Shown one piece after another: positions 1 through 64,000 of a stretch of 64,000 nucleotides of DNA. The first letter of the stretch is position 1, and each line of letters begins with the position of its first letter. Under the pieces are notes generated by a model, which saw only the letters and a program-made list of their open reading frames with translations, was not told where the DNA came from and searched no databases. This stretch comes from Buddleja alternifolia (Eukaryota > Streptophyta > Magnoliopsida > Lamiales > Scrophulariaceae), in the NCBI GenBank assembly GCA_019426215.1, contig CM033394.1:41290423-41354422 (forward strand). Direction: 5' to 3'. The translations under genes and the position numbers were made by a program.

Positions 1-45
1 GATTTGTGGTCCGAAATTTCCCCCTACGTAGTTATTAAGCATGTA

Positions 46-963
46 CTACCCCCCAGCATATGGGAACTGAAAATTGTTATTCACGAAAGGAAAATTTTGG
101 TTTGTCTGATAATTGGGCAAACCTTGATTTCCTACGTTAAAGGGTGCATTCGAAGGCCCTATATGTGGTTGACCTTGAGGCGCATTCTGCGTCCCATTGT
201 AATACCCCTGAGTATAACCAATATTTAGTTCAGGATTGCCGACATTAACATTTGGTTGGTACCCATTAGGCATTTGGCCTTGACCACACATTTGTACCGG
301 GACATTTGGCCTTACTGACAGAGGATTAAATTGATTTGCACGCAAATTTTGTGAATTGAAAGATATTTGATGTGTAGTTTGGTTAGTACTCGCTATACCC
401 ATTCCTAGTTGCCCCCCAGTGACTGGCTGTTCTTTGAGTGGTATAGGGTTCGAAGTCTGGCCAACTTCGAACTGGTCATCTCGAGCTCGGGACTCTCAAG
501 GATATCCTAGAGGAATTTCATTCGGGTTAAGATTTCTAGTTCGAATCCTAGGTTCTATTTCGATCGGTTGGGACACTTTTTCGATCAAAACATTATGTTT
601 GTTTATCAAAGGTTCCATTGCTAATACTACCTGCGTATTTATCATGTTCGAGAAAACATCACAAGTTTGGTTGAAGATTTCACCCAATTCGGTTATTACC
701 CGAGTGACTTCTCGAGCAAGCCCATCTCGAGCATTCACAGCGATGTCTTGCACAATGGCTGTGAATATTCGGGCAGAGTCTTGGGCTAATGCTCGATACT
801 GATCATCGAACTCCCTTCTCTGATCTTCTCGAGCACCTGTCAACGTTTGTTTCATTACCCAGACAAACTGCTCGTACATCTTGTCCGCTCTAACTTTATA
901 TTTCGAGACTGGTTGAGAGTCAGTATCGTCAACCAGATCTTTTCTAAACGATTCTTCTGACAT
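46..963 (-). pseudogene. broken gag of a Ty3/gypsy-type LTR retrotransposon
   Basis: A minus-strand reading frame starts at 963 (MSEESFRKDL...), just inside an LTR and a primer-binding site, where gag of an LTR retrotransposon is expected. The N-terminal ~155 residues are charged and helical-looking, and a Q/N/P/G-rich tract follows. The frame is broken by an in-frame TGA (plus-strand 496-498) and a TAG (46-48) but otherwise stays open across both, so it is one decayed gene. The element continues leftward out of the window, so protease, RT and integrase are not visible. The assignment rests mainly on context; the protein has no motif that is diagnostic alone. Confidence 0.6.
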
Positions 964-1014
964 TTTTTCAAGAATTTTGTCTAAAATTTATACTCGTCAG
1001 TTATCAAAACCGAC

Positions 1015-1031
1015 TCCCACTGAGGTCGCCA
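1015..1031 (-). other. putative primer-binding site
   Basis: On the minus strand TGGCGACCTCAGTGGGA begins five bases after the inner LTR end. It starts with TGG, as expected for pairing with a tRNA 3' CCA, and resembles the TGGCGAC-type sites of Tat/Ogre-like gypsy elements. The priming tRNA was not identified. Confidence 0.55.
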
Positions 1032-1036
1032 AAATT

Positions 1037-1810
1037 TGTTTCGCATTAAATGGAAACGAATAAGATTAAGGTGGATCCGAGTGTTCGTTCCCAGCCCCTT
1101 GATAATCTACAACTTAAGATTATCTGTCAACCCCCGTATTCGATTCGCTACAAGGTGGTTCAAGCCTTTACAATTTTAATAATTTCGGATTTGAAAATGG
1201 CAAATGAAAACTCAAGTCAAGATACAAATTACCTATCAAATACTTAAATCTGAACAGAAGATAATTTATACCTCCATGAAAGTCTTCGATTCTGAAAAGA
1301 TTACAAGCAAACAAGTGCCGGTACAAGCTTTGGAAGCCAAATCCAGCAATTCTTGGTAGAACTAATAAAAGCTAAAACTATTGTCATGCTACGCTACAGA
1401 CTACTCCTAATTAGAGCTACTCTTAAGAAGAAAAATGTAAAGTTGTTGATGATTCTGATGATGATCCTCTTTTCTCTCTCTTCTTTCGTATTTATCTCCG
1501 CTTCGCGATCCCACGTTCTCAACCGCCTGAAACTGCCTCCAACTTCGTTTTCAAAATTCTCTCATCTTGGCGAGTTGCTTTTCTTACGGAATTCCCGACT
1601 CTTTGGGCCTGCCTCGGAATTGATACCTTTGGGCCCGACCTGTTATCCTGCTAAATTTAGACTCTTCATTGGGTTTATTTCATTTTAAACCAATCTATGC
1701 ATTGTTATTGCTATAATAAGCTTAATCTTTTATATCTGGGCCCATTAATCAGTGTTGAGCCATTTGAGTTTTTTAATTCGTAAAACCCATTTTCATTTTT
1801 AGTGTAAACA
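1037..1810 (-). repeat. 5' LTR of the minus-strand gypsy-type element
   Basis: This 774-bp block starts TGTTTCGC and ends GTGTAAACA on the plus strand, giving the TG...CA inverted ends of an LTR. On the minus strand its start (TGTTTACAC) lies upstream and its end abuts the primer-binding site and gag. The partner LTR is outside the window, so the boundaries rest on termini only. The flanking five bases at 1811-1815 would be one half of the target duplication. Confidence 0.6.
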
Positions 1811-2559
1811 GTCCATCTACTGATCTATGTTGGTTTTCGGTAAACTAATCCTTTTATTTAGAGCTCTCTCGAGCTTTTACCGAAAGCATTACGATAATTA
1901 TTAGTAAAATGAATTTATTACATATTAAGTTATTTTTATAAACTGAAGTATAGATTCATCTATACCATTCATAGTTTACCAAGTTAGATATGTTGTTTAT
2001 ATCTTTAAGTACGTGTAAAGTGAAAAGTATTAAATATGGGATTGTTGATCTCTATTAAGGAAGAAATAATGCGCTTACCATAAATTAGAGCTTAACAAAA
2101 ATAATTTTTTGCATATAAGTTTGACGCAAAAAATTATGTAATTGGTCTCGACTACTTTACCAAATTATTAATATGTCGCATTAGGCGCAAGACCGCAAGT
2201 GAATTACACTGCAATACTGCAATTTGGACAATGAACTTCTCATTTAAAATCATATCTAATAAGACGGCATTTTGATATTTCTGGTTTTCGGTCAATAAAT
2301 TCTCCACGGGTTAACTTAATCATAAAATTGCATCTTACCATATTGTAATTGGTAACATAAATTGTAGAGGTCTTAAAATCTTTTGGAAAGTGATTTGTGG
2401 AGTTGTCACACCCCTTTTGAGTAAAAGTTGGAAACCATCATAAAAGGTGATCTTACTACACATGCATATATAGCCTTGACAAGGACTCGATGACTAGAAC
2501 TACATTCAAAGAAAATTTCTACTTCATGAAATTTAGATAGATAAAATGCAACTCCTAAA
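1811..2559. other. intergenic, nothing recognised
   Basis: AT-rich unique-looking sequence. I see no long reading frame, terminal repeats or tRNA-like boxes here. Confidence 0.5.
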
Positions 2560-2583
2560 AGCAATTAATTTTTTTGAGCCGTC

Positions 2584-4876
2584 TTGTTTTCGATCGGGCC
2601 GCTTACAGCCACAAATCCCATGAACGAAGAGCATTCCGACCAACCACCACCATTAGCAGTGGTGGAAGAGAGATCTTTAAAGAAATTCAAAAGAAGGCTA
2701 GAGGAGGATTCCTATACTACTATGGAACCAAATTCGGAGTTAGAAGACATGCATATGGAAACGGAGGGAGATACGAATCCTAACCCAACCCCTAACAATG
2801 CTTGGAAGAGGGGCAGTTTACAGCTAACATGGCAAAATACTCAGCCACGCAAATTCTATATGCGAGAGGGGGAGCCGGACGACTTGGACGACTTCAACAT
2901 TACTTCATTACTTCAACAAATGGCGCCCAAGCACAAATCGGATAACTTAAGTCTAAAGCCAAAACTGAATATCACGAAGGAAGAATGGATAAATATATGC
3001 AAGCCATACAGGAGGGCCCTCATCATCAAAGTTCTGGGCCGAAATGTGGGGTACGTAGCCCTGAAAAATAAGATTAGAGCGTTATGGGAATTGAAGGAGG
3101 AAATTGAGCCGGTGGACTTAGGTAACGGATTCTATATGGTTCGTTTCTACAAAAAAGAGGAGTATGATCATGTATTGAAGGGAGGCCCGTGGGTGATCTT
3201 GACACTATCTCACTGTACAAAAGTGGAAACCGATTTTTCGTGCGGCGACGGCAAACATTACAACTACAATGGCATGGATCCGGTTCCCTGATCTCCCCTT
3301 GGAATTATTCGATTACAAGATACTATCACGAATGGAAAAAGAGATAGGGAGGGTCATCAAAGTCGACAAACACACAAAAGAATCACTTAGAGGCCGCTTT
3401 GCCCGAGTTTGCATCGAACTAAATCTGACAAAGCCCCTTGTTCCAACTATTATGCTCAACGACTATGCGCAAACCATAGAATATGAAGGTCTGCATATGG
3501 TTTTCTTTAAGTGCGGATCTTACGGTCATCGACAGGAAGCATGCAACAAACATGAACAAAACTCTGAAATTCCAACAAATGATTCCGGTAAAGTGACGCA
3601 AAATCAAGAGAACAAGGAGTCTAGGGAGCAACGAGACGATCAGGAAAAAGACGGGTTCGGGCCTTGGATGCTTGCACCAACTCGATCACGAAGACCGGGC
3701 CGTAATATGCTAAATAAGGAAGAAGGAAAGAAAAATAATTGGGAAGATTGGGGAGAGTGCACATATGGACAGGAATCGGAATTCAGGGGTAACAAGCACT
3801 CTTTTCTTGCAAAAGACCCAACATATTTTTTTGTTTGGTTGCCTACCACAGTATCCCGAACATTGTCGGACTAATCTATTGGTCGACCCGGGTGACACAC
3901 CTAGCCTGGTGGGTGAGTCTTCCAACGGGGGTAACTGCGTATACAAGGAATCGAACCCGAGACCTTGGTTAAGCGGAACCAAGTTGCTTACCACTTGGAC
4001 CAACCACGTTGGTAAAAGACCCAACATATAATAATGGCTATAAGTATGTTGTAAAAGGAAGGGGACAAAACAAGGTGGAACTTAAAGCTAAAATTCCGGT
4101 GGGTTCCAGATTTGATATTCTTGATTCGGATGAAGAGGAAGAAATCATAGAGACAAACCAAGGTAAGGGAACAAGTGACACAAAAGGTAAAGGCCCAATG
4201 ATGACAACCCAGGAGGAGAATTTTGAAGAATCGGACAAGGTAGCCACCCAGCAAAGCCCACCATCGTTGGCCCATGCTAAACAAAGCCAGCAACCACGCC
4301 CCAAGGATAAGAACAGGCCAATATCGGCCCAGAATAAGTTAATTGACTTAGGCTCCCTGCCTCTGCTTCAAGGGGGCCAAAACTTCCCCATTATCAACAA
4401 TTCTATTGGACCGGACCCAATAGAGGAAAGCGAGCCGAGTAAACCTCCAGCCCAAGTAAAGAAGCAGCACAACACCTTGAAAAAGAAACTCTTCCAACCT
4501 ATGAAGAAAGGCCAAAAATCTAGTAAAGTGATCTTTAAACCCCACTCCCCTCTGAATAAATCTGTCGGGAAAAAAAAATACCCTAAGTCCATTAGGAGAT
4601 TTTATTTTTGGCTCCAATTATGTGGACTAGCCCAGTCAACCCCCACCTACTAAGATTGGGCCGAATAACATAGTAGATAATGGGGTGCTGACTGGGTCTC
4701 TCCCACCAGAACCACCTGATTCTATTTTCCAGGATTTTGACATTGATAACTTAAATGAGAAATTCAATGGACAAGATGAACAATTTGAAGTTGTTCTAGA
4801 TGATCTCAGGAGCGAGATGGAGGAGGCCATTGATTCGGTCTCCACCGCTATAATTGATGACGAGAGGGGCCATTGA
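2584..4876 (+). pseudogene. LINE ORF1 (DUF4283 / zinc-knuckle type), frameshifted and SINE-interrupted
   Basis: The first ~235 residues match the plant L1-type ORF1 / DUF4283 pattern (...KNKIRALWELK..., YMVRFYKKEEYDHVLKGGPW). A +1 frameshift near 3270-3290 moves the continuation WIRFPDLPLELFDY into another frame. A zinc knuckle follows (KCGSYGHRQEAC), but its first cysteine is replaced by Phe. A SINE at 3827-4013 splits the gene; removing it and one target repeat rejoins ...AKDPTY to NNGYKYVVKG and then the typical SRFDILDSDEEEE segment. A further frameshift precedes 4685-4876. No reverse transcriptase ORF2 follows, so the LINE is 3'-truncated or deleted. Non-functional. Confidence 0.75.
3827..4013 (-). 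mobile_element. tRNA-derived SINE inserted in LINE ORF1
   Basis: A 187-bp insertion with perfect 16-bp direct repeats AAAAGACCCAACATAT at 3811-3826 and 4014-4029. On the minus strand the 5' end is tRNA-like, with a box A-like stretch TGGTCCAAGTGG and a box B GGTTCGATTCC, the RNA polymerase III internal promoter. It ends in an A-rich tail (T-run at 3827-3832 on plus). The SINE lies inside an otherwise continuous LINE reading frame, so it is younger than the LINE copy. Confidence 0.9.
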
Positions 4877-7352
4877 GCCCCCGAGGTATGATCTCCCGGA
4901 TAACAATGTTAGAACATATATGGAGCTTGATAAAATAGAGACCACTTGGTCTCGTGAAAGGACTACCATCTCAGGTCTGTCGGGCTAGTTATTTTGTAGG
5001 GTATCCCCCCTCCCCAGAATTAAAAGAAAATACATCCAATTGAAAGCCTACACCCCATAAATATTACATACTTTACCAAATTTAAAAGCAAAATATAAAT
5101 AATCCCAAATTCTTAACACCATTTATATGAGTCCATAAACACAAATAGACTGTGGGTTATATATATATATATATATATATATATACTATTATATATTTGA
5201 AGGGGGAGTTAGACCCCAATCAAGCTAATTTTGACCAAATTCTAAATTCTCAGAATTTAGAATTATTTTTATTGTCTGAAAAAAAATTCATTGGTCAATG
5301 TATCATCAAAATGGTAAGTGTTATTTGAATTTTAAATTTAGAATTAGTATTGGAAATAAAATCTCATTAATTCCTTGATCTTGGTAAAGAAAATTCCTTC
5401 TTCCTAAATTAACCTTCTTTCCTTTTATTCCTTTGATACATTAACTACGTACTGACCATAAAATTTAAGTTAATTTAAGGAGATCAGGCCAAAGTTCAGT
5501 CTACCATATTGGATTCTTGATTAATATTGCTAAGGAGCAATTCTCAAATTAGGCAAAGATGAAAAAGAATGGATAGAGAGATGGTGATACGTATTCGCTC
5601 TATTCATTCAATCATTCATTTCTTTTACTTTTACTTTTTTTTTTCCCATAATTTTCTTTCAAATTTTCAATTTGTTTTCCTAAGTTCCTTATCAATTATG
5701 ATCCTTTTCATTTTCTTTTTGCTCAAATCATTTTACGGATCCTTCATCTTGCTTTGTCGGATCCATGAACTACATTTGAATTTTCTTTCCTATATTCTTT
5801 AGCAATGGTATTTGGATGGTTTGATGTGTTTCTCTGAATGCAGTTGTTTTTAATTAAAATTTCAGATTTTTTTGGTAGTTTTTGTGTTATGTCTTATTTG
5901 CAAACATTCAATTTTTTGATAGTTTTTGTGTTACGTTCGTTATATTAATTTATTAAATTTATTATTGTATGCGGTTTAGACGATTTTGACTGTATTATTT
6001 TGTAACTTTTAAAAGGAATTAAGTCCAGATAATTGACTTGATTTATATAGCAATGGTTGGTCATTCCCCAACCTTCAAGGCGGCGGTAAGTTCTTTCCAA
6101 ACAGTCATCATTTGAACTCCAAATGCAGATTTTAGCTTTTGAACTATTGGGTCAAACGCACCCTAAGACTACTAAGAGAGTGTTTGGCTAAGTTTATTTT
6201 AGAGAGTTTATAAGTTATTAGTGTTTCAAAGCTGTTTTTGGAGTTTATAAGTCTCTATCTTATCAATTGGTGAAAAAATAAGTAATTAGGGTTCTTTTAT
6301 TTATTTTTTAGGAGGTTATAAGCATCTGACAGCTATTCCACTTAGAATGCGCAGAAATTAGATTTAAGGGAGCAACAACTTTTTAAATAGTAAAGAGCAT
6401 TAGAAAATTACATAGAGAGGAACTGATTTCCAAAGTTTATTATCCATTACATCTTAATTCGTATAGAAAAAGAATAGTAAGTATATATTTACATATATAT
6501 ATGAAACTTATTTATATGTCTTATTATTGTGAAAATTTACCGGAAATTAAGAAGAAGAAAAAAATGAAGTTCAGTTTAAAACATACAATAATTTTATATA
6601 CTAATTAAAACATTTAAAAATTTGAAAATGCAGTTTTTAAATAGAATTGCACAACGTTACTGCATTACAAACGTGTTTGTATCAAACATTTTTTCGGTTA
6701 AGTTTCATTCAAAATAAAATAACATAGGAAAATATCCAACTAATTGGATACATGATAAATTACTTACACTATATCTTTAATTAGTATTTTATATGAAAGT
6801 TAAAAATCATGTATAACTAAAATAAAATAAAATATTCAGAATGTCATATGCAAAGAATGATTACAATGCGAAAATTATATTTGGCCAATGAATGAAGTTT
6901 TAAGTTACAATGTGATAATGATGGGTAATATTCTTTGTTGACCATTATTTTCACGTAATAATTCTTAGCCAAGAGATCAAGGGCATTTTAGTCCGAAATA
7001 TTTTTAATCATAACTTTAAGATTTTTTTTCCCAAGATATTAGAGCTCTTGAGTTCTACCATCATTGAGATGTAGATGTGTGGGTCTTTCTTTTTAATTTA
7101 TTAGTAGTGATAGTTGATTGTAATAATTATCGATTAATTGTAATTTTTCACGATTTGATATCCGTACATGTATTATGTAATTATTTTATTCAAAAAGAAA
7201 ATTCACTGTTTTCTATTGAAAAGATTGTAGAATGAGTATTTAAGATTGAATTTTTTTTATATGAATTTTTTGAATATAAAAGTATATTTTAGGAGTTTTT
7301 CCCGCATCGTTGCATATCTCAAATCTAAAATTTATCTTCACAAATTATATGT
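4877..7352. other. AT-rich intergenic region
   Basis: No credible gene. The short frame at 5569-5802 is Phe/Ser-rich low complexity. The sequence from about 6176 (GTTTGGCTAAG and nearby TTATAAG motifs) resembles the ends of common plant MITEs, but I could not find a matching second terminus. The right part of this block probably belongs to the Helitron that ends at 7379. Confidence 0.4.
5159..5187. repeat. (AT)n microsatellite
   Basis: Uninterrupted alternating A and T. Confidence 0.95.
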
Positions 7353-7379
7353 CCGTGCATAGCACGGGTGTTACGCTAG
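7353..7379 (+). mobile_element. Helitron 3' terminus
   Basis: A GC-rich hairpin with a 6-bp stem, CCGTGC-ATA-GCACGG (7353-7367), is followed by 8 nt and CTAG, then T (7380). This is the Helitron 3'-end signature (hairpin then CTRR, inserted between A and T). No Rep/helicase coding sequence is visible, so this is a non-autonomous element. The 5' TC end was not located. Confidence 0.65.
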
Positions 7380-7514
7380 TGTATATATATATATGTATTT
7401 GTAGTTTCTTTTTGATGGGTTATACAGCTCACATTGTGGTTTTTATACATAATGGCTTTTGCATAATTATAGAAACTAGGAACAAATGTATAAAGTTTAT
7501 ATTATGAACCAACA

Positions 7515-7608
7515 CACTATGGTTTAACGGTGAGTTTTCTAACTTTATATTTGAATGTCATGAGTTCAACGTCATTGAGGACTAAACTTATCACTTAATG
7601 TCGATGCA
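7515..7608 (+). mobile_element. short tRNA-like insertion with target duplication (putative mini-SINE)
   Basis: About 94 bp flanked by 14-bp direct repeats ATTATGAACCAACA (7501-7514 and 7609-7622). The interior has a box A-like TGGTTTAACGGTGAG and a box B-like GAGTTCAACGTC at tRNA-like spacing. No A-tail is evident. It could be a very short or internally deleted SINE, or a retroposed tRNA-like transcript. The repeats are clear; the class is inference. Confidence 0.5.
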
Positions 7609-7622
7609 TTATGAACCAACAA

Positions 7623-8437
7623 CGAGACTGATGATAATCTTTTTATAATGCTAATCTGGTGAGAACCGACTTGTTTCCTAGTGTGATTGTGGGAGTGCGG
7701 CGACTTAGTCAGTTAGTTGGAATATATGTCCTAACATTGGTTAAATGAATATCTGTGGTCTGTGGTGATTAGATTTCATCTATTGAAGTATTCACTAAAA
7801 ATTTCTCTCGATCTAACTTTTTTGGTGAAAAAAGGATCCTGAACTTTTGTCGGTTCCCTTGATAGTTAGGACTACACATTCATTCTGGAATGTGGACACG
7901 TTGAATGGTTTGGTGGGTTGTGTTCTTAAGTTTAATGTTTGGATTTGGAGGACAATTCATTGGGATTCAAAGAAAATTGAGTAAGAAATGCCCAATAAAA
8001 CTTATGTAGACCTATAAAACATTCCCAACATTAGAGCGGCTTGGATCTTTTATTACAAATTATTTTGCAATCTCTTATTACACTTCATATATAAATGTTA
8101 TGTGTATAAATTTTTATTTAATATGAATTTAATATGGATATATACACATATCGTACATGCATGATATGCAATATACAGTGCAACAGTATTTTGTAGTAGA
8201 AGATCTCATGTGACATTAAAATGCTAAGCCCTTGCAAGCCTCTGAGTTACGCATCCAAGTGTTTCAATTTACAACTAGAATGGAACCAAAAAATATAATA
8301 ATTAACAACTAGAGTGTTGGAAAACACATTTAAAATGGATTTTTTTGAAGATGGAAGCCCATTTACAAAAATATTACTCGTTTAGTGGTTAAATTTAGTT
8401 GAATAAATTAAATCCCCAAAAGTTCACTGACAGATAT
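7623..8437. other. intergenic, nothing recognised
   Basis: AT-rich sequence without a supported gene or element boundaries. Confidence 0.4.
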
Positions 8438-8452
8438 GCATGAGTGGCTTTT

Positions 8453-8664
8453 TTTTTTTTTTGTTGACAAGAAAACCCGCAATCACTACTCTAAGGTGTG
8501 CACTGGGTAAATTTCTCCCTCATGCAATAGCCCACAAACTACATGAGGGGGTTAAACCACACTAGGCAAGCCCTGTGTGACGGACTCATGTCCCAGGAGA
8601 GGTTTGAACCCGAGATGACTTGGTAGGAAATACCTACCTTACCATTTCGACCAAATCAAGGGAC
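8453..8664 (-). mobile_element. tRNA-derived SINE with poly(A) tail
   Basis: Flanked by 15-bp direct repeats GCATGAGTGGCTTTT (8438-8452 and 8665-8679). The minus strand reads a tRNA-like head (box A-like TGGTCGAAATGG, box B GGTTCAAACCTC), a unique body, and TTGTCAAC followed by a poly(A) tail, seen as a T-run at about 8453-8461. It belongs to a different family from the SINE at 3.8 kb. The T-run makes the left edge of the duplication ambiguous by a few bases. Confidence 0.9.
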
Positions 8665-8760
8665 GCATGAGTGGCTTTTGAAATACTTGTTTGTGCTATT
8701 TGTACTCAAGATCACTTAATTTCATTTTCACCAAAAAAGTTGACATGTTTTTAGAAATTA

Positions 8761-9838
8761 ATATGCATACACATATTAAAGTCTAATTGGAACCGAATTT
8801 AGATTTAGTTAGGAATTGGGTGGAGCTTGAATGTTGAAAGGAGAATGAATATGGTCTATGCCTCTATGAATTGGGAACTTATTTCATTTTTCAAAAGAAT
8901 TTACAGTTGAACCACGTCTCTACTACCCATCGTTCTAAGATTATTGCTTGTTATCGCTTTAAAAACATATTGTTAAACACTTAAGTTAATTAATCACTTG
9001 ATCTTTCGATCATTTATATATTCCTAAGATTTTGATCATTAATTTATTAAATTAAAATTTCAAAAGTTGACAATATTATCTATCAAACTTGATTAAAAAA
9101 AAATTTATTGATAAAAGATTAGGTCGACTTGTGTATATTATTCCGACAAAGTGATCTTAACTGCCAAAAAATATTTATTCCCAACTTAGATATTGCATCC
9201 CCACTGAGTTTTTAAAACGCGGAATAAGGGTTAATAAGCTTATAAACCCTAACCCTCACCAGATCGAGCATTATTTGTGGTCTTCACTCAATCAGTCAAA
9301 TAAAATGATGAACTTTACATTCTCATTGAGGCTCATATACGATATTCAAGTAGAAAATTGAAGATTTAACCACTAAACCAGCGTATTAGCAAAAGCAAAA
9401 TAAAATAATATATATATATATATATCTCACTAAACCACCATGTGCTTATGGTAAAAGTAAAAGACATGATAGCCTGTGAGATAAAATTCATATTATATTT
9501 GTATAGTAAACATGCGTACATACAATTGAAAGACACTCTCGTTTTTCATGCATTCTGAACATAATAAAAAATAATCGTAGTTTTGAGTTGAACTGTTTAA
9601 TACGCATATTTTTACGTATTATATTTGACAAATAATACTCAATATTTAGCAAAAAAAAATATTACTTTTATTTATAATTGAAAATTATATTATGATTATT
9701 ATAATAATTATTTGAATATTATATGATTCAAAAATACAAATATTAATAATTTATGAAAATATTAATTATTGTCAATTAGCGACTCACAAAAAAATATTTG
9801 TTTTTTCAGAATATAAAAGAAGATACAAGCAATATACC
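8761..9838. repeat. ~1-kb dispersed repeat, copy A
   Basis: Base-by-base similar, in direct orientation, to 34473-35464. Shared segments start at ATATGCATACACAT and run through TTCGATCATTTATATATT and AAGTAGAAAATT to CAATATACC. Copy A has extra AT-rich and telomere-like (AACCCTAACCCT) sequence in the middle. No coding capacity and no TG...CA ends, so it is either a segmental duplication or an unclassified non-coding repeat. Confidence 0.75.
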
Positions 9839-10129
9839 TTAGAAATTAATATAAAAACAAATCGTATTTTTACTACAGAATAATTCATTTTTATTCGTAT
9901 TTATACATACAAGTATTAAGTTGTTCAGTTATTGTTCCCGCACTTTTAGCTGATTTTTTCTTCATAACTTTCAAATAAAATTCGTAAAATACTTAAATGT
10001 CGAATTTTTGTGGTCCCTTATTTAATTAACTAATTTCGAACTTAATAATGTTGATACTTGAAAAATAATTATACTAATCCAAATAAAGCTCTTGAAGTGC
10101 GAGGAGCTATTCATAGATGACTCAAGTTT

Positions 10130-10217
10130 CCAATAATACGCACAATTTCACGCACAAATAGGCGCGATTGCAATCGATTTGGCTGGAGAAGACATTTACC
10201 GTGTTTTCAACCAATCG
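10130..10217 (+). other. probable 5'-UTR exon 1 of the PIG-Y-like gene
   Basis: GC-richer island in AT-rich DNA ending at a strong plant donor, CG|GTAAGT (10218). The following ~120 bp is T-rich with an AGGGTTT leader-type motif and ends in TTTCCAG. The transcription start is not determinable, so the left edge is arbitrary. Linkage to the coding exons at 29.3 kb is inferred from strand, spacing and absence of any other gene. Confidence 0.45.
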
Positions 10218-10340
10218 GTAAGTCAAATTTACGTGTTTATAGTTCCGATTTAGAGTTTATTGTCCCTCCGATTTAGAGCTAGGGTTTCCTGTTGACTATT
10301 GGGAAAATTTTGATTTTTGGGATTTTGATGTAGTTTCCAG

Positions 10341-10413
10341 TCGACTGGCGGCGGAGATACGGCGGTGGGGTTGTGGAAGTCCAATTTTGAAGATTTCAGC
10401 AGCAAGGAACAAG
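10341..10413 (+). other. probable 5'-UTR exon 2
   Basis: Bounded by acceptor TTTCCAG (ends 10340) and donor AAG|GTATCC (10414). It contains a GGCGGCGG-rich stretch typical of plant leaders. It has no ATG in good context, which fits a non-coding exon. Confidence 0.45.
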
Positions 10414-10483
10414 GTATCCTTCTTTCTTGAGTTTTAGTGATAGATAGTGTTATTTGTTAACAGTATAGTAACTACAACAGTTC

Positions 10484-10510
10484 TATGTATGTATGTATGT
10501 ATGTATGTAT
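10484..10510. repeat. (ATGT)n microsatellite
   Basis: Perfect tetranucleotide array of about 6.5 units inside the inferred intron. Confidence 0.95.
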
Positions 10511-11220
10511 TGATGAGAATTGAAATTTTGATGTTTGCGCGTATGAAAATGCAAGATGGAAGCTGTTCTTGTGAATTAGTTTCTTTTACATGGAATGGGC
10601 TATGGGAGGAATGTTTTTACTCTAGTGTGGCGGATTATAATGTAGAGAGATGTAATCTTTCTGTAAAGTGTGTGGGCTGCCTATTTAATATAACCAAATA
10701 TATCATGGAATATGGATCAAGTTTTGAGCTAGCATGGATGATTGCTTGATAAGTGCTCGTTTTTTGGAGCCTTGAGCATGTTGAGTTTGCTGAATTGTTT
10801 CTAACTGATGCTATTATATACGAAGAGAATGGTTCTAGAGTTGAATAGTTGATTTTCTGGTGAAGTGTGTATAAGTTTATCTTGCGTCTCTGTTGTGCAA
10901 TTACAGTTATAAACAGAACTAACAAAATGTGATGTGCAGAATTTCTGCACAGCTTTGTTATCATCCTAATATGACTTGTACTAGGAATGAATGAGTCATC
11001 AAATTAAATGATGAACGGTTTAATAGACTTTTTGCTTTCCTTCCGTCTCCACACTGCTTTCCCCCCTCTATTTTACTACCCTTTTCTCGTCCTTTTTGCT
11101 CTATCTTTGCACCGTTTCTTAATCTTATTCCATCATAATATAATCTTTTGATTGCCTCCGGCTTCTCTCAGTCCTTTGTAAGCTTTCCTCTTCTCTCTTT
11201 GCCCCACCCCTCTCTCTATA

Positions 11221-11251
11221 CTAGTGACAAAGGCACACTCAATGCGTGTGC
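11221..11251 (-). mobile_element. Helitron 3' terminus (minus strand)
   Basis: Read on the minus strand: a hairpin GCACAC/GTGTGC (arms 11246-11251 and 11233-11238, 7-nt loop), 8 nt, then CTAG followed by T. Same stem length and spacing as the end at 53512-53542, with near-identical hairpin sequence, so the two are probably one family. The element body would extend rightward; the 5' end was not found. Confidence 0.6.
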
Positions 11252-11259
11252 AAATAATT

Positions 11260-12185
11260 TCGTATGATACCAATACTATATTAAATTACATAAAAATTGA
11301 ATGAACCGAGTAATAGAAGAAAGATTCGACTCTTTTTTTTTCGTCAATTTTTCAAAATTAGATTGTTACTCGAACAATGTATAACATAATTAATTCATAA
11401 AGATTCGGACATTCATTTTATACGAAATCACAAATCGACCAATAAAGGGGGAAAAAATGGGTTCAAAATCTGAAAAATTAATCAAACGACAAAAAGCTTG
11501 ATTCAAAGTTAAGATTCTTACTCTGTTAAAAGAAAAGGTTAGGATTGTTGTTAAATCAAAAACCTTATGGGACAAACTGAAAGGCATATGTTTTTTCTCA
11601 TCCATCAAAAACGAATAATCCAACCCAATTCAAGTCCACACCAGTTTTGCTTTGGTAACCAGTGTCAAGAAAACAAAAAAAATAGAAAAATATTAATAAA
11701 AGTTTGTTGACCAACTTCCTGAAACAAAATTGAAAATGAAAACAAAAGCAGAAAAGGAAAAATAAGAAATTACCGTAATTAAATTGTTTCAATCTTAACG
11801 AACACCACCTACACCCACTTACTTCCAAGCAAATTTTTCAAACCCATCTTCTTTCTCATCTTGATATTAATGAGAAGACAACGTGAAGGGGTTATGGTCG
11901 AACAATTGTCGGCAAATTCACTACTAAAGGGTCATCAATTGGAAAGTAAAAAAAATTGGTAATAGGGGGACCTTACCAGCATGGGAGTTAGACCGTGTTC
12001 TATGTATGTGCAGGAAAAGCTGGGAGTTGAAATGTTGAGTTGTAATATGAGGAGAAATTTACTAATTAACCAATTTAACTCTATGTGATTGTTAATGGTA
12101 TGAGGATATTTTAGGGAGTATACATTTGGTTTCCCTGAGTTACTTTAGGGAGAGTTACTTTAGGGTGCTGAGTCTTAACAAATAG

Positions 12186-12221
<36 letters not shown>

Positions 12222-13671
12222 TGTGTGTGTCTCCTCATAGATATGCATATGAAGGGAAAATTGATTCTCAATTGTGGATTGTTACGGGGTTTGGTTGATT
12301 TCTCGCGATTTTGAATGTTTCCAGGAAGAGTCAAAACACTTCATCAACAAAAAAGAGACGATGTGGTGAGAGCCTATTACGTAGATTGGGTCCTCATTCG
12401 AAAAGGGATATATAAATATATCTTAAGTTTTGTTAGATACACTTCCCCCAATAATAAGAGTTTATTAAGTTGTTGATGAGATAGATATATTTTCTTGAAT
12501 GACGCGAAACTAACCTTTTTGTGTTGGATGAGGATAAAATTCTTCAGCTAAGTAATCATGTAAGCATAGTAACATCTTGATTTTTCTCAAAGAATAAGGG
12601 TATTGTAAAACCTAAAGGGTGATTTTGTAAAGCTTCTTTAATGGAGAGGGAGAAGATGAATAAGGTGGGAAGGGGAGAGCGCAACTTCATGGGGACATCT
12701 TCTTGTTATTGTATCATAATTGTAGCCACTTAAGTTCATCCATTTTCAGCTGTTTCCCTCGTGCGTTTGAAAGCATATTTCAAGCATCTATCGTTGTTTT
12801 TCTCAAGATTGTCTTACATCTAAACAGAAGAACGCATCTTCCTACATAGCTTAGGTTGTATAATGGATGTATGAGCACATTCTGGAAGCTTGAAGCAAGT
12901 AAAAGTAGTTCAAGTAGGTTATTTGGCCCAATTTTAGTTTGAGACAAAGTTCTCCAAATTGGAAGTTTCCATGTCTTCTGTTGTGTTCTCTTCCCCTTAA
13001 ACTAGTTGTGCTTTTGGATTTTAACCGATGTTACTTTTAATATTCTGGAACTTATTAGGATTTCAAATACACAAAAAAGTGGATTGCCTAAAAAGTGTAA
13101 TGCATTGTGAACTTTCGTGTAATGCTTTACTTGGACTTCTAATGCATTATTTAGCTAAAATTATGATGTCGTAGTAAAATTTATGCGTTCTGATGCTAGC
13201 ATTATGTCAAATTCTGTTCTAGTGAATTTTTCTTATGCCTGGGAAATCTAATGTCTCCGTCCTTTGTAGTCTTATGCAAGCAAGTGAAGATTTTCGTTTA
13301 TTCACATACAAAAAATGCAACAAAAGGAAAAAAAAAAAGATAAATTTTTTTTGTGAGATCAATGGTCTCTGAGCCTGCTGAACTTTAATTCACATGGATT
13401 GCTACAATACTTCGGATAGAACATCTATATACCGACACACATAAATGGATGTATCTTAAATTGAAGAGCCGCAAGAATTTTTATTGTGTACATTAGCAAT
13501 TTGCACCTTATATGCATCATGTTCGACTTTTGTCCATATTTCTCCAGATTTTTTACAAACAACATCATATGCTTAGCAACTGTAGATTTTAATGTTTGAT
13601 TTTACAGTTTTTAAATTTATCAAATTCATGGAGGAATATATACTTGTTTTTTCTGAATTGGTTTTATAAGA
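11260..13671. other. non-coding, inferred intron interior
   Basis: No supported gene. Holds a (TA)n(CA)n(TG)n microsatellite at 12186-12230 and short poly(A)-rich tracts near 11640-11760. The body of the Helitron ending at 11221 is probably here. Confidence 0.4.
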
Positions 13672-14581
13672 GGGAAAATTAAGCAAATAGCAACATTTTG
13701 CATAGCCTTTAGGGAAATAACAACTTTGACTTTTGCCTTTTCTTTTTTATTTCTTTTATTGAGTTGTGGACCTATGTTTTTCTCCAAATACAAATATACC
13801 CTTTCAATGGCCCCCCCTTTTAATATAAGGATAACAAAATAACTTAATTAAATATGTATCGACTTATATACCCTTTTAGTTCAAAATAAACAATAAACCC
13901 AAAATCATTTCTCCCCCCTGATGAAACAACTGCATGCTCCGAGAAAAAAAACAAAAAAAAGAGAAGAAAAAGAAGAACTATACACGACAAGAGAAGAAGA
14001 AGAAGAAAACGAAGAAGAGAAGAAGAAGAAACAGAGTCGAGGTTGAAGGTCCCGCTTATATTGAAGGTCTCTCTCTCTAACTTGTCGTTTTGGGGGCTAG
14101 GGTTTTAACATATCCCTAATTTCACTTCAAATTACACACAAAAAGCTTCATTTGGGTGTATTAATTGTTGAGGTTTTGAAGTTTGTCCAGTCCTGTGCAG
14201 GTGTAGAATTTGTGTGTAATTTGAAGTTTGTGCAGAAATTGTTGAGGTTTTGAAAATTTGAAGTTTGTGCAGAAATCGTTTGGGTGTATTAATTTGATTG
14301 AATTTTGGGGGTGAAACGGTTATAGGATTCGATTTAAAAGGTGATTGAAAAGCTCAATTGATTGTTGTTTAGTGCGTTATTGTTTTATCTTTTTTGGGTT
14401 TTTGAATTGGGGAAACAATTTTAGTTTCATCTTTTAAACAGACGAAAACGTTATATGGTGTTGACGGAAGTCTTCGCGTCGCGAATGGGGGTTATTTTGT
14501 ATATTTGGGCATAATATTTGAAAGTAAAAGTTTTAGTAAAGGAAAAAATGATTTTTTAAAAGCTATTTGCTTAATTATCCC
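13672..14581. repeat. left terminal block of MULE 1, itself TIR-bounded
   Basis: Starts GGGAAAATTAAGCAAATAGC and ends with the inverted form GCTATTTGCTTAATTATCCC. Contains purine-rich GAAGAA tracts (about 13940-14035) and leader-like sequence with AGGGTTTTAAC. The mirror copy is 28491-29317. It may act as the functional TIR/promoter block of the MULE. Confidence 0.75.
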
Positions 14582-14734
14582 ATTTGATTATTATTATTAG
14601 GTTCATAGTTTACACTAGTTCGTGTGTTGTATTGTGTACTAGAGCATAATAGTTTAAAGTAAAGTTTATTGAAGGATAAAAACTAATTGTGTTCAATTGA
14701 ATCTGAATTGTGATTTTTCAATCTTTCTGTTTCC

Positions 14735-16816
14735 ATGCTCCATATAAAGATTCCACGGAATCGGTCTAGGCGGAACTCATCCACTCTTCCCACTCCGAAT
14801 CCCAATCCCAATCCACGGCTGCCGGGTCGTCGGATAGAATTTTCGTCTCCACCGGTAACCCAATCACCCACTCCCACTCTTAATCCCATCTCGGTAAGTA
14901 AATGAAATGATTTCTACTTTACTCTTAATAGTATATTAAATTTGTCTTAGTTTTTTGAAGTATATTGTATAACTTATTCTTAGGTTAATGGCATAAATGT
15001 CATCCCTTGACCCAATCTTATATTGACTCCCAATGAATTTAATTTCATGTGTAAATTGGCGACTCATTGCAAATTGGCAAAAGAAGTAAAATTTATTGAA
15101 GATTGCTTGAAAGATCATCGTGATGGGTTAAATTGGTTTAAGACTTCACAATTTGGCCATCTCTTTGAAGTTGCTCCTTACATAGAAACGTGTCTAAGTC
15201 CATTGTGGATGCTTCTAAGCAGACAAATGCAAATGAACAATAAACTTGAATTGTGGTTTGTTCTTAATGGCACCCCTATACGGTACTCTCTAATGGAGCA
15301 TACACTTATTAGCGGGTTGAATAACTCTCCTTATCCGTCAAAGGTTTTACGTGGTGGTGATGGTTTCGAGGAACGATTCTGCGGAAAAAAAATAACATTG
15401 AAGGTTGTAAGGAATATGCTTAGCAACTTCACTATCCCTGCTGAAGAGGTTGGAGGTATAAGTGGGAGTGTTAGGCAACAAGAGAGGGAGAGCCTTTTGT
15501 TAGACAAGTTGAAGTTAACAGTGTTATTCTTTTTGGCATCTGTGTTATTTAGTCGCAGGTCAGAAGATTGTGAAATAGATCAAGCTTTGGTTGCAATTGT
15601 CGATGACATTGATGTTGCACGCACTTATCCATGGGGTAGGATGAATTATTGTTATCTAATAAAGGAAGTGCGAAAGTTTGAACATCAAAAGACTACGTAG
15701 TTCAGCAAATCCACAATGGACATCTTGTGGCTTCATTCTACCACTAATGGTAATGAAAGTTTTGTATTCCATTGTTAAAACCTGTGTTTTAATTTATGTA
15801 GTTTGTTATTTCACAATTTTGATTGTCCATGTTTGTAGTTGCTGCCGTTTGAATGTATTCCAGCACTGTTACTGAGCATTGGGCGTGTGAGGGATGTTAT
15901 CATTGGCCAATTGCTGAGAATTTGCTATTGGGACACTCAATTCAATTTGAGAAAGCAAGCTCCATCTTTGAGCCAAATTCTACAAGTGGTTGGTAACTCG
16001 AAGGTTAGTGCTTTAAATTTAACATGTTATATATTCTACGTTTTATAACATAGTATTGATTAGTTCTATATTTTCAAGAGTTTCAGAAAATCAGGAGCAT
16101 ACTTACAACGACGGCGGAGGAGTTGCAAGTCAGCCACATGTAGGGTTTTGCCCTTATCGACCAATACCTACCCGTCACTACCGTTGACACCACTACTGAT
16201 CAGTGGACGGCTGTACTATACTTGAGAATGGGGACAGTATATTCTTTGAAGATATTTAGCGAGAAGATGTTGAAGGTCGACATTCGTTCCTTAAAAAAGT
16301 GACTGTCTGAACACATTCCTACACCTGCACAGGACACCGTTCCAGGTGGTTCAACAGTACCTTCCGAGTCTACCAATCATGTGCTTAAAATGCTGGAATC
16401 CTTGATGCAAAATATGTCCGAGTTAAGAAGTGATATGACTCTTCAGAATGAAGGACTACAATGGTTGGAAAAGAAGGTAGAAGAGGTGGTAAAATGGACT
16501 CGGCCTAACCACGTGGAAGAGGAGGAACACCGAGAACATAGTGTGCATAATCGGGATGACAATGATGATTGTGTTGGGCAAGAATATGGTGGGCAGGATT
16601 GGGATGCAGCCGGTAGTTGGGGATGATGATGATCTTCGTGGTGTGCAGAATGATGTTGTGCAGGAACGGGTCGATGATGTTTCGGTTGGAGATAAGGGTG
16701 ATGAACACGGTATATCAAGCACTGTGCCTGATGAAAACAAAGAAAAGAGGGTGAAGAGGAAATCCAAATATATGCTAATTCGTGTGGGCAACTATTTGCA
16801 TTGCAATTTGCTGTAA
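14735..16816 (+). pseudogene. DUF1985 passenger gene, left-arm copy
   Basis: Exon 1 starts at ATG 14735 (MLHIKIPRNRSRRNSS, then Pro/Asn-rich) and ends at TCG|GTAAGT (14893). Exon 2 begins at 14984 and carries the DUF1985 pattern ELWFVLNGTPIRYSLMEHT and later DDIDVARTYPWGR. Exons 15839-16003 and 16087 onward follow, ending in a coiled-coil-like and then acidic tail. Broken by TGA at 15008-15010, a TAG near 16140 (M*GFA against MQGFA in the other arm) and frameshifts. DUF1985 proteins accompany plant MULEs and often precede a Ulp1-type domain; none is seen here. Exact role unknown. Confidence 0.75.
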
Positions 16817-16985
16817 TTACAGCAGACATCAGATCTGTAATTACAGCAGACAGCAGATTGCCTTTGTACATCTGCTGAAATTACAGAAGACTTTGCAAAG
16901 TGCAGAGGCAGTCTGCTGCAGACTTTGCAGAGTACAAAGACAATCTGCTGTAATTACAGCAGATTGCAAACAAACTGCAAAGCAA
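16803..16985. repeat. array of CTGTAATTACAG palindromes, left arm
   Basis: At least three exact copies of the 12-bp palindrome CTGTAATTACAG (and variants such as CTGAAATTACAG) are interspersed with GCAGATTGC and CTTTGCA words that also pair with one another. It sits between the 3' ends of the convergent DUF1985 and transposase genes. The right arm has the mirror array at 25785-25945. Confidence 0.85.
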
Positions 16986-17221
16986 ATCTCATGATTATTA
17001 AATTAAAAAATGAACAAGATTTAACAACTAAAATAAGAAGTGAAGGGTAAATTACAACTTCTCAATACGCATCTTTCAAAATGACAGGTTGCCATTTGAA
17101 CCTCAATTTTCATCTTCTAAAATAAAATGCAACAAAAAAAGCTATCAACAGAAGTTTACTTAGATTAAATTGTCCAATACTCTAAAAGAAATCATAGAAA
17201 CAATAATGGCACAATTTGAAT

Positions 17222-18275
17222 TTAGAATTTGGTTGGGTCTTTCTTTGATTTCTTGCGTTTTGGTTTTTTGGATATTTTCTTGGGAGGTGGTCGCGCCTCT
17301 CCAGTGGAAGCCTTTCTTTTCACCACAGATCTTTCGGCCTTCACCGGATCATCGTGATGCTTAGGAGGAGGTTTCAACTCCTCGGCCTTTATTTCATCGG
17401 GGACGACCAGTTTTGATTGACTTGGAACGGGGTATATGGTCCGTACATATGACGATGCCCATGTAATTTTTGAATAGTATTTTGAGTATAGTTCTAGCAT
17501 AGACGAGCCAATCGGAACAGTTGCAAGGGCGTGATAGCACGGGAGCTTGTCCAATTTAAATACCTCGCAAGTGCACTGTCGATCTAAACAATTGACTAAG
17601 AAGCTTTCCCCTTCGTCAAAGACGAGTTACTCTCTTGTTTGCCTATTTAGTTCTTTATATATCATTTGAAGGGACTCTTGCTTCCTTGCATACAACACAC
17701 TTTCCACCGTTGGAGTTACTAGTTGCGCCGAAGACCCCTCAGAAGCTACTGGATTGGAGTTGGGGAATCAGGAATAGTATTAGAGGGAGTTGGGCTACCA
17801 ACATTACAATTTGAAGACTAAGATGCGCCAGTAGGATTTGACAAGGGAGTTGGGGCAGAGGCTATTGAGGTGTTATCTTGATGAAGGACCGTGGACATTG
17901 ACTCATCAATATTACCGCCCTCGCGACTTTGTGCAAATGTAGTATCATAAACCCTTGTTTCTTCCATGTCCATGTAGAAATCATCATCTCCAGCATTGTC
18001 ATTATCAAAAAGCCCATTGTCAATTCCATCTTCCCTTATTAGCTCAACATATAGAGTGCTCTATTTTTCGATGCATTACAACGGTCCTTAAGATAACACT
18101 TTGCATCAAAATCATTCTCGATATATACGTGACCCGAATCGTTAAATGACGATGGAATGTAACTTAATCTAATATCTGTACTCGTCTGAACAAAAGAAGC
18201 CCTGTCAAATATCCGGTCATGTAAATGTGAAAGGGTTATCGTGTTTGGATCATCTACTATTAACGCATTCTTCAT
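17222..18275 (-). pseudogene. MULE transposase, left-arm copy with catalytic core deleted
   Basis: Starts at ATG (plus 18273-18275, MKNALIVDDP), immediately next to the Copia LTR, and ends KKDPTKF at 17222. The N-terminal part (DSGHVYIENDFDAKC) and C-terminal SWIM end (DKLPCYHALATV, the second SWIM Cys-x-His as CYH) are present. Sequence equivalent to right-arm ~23630-25038, which includes the DDE core, is missing. The join is at about 17745. It cannot encode an active transposase, but both ends match the right arm closely. Confidence 0.8.
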
Positions 18276-18276
18276 T

Positions 18277-18460
18277 TGATTACCGTAGAGAAAGATGAGG
18301 GAATACTTTCTATATTGATATGAAAGGAATACACCTATATATACACACAAGTAGAATCTAAAGTAGGTAAAAAGAAGAAAACATCTTCCTATATTTAAGC
18401 AAACACCTCCCTACATTTATGCCTACTTTTAGCCTTAATATCTGCATTCTTATTATAACA
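18277..18460 (-). repeat. Copia LTR, left copy
   Basis: Minus strand TGTTATAATAAG...GTAATCA, 184 bp, preceded by a polypurine tract GAGGGGGAG directly after the RNase H stop codon. This identifies it as the 3' LTR. It lies against the transposase start codon. The mirror copy is 22903-23100, which carries a ~14-bp insertion. Confidence 0.75.
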
Positions 18461-21400
18461 CTCCCCCTCAAGCTGGAGCATAAATGTTGATCATGCCCAG
18501 CTTGTTACAAAGATAATCAACCCGAACCTTATTTGAAGCTTTTGTGAAAAAATCTCCTAATTGTTCTCCAGTCTTCACATACTCCGTAGAAATGAGATTT
18601 TGTTTCACCTTTTCCCGAACGAAATGACAGTCGATCTCAATATGTTTAGTTCGTTCATGAAACACAGGATTGGAGGTAGTGTGAAGAGCAACTTGGTTAT
18701 CACACCAAAGTTTTGCTGACATTGAGACTTTAAGGCCCATTTCTGTTAATAACTGATATATCCACATTATTTCACATTAAGATTGAGCCATAGCTATATA
18801 CTCTGATTCTGCATTAGAGCGGGATACAACGCGTTGTTTCTTGCTTTTCCATGACACCAAAGAAGACACAATACCCAGTGGTAGATCTTTGATCAATTTT
18901 GGATCTGCCCAATTGGCATTTGAATAGCACTCTATACGAGTGTGACTATGATTTTTATACAGTATACCTCGTCTAGGAGCTCCCTTTAAGTAGCACAAGA
19001 TGTGTTCTAGAGTAGCCCAATGATGAACCGTTGGAGTAGACATAAATTGACTCACAATGCTCACATAATATGCGATATCAAGATGAGTTACTGTAAGATA
19101 GTTCAATTTCCCCACCAACCTTCTATACCTCTCAGGATCCTCAAATAAGTCTCCTTCATTAGTGAGTTGTAGATTAGGTGGCATCAGAGTACTGCATGGT
19201 TTAGCTCCTATCTTTCCTGTCTCTGTTAACAGATCAAACACATATTTCCTTTGTGATAAAAAAATGCCTTTTTTGCTTCTTGTTATCTCCACGCCCAAAA
19301 AATACTTCAACGAACCTAAGTCCTTTGTGTGGAACTGGTTGTGAAGAAAAGACTTCAAAGATGATATTCCCATAGCATCACTTCCGGTAATAATAATATT
19401 ATCTACATATATAACAAGGAGAATAACGCTGGATGAAGAGTGTTTATAAAACACTAAATGATCAGACTTACTCATATTCATTCCGAACTTTTCAATTGCT
19501 TGATTGAATTTGCCAAACCACCCACGAGGGCTCTGTTTCAAACCATACAGAGACTTTCGAAGATGACAAACTTTTCCATACTCTCCCTGAGCAACAAACC
19601 CGGTGGTTGCTCCATGTAAACCTCCTTGAGTAAATCTCCATGTAAGAAAGCATTTTTGATGTCTAATTGGTGCAAGGTTCAATCATGAGTGGCAGCCATA
19701 GACAGGAATAACCGAACTGAGGTCAATTTAGCCATAGGAGAGAAAGTGTCAGAATAATCCACACCATAAGTCTAGGCATAGCCTTTAGCGACAAGGCAAG
19801 CTTTAAGTTTAGCCACAGAGCCGTCGGGATTCATTTTGATCACAAAGACCCATTTACAGCCTATAGTCTTCTTTCCTGCAGGTAAAGTCACTAAATTCCA
19901 AGTATCATTAACATCTAAAGCATTCATCTCTTCTGTCATAGCCGCACGCCAACCAGGATGAGACAAGGCTTCACGAACAGTTTTAGGCAAAGATACAGAA
20001 TCAAGAGAAGCAACTAACAAATATGTAGAAGATGATAAATGATCATAGGAAACAAAAGAGGAAATGGGATATGTGGATTGTCGTTTACCTTACGAAGAGC
20101 AATTGGAAGATAATCGGCATTGTCCGAAGGATCAGATGGCAAAGGAGAAACCGGTGTTGGACATGTAGTAGGAGGATCTCGTCGTCTGGAATAAACATAG
20201 CGAATAGGTGGAAGAGCAATGGCTGGTCCGGTAGGAGCAACACTCGGTGTAGGAGGAACAGTTGGGGACTGGTAGGGTAGTTGGTAAACGAGCAAATTCT
20301 CCCTCTGACTGGCAGTAGGACGAGAAGAAACAGGAAAGAAAGCACAAGTTTCCATGAAGGTGACATCAGCAGATACAAGGTATTTGTTAAGACTGGGACA
20401 ATAACACCAATATCCTTTTTGTAACCGAGAGTATCCTGGGAAAACACATTTGACGGACTTGGGATCTAACTTTGTTACAAAAGGATGCACATCACGAACA
20501 AAGCAAGTACTACCAAATAAACGAGGTTCAATGGGAAATAGGAGTTTTGTGGGGAATAAGACGCTATAAGGGATCTCACCATGAAGAACTGTGGATGGCA
20601 TCCGATTAATCAGAAAACAGGCTGTGGAGACATCATCCGCCCAAAATGGTTTAGGGACATGTGTTTGAAAGAGCAATGCGCGGGTTGTCTCAAGCAGGTG
20701 TCGATTTTTTCTTTCGGCAACCCCATTTTGAGAAGGTGTATCAACACACGAAGATTGATGGAGAATTCTATGTTTAATCATATAAGTCTGAAAGGAATCA
20801 GAGAAGTATTCTTTGGCATTGTCACTTCGTAAGGTACGTACCGAAGTATTAAATTGTGTTTGAATTTCAGCACAGAAAGCAGTAAAATGGGAGAAAAGTT
20901 CTGAGCGATTCTTCATAAAATAAAGCTAAGTCATTCTGGAAAAGTCATCAACAAAAGTAATAAAATATCAAAAATCAGTTTTGTATATAACAGGACAAGG
21001 ATCCTAAAGGTCTGAATGAACTACTTCAAAACGAGAACACTCTTTTATTGACTCTAGAAACATAAGACAAACGATGATGTTTTGCAAACTGACACGACTC
21101 ACAATCTAAAGGCGGTATATTCTGGAATTGCAGACAAAGTTTCTTTAACACGGTTAGAGACGGGTGTCCTAACCGACAATGGGCTTCAAAAGGTGTCATT
21201 ACAACCGAGCAACCAATTGACCTGGGCACCCGTGCCGGAGGATCAAGAATATAGAGACCTTCCGATACATGTCCTCTACCAATAATCTGCTTCGTCAAAA
21301 GATCCTGAAATAAACAATAATCGGGAAAGAATGAGACAACAATTTAGGGCACGAGTAATTTTACTCACAGACATTAAATTAAAAGAGAAATTTGGAAGAT

Positions 21401-22573
21401 TTAAGATAGATGGTAGGGAAAGGGATGGAGTAGCATTAACAATACCAGATCCTAGAATGGTGGATTGAGAACCATCAGCTGAAGTTACATAAGAAGAAGA
21501 GGTGTGTGTTTGAAAGGTAGTAAATATATTAGGATTACCCGACATATGATCGGAAGCTCCCGAGTCAATGACCCATTGTGAGGAGGAGGAAAGGAGGCAC
21601 GAAGTTGGATTACCTGATTCAGCGATGGTGGTGATAGGATGAGATGAGGTTTTTAATGAGTCTTGGTACTGACGAAACTTAGCAAAGTCATCTGCAGAGA
21701 CCGTAATAGACTGTGCAGGGGAGGAGACGGTGGGAGTAGCTGCAATATTAGCGGAACGCGACTTGCGAGATTTGTTCTGCAGTTTGGGGCATGTGCGTTT
21801 GGTATGACCCTCCTCATGACAATAATAGCACTTAACCTTCTCCGTATCCTGACTACCTGTACGGCCTTCTCCTCTGCTATAATTCTGATGAGAGGATCGT
21901 GCCCCTGAGCCAGTATTGCGACTGACAAGAGCACTAGAGACGGGAACCGAGGAAATCACAAAAGTACTTGTATTGGTATGAAGAACTCTAGTAAATACCT
22001 CGTACAAAGAGGAAATGTATGGAAAAAATATGAGATTTGGCAATCTCAAATTGAGGATTGAGCCCTGCCAAAAAATCATAATAGTCATCTTCTCCCGTTG
22101 AGCTTGTTGTACCTTAGCATCAAGATTGAATGGCAACAAAACATTTAATTCTTCATAAACCTTCTTAAAGTTCATAAAATATGCCTGAAGGGATTGATCA
22201 GTTTGCTCAGGACGATAAAACTCCTTACAAACTTCATAAATTCGGGAATATTTCCTTTACCCAAATACAAAAATTCCAAATATTCCATCAGTTCTTTGAC
22301 ATACTCATAGTGATTAATCAGGCTAACCACTTCAGTATCAATAGAATTTCGAATTTGCAAAAATAATCTCGCATCATCTTTTAACCAGTCTTTGCGAGTA
22401 TCATCTTTAGGTGGATCATCAGTAAGATGTTCATCCTTAGAGATACTTCGCAAATATATTCGAATAGTTTTACACCAATCAAGATAATTCGAACCAAGCA
22501 ATTTATGTTCTATAATTCGGGACATCACTGGAACTATATCAATCATAACAACAGTTTTCCTCTCGTCACCCAT
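18461..22573 (-). pseudogene. Ty1/Copia gag-pol, degenerate
   Basis: Minus-strand order: gag from ATG at 22573 (MGDERKTVV), zinc knuckle CYYCHEEGHTKRTC, protease WVIDSGASDHM, GAG-pre-integrase (HCRLGHPS, CESCQFAKHH), integrase core (RSDNAKEYF, NGVAERKNRHLLETTR), reverse transcriptase ([29 protein letters not shown]) and RNase H (SRSNAESEYIAMA) to GMINIYAPA and stop. Integrase precedes RT, the Copia order. The YVDD active site is YVDN, and several stops and frameshifts break the frame, so it is dead. Upstream of gag to 22807 there is leader-like sequence with a G/C homopolymer at about 22731-22742, but no 5' LTR or primer-binding site; the inverted-arm junction replaces them. Confidence 0.85.
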
Positions 22574-22807
22574 AGAATAAGAAAACCCAAGCCAAAATAT
22601 ATGACTCACGCGTAGCAACAACAAATCATAAACAGCAGTAGAAAGAACCAAAACGCAGAAAACAGACACAACTGTTCAAAAAATGCAAACCTAGATCTGA
22701 AAGAGGGCAAATGGAACAGAGAAAACCTGGTGGGGGGGGGGGGCAGAGCAAGAGACGGCGATGCCGGAACAAGCGACCGGAGAGAAAACCGACACGTCAC
22801 GATTAGG

Positions 22808-22902
22808 AGATCTTTTCACAAAGGCTTCAAATAGGGTTCGAGTTGATTATCTTTGTAACAAGCTGGACATGATTAACATCTATGCTCCAGCTTGAGGGGG
22901 AG
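22808..22902 (+). pseudogene. Copia RNase H C-terminus, second copy, opposite orientation
   Basis: Begins abruptly at GGAGATCTTTTCAC and reads LGDLFTKASN, DYLCNKLDMINIYAPA, stop, then polypurine tract and LTR. It matches the minus-strand copy at 18461-18556. This marks the inner edge of the right arm: the duplication breakpoint falls inside the Copia coding sequence, at a shared ATTAGGAGAT. Confidence 0.85.
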
Positions 22903-23100
22903 TGTTATAATAAGAATGCAGATATTAAGGTTAAAAGTAACAGGCTAAAAGTAGGCATAAATGTAGGAAGGTGTTTGCTTAAATATAGGAAGATGTTTTC
23001 TTCTTTTTACTTATTTTAGATTCTACTTGTGTGTATATATAGGTGTATTCCTTTTATATCAATATAGAAAGTATTCTCTCATCTTTCTCTACAGTAATCA
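22903..23100 (+). repeat. Copia LTR, right copy (inverted)
   Basis: TGTTATAATAAG...GTAATCA, 198 bp, the reverse complement of 18277-18460. The transposase ATG (23102) follows directly, so the LTR replaces the transposase's own upstream region in both arms. Any remaining transposase expression would be driven by this LTR or by read-through. Confidence 0.75.
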
Positions 23101-23101
23101 A

Positions 23102-25545
23102 ATGAAGAATGCGTTAATAGTAGATGATCCAGACACGATAACCCTTTCACATTTACATGACTGGATATTTGACAGGGCTTCTTTTGTTCAGATGAGTACA
23201 GATATTAGATTGAGTTACATTCCATCGTCATTTAACGATTCAGGTCACGTATATATCGAGAATGATTTTGATGCAAAGTGTTATCTTAAGGACCGTTGTA
23301 ATGCATCGAAGAATAGAGCACTCTATATGTTGAGCTAATAAGGGAAGATGGAATTGACAATGGGCTTTTTGATAATGACAATGCTGGAGATGATGATTTC
23401 TACATGGACATGGAAGAAACAAGGGTTTATGATACTACATTTGCACAAAGTCGCGAGGGCGGTAATATTGATGAGTCAATGTCTACGGTCCTTCATCAAG
23501 ATAATACCTCAATAGCCTCTGCCCTAACTCCCTTGTCAAATCCTACTGGCGCATCTTAGTCTTCAAATTGTAATGTTGGTGGCCCAACTCCCTCTAATAC
23601 TATTCCAGATTCCCCAACTCCAATCCAACAGCTTCGACTTCTAGACGAAGATAACGCTGAAGATTTTAGGGATCATTATGAATGATGACAGCCGTCAAGA
23701 GTTCAATTTTAATGATGGTATTGACATTGTGATCGGAGCGGAATTCATTGACAAAGCAGAGTTGAGAAATTTGGTAGTAACCTCTTCGTTGAAACATTGT
23801 TTCGATTTTACCATAACGAGATCAAACAATAAAATATTTTCGGCGAAATGTAAAATCAAGGATTTCGAGTGGAGGTTGTATGCGGGGAAGGTTAAAGGCT
23901 CAGATAAATTCTCCTTGCGTATTCATAATAAGGTACATACATGCTCCCGTGTTAGTGCCACAAAAAATAGACACACGAAGTCTACTTCAATGTTAGTTGC
24001 TGATATGTTGGCAAAGGAATTCCCAGGTCAGGCGGATACACCTACGCCAAAGAAAATGTACACAATGCAAAAGGATTATGGCGTGTAGTAACTTACTACA
24101 AAACATGGAATGGCAAAAACATTGCTAGAAGTATTATTAGGGGGGGAGATCTGAATGCTAGTTTTGATGTTCTTCCTAGTTATTTGAATACGTTGAAGAA
24201 GTTGAATCCTGCTACAATCTATCATTTGGTTAAAAATGAGAACAAGTTTACTTCTCTTTTTTTTAGCATTGGGAGCATGAATTGAAGGCTTCAGGTGTAT
24301 GAGGAAGGTAATTGCAATTGATGACATGGTTGAAGACCAAGTATAAGGGCATATTAATTGTTTACACCGCACAAGACGCGAATAAACATTAATATTCAAT
24401 TGCTTTTGGTATAGTTAAATCAGAAAGTGAAGAGTCATGGCAATGGTTCCTGGAGAAACTTGCGGACCTCATACCCGATGATGATGAAATGGTCATCATG
24501 TCAGACAGAAACCAAGGGCTCCTTAACGCAGTTCCTAAAGTTTACCCGAAGGCTCAACACGGTTATTGTGCTTGGCATATTTCTCAAAATATTAAATCAC
24601 GTGTTAAGTCAGGTATATTTATTTCTCAAAATACTATAATTTGCTAAAGTATATTAAAGTCATGCATTAATGTTATTCTTCAAAATTTCCCCATTAATAT
24701 AGGTAGGACCCCTGAAAGAGAAAATGTGCAAAACAGTAGTTTTAAATTGTTCATGGCTTGTGCTGAAGTGTATACTTCAGATGAGTTTGATCGACTGTAT
24801 AAGGTGTTAGGGAATAGGCATCCTGCAGCTGTTAAGTATCTTGAAAATCCCAAAAACAGTCTTGGCCCTAAGAAATGGGCTAGATGCTTCTTTGAAGGTG
24901 TTCGTTACAACATTCTCACTACCAATGGCGCTGAGTCAATTAACTCGACCTTGAGATATGCCCGAAGATATCTGTTAATACTTTTGATTGATGAGATCGT
25001 GGAGAAAATATCTAAGGGGTTCAATGATTACCGAATTGCAACTTCTGAGGGGTCTTCGGCGCAACTAGTAACTCCAACGGTGGAAAGTGTGTTGTATGCA
25101 AGGAAGCAAGAGTCCCTTCAAATGATATATAAAGAACTAAATCGGCAAACAAGAGAGTAACTCGTCTTTGACGAAGGGGAAAGCTTCTTAGTCAATTGTT
25201 TGGATCGACAGTGCACTTGCGAGGTATTTGACTTGGACAAGCTCCCGTGCTCTCACGCCCTTGCAACTGTTCCGATTGGCTCGTCTATGCTCAAAATACT
25301 ATTGAAAAAGTACATGGGCATCGTCATATGTACGGACCATATACCCCGTTCCAAGTCAATCAAAGTTGGTCGTCCCCAATGAAATAAAGGCCGAGGAGTT
25401 GAAACCTCCTCCTAAGCATCGTGATGATCCGGTGAAGGTCGAAAGACCTGTGGTGAAAAGAAAGGTTTCCACTGGAGAGGCGCGACTACCTCCCAAGAAA
25501 ATATCCAAACGCAAGAAATCGAAGAAATACCCAACCAAATTCTAA
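23102..25545 (+). pseudogene. MULE (MuDR-type) transposase, right-arm copy
   Basis: MKNALIVDDPD at 23102 opens a decayed transposase. An acidic linker leads to the N-terminal MuDR-like segment (23678-24088: FIDKAELRNLVVTSS, KCKIKDFEWRLYAGK). The first catalytic Asp region is frameshifted near 24325; then AFGIVKSESEESWQWFLEKL and MSDRNQGLLNAV (second Asp), CAWHI, NILTTNGAESINSTLRYAR, and the SWIM zinc finger CTCEVFDLDKLPCSHALA (25208-25261). It ends in a Lys-rich tail, KKISKRKKSKK-like, with stop at 25543-25545. Many stops and frameshifts. Unlike the left arm it keeps the central domain. Confidence 0.85.
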
Positions 25546-25784
25546 ATCCAAATTGTGTCATTGTTTCTATGATTTCTTTTAGAGTATTGAACAATTTAAT
25601 CTAAGTAGACTTCTGTTGATGGCTTCTTTTGTTACATTTTATTTTGGAAGATGGAAATTGAGGTTCAAATGGCAACCTGTCATTTTGGAAGATGCGTATT
25701 GAGAAGTTGTAATTTACCCTTCACTTCTTATTTTTGTTGTTAAATCTTGTTCATTTTTTAATTTAATAATCATGAGATTTGCTT

Positions 25785-25945
25785 TGCAATCTGCTGTAAT
25801 TACAGCAGATTGCCTCTGCACTTTGCAAAATCTGCAGCAGACTGCCTCTGCACTTTGCAAAGTCTTCTGTAATTTCAGCAGATGTACAAAGGCAATCTGT
25901 TGTAATTACAGATCTGCTTTCTGCTGTAATTACAGCAAATTGCAA
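25785..25945. repeat. array of CTGTAATTACAG palindromes, right arm
   Basis: Mirror of 16803-16985, again between convergent transposase and DUF1985 3' ends. Two exact 12-bp palindromes plus partial copies and inverted CTTTGCA/TGCAAAG words. Confidence 0.8.
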
Positions 25946-28355
25946 TGCAGATAGTTGCCCACCCGAATTAGCGTATATTTGAATTTCCTCTTCACCCTCT
26001 TTTCTTTGTTTTCATCAGGCACAGTGCTTGATATACCGTGTTCATCACCCTTATCTCCAATCGGAACATCATCATCGACCCGTTCCTGCGCAACATCATT
26101 CTGCACACCACGAAGATCATCATCCCCAACTACCGGCTGCACAACGGTTGCATCCCAATCCTGCCCACCATATTCTTGCCCAACACGATCATTAGTGTCA
26201 TCCCGATTATGCACACTATGTTCTCGGTGTTCCTCCTCTTCCACGTGGTTAGGCCGAGTCCATTTTACCACCTCTTCTACCTTCTCTTCCAACCGTTGTA
26301 GTCTTTCATTCTGAAGAGTCATATCACTTCTTAACTCGGACATATTTTCCATCAAGGATTCCAGCATCTTAAGCACATGATTAGTAGACTTGAAAGGTAT
26401 TGTTGAACCACCTAGAACGGTGTCCTGTGCAGGTGTAGCAATGTGTTCAGGCACAGTCATTTTTTTAAGGAACAAATGTCGACCTTCAATATCTTGTCGC
26501 CAAATATCTTCAAAGAATATGCTGTCCCCATTCTCAAGTACAGTCGTCCACTGATCAGTAGTGGTGTCAACGGTAGTGACGGGAAGGTATTGGTCGATAG
26601 GGGCAAAACCCTGCATGTGGCTGGCTTGCAACTCCTCCGCCGTCGTTGTAAGTATGCGCCTAATTTTCTGAAACACTCAAAAACATAGAACTAATCAATA
26701 TTATATTATAAAACGTAGAATATGTAACATGCTGAATTTAAAGCATCAACCTTCGAGTTACCAACCACTTGTAGAATTTGGCTCAAAGATGGAGCTTGCT
26801 TTCTCAAATTGAATTGAGTGTCCCAATAGCAAATTCTCAGCAATTGGCCAATGATAACATCCCTCACACGCCCAATGCTCGGTGACAGTGCTGGAATACA
26901 TTCAAACGGCAGCAACTACAAACATGGACAATCAAAATTGTGAGATAACAAACTACATAAATTAACACGCAGGTTTTAACAATGGAATACAAAACTTTCA
27001 TTACCATTAGTGGTAGAATGAAGCCACAACATGTCCATTGTGGATTTGCTGAACTACGTAGTCTTTTAATGTTCAAATTTCGCACTTCCTTTATTAGATA
27101 ACAATAACCGACCCGAACCGCCCAAAAAACGCCGGTCATCCGCCACTACCCCATGGATAAGTGTGCATGATTAGTAGTTTTATTCAATTTATGTAAAGCA
27201 TATTTTTAATTTGAGTAAACCAAACTTGCTTGATCTATTTCAATTCAAGATAAATATGAGTTTTATTTAATAACACCACTTTTTTGATTTCCTCAACTCA
27301 ATTTTTTTTTTAATTAAATGTACAAGATGTTATTTTGTTTCTACTTACTATTGAACACATAATTATAATTCGATAACCCGCCAAACCGCCCGCTAAAAAT
27401 TGAACACCGACCCGAACCGCTGCGGTTTCGGTTTAATATTTTGTCAACCCGCATTCGGGTCGGGTTGAATTTTTTCCATTACACCCCAATTAGTAACAAT
27501 AATCATCTCCCCATGGATAAGTGTGTGCAACATTGATGCCTGCGACTAAATAACACAGATGCCAAAAAGAATAACACTGCTAACTTCAACTTGTCTAACA
27601 AAAGACTCCCTCTCTTGATGCCTAACACTCCCATTTATACCTCCAACCTTTTCAGCAGGGATAGTGAAGCTGCTAAGCATATTCCTTAGAACCTTCAGTG
27701 TTATTTTTTTTTCACAAAATCGTTCCTCGAAACCATCACCACCACGTAAAACCTTTGATGGATAAGGAGAGTTATTCAACCCGCTAATAAGTGTATGGTC
27801 CATTAGAGAGTACCGTATAGGGGTGCCATTAAGAACAAACCACAATTCAAGTTTATTGTTCATTTGCACTTGTCTGCTTAGAAGCATCCAATGGACTTAG
27901 ACACGTTTCTATGTAAGGAGCAATTTTAAAGAGATGACCAAATTTTGAAGTCTTAAACCAATTTAACCTATCGGGATGATCTTTCAAGCAATCTTCAATA
28001 AATTTGACTTCTTTTGCCAATTTGGAATGAGTCGCCAATTTACACTTGAAATTTAATTCATTGGGAGTCAATATAAGATTGGGTCGAGGGATGACATTTA
28101 CGCCATGACCTAAGAATATGTTATACAATATGTTTCAAAAAACTTAGACAAATTTAATTTACTATTAAGAGTAAAGTAGAAATCATTTCATTTACTTACC
28201 GGGATGGGATTGGGAGTGGGTGATTAGGTTGTCGGTGGAGACGAAAATTCTATCCGACGACCCGGTAGCCGTGGATTGGGATTCGGAGTGGATGAGTTCC
28301 TTCTAGAACGATTCCTTGGCATTTTTATATGGAGCATAGAAATAGAAAGGTCGAA
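25930..28355 (-). pseudogene. DUF1985 passenger gene, right-arm copy
   Basis: Minus strand, same exon layout as the left arm. Exon 1 (ATG at about 28355, MLHIKMPRNRSRRNSS) contains an in-frame TAA (PPTT*). Exon 2 reads ILTPNELNFKCKLATH and keeps CGA where the left arm has TGA. A 387-bp insertion (27107-27493) and a nearby deletion break the exon carrying YCYLIKEVRN. The last exon is an open 248-codon frame (26676-25930) with KIRRILTTTAEELQASHMQ, a predicted coiled coil and an acidic/basic tail. The two arms are inactivated by different mutations, so much of the decay post-dates the duplication. Confidence 0.75.
27107..27493. mobile_element. hAT-like insertion with 8-bp target duplication
   Basis: 387 bp flanked by TAACAATA (27099-27106 and 27494-27501). 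The left arm supplies the empty site at the equivalent exon position (one TAACAATA). One end reads, on the minus strand, TTGGGGTGTAATGG, close to hAT YAGGGGTG ends. The interior has complementary ACCCGACCCGAA / CGGGTCGGGTT words. An internal stretch, CCCATGGATAAGTGTG plus TTGATCTATTTCA, resembles the host exon itself, so part may be captured or filler DNA. Confidence 0.65.
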
Positions 28356-28490
28356 AAATCACAATTCAAATTCAATTGAACACAATTAGTTTTTATCTTT
28401 CAATAAACTTTACTTTAAACTATTATGCTCTAGTACACAAAACAACACACGAACTAGTGTAAACTATGAACCTAATAATAATAATCAAAT

Positions 28491-29317
28491 GGGAAAATTA
28501 AGCAAATAGCTTTTAAAAAATCATTTTTTCCTTTACTAAAACTTTTACTTTCAAATATACAAAATAACCTCCATTCGCGACACGAAAACTTCCGTCAACA
28601 CCATATAACGCTTTCGTCTGTTTAAATGATGAAACTAAATTTTTTTCCCCAATTCAAGAATCGAAAAAAGATAAAACAATAACGCACTAAACAACAATCA
28701 ATTGAGCTTTTCAATCACCTTTTAAATCGAATCCTATAACTGTTTCACCCCATCAAATTAATACACCCAGACGATTTCTGCACAAATTTCAAATTTTCAA
28801 AACCTCAACAATTTCTGCACAAACTTCAAATTACACACAAATTCTACACCTGCACAAACTTCAAAACCTCAACAATTAATACACCCAAATGAAGCTTTTT
28901 GTGTGAAATTAGCGATATGTTAAAACCCTAGCCCCCAAAACGACAGGTTAGAGAGAGAGACCTTCAATATATGGGGGACCTTCAAGCTCTTCTTCATTTT
29001 CTTCTTCTTCTCTTGTCGTGTACAATTCTTCTTCTCTTTTTTTTTTCTCGGAGTATGGAGTTGTTTCATATGGGGGGAGAAATGATTTTGGGTTTATTGT
29101 TTGTTTTGAACTGAAAGGGTATATAAGTCAATAAATATTTAATTAAGTTATTTTTTTATCTTTATATTAAAAGGGGGGCCATTGAAAGGGTATATTTGTA
29201 TTTGGAGAAAAGCATAGGTCCACAACTCAATAAAAGAAATAAAAAAGAAAAGGCAAAAGTCAAAGTTGCTATTTCCGTAAAGGCTATGCAAAATGTTGCT
29301 ATTTGCTTAATTTTCCC
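28491..29317. repeat. right terminal block of MULE 1
   Basis: Mirror of 13672-14581: starts GGGAAAATTAAGCAAATAGC (28491) and ends GCTATTTGCTTAATTTTCCC (29317). It abuts the PIG-Y-like gene's splice acceptor 14 bp away. Confidence 0.75.
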
Positions 29318-29341
29318 CTTCTTTTATGCAGATGAAGTAAA

Positions 29342-31197
29342 ATGCAGGATAAATTGCTTGCTCTTCCAAAGTTTTTATCTTCTAATGGGAGGGCATTTTG
29401 GGGTTGGTTCTTTCTTATAATTGGTTCATTTTCGTACGTGGGTTTTCTCTATGCTGCCGTAATATCAAAGCTTCTGCCTCCATCCGATAATCTTGTCATC
29501 CATGCCATACAAAATGACTGGTACGTTTCTCTTCCATATGTATGCCAATTTTTTTTATTATAAAATAATGGTTTTACTATTTCCGACCCTCTTGGATAGT
29601 TATGATTACTTATATAAGTGTATTGGTGTTTTTTTTCAAGAAGGCTATTCTCCTGTGTGTATGATATTGCTCGCTGTGAATAATCTAGTTTGTCTTTGTT
29701 TTGGTGGAAATAGTGCTTCTTCAGTTGAAGCTCTACGCCTGTCAATATAAACGCTAAGTGAAATACCATATTTGATCAGGAAAAAACTGTAAAAAGGAAT
29801 ACAAACTGGCCGGCAGTTGCCCATAGTTTCTGCAGCAAACGAGGGCATAAAGTTGAATTTAATTAATCAACTTTTATTCTCCTAATTTGCTAGCTTATTA
29901 TTTCTCTTTGTATATTTGGCACTTTTGTCTTTTCTAATTATATGCTCGAGACCTTTTTGCAGTTCGGTGAGATCTTTTGGAAATTTATATGTAAAAAATG
30001 GATAAGCCTGTGGGACTTGCAACCCGCTTGGCGTCGACGATATCAAAAGAAAAGAGTTGCTTGTTATGGTCTTTATTAACTCGTTTCTTAATTAGAATGT
30101 TATATCCATTCCTCTAGATATCTCATTTTTCAGAACAAGGTTGATTTTTTGAGGCATAGTAGAAAGGTGTAACATTGAAGACTAACTTGCTGAATTTCCT
30201 AGGAAACGAGTAAATGATCCACCAAACAGAGGTTGCAATTTTTAAGGTTGTCAGACAGTTTCCTTTTGTCATGCATTCTAAAATCTCAAGTGCGTGTGAA
30301 AGAATGATTCAAACAGGAAAAATAGTAGAATGTAAACTTGATTTCTCCTTTTAGCTTTTGTCCCTCTGTATTACGAAAATCCTTGTGGAACACCAGGCCT
30401 TTTTTTGGTGGGGGGAGGCAAATTTTACACAGCTATTGTTTGTGAGGATAGAATTTCTATATTATCACTTCATAATGGTAAATAAAATGCGGATTTTTTG
30501 TTTGGGTGGAAGTTGGAACCAAGAATAGTTGCAATTGTTGTCACCTTAATGTAGAAAGATAGATACATATGGTTTTCTGTTTATCGAACAAGAATTTATC
30601 TGCACTTATTATTTCATGTTCTTAACATGGATGATTGAGGGGAAAATGTTTGCTGATGTGTGGCAAGTCTAGATGGTTGTTATCCTAGAAACCACATTTT
30701 GGTGGTCTATATATCATGTTTTCGACGTTTTAAACTATAGATAATGATATGATAGATATTCTCACTAGATCAAAATTAGACAAAACCTTTAGCTTTATAT
30801 TTTGCGCCGTAATCTGGACATAGATTCATGGTTTTAGCTTGCCAACTCTCTGCATTTTATTAGTGCTTCGACTCAACCAGAGATCATTTATCTAAGACAT
30901 CTAATCGTTATTAATGATGCATCATTCCATTATTACGAAAAATTCTTTCCTAGATTGGGTATTTTCACATCGAATGATGAGGATCATGAGAATTATTGTA
31001 GGTGAACGATGAGGATCATGAGAATTACTGTAGGTAAAGTTTTCTCCCGTTATCTGTTACCCAGAATACAGAAATAAAAATGATAGATATGTGATTTTTG
31101 CAGGTATTATTGTTTCTTGGTGCCACTGACACTTCCAATCCTCGTCGTTGCGACATATATTCATTGGCTGAGCATGAAATTGTTCAAGCATGCGTGA
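29342..31197 (+). CDS. PIGY: PIG-Y-like subunit of GPI-GlcNAc transferase (two coding exons)
   Basis: Coding exons 29342-29520 and 31104-31197 join as TG|G (Trp) across GTACGT...TTTTTGCAG into a 90-residue protein. It has two hydrophobic segments, about residues 19-42 (WGWFFLIIGSFSYVGFLYAA) and 62-83 (CFLVPLTLPILVVATYIHWL), and ends MKLFKHA, paralleling the mammalian PIG-Y C-terminus, where a LPxTxP-like turn precedes a second helix and a KLFRH-type end. PIG-Y is a small ER-membrane subunit of the complex that transfers GlcNAc to phosphatidylinositol, the first step of GPI-anchor synthesis. The frame is intact with no decay. ATG 29342 is preferred; an upstream ATG at 29332 opens only a 3-codon uORF. 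Identification is from memory of the family. Confidence 0.8.
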
Positions 31198-31357
31198 TCT
31201 TACTTCAGTAAGGTGGAGTAGGCAATCTGATTACTTGAGGTCCAGGGACTCAGAATCCCGTGACAACCAAAACTATCTATGTCATATCCACTACACATGA
31301 ATGATTGTGATTGTCTTGAGACTCCTTAAGAATCAGTCATAGTCGGCCATAGTTGGA

Positions 31358-31363
31358 AATAAA
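31358..31363 (+). terminator. candidate poly(A) signal of the PIG-Y-like gene
   Basis: AATAAA lies 161 bp past the stop codon, followed by GT/T-rich sequence. This is a reasonable 3'-UTR length for a plant gene. Confidence 0.4.
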
Positions 31364-31399
31364 GTGTATCTAGTTATTTTGGCACATAGATAGATGAAG

Positions 31400-32302
31400 T
31401 TTTAAATTGTCCAATTGACAATAAGCATATTGTAATGCGCAATAAGAAGCATCACCTATCAAATTTGTTTATTATTCATGACAAGCTAGGGACAAATGTT
31501 TTAAGCTCATTTCTGCTGCATTGCCAGAAGCTCTACACCAAAAACATGTACTTTTGAAGAAGTGATGAATTTTAGGGAGTTAAAAATGGATTAATAACAA
31601 GTATGGGATTGTTTGCAAAAAATCAGTGATATTTGGTAAGAATGGCTTAACCAACAACTTATGTGTAAAATGAGATATTTTGTGATTTGAGTTAAAAATG
31701 AAGTGTAATTGGACATGAGGGTATTTGGAAAAATCTATGCTAGATTGAGTTCAATAGTCCTAGTGTCCATATTTCTCGCACAGTAAGGTGTATTGTGTGC
31801 GATTTTCACATACACTTGTGTAAAAAGATTGATATAGTATTCACACTCGAACCACTGAATTCGATTTGGCATAGAATTATCCAGGGTATTTTGGGATTAT
31901 TGAAATATTACTGAGGGCCAAATTACGCAGATAAAGCTATTAACTTGAAAAATCCCAAGTAGAAGCACTACTTTAAGATTCTGGCTTCTAACTTCTCAAG
32001 TTCAGAGAATTGGAAGCACAAAAAAAAAGATAGAGTCGAAATACACTTTTGCTTAACGCACCATCTCATTCAAAGAGATAGACCTAAAAAAAACTTGAAA
32101 AGCTCCCACTGACAGAAATGGAAGATGAATAGATTAAGATAACATTGATTTTCCTAATTACAAATATCAACCAATCCAAGATTAGTAAGGTTCTGTAAAC
32201 TATCAGAAAAAGAGGGTGCCGGATGAAAAAGTATTCCCTTCCTACAATATAAAGGAACAAGTGAAGGGACTTCCTAGTGTCATTGTGAGACTAACAGACA
32301 AA
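31400..32302. other. intergenic, nothing recognised
   Basis: AT-rich sequence downstream of the PIG-Y-like gene with no supported coding or repeat structure. Confidence 0.4.
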
Positions 32303-32311
32303 TAACAATTA

Positions 32312-32571
32312 GGGAAAATTACACATGGACCCCTCACTTATTGTGTAATTACCAAAACTCTCCCTCATTTATTGAAAATAACCAACACCCCCCCCCCCTC
32401 GAGGGGTCTATTTGTAAGGTTTAAAGGGATAAATTTGTAAGAATTGTTAATCACACATGGAGTGTAATTATAAGAATTTTTAACATAAGGGGGTGTGTTG
32501 TAATTTTAAATAATTAAGAGGGGGTTTTGGTAATTACATAATAAGTGAGGGGGTTTGTGTGTAATTTTTCC
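32312..32571. mobile_element. Mutator-type MITE with 9-bp target duplication
   Basis: 260 bp with long TIRs: GGGAAAATTACACATGGACC at the left against the complement GGAAAAATTACACACAAACC at the right, similarity extending ~55 bp. Flanked by perfect 9-bp repeats TAACAATTA (32303-32311, 32572-32580). The GGGAAAATT start recalls the MULE 1 end. A C-run at about 32388-32399 lies in the interior. Confidence 0.85.
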
Positions 32572-33000
32572 TAACAATTATTCCAAGTTCCTTATTTGTT
32601 TTGCCTTTTTAACATCAAAACTTTAAAACTCTGAAAATCTAGATAGAGGGGTTGCCTACTTCCAATGAGCATGTAAAAGATCCACTTTTCTTTTAAGAGA
32701 CCGTTTGGCCCAACTTTTGAAACACAAAAAATTGCATTTGGACTCAACTATAATTTTTGGTGTATTTGGGCATTTTTCCTATAATCTCGTTTAGGCAAAA
32801 CTACATTTTTAAAAAGCTAAAAATCTTAACTTTTGCTATAACCAATTATTCTATTATTAATTATCCAAAAGCTGGGCCAAATTCAGCCTGGTGACAGCCA
32901 AGGCTCACCTACCAAAACAATAGCATATTTGAACAGATCTAATTTAAAAAGGCAAGGAAATCTGAAAATAAGATTAAACATTCAACTATTGTTATAAACC

Positions 33001-33414
33001 AGGGTATCATATTAGCAAGAGACAATATCAAACATCCCCACCTATGGGGTTGTGTACTTTACCCCATGTCTTAAACAAATATGCAATTGACATCCTCATC
33101 TATGGTGTCGATTGCATTTAACCCCCTACGATAGAATCTTGTGGAATGTTCCTCATTTTATCTGCGTATGTGCCTTGCACATGACATCATTAAGGGTAAA
33201 ATTAGGTATCATATGAGCAAGAGACAATATCAAACACCCCCACCTATGAGGATGTGCACTTTACCCCCATGTCTTAAAATAAATGTGCACCTAACATCCT
33301 CACCTGTGGTGTCGATTGCATTTAACCCCCTACGACATAATCTTGTGGAATGTTCCTCATTTTTCCGGTGTATGTGCCTTGCACATAACACCATTAAAGG
33401 TAAAATTGTCACTC
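33001..33414. repeat. two tandem ~207-bp units
   Basis: 33001-33207 and 33208-33414 align along their length, each opening GGTATCATAT and closing in GGTAAAATT. They share TGGTGTCGATTGCATTTAAC and TGTGCCTTGCACAT. A third, inverted and diverged copy occupies about 34055-34231, with AT- and homopolymer-rich DNA between. Overall this looks like a ~1.2-kb TIR element whose left end was tandemly duplicated. Confidence 0.75.
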
Positions 33415-34054
33415 AGCAGGCAAAGTGCGCTATACACCATAAAATATGGGGGTTTTCGCTAAAACTTGATTTTTGAATTTGAATTTGAATTTTTATAATA
33501 TATAATGTTTCTTTTATATTTTTAATTAAAAATATGGATCATGCCATTAAAAAACTTGAAAACTAGAGAATTTTATTTTAAAAAAGAACCAAAAAAATAA
33601 GGGAGAGTTTAAAGAAAAAAGGCTGAAAATCCGAAAAAAATTCAAATAGAAAAAAAGGCAGAAAAATTCATTAAAACGAAAAAAAATAAAAAATTGAAAC
33701 ACGACAAGGACATATAATTTTCTTAAAACGTTTCAACGAATTAGCCATAACAAATCAATTTAAACTTGTTTTTATGAATTGATTTTACTTTTTATTAATT
33801 TTTTAGTTTTTCAAAAAAAATTATAATTCTGTCAAAAAAAGATCTGACATTTTTCCTGATTTTTTTTATTCCCCTCCCACCGCCCCCAATTTTGTGACTT
33901 TTTTTTCCAGATTATCATAATTTTTCTAAAAACTTCCTTAATTTTTCCGGTTTTTATTGGACTTTTTTTTCTTAGTTTTCAAGTTTTTAATCAATATTTT
34001 CTTATTAAAAATTAAATATCAATTTTTAGAGGAACCCCCCATCCTATGGTTTAC

Positions 34055-34231
34055 ATAGCACTTTGCCCCCTGAGTGATGAGTTTCCCTTAATGGTGTTAC
34101 GTGCAAGGCACATTTGCCGAAAAATGAGGCATATTCCAAAAGATTTCGTCGAAGGGGGTTACGACACCAAAGATGAGGGTGTCATAGCACATTTTTATAG
34201 GACAGGGGTAAAGTGCACAACCCCATTATAA
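34055..34231. repeat. inverted copy of the 33-kb tandem unit
   Basis: The reverse complement contains GTGCCTTGCACGTAACACC and GGTTGTGCACTTTACCCC, matching the units at 33001-33414. It probably forms the right terminus of the same element. Confidence 0.65.
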
Positions 34232-34472
34232 TTCTTCAACATTTTCGTTTGGATTTTATTATTTTCCGAAGATTCATAATTTTAAATAATTTTCATGTTA
34301 TTATTGTTATCAAAGCATTTTTAATAAATAAATGGAAATATTTGATTAAATTAATTAATAATAATACATTAATACTTACTACACTCAATTATAAATGAAA
34401 AATGATAATAGAGTGCACTCAATTCAATGAGTAATGCGGTCCAAAAACAAAGGAAAACTCATGGACGATGCG

Positions 34473-35464
34473 ATATGCATACACATGTTAAAGTCTAATT
34501 GGAACCTTATTGAAATTTAGCTAGGAATTAGGTGGATCTTGAAAGTTGGAAGGAGAATGAACATGGTCTATAGATTTGGAACTAAAAATCATTTTTCAAA
34601 AGTATTGACAGTTGAACAACGTCTCTACTACCTCATCGTTCTAAGATTATTGCTTATTGTCGCTTTAAAATCCTATTGTTTACCATCTAAGTTAATTAAT
34701 CATATGACCTTTCGATCATTTATATATTACTAAGATTTTCAATTATTATTTTATTCAATTAAGATTCAAATGTTGACTATATCATCTTTTATCAAACTTG
34801 AATAATCTTTTTTGTATAGATTAAATATGAGGTCGGTTCTTGTATTACTAGTCTAACAAAGAGAACTTAACTGTCAAAATATTTATTTTTCAAAGGCCTT
34901 TAGCATATATATAGCGCAATTTAGTTAGTACAACTCCATTGACAGTCTATCACTTACATAAAATGATGAACTCTATATCTCTCATTGATGTTCGGACACG
35001 ATATTCAAGTAGAAAATTAAAGATTTAGCAACTAAACCATTAGCAAAAACAAAAAAAATCATATACTTATGGTAAAAGTAAAAGACATGGTAGTCCGAAT
35101 TTCTATTTAGTTAAAATTCGCCTATATCCATATTGTATATGTACGTTTGTACATATCATTGAAAAATACTTTAGTTGCTCATATGTATTCTGAATATAAC
35201 AAAAAATACTTGTACTTTTGAGTTAAACCATTTAGTACGAGTATTTACGTATCCCATATTATACTTGACAAATAATACTAATATTTGGTAAAAAAAAGAT
35301 ATTATTTGTATTTATAATTGAAAATTACATCATAAATATTATAATAGTTATTGAATATTATACGATTACAAAGTACAAATATTAATTATTTTCAACCAGT
35401 GACTCATATATATATATATATATATATATTCCAAGAATGTAAAAGCCGATACAAGCAATATACC
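34473..35464. repeat. ~1-kb dispersed repeat, copy B
   Basis: Direct copy of 8761-9838 with moderate divergence. It ends at CAATATACC exactly where an hAT-like terminus TAGGGG begins, whereas copy A continues CAATATACCTTAGAAATT. Copy A thus represents the empty site. Confidence 0.75.
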
Positions 35465-35696
35465 TAGGGGTTTGCACGATTCGTTTAACAACCCGAACCG
35501 AACAGAAAAACTCTGTTCGGGTTTCGTATTTTTTTTTCAAACAATTCAATTTTCGATTCAGTTTTTTATTTTTAGGTTCAATCAACCGAACCGAACTGAA
35601 TACCGAAATCATATATATATAATTATTTTATATAGTAATACAAACTAAAAGTTGTTACTCCTATTAACAACTTCTAGAGAAAAAAACTAAAAGACA
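35465..35696. mobile_element. left part of an hAT-like, TTCGGTT-rich element split by MULE 3
   Basis: Starts TAGGGGTTTGCACG, an hAT-like end, right after the empty-site sequence shared with copy A. It carries AACCGAACCGAA words in both orientations. MULE 3 with its target duplication follows. A probable right part lies at 45271-45841. The outer target duplication could not be matched, so the right limit is uncertain. Confidence 0.5.
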
Positions 35697-35839
35697 GAGA
35701 AACCCAGGGTTTTTTATTTGATTAATATAAAAAAAAAATTTCAAAATAATATAATTTTAAATTTTATTTTTTTTAATATAAAGCGGCATTTGATATGTCG
35801 TCTTCACCTGAATTTTCTTTTTTTTTTTAATGAAAATTA

Positions 35840-35992
35840 GAAGACGACATTTTAAATGTTGTCTTCAACTTTAAAAAAAAACTAAAAACTATATAAATTA
35901 ATGAAGACGGCATTTAAAATGTCGTCTTCACTGTTCATCAATTTTTTTTAAAATTTTTGAACAGTGAAGACGACATTTTAAATGTCGTCTTC
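35840..35992. repeat. palindrome array in left TIR of MULE 3
   Basis: Three ~27-bp palindromes with arms GAAGACGACAT / ATGTCGTCTTC (35840-35866, 35903-35929, 35966-35992; the first two have one arm mismatch each), plus a half-site at about 35791. Two of them face each other through CACTGTTCA/TGAACAGTG, making a larger ~90-bp hairpin. Confidence 0.9.
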
Positions 35993-36236
35993 AATTTTCT
36001 TTTCTTTTTTATTTTCAAAAATTGTTAGGGTTAGGGTTAAAATGAAAATTTTCTACCTTGTTTTTCATTTTTCATCGTTGATAATTTTCATTTTTCTACC
36101 TTGTTGATAATTGTAACAATTGACTTTAAATTTCAAAAGATTTCTAATTCTATTTTTCATATTTCATTTTTAAATATTTTATTTTACAAATAATAAATCA
36201 TTCAAGTGGTTTATTTAAAATGAAAATCATGATTGT

Positions 36237-38668
36237 CTAAAAATCTCCCCCAGTACCACAAGGACGTGGTCGCCTATTTCTACGATCTCTAACTATTTGC
36301 TCATCTTCATGAGCACGGGAATCATAATAGTGACGTTGCATATCAGAAGGTTGTGTTTCTTCATCGTCACAAGTACTACTATCATTCAAATTAATCTCAT
36401 GACAAGTTGATGCAGTTGTCCCATTTGACTCTCCGCGATCACGATATGCCGTACTCAATACCGGCCATGGGATGGGCGAAGCGTTGAATTCTGGGCGTGA
36501 AGGCACAAATGCAGGTGCAAGCTCGAGGACTAGAAAGACATATCCACCTGTCCAGATAAAAATTCTCCATGTGGCGCCAATGGAGTGAATGGAAATTGAT
36601 CGTTTTGTTGTAGTGGCTGAGGTACGTAACAATCTTCCTGAACATTTTCACATGCCGATATAGGGGGTGCTGATGTAAATGGATCTGGAACAGCTATTCC
36701 GGAAGACAAATACTGAGGGATGATATAAAAAGTTGAAGCACCACCAATAAGTGGCTGATCAGGGACATGATATGACTCTGGGGCACTAACAGAAAACGTA
36801 TGATCAGGATATGATGATGACGCGTGACCAGTGAATGCAGGTCTATGATTGGATGTTGATGGACCTACTCCATTTTCAGAACCACGGGACCTCATGCTAC
36901 GAGTTCTCCTTCTTTGCCCAACCTCTGGTGCCTCTGTTTGGTTGTTCCTCAAAACATTCATTGACTGTCGGCATGTGGCGATTCTATGGACGTTGGTAGC
37001 TATGGATCTATGTTGGTCCACTAGTGAGTTCAGTCCATCTATGTCATGAGGCCTATGATCACATCCATCCTCATAGCTGACATCTGACCAGCCTGAAATG
37101 GTATAGAACGTCGTAAATAAGAAGAACTAATTGATTTATAGAAACTTAAGCTCGCAAATTATAAGTAAGTTTTCTCTTTACGTACCACAATTTCCCACAA
37201 TGGTGTCTCCCCTGGTTGGAATCCCGACTCGATGGCATGCATAGTAGGTGATATATAACGACGTGTAATTTTTATCATACCACTCATCATATCTACCTTC
37301 TGTAGTGCATTCATCAATGATATTGTCTCCCCACACCGACTGGACAAGTCGATCATTCCATATTGTAATGTAGTTGTTGTGGAATGTCTCCCAGTCCCGG
37401 TTTACACACCCACTTCGGTCGATTAATTGCAAGTAGAAATTATTAAATTCAGGCTCACGAGGAATCCCTTGTCGTAGTCCAAACTGGCGTAAAACTTGTT
37501 CGGGATAATGCCCCTCAACGAGGGCATAGAATATCAGTGGACAAGTTGATTTCTACACTCTCGGTTTAAGACATTCACGTGGCAAAAATTAGATTTTCGA
37601 GTCACTCATGTTATATGGCTGCCAATCAAACTGCAACAAGAGAAACATACTTAAAAATGCAATACTAAGATGACCATTTCATAATATTATGCATATCAAA
37701 TTATTACAGATACCTGACTGGCTGACTCGACAACATAAGATCAAGGGCTTCTCTAATTGGTCCTATGGCATTGTGAAACGTATCTACGTATGTGAACTCA
37801 CAATTCCACCTGAGACCACAAACAAGTTTTTTTTGTTATGATATAACATCTATTCTCTTAGATTATTTTATTTTATTTTTTTGGTAAATTTATTCTCGTA
37901 AAATTCATTTCTATAAAAGACTAGGAAACACAGTATACTACCTTGCGCCATATGGAGAAATTAGAAGTATTACTTCGTTATGCACATTTGTCATGGGAAC
38001 CATGTCAATCCTACGATACGTGATACTGGGTCTCAGAACCGATATCCTTGACCGTGCCCAAATCTGGAAGAGGTTATATAAATAAATTATTATAATAAAC
38101 AAAACAACAATCAACAATAGTGCATTAATTTCAAATGTTGATTAACCTCCAACAACTGCAATGCACCACCGATATTTTCATGTCCTCTCTGACATGCTCT
38201 GCATAACTCCCAGTATAGGTGTGCCAAGACAGCACTACCCCAACTATAGCGGTGAACTCAAGAAACATGTTTCAATTTACTCACCCACAAAAGTGGAACA
38301 CAATTTCCTGTGGTGTCCGGACACATGACACCACCTAAAAGCAACAATGCACATGTGCGTGCAACTTTTTCTACTTGTAAAGGTGTACTATCATCCTTAA
38401 TTGTGGAAGTTTCCAAATGGTTGACCAAGACACTTGCCTTAATACGGTACCCATTTAAATCTTCTTTTTCAATCCATAAGCCTAAAAGATTGTAACATAA
38501 CTCCTGCCATTCAGGTAGTGGCCTTACTTTATCTTTACCAGTAATAGCCTTACCATCGACTGAGAAACCCCAAATAATAGCGACATCTTGTAAAGTAATA
38601 GTCGCTTCTCCTACTCGAAGATGAAAAGTATGAGTTTCACTACGCCATCTCTCAAACCATGAAAAGAC
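36237..38668 (-). pseudogene. plant mobile domain (PMD, MAIN-like) gene, N-terminally truncated
   Basis: The minus strand reads WFERWRSETHTFHLRVGEAT and LQDVAIIWGFSVDGKAI, the conserved PMD core, then VMCPDTTGN, and later exons with YDEWYDKITRRYISPTMHA. The tail is Ser/Pro-rich and ends RPRPCGTGGDF at 36237, against the left TIR. The N-terminal ~90 residues seen in the MULE 2 homologue are missing upstream of 38668, and at least one frameshift (about 36530-36630) is present. It reads outward toward the left TIR, unlike the inward PMD gene of MULE 2, which suggests an internal inversion. PMD proteins are transposon passengers related to the domesticated MAIN/MAIL genes. Confidence 0.7.
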
Positions 38669-38901
38669 GGAGAGCTATAATCATGCCTCGGGTAACAAAC
38701 CATGAAAAGACACTAGCCGTCAATAGGATACGTGAAAAGAATAACAGGATGGCTATGCGTATGACGCGTCTTAATTTCCAAGAAATATCTAGAGAATATG
38801 CATTATCTGGTTATGTGCAAGAAGCAAGAGCTAGGTGGGAGCTCAGTGTATGTCCTCAATATCGATCAGATACTGAGATGTCTGATGAAGAAATTAACTA
38901 G
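38659..38901 (+). CDS. 80-residue frame of unknown nature between PMD and transposase
   Basis: Open frame MKRRRAIIMPRVTNHEKTLA...EMSDEEIN, with a basic N-terminal half and an acidic end. It starts at a 15-bp word (AAACCATGAAAAGAC) repeated 50 bp further on. I do not recognise it. It occupies the point where the PMD N-terminus is lost, so it may be captured DNA, an exon of another passenger gene, or chance. Low confidence that it is expressed. Confidence 0.25.
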   Translation: MKRRRAIIMPRVTNHEKTLAVNRIREKNNRMAMRMTRLNFQEISREYALSGYVQEARARWELSVCPQYRSDTEMSDEEIN

Positions 38902-38972
38902 ATTGGTGTTAATTTGTTTTATATAGCTAATATGTCTATGTTTTGATTCCTTTTTTTTGAGTTGGTCCTTTT

Positions 38973-39004
<32 letters not shown>

Positions 39005-39227
39005 TTAATATATCTATGTTTGATATAGTTAAAATGTCTTATTTTCGGCCTTTCTTTCATTTGCTGGGTGGAGACTTAATACTAAATTCGAAATTATATC
39101 TAAAAGTTCAAAACTCAAACATAAACCCTAAAATTCTATTTTCTAAACTAAAATTCATAACTAATTTATGAAAATTTTCTTACAATCAACGAAAACTAGC
39201 TGACATAAAATACAAGCACATATGAGA

Positions 39228-41841
39228 TCAACGACGTGCCCAATCCATTTCATTATGTATTCTAGTTGTTCGATGTCTACCTACACGACGACTGACACGT
39301 AGAGTTTCATAATGGAACAACTCAAAGGGGGGGGGGGGTATTCCAATAGTGTTCCCCTGGCAATGGCGCGTAGATCCCTCTATAAGTTGCTAAATATGGA
39401 CGAATCCCATAATACAGCTTCACATAGTTTGCTGCTTCTACATCTCAGCTCTTGCATACAGATTGAACATGTGAGCAAGGTATTCCAAATTCACTCCATT
39501 TGCCACAATCACACTCCATTTTCCTAAGATTCACAACGTACCTATTCCCACTTCGTCCTCTCATCGGACGTGTGAAAACGTTAGCAGATCGCTCATGATA
39601 ATTAAATGTTTGTACTGCATTATGAGTGGGGCTCTCAGACCAATCTGTGTACATCTTATGCGCATAGCTTGTCCAAGGGAGTCCCTTCTCAAGCATCTCC
39701 CGACCCCCCGCAGACCGCAATTTGAAATGCTCTATGGAACGAAAAAATGTTATCTCTACAATAGCTGTGACCGGAAGATGACGAGCACCTTTGAATACAT
39801 TATTTATGTTTTCAGCCATGTTGGTTGTCATAATGCCACACTGCCATCCTCCATCATAAGCAAAAGTCCATTTTTCTCTGTCAATCGCATTTAAATACTG
39901 ATGAGCATCTCTATCATGTGATTTAATCTGATCCATGGCATTTTCAAACTTTCTTATTTGAGTCGATGAACCAGCTACCCAACATAGGTTCTTTAAGACC
40001 TTATTTCTGAACTGACTATTAAAGTTTGAATATACGTGACGCAGGCAATAGCGATGAACTACTCTAGGAGGGTAAAATTCAGGTATGCTTTCAACAGCTG
40101 AGAGGATTCCAGGATGACGATCAGAAATAAGACAAATGCATTCTTCAACCCCTTGTACAAAATGTTTGCTCAAATTCTCTAGAAACCATTTCCAAGATGC
40201 AAGTGTTTCATCATCTATAATGGCAAAAGCAAGAGGAAATATCTGCTGATTTGCGTCCATGGATGTCGCGATCAACATCTTATGCTTGTATTTTGTGTAT
40301 AGATTCGTTTCGTCTATGCATATGACTTTGCGACAGTGTCGAAATCCATCTATACACTGCTTGAATGCCCAAAAGACATATTTGATCACCTTTTTTTGAT
40401 CATATCTTGTATCATAGTTATCCCATTCAACGACAGTGCCCGGGTTCCATTTTTTGACAGCTCCCAAAAACTTAGGCAATTTTCGTACTGATTCCTCCCA
40501 AGTCCCATAAACAACTTCGCGTGCACGTTTCAAGCTGTACCAAGCCTTAGCATATGGAATATCAAACCCGAATTGATCATTCACCATTGTAATGACGTTG
40601 GCGATCTTGTATGCCGGATCAGTGCGAACAATATTTATCAAAAGGGTAGCAACCAAATTTTTGTCCAAGTTACAGTGATTGCGAGACACTAAATCCAAGA
40701 GACATGTATGAGACCCATAATACTTTGTGATCTTGAAGCATCGAATATTTTCTTTGTATATTGCTCGGAGGGTCCATCTGCATTTAACTGTTGAGTTTTT
40801 GTGTTTGCATTTCACTCTCCATAGTGTCGGGTTACTTAACTCCACGACATACTCGCGCTTCGCATGTCACACCGAGTAATTTTTCACAACACAGATGAGA
40901 TGTTTTTTGTCTTTAAAGACCCTGTGTAAGTCAAGATTTCCTTTTCTGAAATCATAAAACTTGCCCTTTGATGCAGCTTGGATATCAATAGAGTCTGCTT
41001 CTACCTCTGGATATGTTCTGGAGTAGAACGGTGTGACTGGATATAACATGTCCACATTAACTGACGAAGGTATTGGATCATTAACGGGCTCTTGATGTTG
41101 CAGTGATGTTCTCCAACATGACATTGACATCGACATCTCCCTCATCATCAGGTAGAATAGGGTAGTCAATTTCATTTAGCTCTGAATCACTCAATTCTGA
41201 ATCATTAAACATTCTTGTTGTGGCTCATGGGCAAATTCAGCATTATCAGGCTCTCTATAACTCTGCGATTCAGTATTGTGTTGCCAATTTACCCCAATTT
41301 CATGTGATGATGTAGAGGCACCTACACAATAGTCATGCAACCCAAAACTTTCCATTCCTTGTGTCACCGCTGGCAAATCAGGTATACCAGGTTGTGTTAA
41401 AAACGACATTAAATGGTCAAGCTCTTGGCTAATGGGCATCTCTTGTGTTAAAAGTGACGTGCACGGTCCCCACTCTTGGGACAAAGGCATATCCTGAACA
41501 ATATTGTTGTACCTTTCATCTTTCTCAATATAGAGATGTAAGCTATTAATCTCACCATCAAGATCCATGAAAAATCTTAGACTTTCATCATCGGTTATCT
41601 CCAAAATGGATTCTTTTATCACAGATCGATACTCACATGAATACTTAGCAAATACTTTCAGCGAAAATCGATCAATATCTATTCGAGTTCGCATATACAA
41701 TCTCGCCAGTAAATCAGTAATGTTTGTCGAACGTAGTAATCTCATATACCCAACTGGAGGAATGCTATATGTGATAGAATTTGACTCTTGTAGTATTTGA
41801 CCTACCGAGTACACCATAACATCAATTTTGCTGAGGTTCAA
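39228..41841 (-). pseudogene. MULE 3 transposase
   Basis: The N-terminal exon (41841-41191, MNLSKIDVMVYSV) has a PB1-like segment as in MULE 2. The central frame 40845-39445 holds the catalytic region (KVICIDETNLYTKYKHKMLI, first Asp; ISDRHPGIL, second Asp; CLRHVYSNFNSQF; MTTNMAENINNVF) and the SWIM finger CDCGKWSEFGIPCSHVQSV. A frameshift at about 39445 moves the end, YYGIRPYLATYRGIYAPLPG, into another frame. A C/G homopolymer of ~12 (about 39328-39339) lies just before the final HNEMDWARR at 39228. Breaks also occur at 41180-41190 and 40845-40867. Closely related in plan to the MULE 2 transposase. Confidence 0.85.
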
Positions 41842-42525
41842 TATATCTTTAAAAAATAAATAAACTCAAAAAATTAGTTCAAGGGACCACTAACTTATCA
41901 AATTATAAAAAATATATTTTGTAATTTAATGGGCATAAAATATTGATTTCCTTGCCACTCACAATTATATTAATACTTAGATATGAACAAATAAACGAAT
42001 TCATGTCAATCTCACGGCTATTAAGTAGTTACTCATCCTTACCACTCACAATCATATTTTATGATGTTTTGTATTTTCATCAATTACTAAATTAATTCAA
42101 TATTTAACATGCAAAGTTAAGTTATCATCAATGCTATTTATCAATATAAGAGTGAAAGAAAAATTAGTTATCAAGAAGTCGTCAAACTTCTTAAAAAGTT
42201 GGTGAAATATGTTCTTGAAATATTTGAAAAAATACTTTCATGAATCTTACGTATAAAAGTTTATTTTAAGAAATTTTAAGTAATTTTTAAATTTCTTTTC
42301 GTAACAAGACCTTTAGAAAAAAGATAAAAGGAGTTCTACTAGATAGTTTGTATGCGGAAAAAGAGTTTTGTTTGTTGGGTTAGAAATAAACTAGCGGGCT
42401 TTTTTGGTAAAGATGGAAAATGAGATTAATTTGTCGCTTTTTTTTGTGGGTTTTTAATTCCTTGGAAATTGAGAATTTGAAAGTGAGTAAACGCCTACAT
42501 TAATATGATTAAGGATAGTAGTAGT
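41842..42525. other. MULE 3 non-coding, upstream of transposase
   Basis: AT-rich sequence with no supported features; likely the 5' UTR/intron of the transposase gene before the solo-LTR insertion. Confidence 0.45.
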
Positions 42526-43887
42526 TGTTAACCGTCCGTAACAACACGGAATCGAACAAATAATATAGTGAAAGTAAGATCGTCTCCACAGGGAAGGTTA
42601 TCAAGTACCAAACAAAGTTTATCTTATTATTTAGACTATCGATTATCAAAGATTTGAGATTTTAACTAATTAAAAGCATAGATTTATAAAAACAGAATTT
42701 ATTATAAATAATTAACACAAATATAATTAAAACGAACAATCAATTAACGAAAGGCCTAGGGATTAAGATTTCATCAAGGTATTTCTATGGATTATTGACT
42801 TTCAATGGATTATCATTCTTGTTTAAATTAAAGACCCAATTTCCTTAAATACACGAATACTCTCCCGAGATCTTCATGAGTATCCACCTAAATTAATTAA
42901 CGTCACTCCCATGATCAAAAACTAATTTAGATGAATCCATTAAGTTCTATGAATATTGTTTAACTAGTCTCATGCAAAATTACCAATATCCCTATTAAGC
43001 AATTTACACATGTCTATTAAATCCGAACTAATAAACTAATTCACCTCCCGGTACTTCTTAATTTATCTTAAATCATGCAATTGGTGATCAATCTATTACA
43101 AGCATTAAACACTCATTAATAGATAAACCAAACAAGAAATCACATCCATCAATCATCAATAATCCAAATCAATACACAAGACTACATCTTAAACCCTAGA
43201 AAATAATTTAGCTATGCATAATTAAAGAAAAACAAGAAATAAATTGCATAAACATAAAGTTACTCATGTTCAACAATGGAAGATTGGAAGAATACAACTT
43301 GAGAAGATGAAGCTTTTCTCTCCAAGAACTCTCTTCAAGATCTCCTTTCTCTCTCTAGAAGTCTTCTCCAAGATCTACTTTTTTTGTAAGAATGAATGAA
43401 TAATGCTCTTCCACCTCACTCTAGCCTATATAAATGTTTTTGCCATTTCTTTTTAACTAAAAAGGAGTCTTAGATACATAAATTATGCCCATCCAAGTCA
43501 TAAAATCGGCCCACAAAAATTCACAGCTGCACAGCTGTGCAGAATATCTGCACAGTTGTGCAGTTGCCTGTGCAGAATATCTGCACAGTTGTGCAGTTGC
43601 CTGTGCAGAAATCTTCCTTTTCATTTTTCTTCAACGAAACATTCTCGTTTGGCCTTTCAAATGCATTTCTTCACATCCTCTTGGATAACCTTCATTATTC
43701 TTGTAATAAATACTCCTTCAACTCATCAAAATCATCGCTTTTATGCCTATAAAAGCATTGAAACGACTTAGAAATCAAAATACATGAATTAGGCTAAAAA
43801 TAAAGCAAAAGACTAACAACAAGGCATAAAATAAAGATAAATGTGAGGTAAATCATAATGAAAATATGTAAAATATGAGACCTAACA
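42526..43887 (-). mobile_element. solo LTR with 5-bp target duplication
   Basis: 1362 bp starting TGTTAACCG and ending CCTAACA, flanked by GTAGT (42521-42525 and 43888-43892). On the minus strand it starts TGTTAGGTCTCAT and near its 3' end reads CCCTGTGGAGACGATC, a type of sequence common at the end of plant gypsy LTRs. No coding sequence is inside, so this is a solo LTR left by recombination between LTRs, nested in MULE 3. Confidence 0.8.
43537..43602. repeat. 33-bp tandem repeat inside the solo LTR
   Basis: Two perfect 33-bp units (GTGCAGAATATCTGCACAGT...) plus a partial third. Each unit contains CTGCACAG/CTGTGCAG complementary words that can form hairpins. Confidence 0.9.
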
Positions 43888-43892
43888 GTAGT

Positions 43893-44725
43893 GTGAATTT
43901 TAATTTAGATAATCCTAAGTATTAAAATGGTGTAATCTGATACGGCAAAGCAACATTATTGCCCAATTAGCTTTGAATTTGATTTCTCTTTCTAATTATT
44001 TCTAGTTTGATAACAAGTTGATATGAATACGAGAATGTACATATACAAAATGTTCTCTTTTTCATGAAACCATGCTTAATTTAATTTCTGACCATCAAAT
44101 TACCACAAAATTGAAATTTCAAAAATTTGTGAAGAGCATCATACAACACAGAATTTCATTCAAAATACTTCATCAGACATTCCTTACTTTCTCTAAAAAT
44201 CTAAAATAACTCCCAAAACATAAATATATATACAATGTGTATACAATTTGAAATAAGTTCCAAAACATAAATATAAACATAAATAAGACCTATAATTAAA
44301 TTAAACAATCAACTCTTCAACATATTTAAAAAGAGATATCCGCCAATTATAGCATATTATTTACCTGTAATCCCTAAATTTGACTCCAAATATGAATTTT
44401 TTTCTTCGAAGCACAATGCGTATGATCTACAATTAATACAAACAAAACCATTAACATAAATAACTATTATAAAGTTTACAAATAATAACAATATGTAAAT
44501 TTATACCTGATAATTTGAAGTTTAAAAAGTATCCGGATATTAATTCTTCTCAAGTATGCTGAAAGAAAATTGAAGAAAAATATGAACGAGTAAAACTCTC
44601 TTAAATTTGAGAGAATGAGAAAATTTTGCAAAAGTGGGAGTGAAAACATTCTGTAAAGTTGGGTGAATTTATAGATGGATTTAGGATAAAATAGGTTTTC
44701 CGAAAGAAAAAAACAAAGGAAAATT
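43893..44725. other. MULE 3 non-coding, right subterminal
   Basis: AT-rich, no supported gene. The minus-strand frame at 44476-44736 is low-complexity Phe/Leu-rich sequence and I do not call it. Confidence 0.4.
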
Positions 44726-45127
44726 GAAGACGACATTTGGCCTGTCTTCGATTTTCATTTTTAAATATTTATGAACAGTGAAGACGACGTGCCAAATGTC
44801 GTCTTCAAAATAAAACAAAACATGAACAGTGAAAATTATTTTTTTCAATTTTCATTTTTAAACAATCATGATTTTCATTTTAAATAAATCAGTTGAATGA
44901 TTTATTATTCGTAAAATAAAATTAGAATTTTTTTTAAATTTAAAATCAATTGTTATAATTATCAACAAGGTAGAAAAAATTATATGTAATTAACAAAAAA
45001 CCCTAACCCTAACAATTTTTGAAATTAAAAAAAAAAAGGAAAATTGAAGACGACATTTAAAATGTCGTCTTCAACTTTAAAAAAATAAAATAAAATCAAT
45101 GAAGACGACATATGAAATGTCGTCTTC
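44726..45127. repeat. palindrome array in right TIR of MULE 3
   Basis: Palindromes based on GAAGACGACAT at 44726-44749 (imperfect), 44780-44806, 45046-45072 and 45101-45127, and a half-site near 45162. They mirror the left-TIR array, with base changes that are often matched on both arms of a palindrome. Confidence 0.85.
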
Positions 45128-45270
45128 TAATTTTCATTAAAAAAGAAAAAAAATTCAGGTGAAGACGACATATCAAATGCTGTTTTATATTAAAAAAATA
45201 ATGATTTTAAAATTATATTATTTTGAGAATTTGTTTTTATATTAATCAAATAAAAAATCCGAGAAACCCA

Positions 45271-45841
45271 ACCCCAAATTTTTTCATTTCCAAATATATA
45301 TATATTATATAATTATTTTATATAGTAATACAAAATAAAAGTTGTTAAGGAAAAAAATGAAAAGAGGGGCCAGCCCCAAATCTCAAAATTTCCAAATCCA
45401 TTTCCACGCTCACACCCTCACACGGTCTGCTTCCACTCTTCTACGTTTACACCACCATCGTCGATCACCACAAAGCGCCGCCTTGTAATCGCCGCTTGCG
45501 TCCACTTTTGCCCATTAGAGTTTTAGTTTTGAGGTGATTTTTGCTTTCGATTTAGTTTATAAGTTAATAATTTGTTGTGATTATAAATGTTGATTATTTA
45601 ATGGTGTATATACATCGAATTGTGGGTATAAACTTTCAGACATATTGGCTAAATGTTGATATATATATATATATATATATATAACCGAATTCATGTTTTT
45701 TAATTTTCACTTTTTTAAAAAAAAAGAATTTCGGTTTAAACCGAACCGATCGAATTTGTTTTGGTTTTTAACCGAACCGAACCACATCATTTGGTTTGGC
45801 TTTCAATTAACCAAAAATTGATCCGACCGAACGAACACTAC
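45271..45841. mobile_element. probable right part of the hAT-like element split by MULE 3
   Basis: Resumes after the GAGAAACCCA repeat and ends in clustered AACCGAACCG / CGGTTT words. A ~45-bp segment TTATTTTATATAGTAATACA... occurs both here (45300-45348) and left of MULE 3 (35612-35656) in direct orientation. GC-rich leader-like sequence lies at 45360-45540. The right limit near TAGGGCTGTTCACGG (45847) is uncertain. Confidence 0.4.
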
Positions 45842-45982
45842 CTTGTAGGGCTGTTCACGGTTTAATTAATACGGGATGCGTTGCGTATGCAAACTCGATG
45901 TGGAAAAAATTAAAGAAATATTATATTTTAAAAAAAAAATCGAAAAATACCACAAATTTGACCGGGTATCAGAAAATACCAC

Positions 45983-46182
45983 ATTGCGCCTTCGACGAAG
46001 GCGCAATCTGACATTTTCTCCTGCAAAGCTGCAAAAAGTGGCCGATGTTTTGGAAAAAGTGGTTGATAGCGCCTTTGACCAAGGCCCTATCTGACATTGT
46101 GTCAGATAGCGCCTTGGTCAAAGGCGCTATCAGCCTGTCGGCTGACACTTCACGTGATAGCGCCTTTGTGACAGGCGCTACC
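45983..46182. repeat. palindrome array in left TIR of MULE 2
   Basis: ATTGCGCCTTCG-A-CGAAGGCGCAAT at 45983-46007, then GATAGCGCCTT-based palindromes at 46065-46091, 46105-46131 and about 46156-46182. The middle two also pair with each other around TCTGACATTGTGTCAGA. Confidence 0.9.
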
Positions 46183-46611
46183 AGTTTTCTATATTGTCCG
46201 GCCCCTACTCTTCGTCTATTCCCGCATCCAATTCAATCAAATTTTGTGATTTTTTCTCCAAATTATTTATAAGGTAAATTTTAATTATATGCAATTTAGT
46301 TTATGTATTTCAATTATGATAGTAGCATTTTACTTAGTAAACATTTTAATCTAGTGCTTTTAGTATATTAAATCGCTAGGTTTATGTATTTTTAGTGTAG
46401 TTTTAGAATTTTCATATGATTTAGTTTAATTTTCAAAATTTATAGGTAATTTTTTTAATTCAATGTTATATTGGTATTTAGTTAAACTTAATTTTTACTA
46501 AGTATATTATTTCATTTTGTTTGTTATTGATTTTATTGTTTATAGTTTGTGATATAATTTAGTAGTATTCTGTGGTTTGAACTATAATTTAACAATTGAT
46601 ATTTTGCAGAA

Positions 46612-49461
46612 ATGTCGATCCCGATTACTGTTAAACTTATTATATTCTCGGATGGTGAGGTAATCGAAGAATCAAATTCAATGAGATATAGTAGTATGCG
46701 TCCGAGCGCTAACCTGAGAATAGACCGTAAGATCAAATTTGTTAATTTGGTGAGAAAGTTATATGATAGAACCAAAATTGATGTGAATCAATTTTTGTTG
46801 AGAGTTTTTATTAAATATTCATCTGGAGAAGGGGGTACCATTAGGGAGAATTTAATTGAGATCAAAGACGATGAAGACTTGTGGTTTTTCTTGGATCTTA
46901 TCAATGAAGTTTTTACATTGGAGCTTTTTATTGAGAAGCAAATGATACAGTCTCAGGATCCCTTTTCGTCATTGTTAACACAAGTGACGCCGACGCCAAA
47001 CCAATTCCCATCATTTTATTCACAACCCATCTTACCAGATTTAATTATAGGTATAAGCCAAATAGCCGATACACAAGCAGGTAATCTATGTTTTATTTGT
47101 ACATTGTGCCATCATATTTTCTAAAATATTTATTGTTTGTACATAATTCTAATTACTATTTTTTGTGATTGTTTTTTAGGATGTTCAACATCGGGGAATG
47201 CGTATGACGGTGTTGGAATTGCACATAATGAAAATTGGGCGACTAATTCTACATGGGCTTTTCCATTTCCTAATATGCATGCAGGTAAATATTAATTTTG
47301 GGGCCAAATGCACATTTTTTTAGAGTTTTTTATTATTCTTATATATGCATATTTTGTCTTCATGTTTTAACCCGTGGTTCTTTTGAAATTTTTATTTGTG
47401 CATGTAGGAGGCCCTTCTGAGCATTTTGAGGAAGCCAACTGCAATGCTCATTTTTCTAATCAGGTAGGGGTGAACAGTTCAACTGAACCCCATTTCGATC
47501 AGTTTGAAGATGACGAGAATGTTCAATCAGCAGATTCAGATTACTACCCTTCATAAAGTGACATGGATGAAGAAATGAACTACATACCAACTGATACCGA
47601 TGATGATGAGGAGGAAATTGAGGAGGAAGATGTTCCTCCCGCAGTGGCTCAAGAAAGACTTCACAGAGTACTCCCATTTTATTCCACAAAAGATCCCGAA
47701 GTAGAAGGAGACTCATTAGGTCTACTAAATGGAGTACAAACAAGGGATATGATCTATGATTATCGAATAGGTAATCTTGGATTGGGTTTGGTATTTGAGA
47801 ACAAAAAAAGCTTGCAAAAAGCGGTGAAAGATTACCATTGTAAGCACCAAAAACGCGAGTACAAGGTGACCATCAGTGAACCAAACAAGTGGAAAGTGGT
47901 ATGCAAACACAAAAACAAACCCGAGCATTGTGAATTTGAACTCCAAGCTCATTTCAACGTGAAACTAAACATGTGGATAATTTCAAAATTCGGTAAGTTA
48001 CACTCATATCTCTTCGATAATACCAGGGAGAAACACCCTAACTTGGACATGAATTTGGTCGCCAATGAACTTATACCACATGTGGAAGAAAATCCGGCAT
48101 TTGAGATCAATCAAATAAAAGTACTTGTACAGCAGAAATGGAATTGCCAAATAAGTTATGGCAAGGCTTGGTACAGTTTGCAACGTGCAAATGAACTTGT
48201 ATACGGGACTTGGGAGGACTCTGTGAAAAACTTACCTAAGTTATTGGGAGCTATCAAGAAATGGAATCCAGGCACAATTGTTGAATGGGTACACAAAGAT
48301 GCCTATGAAAATCCAGAAGTGTTGAAGTATGTGTTTTGGGCATTCAGGCCGTGTATAGATGGATTCCAACATTGCCGGAGGGTCATATGTGTCGATGGGA
48401 CACACCTATATGCACGCTACATTGGTAAGTTGTTGATTGCAACTACTCTGCATGGAAATAATAACATCTTGCCTCTTGCATTCGCAATCGTTGACAATGA
48501 GACGAATGAATCCCGGCTTTGGTTTCTACGATGTCTGAGCCACTATTTTGTTTCACCCAATGAAGGTGTATGCCTTCTTTCTGATCGTCATCAAGGCCTA
48601 TCAAATGGAGTCAAAGTCGTACGAGCATTTCACCCTCCTCTAGGATGTCATCGATATTGTCTGCATCATGTGGTTTCAAACTTCAACCACACGTTCAAAA
48701 ATAAAGCTTTGAAGCAGCTATGTTCTAATGCAGGAAACGCACATAGCATCGAAAAATTTGAACGTGAAATGAACAAAATTCGTGCATTGAATGACGAGGC
48801 TAGAGCTTGGTTGGACAAAATCGATAAAGAAAAATGGACACTTTCACATGACGGAGGGGTGCGAGAAGGCATTATGACTACAAACATGGGAGAGAGCTTT
48901 AATAATGTGATGAAAACAGCTCGACATCTTCCACCTACAGCTATTGTGGAATTCACATTCCATAAACTTGCCACGTATTTTTGTGATCGAGCGGTAGATG
49001 GTTTAAAAATGAAGAGCAACGGTCCCTTGACAAGGCAAGCTACTAAACTCTACGAGAAGGAGACAGATGCTTCCAGTAACCACGAAGTAAAAAAAAATTC
49101 TTATTCTAACCAAACTGGCCAAGTTTTTTGTCGCGCCCAATTCGAAAGCCGTGGTCGAAGGTACTCCGTAGACCTAAAAAATCAAAATTGTTCTTGTGGA
49201 AATTGGACGGCAATTGGAATTCCATGCTCACATGCTGTTGCCTTGGCCAAAGCATTGACTTTAAGGTCGATAAATCTTGTTAAACAATATTACGGAGTTG
49301 ATGAGTATATAAAAACATATGAAGGAAGGTTTTATCCGTTGCCTGACAAGTATTATTGGGATACCCCAAATTTTGAGCTAGTCCACGACCCTTATTCAAA
49401 GAAGAAACGACTTGTGGGCAGAAACGTGAGCACTCGCATTCAAAATGAGATGGACTCGTAG
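46612..49461 (+). pseudogene. MULE 2 transposase, three exons, one nonsense codon
   Basis: Exons 46612-47080, 47180-47284 and 47408-49461 join in phase (AAGCAG|GTAATC, TTTTTTAG|GA, GCAG|GTAAAT, CATGTAG|GA) into 876 codons. The only interruption is a TAA at 47554-47556. Exon 1 has a PB1-like fold sequence; an acidic linker follows. The catalytic core has VICVDGTHLYARYIGKL (first Asp, about residue 277 counted from Met 47563) and LLSDRHQGLSNGV (second Asp, ~340), CLHHVVSNFNHTF and MTTNMGESFNNVM. The SWIM zinc finger CSCGNWTAIGIPCSHAVAL (~545-560) follows. Except for the TAA the gene looks functional; a frame from Met 47563 alone would lack the PB1-like part. It acts in the nucleus, binding TIRs and cutting DNA. 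Confidence 0.85.
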
Positions 49462-49904
49462 ATTGTTGAGCACTCTTTTAATATTTTATTGTTTAATTAG
49501 TAATGAATGTCTATGTTGTAATATTTTTCGTTTTAATAAAATATATTTTCTTTTTTTTGGACTTGTTTTTATTGCCTAAATAATTAGAGATAATTCAAGT
49601 GATAATAAAACTAAATACCATTGAACAATAACTTAACTAATACTAATAAAATACAAAATAGGTTAAACAAAATTAGGGAAAGAAGGTTCTATTGTTGCCT
49701 TTGAGGTTGCAACTCTGTAAGGCAAACAGTGGGATTCGCCACCCTTTCGGATCATCTCCGTCGATCATTTCTCGGTGCCGGCTGATCTTGTTGAGTCACA
49801 TACTCTTGTTCATGAGGTGTGGGGCTGTTCATATCCCAATTTATAGGAACAGGAGAAATATTTCTCTGGTTTTGTGGTGGAGTTGACTCTGTTGCGCCAA
49901 AAAG

Positions 49905-52109
49905 CATCTCTAAAGGTATTAATGGGTCCGACGAGTATGACCTCCTATAGGAAGTGCCTTCGCCTTCATAATTAAAACCTTATCCATATGAAGTACCTTC
50001 GCCTCCATAATTAAAACCTTGTGGCCTCTCATATGAAGTACCTTCGCCTCTATAATTGAAACCTTGTGGCCTCCCATATGAAGTGCCATCTCCACCGTAA
50101 TAGAAACCTTGTGACTGGGGAGCGGGTGATGGATGTAAAATTTGTGATTGCGGCTCGACTGTAGGACGATATACCGGTGATGGGAGATCGACACGGTACG
50201 GTTGAGTGTGAGTCCACCTTTGTTGTGCATCACTAGTGTAAGTCCATCCACCTCCTACCATACTAGCAATGTGAGGAAGACTCGATCTGACATTCCCTAA
50301 TATTCTGTCAGCATCACTGTTAGTCTGATTGACTTGTCGGAGGAGGTTCTGAATTTCATGACCCTGAAAAAATAAACAAAAGTGTGAGATGAAATAAATA
50401 AAAGATTTAGCAAAATATCATACATCAAATCAAATACTAACCACATTATCTAGAAGAGGACCCGCCTCTGTTTGGTATGTGTTTCTCGACCAATTCAAGG
50501 TCCGTGATATATAACGACGAGTGATGGGCTGATACCACTCCTCGTAGTCCGGTGCCGTGCCTACACCCTCAACTCCATTTATAATGCGATTTTTCCGGTT
50601 ATTCCATATTTCAATTTCCCTCCTGAATTCTCTCGTCCAGTTTCTCACATCTCGTCCCCTGCGATCAATCCTCCTAAAGCGTTCTACTGCCGGTGGAATA
50701 GTTTGTATGTAACTAAACTGTCGCATAACACGATCAGGACAGTGCCACTCCACAATGTTAAAGCATATTAATGGGACAGATGATGTCCACGCAATCCAAT
50801 CCAAACATCGTGGAGGCAGATTAGCAATGTCCGGATCAAAAAAGGAGTACGGAGTCCAAACAAACTGAAATAAGACAAAATATGATAGAATATTATTAAT
50901 ATCAAAGACATATAATACTTCATAATATAATGGTGTGACTATAATTTATTACTCACATGATGATCGGTCATCAAATCAAGCTGCTCCCTGAACGCAAGAA
51001 GATTGTTAGCAGTAACAAAGCTCCGTGATCGAGGGGGATACCACCACCTTCAATATAAAAAACAAAAATAAGTAAAGAAAATATGATGTTTGTTAATATA
51101 TATGAATAACTTACCGTGCAGCATGAGGAGCTCATGCAATGCCATTTATATCTATCGGCCCAATTTCCTGAGGAAGGTTTGTAGGCCTAACAACCACTAT
51201 CCGTGACCATGCCCAAATCTGTTAAAAGTAAATACATTAATCTCATAAGCATTCTTAGTCTAAGTAAGGTAAAAACACAATGTACTGGAACAAAATTATC
51301 ACACCTGTACCAAATTTAATGGACCTGAAATACTTCCTTTGGTTTTCAAGCATGCCTTTGAGAGTTCCCGGTACAAGTACGCCAATACAGCAACCCCCCC
51401 CCCCCCAACTATATGTACCGACTTCGGCAATGTCTTCTAAAACCTTTAACCAATAACATGGAATCACGTCTCCGCTACTGTCTGGACACATCACGCCTAT
51501 CAACAGAAATGCCCAACAGCGTGTTATTTTATCAACATCCTCTTCACTGGAACGCTCCGTAATTTGTCTATTCTCCACACTCACGTGCTCAACCATCGTC
51601 TTTGCTTTTATCTTAAACCCTTTACTCGGAAAATCCTGAGGCCCAGTCATAATCCCTAGGAGGTTAAAAATCCGGGCTTGATGCTGTTGGTATGTCGCAC
51701 AATCATCAGCAGCAATTACCGGGCGACCGTCTACTGGTAGACCCCATAAAATTGCTACGTCTTGGAGAGTAATCGTAGCCTCTCCATTTCGCAAATGAAA
51801 AGTGTTCGTCTCCGAACGCCACCTCTCGACTAGGGCAGATATAAGACCCAAATCATTTTCCAACTTACATAACTTATAGACATGGTAAAACCCCATTTCA
51901 TTAAGCTTATGAAGGACACAGTCATGTGGAGCGGTGATATAGGCAGTATGGTATGTATGACAGTCTGCCCGTCTAGACCGTAGTAGTAACTCTTGATCAT
52001 CTCTGCTGAAAACTAATTCACTCCTATGATTGGCCTGCTCGGTTAGCACAGTATTGACTGAAGGGCCATATATCCTAGTCTCGGTGCCACTACCACTGGT
52101 GCTCGCCAT
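49905..52109 (-). pseudogene. plant mobile domain (MAIN-like) gene of MULE 2
   Basis: Starts MASTSGSGTETRIYGPS (Met at about 52109). The PMD core is complete: ALVERWRSETNTFHLRNGEA, LQDVAILWGLPVDGRPV, VMCPDSSGD, TYSWG. A run of ~14 C at 51397-51410 shifts the frame just after TYSWG; the continuation AVLAYLYRELSKACLKTKGS is intact in another frame. Later exons follow toward 50440 (FVWTPYSFFDPDIANLPPR, DYEEWYQPITRRYISRTLN) and a final exon with 15-residue repeats. Convergent with the transposase. The homopolymer slip may be recent or an assembly error, so the gene could be intact in reality. Confidence 0.75.
49971..50110. repeat. 45-bp coding tandem repeat in the PMD gene tail
   Basis: About three 45-bp units encode GFNYGGEGTSYERPQ-type 15-residue repeats (Gly/Tyr-rich, low complexity). 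The array sits in the last exon and keeps the frame. Confidence 0.85.
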
Positions 52110-52716
52110 CCTGGATTGAAAAATATGTAATAACACATAATTAGATTACGATGACTTCATTAAAATATTAGCCGCTAAAGTTTCTAATGATTAAAAATTA
52201 TAACATAAAATTATAATAAATTCGAAACTTCATAATTCATAGTAAACTACACAAAATTTTGCAAATTAAACAAAATCATATAAAAATTCTAAAACTACAC
52301 AAAAAATACATGAACCTTGTCATTCAAAATTGAACCTAAAATGATATACTATATCATACTTCAAAATTAAACTAAAAGAAAAACACATTATTGAAATTCG
52401 GCTAAATTATATAAAAAACACTAAATTAAAAAGTTTACTAACTAAAATTAGACTAATATCATAATTGCATTACATAAACTAAATTGTATATAATTAAAAT
52501 TTACCTTTTAAATATTTTGAAGAAGAAAAAACGAACACAAAATTTACTTGAAGATGTTGGAAGATAATGCTCAGTGTATAATTTGGCGTATCACAAAGTA
52601 TCACAAACTAAATTTTGCGTATGACAAACTAAATTGTATATCAGTAGCCAAAGTGATAGTAAATTGTATATCAGTAGCGCCTTTGGCTAAGGCACAAGGG
52701 GGTTTTATACCCAGCT

Positions 52717-52949
52717 GATAGCGCCTGTCACAAAGGTGCTATCACGTGAAGTGTCAGCCGACAGGCTGATAGCGCCTTTGACCAAGGCGCTATCTGACAC
52801 TGATAGCGCCTTTGACCAAGGCGCTATCTGACACATGTCAGATAGCGCCTTGGTCAAAGGCGCTATCAGCCACTTTTTCCAAAACATCAGCCACTTTTTG
52901 CAGCTTTGCAGGAGAAAATGTCAGATTGCGCCTTCGTCGAAGGCGCAAT
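52717..52949. repeat. palindrome array in right TIR of MULE 2
   Basis: GATAGCGCC-type palindromes at 52717-52743, 52768-52794, 52802-52828 and 52841-52867, and ATTGCGCCTTCG-type at 52925-52949. One more unit than the left TIR (a tandem duplicate at 52768-52828). Confidence 0.9.
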
Positions 52950-53037
52950 GTGGTATTTTCTGATACCCGGTCAAATTTGTGGTATTTTTCGATTTTTTTT
53001 TAAAATATAATATTTCTTTAATTTTTTCCTCAATGTG

Positions 53038-53515
53038 TGAGTTTAATTTGATGACTCACACATACATTCCTAGGTAAGAAATCAAAATTAGATTATTTAA
53101 TTTATTTATTTGTAAGTCAAAGGGGTAAATTAAGGGTTTCTCTATTTCTTATTTAGATTTCTTTATTTTTCAAACCCTATGTGTATGCACCGGTAAAGGT
53201 TTCTGTGATAAGTGATAAAACCAGATGAGACGTGAGGAGTGCAAAAATTTAAATCATGCTGCCATTGTTGATGAGGAGTATTGCAGGGATTGTAATTGAA
53301 CATTCTAATGTTGGTGATTCTTTTGGGCTAAATTCAAACGGTTAATGGAAAAAAATTGAAATATGGTTAAAACCGAACCAAATCGAACCGAACCGGTCCA
53401 TTTCGGTTTCGGATTTTTCCAAATTGAAATTTCGGTTCCCTCAAAATATAAGATTAGATCGTAATTAATTAGATTAATACTAGGAATGTATGTGTGAGTC
53501 ATCAAATTAAACTAG
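53038..53515. repeat. inverted ~33-bp motif pair flanking 0.4 kb
   Basis: GTTTAATTTGATGACTCACA... (about 53040-53073) recurs inverted at about 53483-53512, and a diverged copy lies at 10979-11010. The interior has AACCGAACCG words near 53370-53440. The right copy is interrupted exactly by a Helitron CTAG end. It may be a small TIR element or a duplicated fragment. Confidence 0.6.
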
Positions 53516-53542
53516 CGGTCGGAGCACACTCGATGCGTGTGC
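53512..53542 (-). mobile_element. Helitron 3' terminus (minus strand)
   Basis: Minus strand: hairpin GCACAC...GTGTGC (53524-53542), 8-nt spacer, CTAG (53512-53515), then T. Near-identical to the end at 11221-11251. The element body extends rightward; the 5' end was not located. Confidence 0.65.
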
Positions 53543-54190
53543 AAACTGAAAAAATATAACGTAAATTTATTTTTTCAATTAAATAAAGTTATCGAACTAA
53601 TTAATGAAAGCCTAAGATCGATAGACTATAGTCTCAGTGAATATATATTTTTCTATTATCCAAATTGAAAGATGTTATAATTGAGCAACACCTAATAAAT
53701 ATATAACAATCTAGTTATGTAGTTATTTAATTTCATCAATAACTCAACTTATATACACTGAGGAACCAAAATATTGAAAATTTTCACAATGTTACAAATT
53801 TGTAAATGCACTTTATGGAATAGCCGTCCTAAATATGCAAGTAACATTATTCAATTCTAGAAGGAAAATAATCACTTCAACCTATTCACACAACATCGAG
53901 ATCCGCATAAATATTTATCGAGAAAAAGAAATCTGCATAAATAAACAAAAAAAAAAAACAGTCGTACAAAAGAAATTCACCTTCCTCTTCCTTGAAATTT
54001 TGTAATTCTATTATACCAAACTGCTTAAAGACATCTGCAAAAGAAAGGACAATATTCGTTTTCACATGAGTAATTTGACATAAGAGCATGTTCAATTAGA
54101 TATTTGACTACAAATTATATTTTAGTAATAAAAAGAAATTGTGTTATGGTTACTGTGATATGATGTAATGAGGGCGAAACTAAATATATG
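53543..54190. other. probable Helitron body / intergenic
   Basis: AT-rich, no coding capacity recognised. Confidence 0.35.
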
Positions 54191-54198
54191 GTGCTAGG

Positions 54199-54800
54199 TA
54201 GGGGTGTGCATTTCGGTTAACCGAACCGAAATTTCGGTTCGGAAAAATCCGGAACCGAAACCGAACCGAAGTGGTTCGGTTTTAACCGAACCATTTCGGT
54301 TCGGTTTCGGTTAACCAATCTTAGCCCAATTTTTAGCCCAAATTTATTTTAGCCCAACTTTTAGCCAAACTTTTTTGTTTTTGGGCTCTTTTTGGTTAAA
54401 ATAATTTGCCATGAATTGTTAGGCCAACTTTTTTATTTTAGCCCAATTGATAATGAATTGTTTAAGGCTTCAACGCACGCAGAGAAAGAAGTGAAGAATT
54501 AGGCTTGTTTTTTAGAATTTACACATTAGCCCCCCACTATATAAATTATAAATAGAAATTATATAAATAGAAATTATATTTATATATTATTTTAACAGTA
54601 CACGGTTTCGGTTTACGGTTCGGTTAACCGAACCGAAACCGATTTATTCGGTTTTCGGTTCTGTCCGGTTAACCGAGGCTCGGAACCGAAACCGAAACCG
54701 AAACCGAGTTTTTTGAAAATGAAAAACCGAAACCGAACCGAAATAGTTCGGTTCGGTTTCGGTTCGGTTCGGTCGGTTATCCGATCCGTGACTAGCCCTA
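54199..54800. mobile_element. hAT-like non-autonomous element with perfect 8-bp target duplication
   Basis: 602 bp starting TAGGGGTGTGCATTTCGG and ending GTGACTAGCCCTA, so short TIRs TAGGG(G/C)T. Flanked by GTGCTAGG at 54191-54198 and 54801-54808. Both ends are packed with the heptamer TTCGGTT and its complement AACCGAA in direct and inverted order, with AT-rich sequence between. No transposase. The 8-bp duplication and YAGGG termini indicate the hAT superfamily. Confidence 0.9.
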
Positions 54801-54808
54801 GTGCTAGG

Positions 54809-55155
54809 GAAAATTCATTACTTATTTATGACCTATAGTGCAATGAATTTTTTTATTTTAGTAAATTAAACATTGAACCCTGTAAAAGGTAATGCTTTTT
54901 TTTTTTTTTTTGCCTTATGCAAACAATTCAACTACAAAATACAAACACAATGAGGTTCTATAAATTATAAACTAATTTTCCAAAACCATTATTATATATG
55001 CCTAAAGAAACAATAGCAAAAATAGTATCCGATCGAACTATATGTAGATAATACTGAAAAGAGACTTACACAACTTTGGCCTCTCCACTTTCCTTTTCCT
55101 CTCTATTTTATTACCCTATTCTTGTCCTTTTTTGTTATATATATATATATATATA
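54809..55155. other. intergenic, nothing recognised
   Basis: AT-rich with a T-run (54898-54912) and an (AT)n tract at about 55136-55155. Confidence 0.45.
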
Positions 55156-55509
55156 GGGTCGAGATCTAATACATACCCTATATTAGATAAGATCTAAGAC
55201 CCAATATACACCATTGAATCTATTGAATCCAACAGTCCATAAAGAAAGCAAAAACAGGAGGGAAAACACAATTGTAATTTGCTGAGGGGTATAATAGTAA
55301 AATACACACCATTATACAGCAATCTCGTCCCTAAATTAACTCCACTCTCCCTAAAATCTCTCACATTCAAACCCACGCATAATTCAACTGTAAATCACGA
55401 TTTGAATTCATATTAAAGCCATATCTTTCCAAATCTAACTGCATATTTGGATTTCGCACACCAAAGAACCCTAAAATCTCACCCAATTTTGACTTTTTTG
55501 CAGCAGAAA

Positions 55510-58500
55510 ATGAGGTCTAAAAATCCATTGAGAGTCATAGGTACCAATGTGAAAATCGATTTTCAGTTCATTCGATCATATGGAGGATGACTTAATGTCT
55601 TTTGTTGATTTTGTTGTTAAAATATACGTTTTTGTACCATTTCGTAAATTGATTTTCATTTCATATTCGAACATATAGAGTAGAAATTCATGTATTTTGT
55701 TGTTAACATATACGTTTTTGTTTAATTTTCTGTAACTATAAGCTGTTTGTTGGGGACAATATGTGTTTTTATTGATTTTGTATGCATATTTGTGCAAAAC
55801 ATGCTGATTATTTTTAAATTAGTGAGTGTAATGCTATTGTATAATGTGTGTGTATACACTGTATATTTCCTTACACATTACTGTATATTGTTGTAGAATG
55901 TACTGTATAATGGTTCATTACATTGTAATTGTATGATGTATAAACACACAATGTATATTGAGTTTAATGTATAAATAAGTTTATATTTGGTGTATAATAT
56001 CTTCTGTATAATGTGTTAATCAATATTAACAATATGTTTACTACATCTTCTTTCAGAAGAATCATCTGAGTCCACCTCTGAAAGTAAGTTACAGCTGGTT
56101 CCTATAGAAGATACGGAGCCTCTAAACGTAATTCATCGTAATTCAGATGATGACGTCGTCGAATCAGACGAAGAATCGGACTCAGAACCCCAACGCACGA
56201 CTAGGAAGAGACGTGCAAAACAACATGCTCCTAAGACACAGACGAAACGAAGAAAAACATCTAATGTACCGAAACATCAACCAAAAAGGGGGGGGGAAAT
56301 GGTTGACTATACGCAAATACGTGTTTCGATGAAGGTGTTGGGGAAGGCTGTATCAAAACTGACCGAACCTCAATAGGAATGGGTTAAAAAGTCTGGAATC
56401 GGGACGTTCTTAGATTTCAAAATAACAGAGCTACCTCACAAGCTCGGTTATAAGATTCTCAAGGCTTTAAATCCAGGAAACTTTAGATTGACTCTGCCCA
56501 TAGGCAATATTGATATTAACGAACAAGATGTGGAGGAGGTTCTAGGCTTCCCACATGGTGAACGGCCTATAGACCTAATGGTCAAGAATAAAGAGAGGGT
56601 GGACGCTTGATTTTTTTAGAAGTTTCTATTAAGTGTTGAAGAGAATGTGTTCGACGCTTAATACCACTTATTGAATGATACCACTTGTTGAAATATGATA
56701 CCATTTGTTGAAAGATCTATGTGGACGCTTGAAATTAATTTCTTTTTATGTTTTGAGCGTCCAACATATCATGCAAAAAACATGATAAGCGTTGATGATC
56801 TATGCATATGAAAATAGTTTTTGATCATTGACGCTTACAGGTATGTTCAAGTACAATTTTAAGGTTCCCCCTAAATTTGATAACTTGTAACATTTTGAAA
56901 AACACTTTTAGACAATATAATAAAGTGAGTTCCCTCTAAATTATATGTCTAATGAAAATATGATGTATAATGATTAAGCGTTTAAATAAATTGTACCTTC
57001 AGAAATGAGAAACAGGACTTCTCTTTTCATGTCTTAGAAATCTTTTGAATTTCTTAACCAATAAGTCCATTTCCTGATTCTCATCTGATTCTGTCGCTTC
57101 CACCTCACTGACTAATTTTCCTTTGATTTTGGTTGTAGCGATTAAGGCTCTGGATTCAGTCGCTGAAGACGAGGTGTCGCTGACTTCTCCTAATTTGAAT
57201 TCAAAAGCCCTTAGCTCCGAGAACACATGTTCTGGCGTAATAATGTCCAACATTTGTGATTCTCTCATTGCTACGGTCTTTATCAAATATTTGCTCGGGA
57301 GACTTCTAAAAAATCTTTTTGACCATTTCCTTGTTGGTCAATTCCTTATCCAAAGATGCTAACTCTGTAACAAGCGACGTAAATCTCGCATCCAATTGAT
57401 CTAGCGTTTCATTTGGCATCATCTTAAAATTTTCAAATCTTTGCATGGCTATGGAGAGCTTGTTCTCCTTCATCTGCGTTGAACCTTTACATATTGTGGC
57501 TAACTTATCCCAAATTTCCTTAGTCGTTTTACATGACTTGACCTTGTTGAATAAGTTATCATTGTCACCAATGGCTGTATAGAGAGCGTTCCGTCCAACA
57601 TTATCCAAATTTGCTCTTCGACGCTCATCAGCTGACCACTCATGCTTTGGTTTCTCAACATAACCATCTGGAGTCACTTCAGTCGCTCCAGGCGCTCTAG
57701 TGATGACTTCGAGTATTCGAATCGGTCCATCTGAAATGATATCACACATTTCATCATCACAAACACAAAGATAAACAAAAGCTTTGACCTTCCACGAATC
57801 ATAATTTGATTCGGTCAACTTAGGTACTCTTGAAAATGCCATGAAAATTTTTAAAGCAACTAAAATTTTTAAAATTGGATCTAAACAAGCAGTTACGCTC
57901 GGAAATTTTAAAATTTCAACTTTAACCGCTCTGATGCCACTTGTTGGTCCCAAGAGGCATACAAAAGGGTCTAGAAGGGGGGGGGGGGGGTTGAATAGAC
58001 CCTGAAGTTTTTTTCGACTTCAAAAAGTTTCGTATTAAAATGGTTTTTGGACGCTTGAAATAGTAGACGCTTGAAGTGTCTAACGCTTGACTTAAGCGTT
58101 CACTTAAAATATAGGCGCTTTGGCGAAGCGTCTAATGAAGACTATTTTTAGAAAGTTAACTTAAACTTCAAGATTTGAATACTTTAACCAAGTAGGTTTA
58201 AGCATTCAGTTCTTTAATCAGTGTTAGCACAGCGGAATAATTTTTGGAGTCTTCTCTTTGAAAGCTTTAGCGTCACAAAGTTTTCTTTAGTTGCTTTTCT
58301 TTAAAACGTTTTGAACGCTTAGAGTGCTTAGCGCTTAGTCAAGCGCTTAAGACTGATTTGAAAGCTTAGTGTTCTCTTTGACTTAAATTAGACGCTTGAC
58401 TGTTTTATATGCCTTTTCAAGGTATAATGTGCAACTGTAAATAAAGCAAATAAAACAGTAAATAACACAATAATTTGTAAGGTTCACTGGGTGATGTAAT

Positions 58501-61334
58501 CCCAGCTACGTCTTTCTTCTCCTATGCACTTGGAGGCAATCCACTAAATTAATTCTCGAAGATTCACACAGAGACTTCTACAAAGTAGGGACAAAGGAAG
58601 AGATGGATATAGATGACTTGAGCTCCTTGGTCACACAGATTTCTGGTGCAAGCCACTTTAATCCTCTGCTTCTGGAAAGACGATCTCAAGCTTCTTGATC
58701 ACACAGATTTCAGCTCCAATAAAGATCTTCTCCAAGATGGCCTTGAGCTCCTTGATCACACAGACTTCAGCTCCAATAAAGACCTTTCTTCAACAAGCTT
58801 CTCTTACTTAAAAATACTGCTTGTGGAAGTCAACAATCTTTCTCACTCAGATGAAAGGTGTTGAGGGTTTATTGTAACAGGTTTGTTTGATGTTGGGAAG
58901 TCAACAACTTGGGATATCTCGGTAAGAATTTAGGTTTCTTCTTTGGAAGAGGTTTGAGATATCTGGTGACTGTTTGGAATGTATTTGAGAAGTTTGAAGG
59001 ATTTTGGCTATGGGGTTTGCAAGCTTTTCTCTCAAATTATTTCTCAGCTCTCTTTCACATTTACGTCTTTCACGCACACACAGAGATAGCTGAAGGGTAC
59101 TATTTATAGGGTTTCTTGGGATTTGTCCGTTGGACACAATTGAGCGCAAATAGTCCTTTTTCTGACATTCCTTAATTTCTGCTGAATCCGATTTGACAGG
59201 AGCAGGTTGAACTTGAAAAGCTAACAGTCTAGTCAAAAGGTGGCTTGTCCACAAGTCAGATCGCATTTAATGCACTTGAATTTATTTCCCGCTGAAAATA
59301 AATGACCGTTGAGGATTAGATGACTTGAGGATGTATTTTAGGTGAATCCTTTCGATGAATGCTTGAGTATCTGAGCTCTCAGTTCACACTTCTGGAACAG
59401 TCCTTTAGCATTAGCTAGGCGCTAAGAACATTCTCTCGAACGCTTGATTCACAACTCCTGAAATAGACTCTTAAGCGTTTGACAGACGCTTAAGACAAAT
59501 CTTCATCTTCTCTTGACTTCAGACGCTGATCTTCAACTTCATCTATAATAAACTCACCTAGAATTCTATTAGTGACTCGGTATCTAATACTTAGTCTAAA
59601 ATTTACAAAGATCAAAATTACAAGCCTAACAAAGTAATACACTTTCAAACCCTTATACATATATTCTATGAAAGTATAAACTTACATTCTTTTGGGATCT
59701 AACATGAGATCCTATCTTGTCATCATCAAAACATCTAACAATGGAATTCCTAACACAATTGTTCTATTTATATTCCTGTGAATTCTATATGTATACTGTA
59801 TAATAACTGAATATACACTGTATAATATAATATTGATTGTTGTATATTACGTCATTACATACTATATAATGAACAATAAACCTTTGTACAATAATTTATT
59901 ACAACTGTATAATGGTTTTTCAGAACTATTGTTTTCCAAAGTGGTGATATAATGGGCTATATTTGGGATGTAAAGACATTGTCTCAACGGAATGAGCTTT
60001 TATCTGGAGTTATTGACATCTGGCCATACCTGTTGAACAATGGCGAGTCAACAAGAGCACCAACATCACCGCTAAGATTTTTTTTCCACGTGTCCGACAC
60101 GTGAAATATACTTCTTTAATTTTTGTTAATACATACAATATAATGTTCTGCTCGCAAACTAATTTTTTTTAAAAATTTGATAACAGGTTTTCTTCACGAC
60201 AAACAAAGGAGCCAAAAATGCCGATGCGATGCAGCAAAGATTCGTGGAAAACATAAAAAATTGTCTGAACGTGTTTCCAAGAGTGAACATAACCGATGTT
60301 ACGTTGGTAAGCTAACACCGTTAGTTTGTTATAATTATTGTATTTTATGTAAATTTATTAACACCACTTTCATCCCATCGATATATAGGCCTTCTTTCCT
60401 ATTCTTCACGCTGGACACTACTACGTGATATGCTTTAATTTGAAACAACCAGCTATTGAGATTCTTGACAACAGCGCAATGGATGTGTCGTTCGAAAACA
60501 AATACCAACATGTGTCATTCACTTTGGTAATAATTTATTTTTGATGTCAATATATCATTGTTAAATCTTCATTATCACACAATTAACTTTAAATTATACA
60601 CTGATGCACCATACAATTGTATACTAAAACACTGAATAATGATGTGATCATATACTGTTAATTGATGTATTAGCATAATGCATAATGGTATAATAGAGGA
60701 CTGTATAATCATTAATTATACACCGTAAATTAAAACTAGAATATACTGTATAATGATATATTAATATACTGTATATTAATATATTTATACACTGTACCTT
60801 ACATTTTTTAGTTTCTTTGTTTCAAAACAGAGAGACATGTTTATTAAGTTTCTGGATGATATGAACCATCCAGCTGGGTGAGCGTTGTCAACGGTAAAAA
60901 TTGAAAGGCTTCCAATGCCATGGCATACACACAGAAACAGCTCGGATTGTGGTGTTTTTGTAATGCGTCACATGGAGACTTACTTCGGTGGAGGATTAAA
61001 GAATTGGGATCCAGAATTGGGTACAGAAAACGTAATGATTTACACTTTTTTATTGTATGAATGAAAGTTTCTGAAAATCTTTATTTTCCTGTCTATCTTT
61101 AATATTTATATAATGCAGAAATCACAAGTTGCAAAACTCACTAGATTGAGGGGACTTTATCTGGAAAAGATCCTTACTTGTGATCTGAACACACTCAAGG
61201 ACGACATCATCAGACGATCAAAGGAGTTGGAACATGAACAAGCCCAAAAGAAAAAAAGGGAAGAAGGGTTAGATATAAGCAACATGATGTGGTTACAACA
61301 GTTAGATTGGGTGTTAATATTCTGGTTTTTTTAA
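55510..61334 (+). pseudogene. Ulp1-like (C48) cysteine protease gene of MULE 4, split by Copia
   Basis: Possible exon 1 at 55510 (MRSKNPLRVI|GTACC). The exon from 56057 has an acidic then basic tract (DDDVVESDEESDSEPQ, TRKRRAKQ), then SGIGTFLDFKITELPHKLGY and EEVLGFPHGERPIDLM. A TAG sits at 56374-56376, and Copia cuts the gene at ~56604. After 59741: NELLSGVIDIWPYLLNNGES; PILHAGHYYVICFNLKQPAI with catalytic His (GHYYV) and Asp (EILDNS); SSDCGVFVMRHMETYFGGG with catalytic Cys (DCGVF). C-terminal exon 61119-61334. The family removes SUMO or similar modifiers; in MULEs the role is unknown. The catalytic triad is visible but the gene is dead. Confidence 0.75.
56604..59740 (-). mobile_element. Copia-type LTR element (5' LTR and gag), 3' truncated
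   Basis: 5' LTR 57942-59740 (minus strand TGTTAGATGTTTTGATGATG...CCAACA, 1.8 kb), primer-binding site TGGCATCAGAGC (57928-57939), and gag from Met ~57842 (MAFSRVPKLTESNYDSWK; UBN2-type KEIWDKLATICKGSTQMKEN), frameshifted near 57300 into 57286-56999. No protease, integrase or RT and no 3' LTR: the left end stops inside the Ulp1-like gene. The LTR is rich in GACGCTT/AAGCGTC words and has a 57-bp tandem repeat at about 58689-58786 (AGCTYCTTGATCACACAGA). Confidence 0.75.
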
Positions 61335-61531
61335 ATTCATTGTACAGTTTTTTTTTATTAGTTATTAGTTTTTGTTGCAATATAACTTTTAGTTGAGCAG
61401 TTTAAATAGATAACGTTTGTTCATTGCACATATCCTGTTATTGTTCTGTTCATTGAGTTTGTCATTAAGTGTTCATAACATATACAACACTACTTCATTG
61501 TACAGTAACAAATGTGAAAAAGAAAACACTT

Positions 61532-63690
61532 CTATTTTTCTTTTGAGGGACACGTTCTCACATTATGCCCATCAACTTTTCCACATGTAGCGCATTTTCT
61601 CCTCTTAGGAACATGTTTTGATATCTCCGCACTGCTCTTAATTATTTTACCACACCCTTTAGTTCAGCTCAGTTGAGGATTTCTGATCCCGAGCTTGTTC
61701 TCAATTTGGGGTCCCACTAGTGTCTCGATAACAACATTCTTGTTATTCTTGGTGTTATCGTCCGCACCGACACTCAAATGAAACTTCATATCCATCAATT
61801 GATTTTTTATGTAGTCGAGTCTTTCTTTGTTAAAACCTGCAAGATTTAAACATGATTGAAAGTTAATCCAAATTTGACTCACATCATTTGTAGTCTTCTC
61901 AATCATCGCGCGATATTGTCTGACTTGGTTATTAATTATATAGGAAGCCATAATTTCTGCATTTTTTCTCCATCTATTCAGAACATACTCGGCAGGCAAA
62001 TTGAGTATTCGGCTTTGGTTGAATGCAAAGAAAATGTGTCTGCACAATATACCCCGCCTAAAAAACAATCGGCAAGAACAGGCAACTTGATTGTTCGATA
62101 CAACATGTTTCACCTATAACATAAATACAGTGAACAAAACTGTAACATATATTAACTGTAAGAATAATATACATCATATATAATAATAACATACAGTATA
62201 AAAAAGGATATACCTCATATAACTTTGATTCGTTGTCGGAGTCGAATACGACAAATAATTTCACGCCATTAACAACATTTAGACTTTGAAGTATCACTTG
62301 ATACGCAGACTTTTTGATCTCCACTTATACATCATAGAAAACAGCGCGTGTATATACCTCTAAGCATCCTCCTCTATTGGCATAGGGGTTTCGGTTGATG
62401 GCTTAGAGACCAAATACTCGTGATTTAATCTTGCATTCGTATTCCTTTGCCTGTCCATAACACTTTCAAATCTACTATAGAACTCAATGATTGTGTCACC
62501 CTTTACGTAGAATTGGTTAAAGAATGAATTAACTGACTCTGAAATCGAAGTAGTCCTCAATAACCCACCCATCGAAACATCTCGATAATATGCAGATACC
62601 CATGAATGTCTGTTGTCGTAAATTTCAGAAAGTTAGTCAATATAGCTTAGCCCATACTTTGAAATAAGAGCATTCCAACCATCTTCAAACTCAAGTGGAG
62701 TGATGTCGTCATTATGCACAAGATTATTCACCTTTCTCACTATTTCAACATATTTACCTGTATGTGGTGAAATCTGGAGAAAAAACAATCAAATGAAAAA
62801 CATATTATACAGCATAATACATACTAATATACACTACCTAAAATAGCATTATACAGTCTCTTACAATACATTATACAGTATAGATTTAAAACTTATTAAA
62901 ATGCACTGTACACTAAATACAATATTATACTACAATATGTTAGATACTATTATAACACATTAATAAAATGTGACACACAATATGAAATCAAAAAAAGTAA
63001 AAACACGCACCTTGGTTGGGAACTTCTTCACGATATGTCACGCCTACAAACGATGCCTAGCATTTTTAAAAACACTAGGAATAGCCTGTTTCATAGCAAG
63101 ACATTGATCTGATACAATATATATTGGTTCCAGTCTCATTGCACGTGTAAAAGTTTTAAAAATCCACGTGTACGACTCAATGTCTTCTTTTGGGACTAGA
63201 GAAGCACCAAATGTGACTATTTTCTTGTGGTTATCTAAACCAGTAAAAGGAACAAACTTCATTTGATACCTGAAAAGGAATTATAAGGGATTATATAGTC
63301 TATGAATGAATCATTATACAGTACCTGCCAAGGTGTCATACAACATATATTCTTATCCTATTGAAAAATATGTATTATACATTAAAAAAGTGCTTACTTG
63401 TTGGATCGAAATGTTGCATCGACCGAGCAAACATCACCAAACAGTTCAAAATTCCTTATTGCAATTGGATCAGCCCAAAACAACTTACTCATACAACCGT
63501 CATCATCTGTGGCATAATTAAAGAAAAATCCTTCACAAAATTTTTTCATATTCATAAATTTCCTAACAATCATCTCCCCATCGTTCTCACCAACGTATTG
63601 CTTCACATCCTTTTTTGTGTTTTTGAAATCTGTAGAAGTCGACCCAACATTATTAAAACCACCTGCAATTTCCTTTAGAAATGAATGTGA
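61532..63690 (-). pseudogene. FAR1-type MULE transposase of MULE 4
   Basis: Minus-strand exons: 63606-63394 (FWADPIAIRNFELFGDVCSV DATFRSNK, first catalytic Asp), 63268-63044 (YIVSDQCLAMKQAIPSVF, second Asp region), 62760-62360 (SISESVNSFFNQFYVKGDTI), and 62119-61664 (SWIM finger ACSCRLFFRRGILCRHIFF). After a TGA a zinc knuckle follows (KCATCGKVDGHNVRTCP) to stop at 61532. Two nonsense codons replace the conserved Cys and Trp of the RHRLCxWHI motif near 63040. FAR1/FHY3 transcription factors descend from this transposase family. Dead copy. Confidence 0.8.
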
Positions 63691-63699
63691 TTTAACGGC

Positions 63700-64000
63700 G
63701 CCATATTACCCTGGGGTTCCCCTGTTAGGACCTTGGGATGCATTAACTATGCACCAGGAGACAGATCGGGTCAAAACAGTTCATTCCTGATAATTCCCTA
63801 TCGAGAACATATCTAAATAATAGATATCTGTGTAACAATTTCTATTCTGGGGTTTACATATACTCATATGTTTTGTTATAATTGAAATTTCTGTGGGTTA
63901 TATATTCACTTATGCAGCTTTCTTGATTGCCTCTACATCGGGAAAATTTGGCTAATTTTTTAATGTGTTATATCCGCGATAATCTCATTTCTTTCGATGG
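63700..64000. other. window end, nothing recognised
   Basis: No coding match. The text changes character near GGCGCCATATTACCCTGGGG (63698), possibly an element or exon boundary. Confidence 0.35.

Follow-up and report, generated by a model that had tools for sequence, protein, structure and literature searches.

Among transposon rearrangements that shut down their own family, the classic example is Mu killer. As described in the sections of the published report drawn on here, it is a partly deleted and partly duplicated MULE whose two outer ends trace back to a single element end; this is the mudrA-adjacent end, duplicated so that either side has about 1.3 kb of mudrA, and the rearranged locus silences MuDR (PMC3440606). 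Read-through from a flanking gene as the trigger of this silencing is itself disputed in published work. According to the same sections, Skibbe et al. reported flanking-gene read-through in maize plants that failed to silence and antisense transcripts arising inside Mu killer in plants that did silence, and they left open what minor, longer hairpin transcripts contribute (Skibbe et al. 2012, PMC3440606).

A first-pass annotation of a 64,000-nucleotide stretch of the Buddleja alternifolia genome (contig CM033394.1), the whole of which is called the window here, proposed a Mu killer-like hairpin locus whose arms are inverted MULE copies. The structure proved real and well resolved, with an architecture like that of Mu killer. 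A Mu killer-like function is possible, and judged from the sequence it is not the likeliest reading on present evidence. Set against the cited description of Mu killer, the Buddleja locus is alike in its same-end outer termini (the same terminus and subterminal 1.8 kb stand at both ends), its rearranged or missing centre, and its flanking host gene(s), and in part in its inverted transposase sequence, of which the N-terminal piece and the tail are duplicated. One difference from Mu killer as described there is that duplication here affects the passenger (DUF1985) side, an end situated past the passenger and away from the transposase start, whereas Mu killer duplicates the mudrA-adjacent end. 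Its arms of 4.9 and 6.5 kb are also 4.8% diverged, its spacer is the interior of a Copia element, and the transposase core appears to sit in one arm. Within the same genome, pairs on C10 at 32.40 and 32.56 Mb resemble the locus: in each, two copies of the family lie in opposite orientations within a few kb of each other. Judged from coordinates only, the pair at 32404808-32411308 also has the same end outward on both sides, whereas the pair at 32559663-32567459 differs from the locus in having its ends inward, with about 2.7 kb matched per side and 2.3 kb in between.

Geometry and content of the inverted repeat

Self-comparison of the window confirmed the inverted repeat with the outer coordinates first assigned to it, 13672 and 29317, which correspond to C5:41304094-41319739. 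The left arm (13672-18564, + strand) runs from an outer MULE end through a DUF1985 passenger remnant and then the tail and an N-terminal piece of the transposase to a Copia LTR and RNase-H tail. The right arm (22799-29317, - strand) mirrors this order and has two further stretches, one of 1,406 bases of transposase and another of about 430 bases. The gapped alignment falls into three blocks, pairing 13672-15559 with 29317-27539 (89.6%), 15646-17745 with 27107-25042 (92.7%), and 17742-18564 with 23635-22799 (95.1%). Chance is excluded as the origin of the repeat because, of 28 ungapped inverted pairs found, 25 are listed and 24 of these sit in the arms, the longest covering 694 nt at 97%. Over 4,650 comparable sites the arms differ by 217 substitutions, 157 transitions and 60 transversions (K2P 0.048), and these differences, together with the indels of 1,406 and about 430 bases that set the right arm apart, make a mirrored assembly of one sequence unlikely, and we rejected it. 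Plant substitution rates of about 2.5e-9 to 1.3e-8 per site per year would translate this divergence into roughly 2 to 10 million years.

Both outer edges, at 13672-13691 on the + strand and 29298-29317 on the - strand, are the GGGAAAATTAAGC terminus of one and the same element end, and in relatives this terminus adjoins unrelated flanks. Further inward, the passenger is represented by a frame with DUF1985 in the left arm (15023-15700, + strand; PF09331, 70.7 bits) and by a fragment in the right arm (27546-27887, - strand; PF09331, 41.7 bits). No ULP1 peptidase domain was found in the frames tested; DUF1985-bearing MULEs are presumably kin to the Kaonashi/ULP1 MULEs. The sequence of about 430 bp at 27109-27538 (no strand assigned) is peculiar to the right arm; at that place the left arm and the relatives have about 85 bp.

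The initial description of inverted copies of the same MULE transposase holds for two parts of the gene: the N-terminal piece, which in the left arm spans 17742-18283 and mirrors 23094-23635, and the tail, which mirrors the right arm from 25042 onward. The middle is a right-arm possession. A DBD_Tnp_Mut match (30.6 bits against a cut-off of 25), within 23678-24085, belongs to the right-arm-only stretch at 23636-25041 (1,406 bases, + strand), and the left arm has lost the counterpart of this stretch, leaving a 4-bp overlap at the joint (17742-17745). A Plant_all_beta match reached 21.2 bits, under its cut-off of 30. In the relative L042 the MULE domain match lies about 1.2-1.5 kb past the point corresponding to 23100, which is inside the right-arm-only stretch, and by this position the transposase core would also be confined to the right arm. 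Because 23636-25041 is missing from the left arm, the core would form a one-sided bulge in any hairpin. The right-arm transposase is itself split into short frames.

The spacer proposed between the arms proved to be 4,234 bases long (18565-22798, - strand), with the correction that it is a Ty1/copia interior whose LTR and RNase-H tail belong to the arms. It comprises the leader, gag, protease region, integrase, and reverse transcriptase. In profile searches the Ty1/copia-type pol domains RVT_2 (101 bits), SH3_retrovirus (65 bits), and Pol_BBD (49 bits) exceeded their cut-offs, and matches to rve (integrase core) and zf-CCHC (zinc knuckle) fell below theirs. Two LTRs in direct orientation were not found around this interior; it is flanked instead by two inverted copies of the 3′ LTR, at 18284-18460 (177 bp, - strand) and 22903-23093 (191 bp, + strand), each bordering on the MULE joint. 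From the centre outward, the order is RNase-H tail, polypurine tract, and LTR (22799-23093, mirrored at 18284-18564), followed by MULE transposase from 23094. We take the 5′ LTR as missing because the spacer ends in the 5′ leader, while a related Copia, L071, has an LTR-matching block (a weak match of about 76%) upstream of its leader.

The PIG-Y gene at the right edge

The complex had first been placed in the 5′-UTR intron of a PIG-Y-like host gene. The gene itself stands (PF15159, 66.3 bits), with coding exons on the + strand at 29332-29520 and 31104-31197, both within the window. For the upstream exon that such an intron requires, we found no support: the interval between 9.9 and 13.67 kb contains no donor scoring 8 of 9 or better, and the putative 5′ exon region at 10050-10450 has no other match in the genome, in a paralogue or elsewhere. 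The acceptor AG of the first coding exon ends at 29331 and is a good one, with a pyrimidine content of 0.88. Only 14 bp separate it from the MULE; the branch point is therefore probably within the MULE end, where the motif TTAAT stands at 29307. Folding of the acceptor region gave no signal (z -0.41). The coding exon has one paralogue, on C2, at 86%, with similarity beginning at 29340, near the exon start. The public model P0008 (Bualt05G0120100) matches the chromosome 5 PIG-Y copy at 100% over 68% of the query; compared with the exons called here, it uses a later donor and has exon 2 out of frame.

These observations bear on whether the repeat matters mainly for the splicing or expression of PIG-Y, with the MULE end supplying the branch point or even the promoter. 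We regard such a host-gene effect as possible and hold it tentatively. The close, pyrimidine-rich acceptor, the TTAAT motif inside the MULE end, and the point at which similarity to the C2 paralogue begins all agree with it, whereas the missing donor and the lack of a paralogue match at 10050-10450 argue against it, and the paralogue on C2 could make up for any loss.

Both arms descend from one internally deleted MULE

The common ancestry of the arms is recorded in two joints. The LTR/MULE joint (23091-23096, + strand; 18283/18284 in the left arm) was found by pattern search, at up to 3 mismatches, in two places in the 854-Mb genome, and these are the two arms. Across the same site the MULE is uninterrupted in 20 of 29 fetched relatives; the other nine had no match to the anchor used, and among them L060 and L064-L068 nonetheless align from 23094. 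The internal-deletion joint (25969-25974, + strand, with the joint itself at 25971/25972; near 16775 in the left arm) also gave two pattern matches in the genome, again the arms, and of the 40 places scored, drawn from 212 candidates, none but the arms spans it, each of the rest matching just one of its sides. Since the arms share this joint where relatives hold extra DNA between its sides (about 11.9 kb at C8:24.03 Mb, 20.6 kb at C10:4.71 Mb, and 4.4 kb at C11:6.34 Mb), the founder was an internally deleted copy. Copies at C16:11.86, C13:8.85, and C3:52.83 Mb have only about 1 kb or less between the joint sides, and they represent different deletions because the neighbouring transposase is absent from them. 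Both arms thus descend from one internally deleted, DUF1985-carrying MULE that already had the Copia inside its transposase gene, and two unrelated MULE insertions are rejected by the two joints that only the arms share. The 854-Mb genome holds no further copy of the Copia-bearing MULE joint that would show movement of the Copia-bearing MULE.

In trees of separate segments the arms group as sisters with a support of 0.999 in the inner segment (28 relatives) and 0.985 in the mid segment (26 relatives). Support is weaker, at 0.81, in the fourth segment (8 relatives); there, partial relatives match an arm at 96-97% over 316-390 sites, and the arms match each other at 95.1% over 962. The outer 1.8 kb leaves the arms nearly unresolved, the arms being 94.6% alike and the left arm 95.2% like L011 in a tree of 21 relative rows, among which six pairs are overlapping fetches of one place. 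Quartets in this outer segment number 5-8 for the arm pair and 0-6 for each alternative, and over 1,460 sites the right arm has 49 unique changes vs 21 in the left. Gene conversion or a mosaic is possible for the outer part. Transversions are scarcer in the inner 819 bp, with one vs 59 of 3,831 in the rest (p = 0.0002). Between the arms, C-to-T differences occur more often in CG and CHG contexts than in CHH ones (p = 0.027 and 0.0004); we rejected a methylation-decay signature specific to the locus, as most of the dispersed pairs examined have a similar CG lean.

DUF1985-bearing MULEs elsewhere in the genome are like the locus in their termini, passenger region, and transposase (85-95% DNA identity). 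Where both ends of a relative are readable, in four cases, the two ends differ from each other, unlike those of the locus, and three of these four are bounded by a perfect 9-bp target-site duplication (TSD; L014/L045, L022/L047, and L038/L054, the exception being L037/L053); a fifth relative, L024/L055, is truncated at one end. Around the palindrome there is no TSD, with 4 of 9 positions agreeing in place and 6 of 9 when offsets are allowed, a score that random flanks reach in 16% of trials. Given the perfect TSDs of the relatives, its lack here is expected if the outer ends stem from two insertions, and the result points to two insertions with later loss of the centre more than to transposition of a finished palindrome.

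We lean, by a modest degree, toward an account in which a Copia-bearing founder MULE would have given rise to a second copy inserted close by in opposite orientation, upstream of PIG-Y. The centre would then have been deleted, from the 5′ leader of one Copia to the RNase-H tail of the other, a loss that included both MULE 5′ ends and the DNA separating the copies. Later changes would have cost the left arm 1.4 kb of transposase and added about 430 bp to the right arm, leaving a decayed relic with local siRNA potential. This account is supported by the arm-only joints, the sister relationship of the arms in the inner and mid segments, the Copia domains in the spacer, the shared outer terminus, and the absent TSD; it is weakened by the poor resolution of the outer 1.8 kb, the inner scarcity of transversions, and the sole copy of the Copia-bearing MULE. 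An inverted duplication in situ is a less probable origin, although one to be taken seriously: fold-back or template switching in the repair of a break inside the nested Copia, perhaps in the course of transposon gap repair, would have mirrored the outer half of the MULE. It would suit a single founder copy whose joints are found nowhere else and an inversion joint that falls inside the Copia, but copying does not require that both copies stop exactly at the MULE terminus, as they do, and a TSD would be expected to persist around a single insertion. That the palindrome formed elsewhere and moved in as one unit by way of two identical MULE ends is very unlikely, since the two intact-looking, correctly oriented outer termini that speak for it come with no TSD and neither joint has a second copy in the genome.

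siRNA potential and proposed silencing of the MULE family

The arms pair perfectly in 69 runs of 21 nt or more (3,061 nt in total, the longest 172), with 1,681 perfectly paired 21-nt windows, and the stem could be a source of siRNAs if it is transcribed. The MULE part contains 1,585 distinct paired 21-mers, of which at least 536 occur in L069, at least 237 in L040, at least 200 in L041, and at least 41-45 in each of L064, L065, and L068, all lower bounds since the loci are pieces. Pairs of relatives 98.7-99.6% alike exist in a segment where the arms are 97.5% alike, among them L042/L046 (99.3%, and about 92% to the arms) and L064/L065 (99.6%). With equal rates assumed, some relatives appear younger than the arms. 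The near-identical pairs belong to more distant subfamilies, which share few stem 21-mers. For L040 and L041, the nearest copies, the comparison included no near-identical sister.

The likeliest reading of the locus is a nested-TE inverted pair, now decayed, that has the potential for local siRNA production, as opposed to a proven family silencer. As a decayed, non-autonomous relic, it would most likely contribute, through dicing of any read-through stem, to siRNAs and methylation at the locus itself, rather than causing strong silencing of the family elsewhere. The stronger proposal, that read-through from the PIG-Y promoter makes a multi-kb hairpin whose siRNAs silence the MULE family in trans, we consider improbable. 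From the likeness to Mu killer on which it was built, the same-end outer termini and the partly deleted founder stand, as far as the cited sections describe that system (PMC3440606), and the paired 21-nt windows, the many stem 21-mers present in L069, L040, and L041, and a host exon on the + strand 14 bp away would all suit such a silencer. Silencing as a function is unsupported, and against it stand a stem that is without the transposase core, a PIG-Y 5′ exon and promoter that are putative, relatives (L042/L046 and L064/L065) that look younger than the arms in the same segment, and substitution contexts between the arms that resemble those of dispersed copies. The report cited above, in the sections used here, also places flanking read-through at Mu killer in the plants that did not silence (Skibbe et al. 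2012, PMC3440606). More doubtful still is a natural, long-lived analogue of Mu killer in a woody eudicot, in which a same-end inverted MULE fixed beside the acceptor of PIG-Y, a gene of GPI-anchor biosynthesis, would silence its closest subfamily through read-through hairpin siRNAs.

The Buddleja locus reproduces the unusual same-end architecture of Mu killer independently and in another plant, and it does so with the order of steps visible, from internal deletion and the nested Copia to inverted pairing and loss of the centre. If small RNAs do not map to it, this architecture alone would be insufficient. If they do, the locus would offer a natural and datable test of the mechanism and persistence of such a silencer.

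The PIG-Y gene and other coding frames

In the public gene model of the chromosome 5 PIG-Y copy (P0008, Bualt05G0120100; window 29332-31197), exon 2 is out of frame, and a standard donor at 29521 would preserve the PIG-Y reading frame. Beyond this gene, comparison of the window with itself revealed two direct copies of about 200 bp each, lying side by side at 33003-33407 and about 89% alike. A domain search identified MULE and SWIM domains in two long frames, at 39445-40845 on the minus strand and 47563-49461 on the plus strand, which by self-comparison of the window are about 67% alike in opposite orientation. Another frame, at 51255-52136 on the minus strand, matches the plant mobile domain family PF10536 at 104 bits.

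Substitutions between the arms

Transversions between the two arms are far rarer in the 819 bp nearest the spacer than in the remainder of the arms; transitions are similar in the two portions.

Family copies on C10 and the internal terminus

More oppositely oriented copies of the MULE family lie on chromosome C10, at 32404808-32415562 and 32559663-32567459. Within the former, the interval 32404808-32411308 has the same MULE end pointing outward at both sides with a separation of about 6.5 kb, and in the latter two family copies of about 2.7 kb face one another with 2.3 kb between them.

Each arm also carries a second, reversed copy of the MULE terminus about 0.9 kb inward of its edge (window 14562-14581, mirrored at 28491-28510). 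The reversed internal terminus recurs in relatives L011, L012, L013, L014, L017 and L022 from the same genome. It is a feature of the MULE family, and is perhaps an old nested end.
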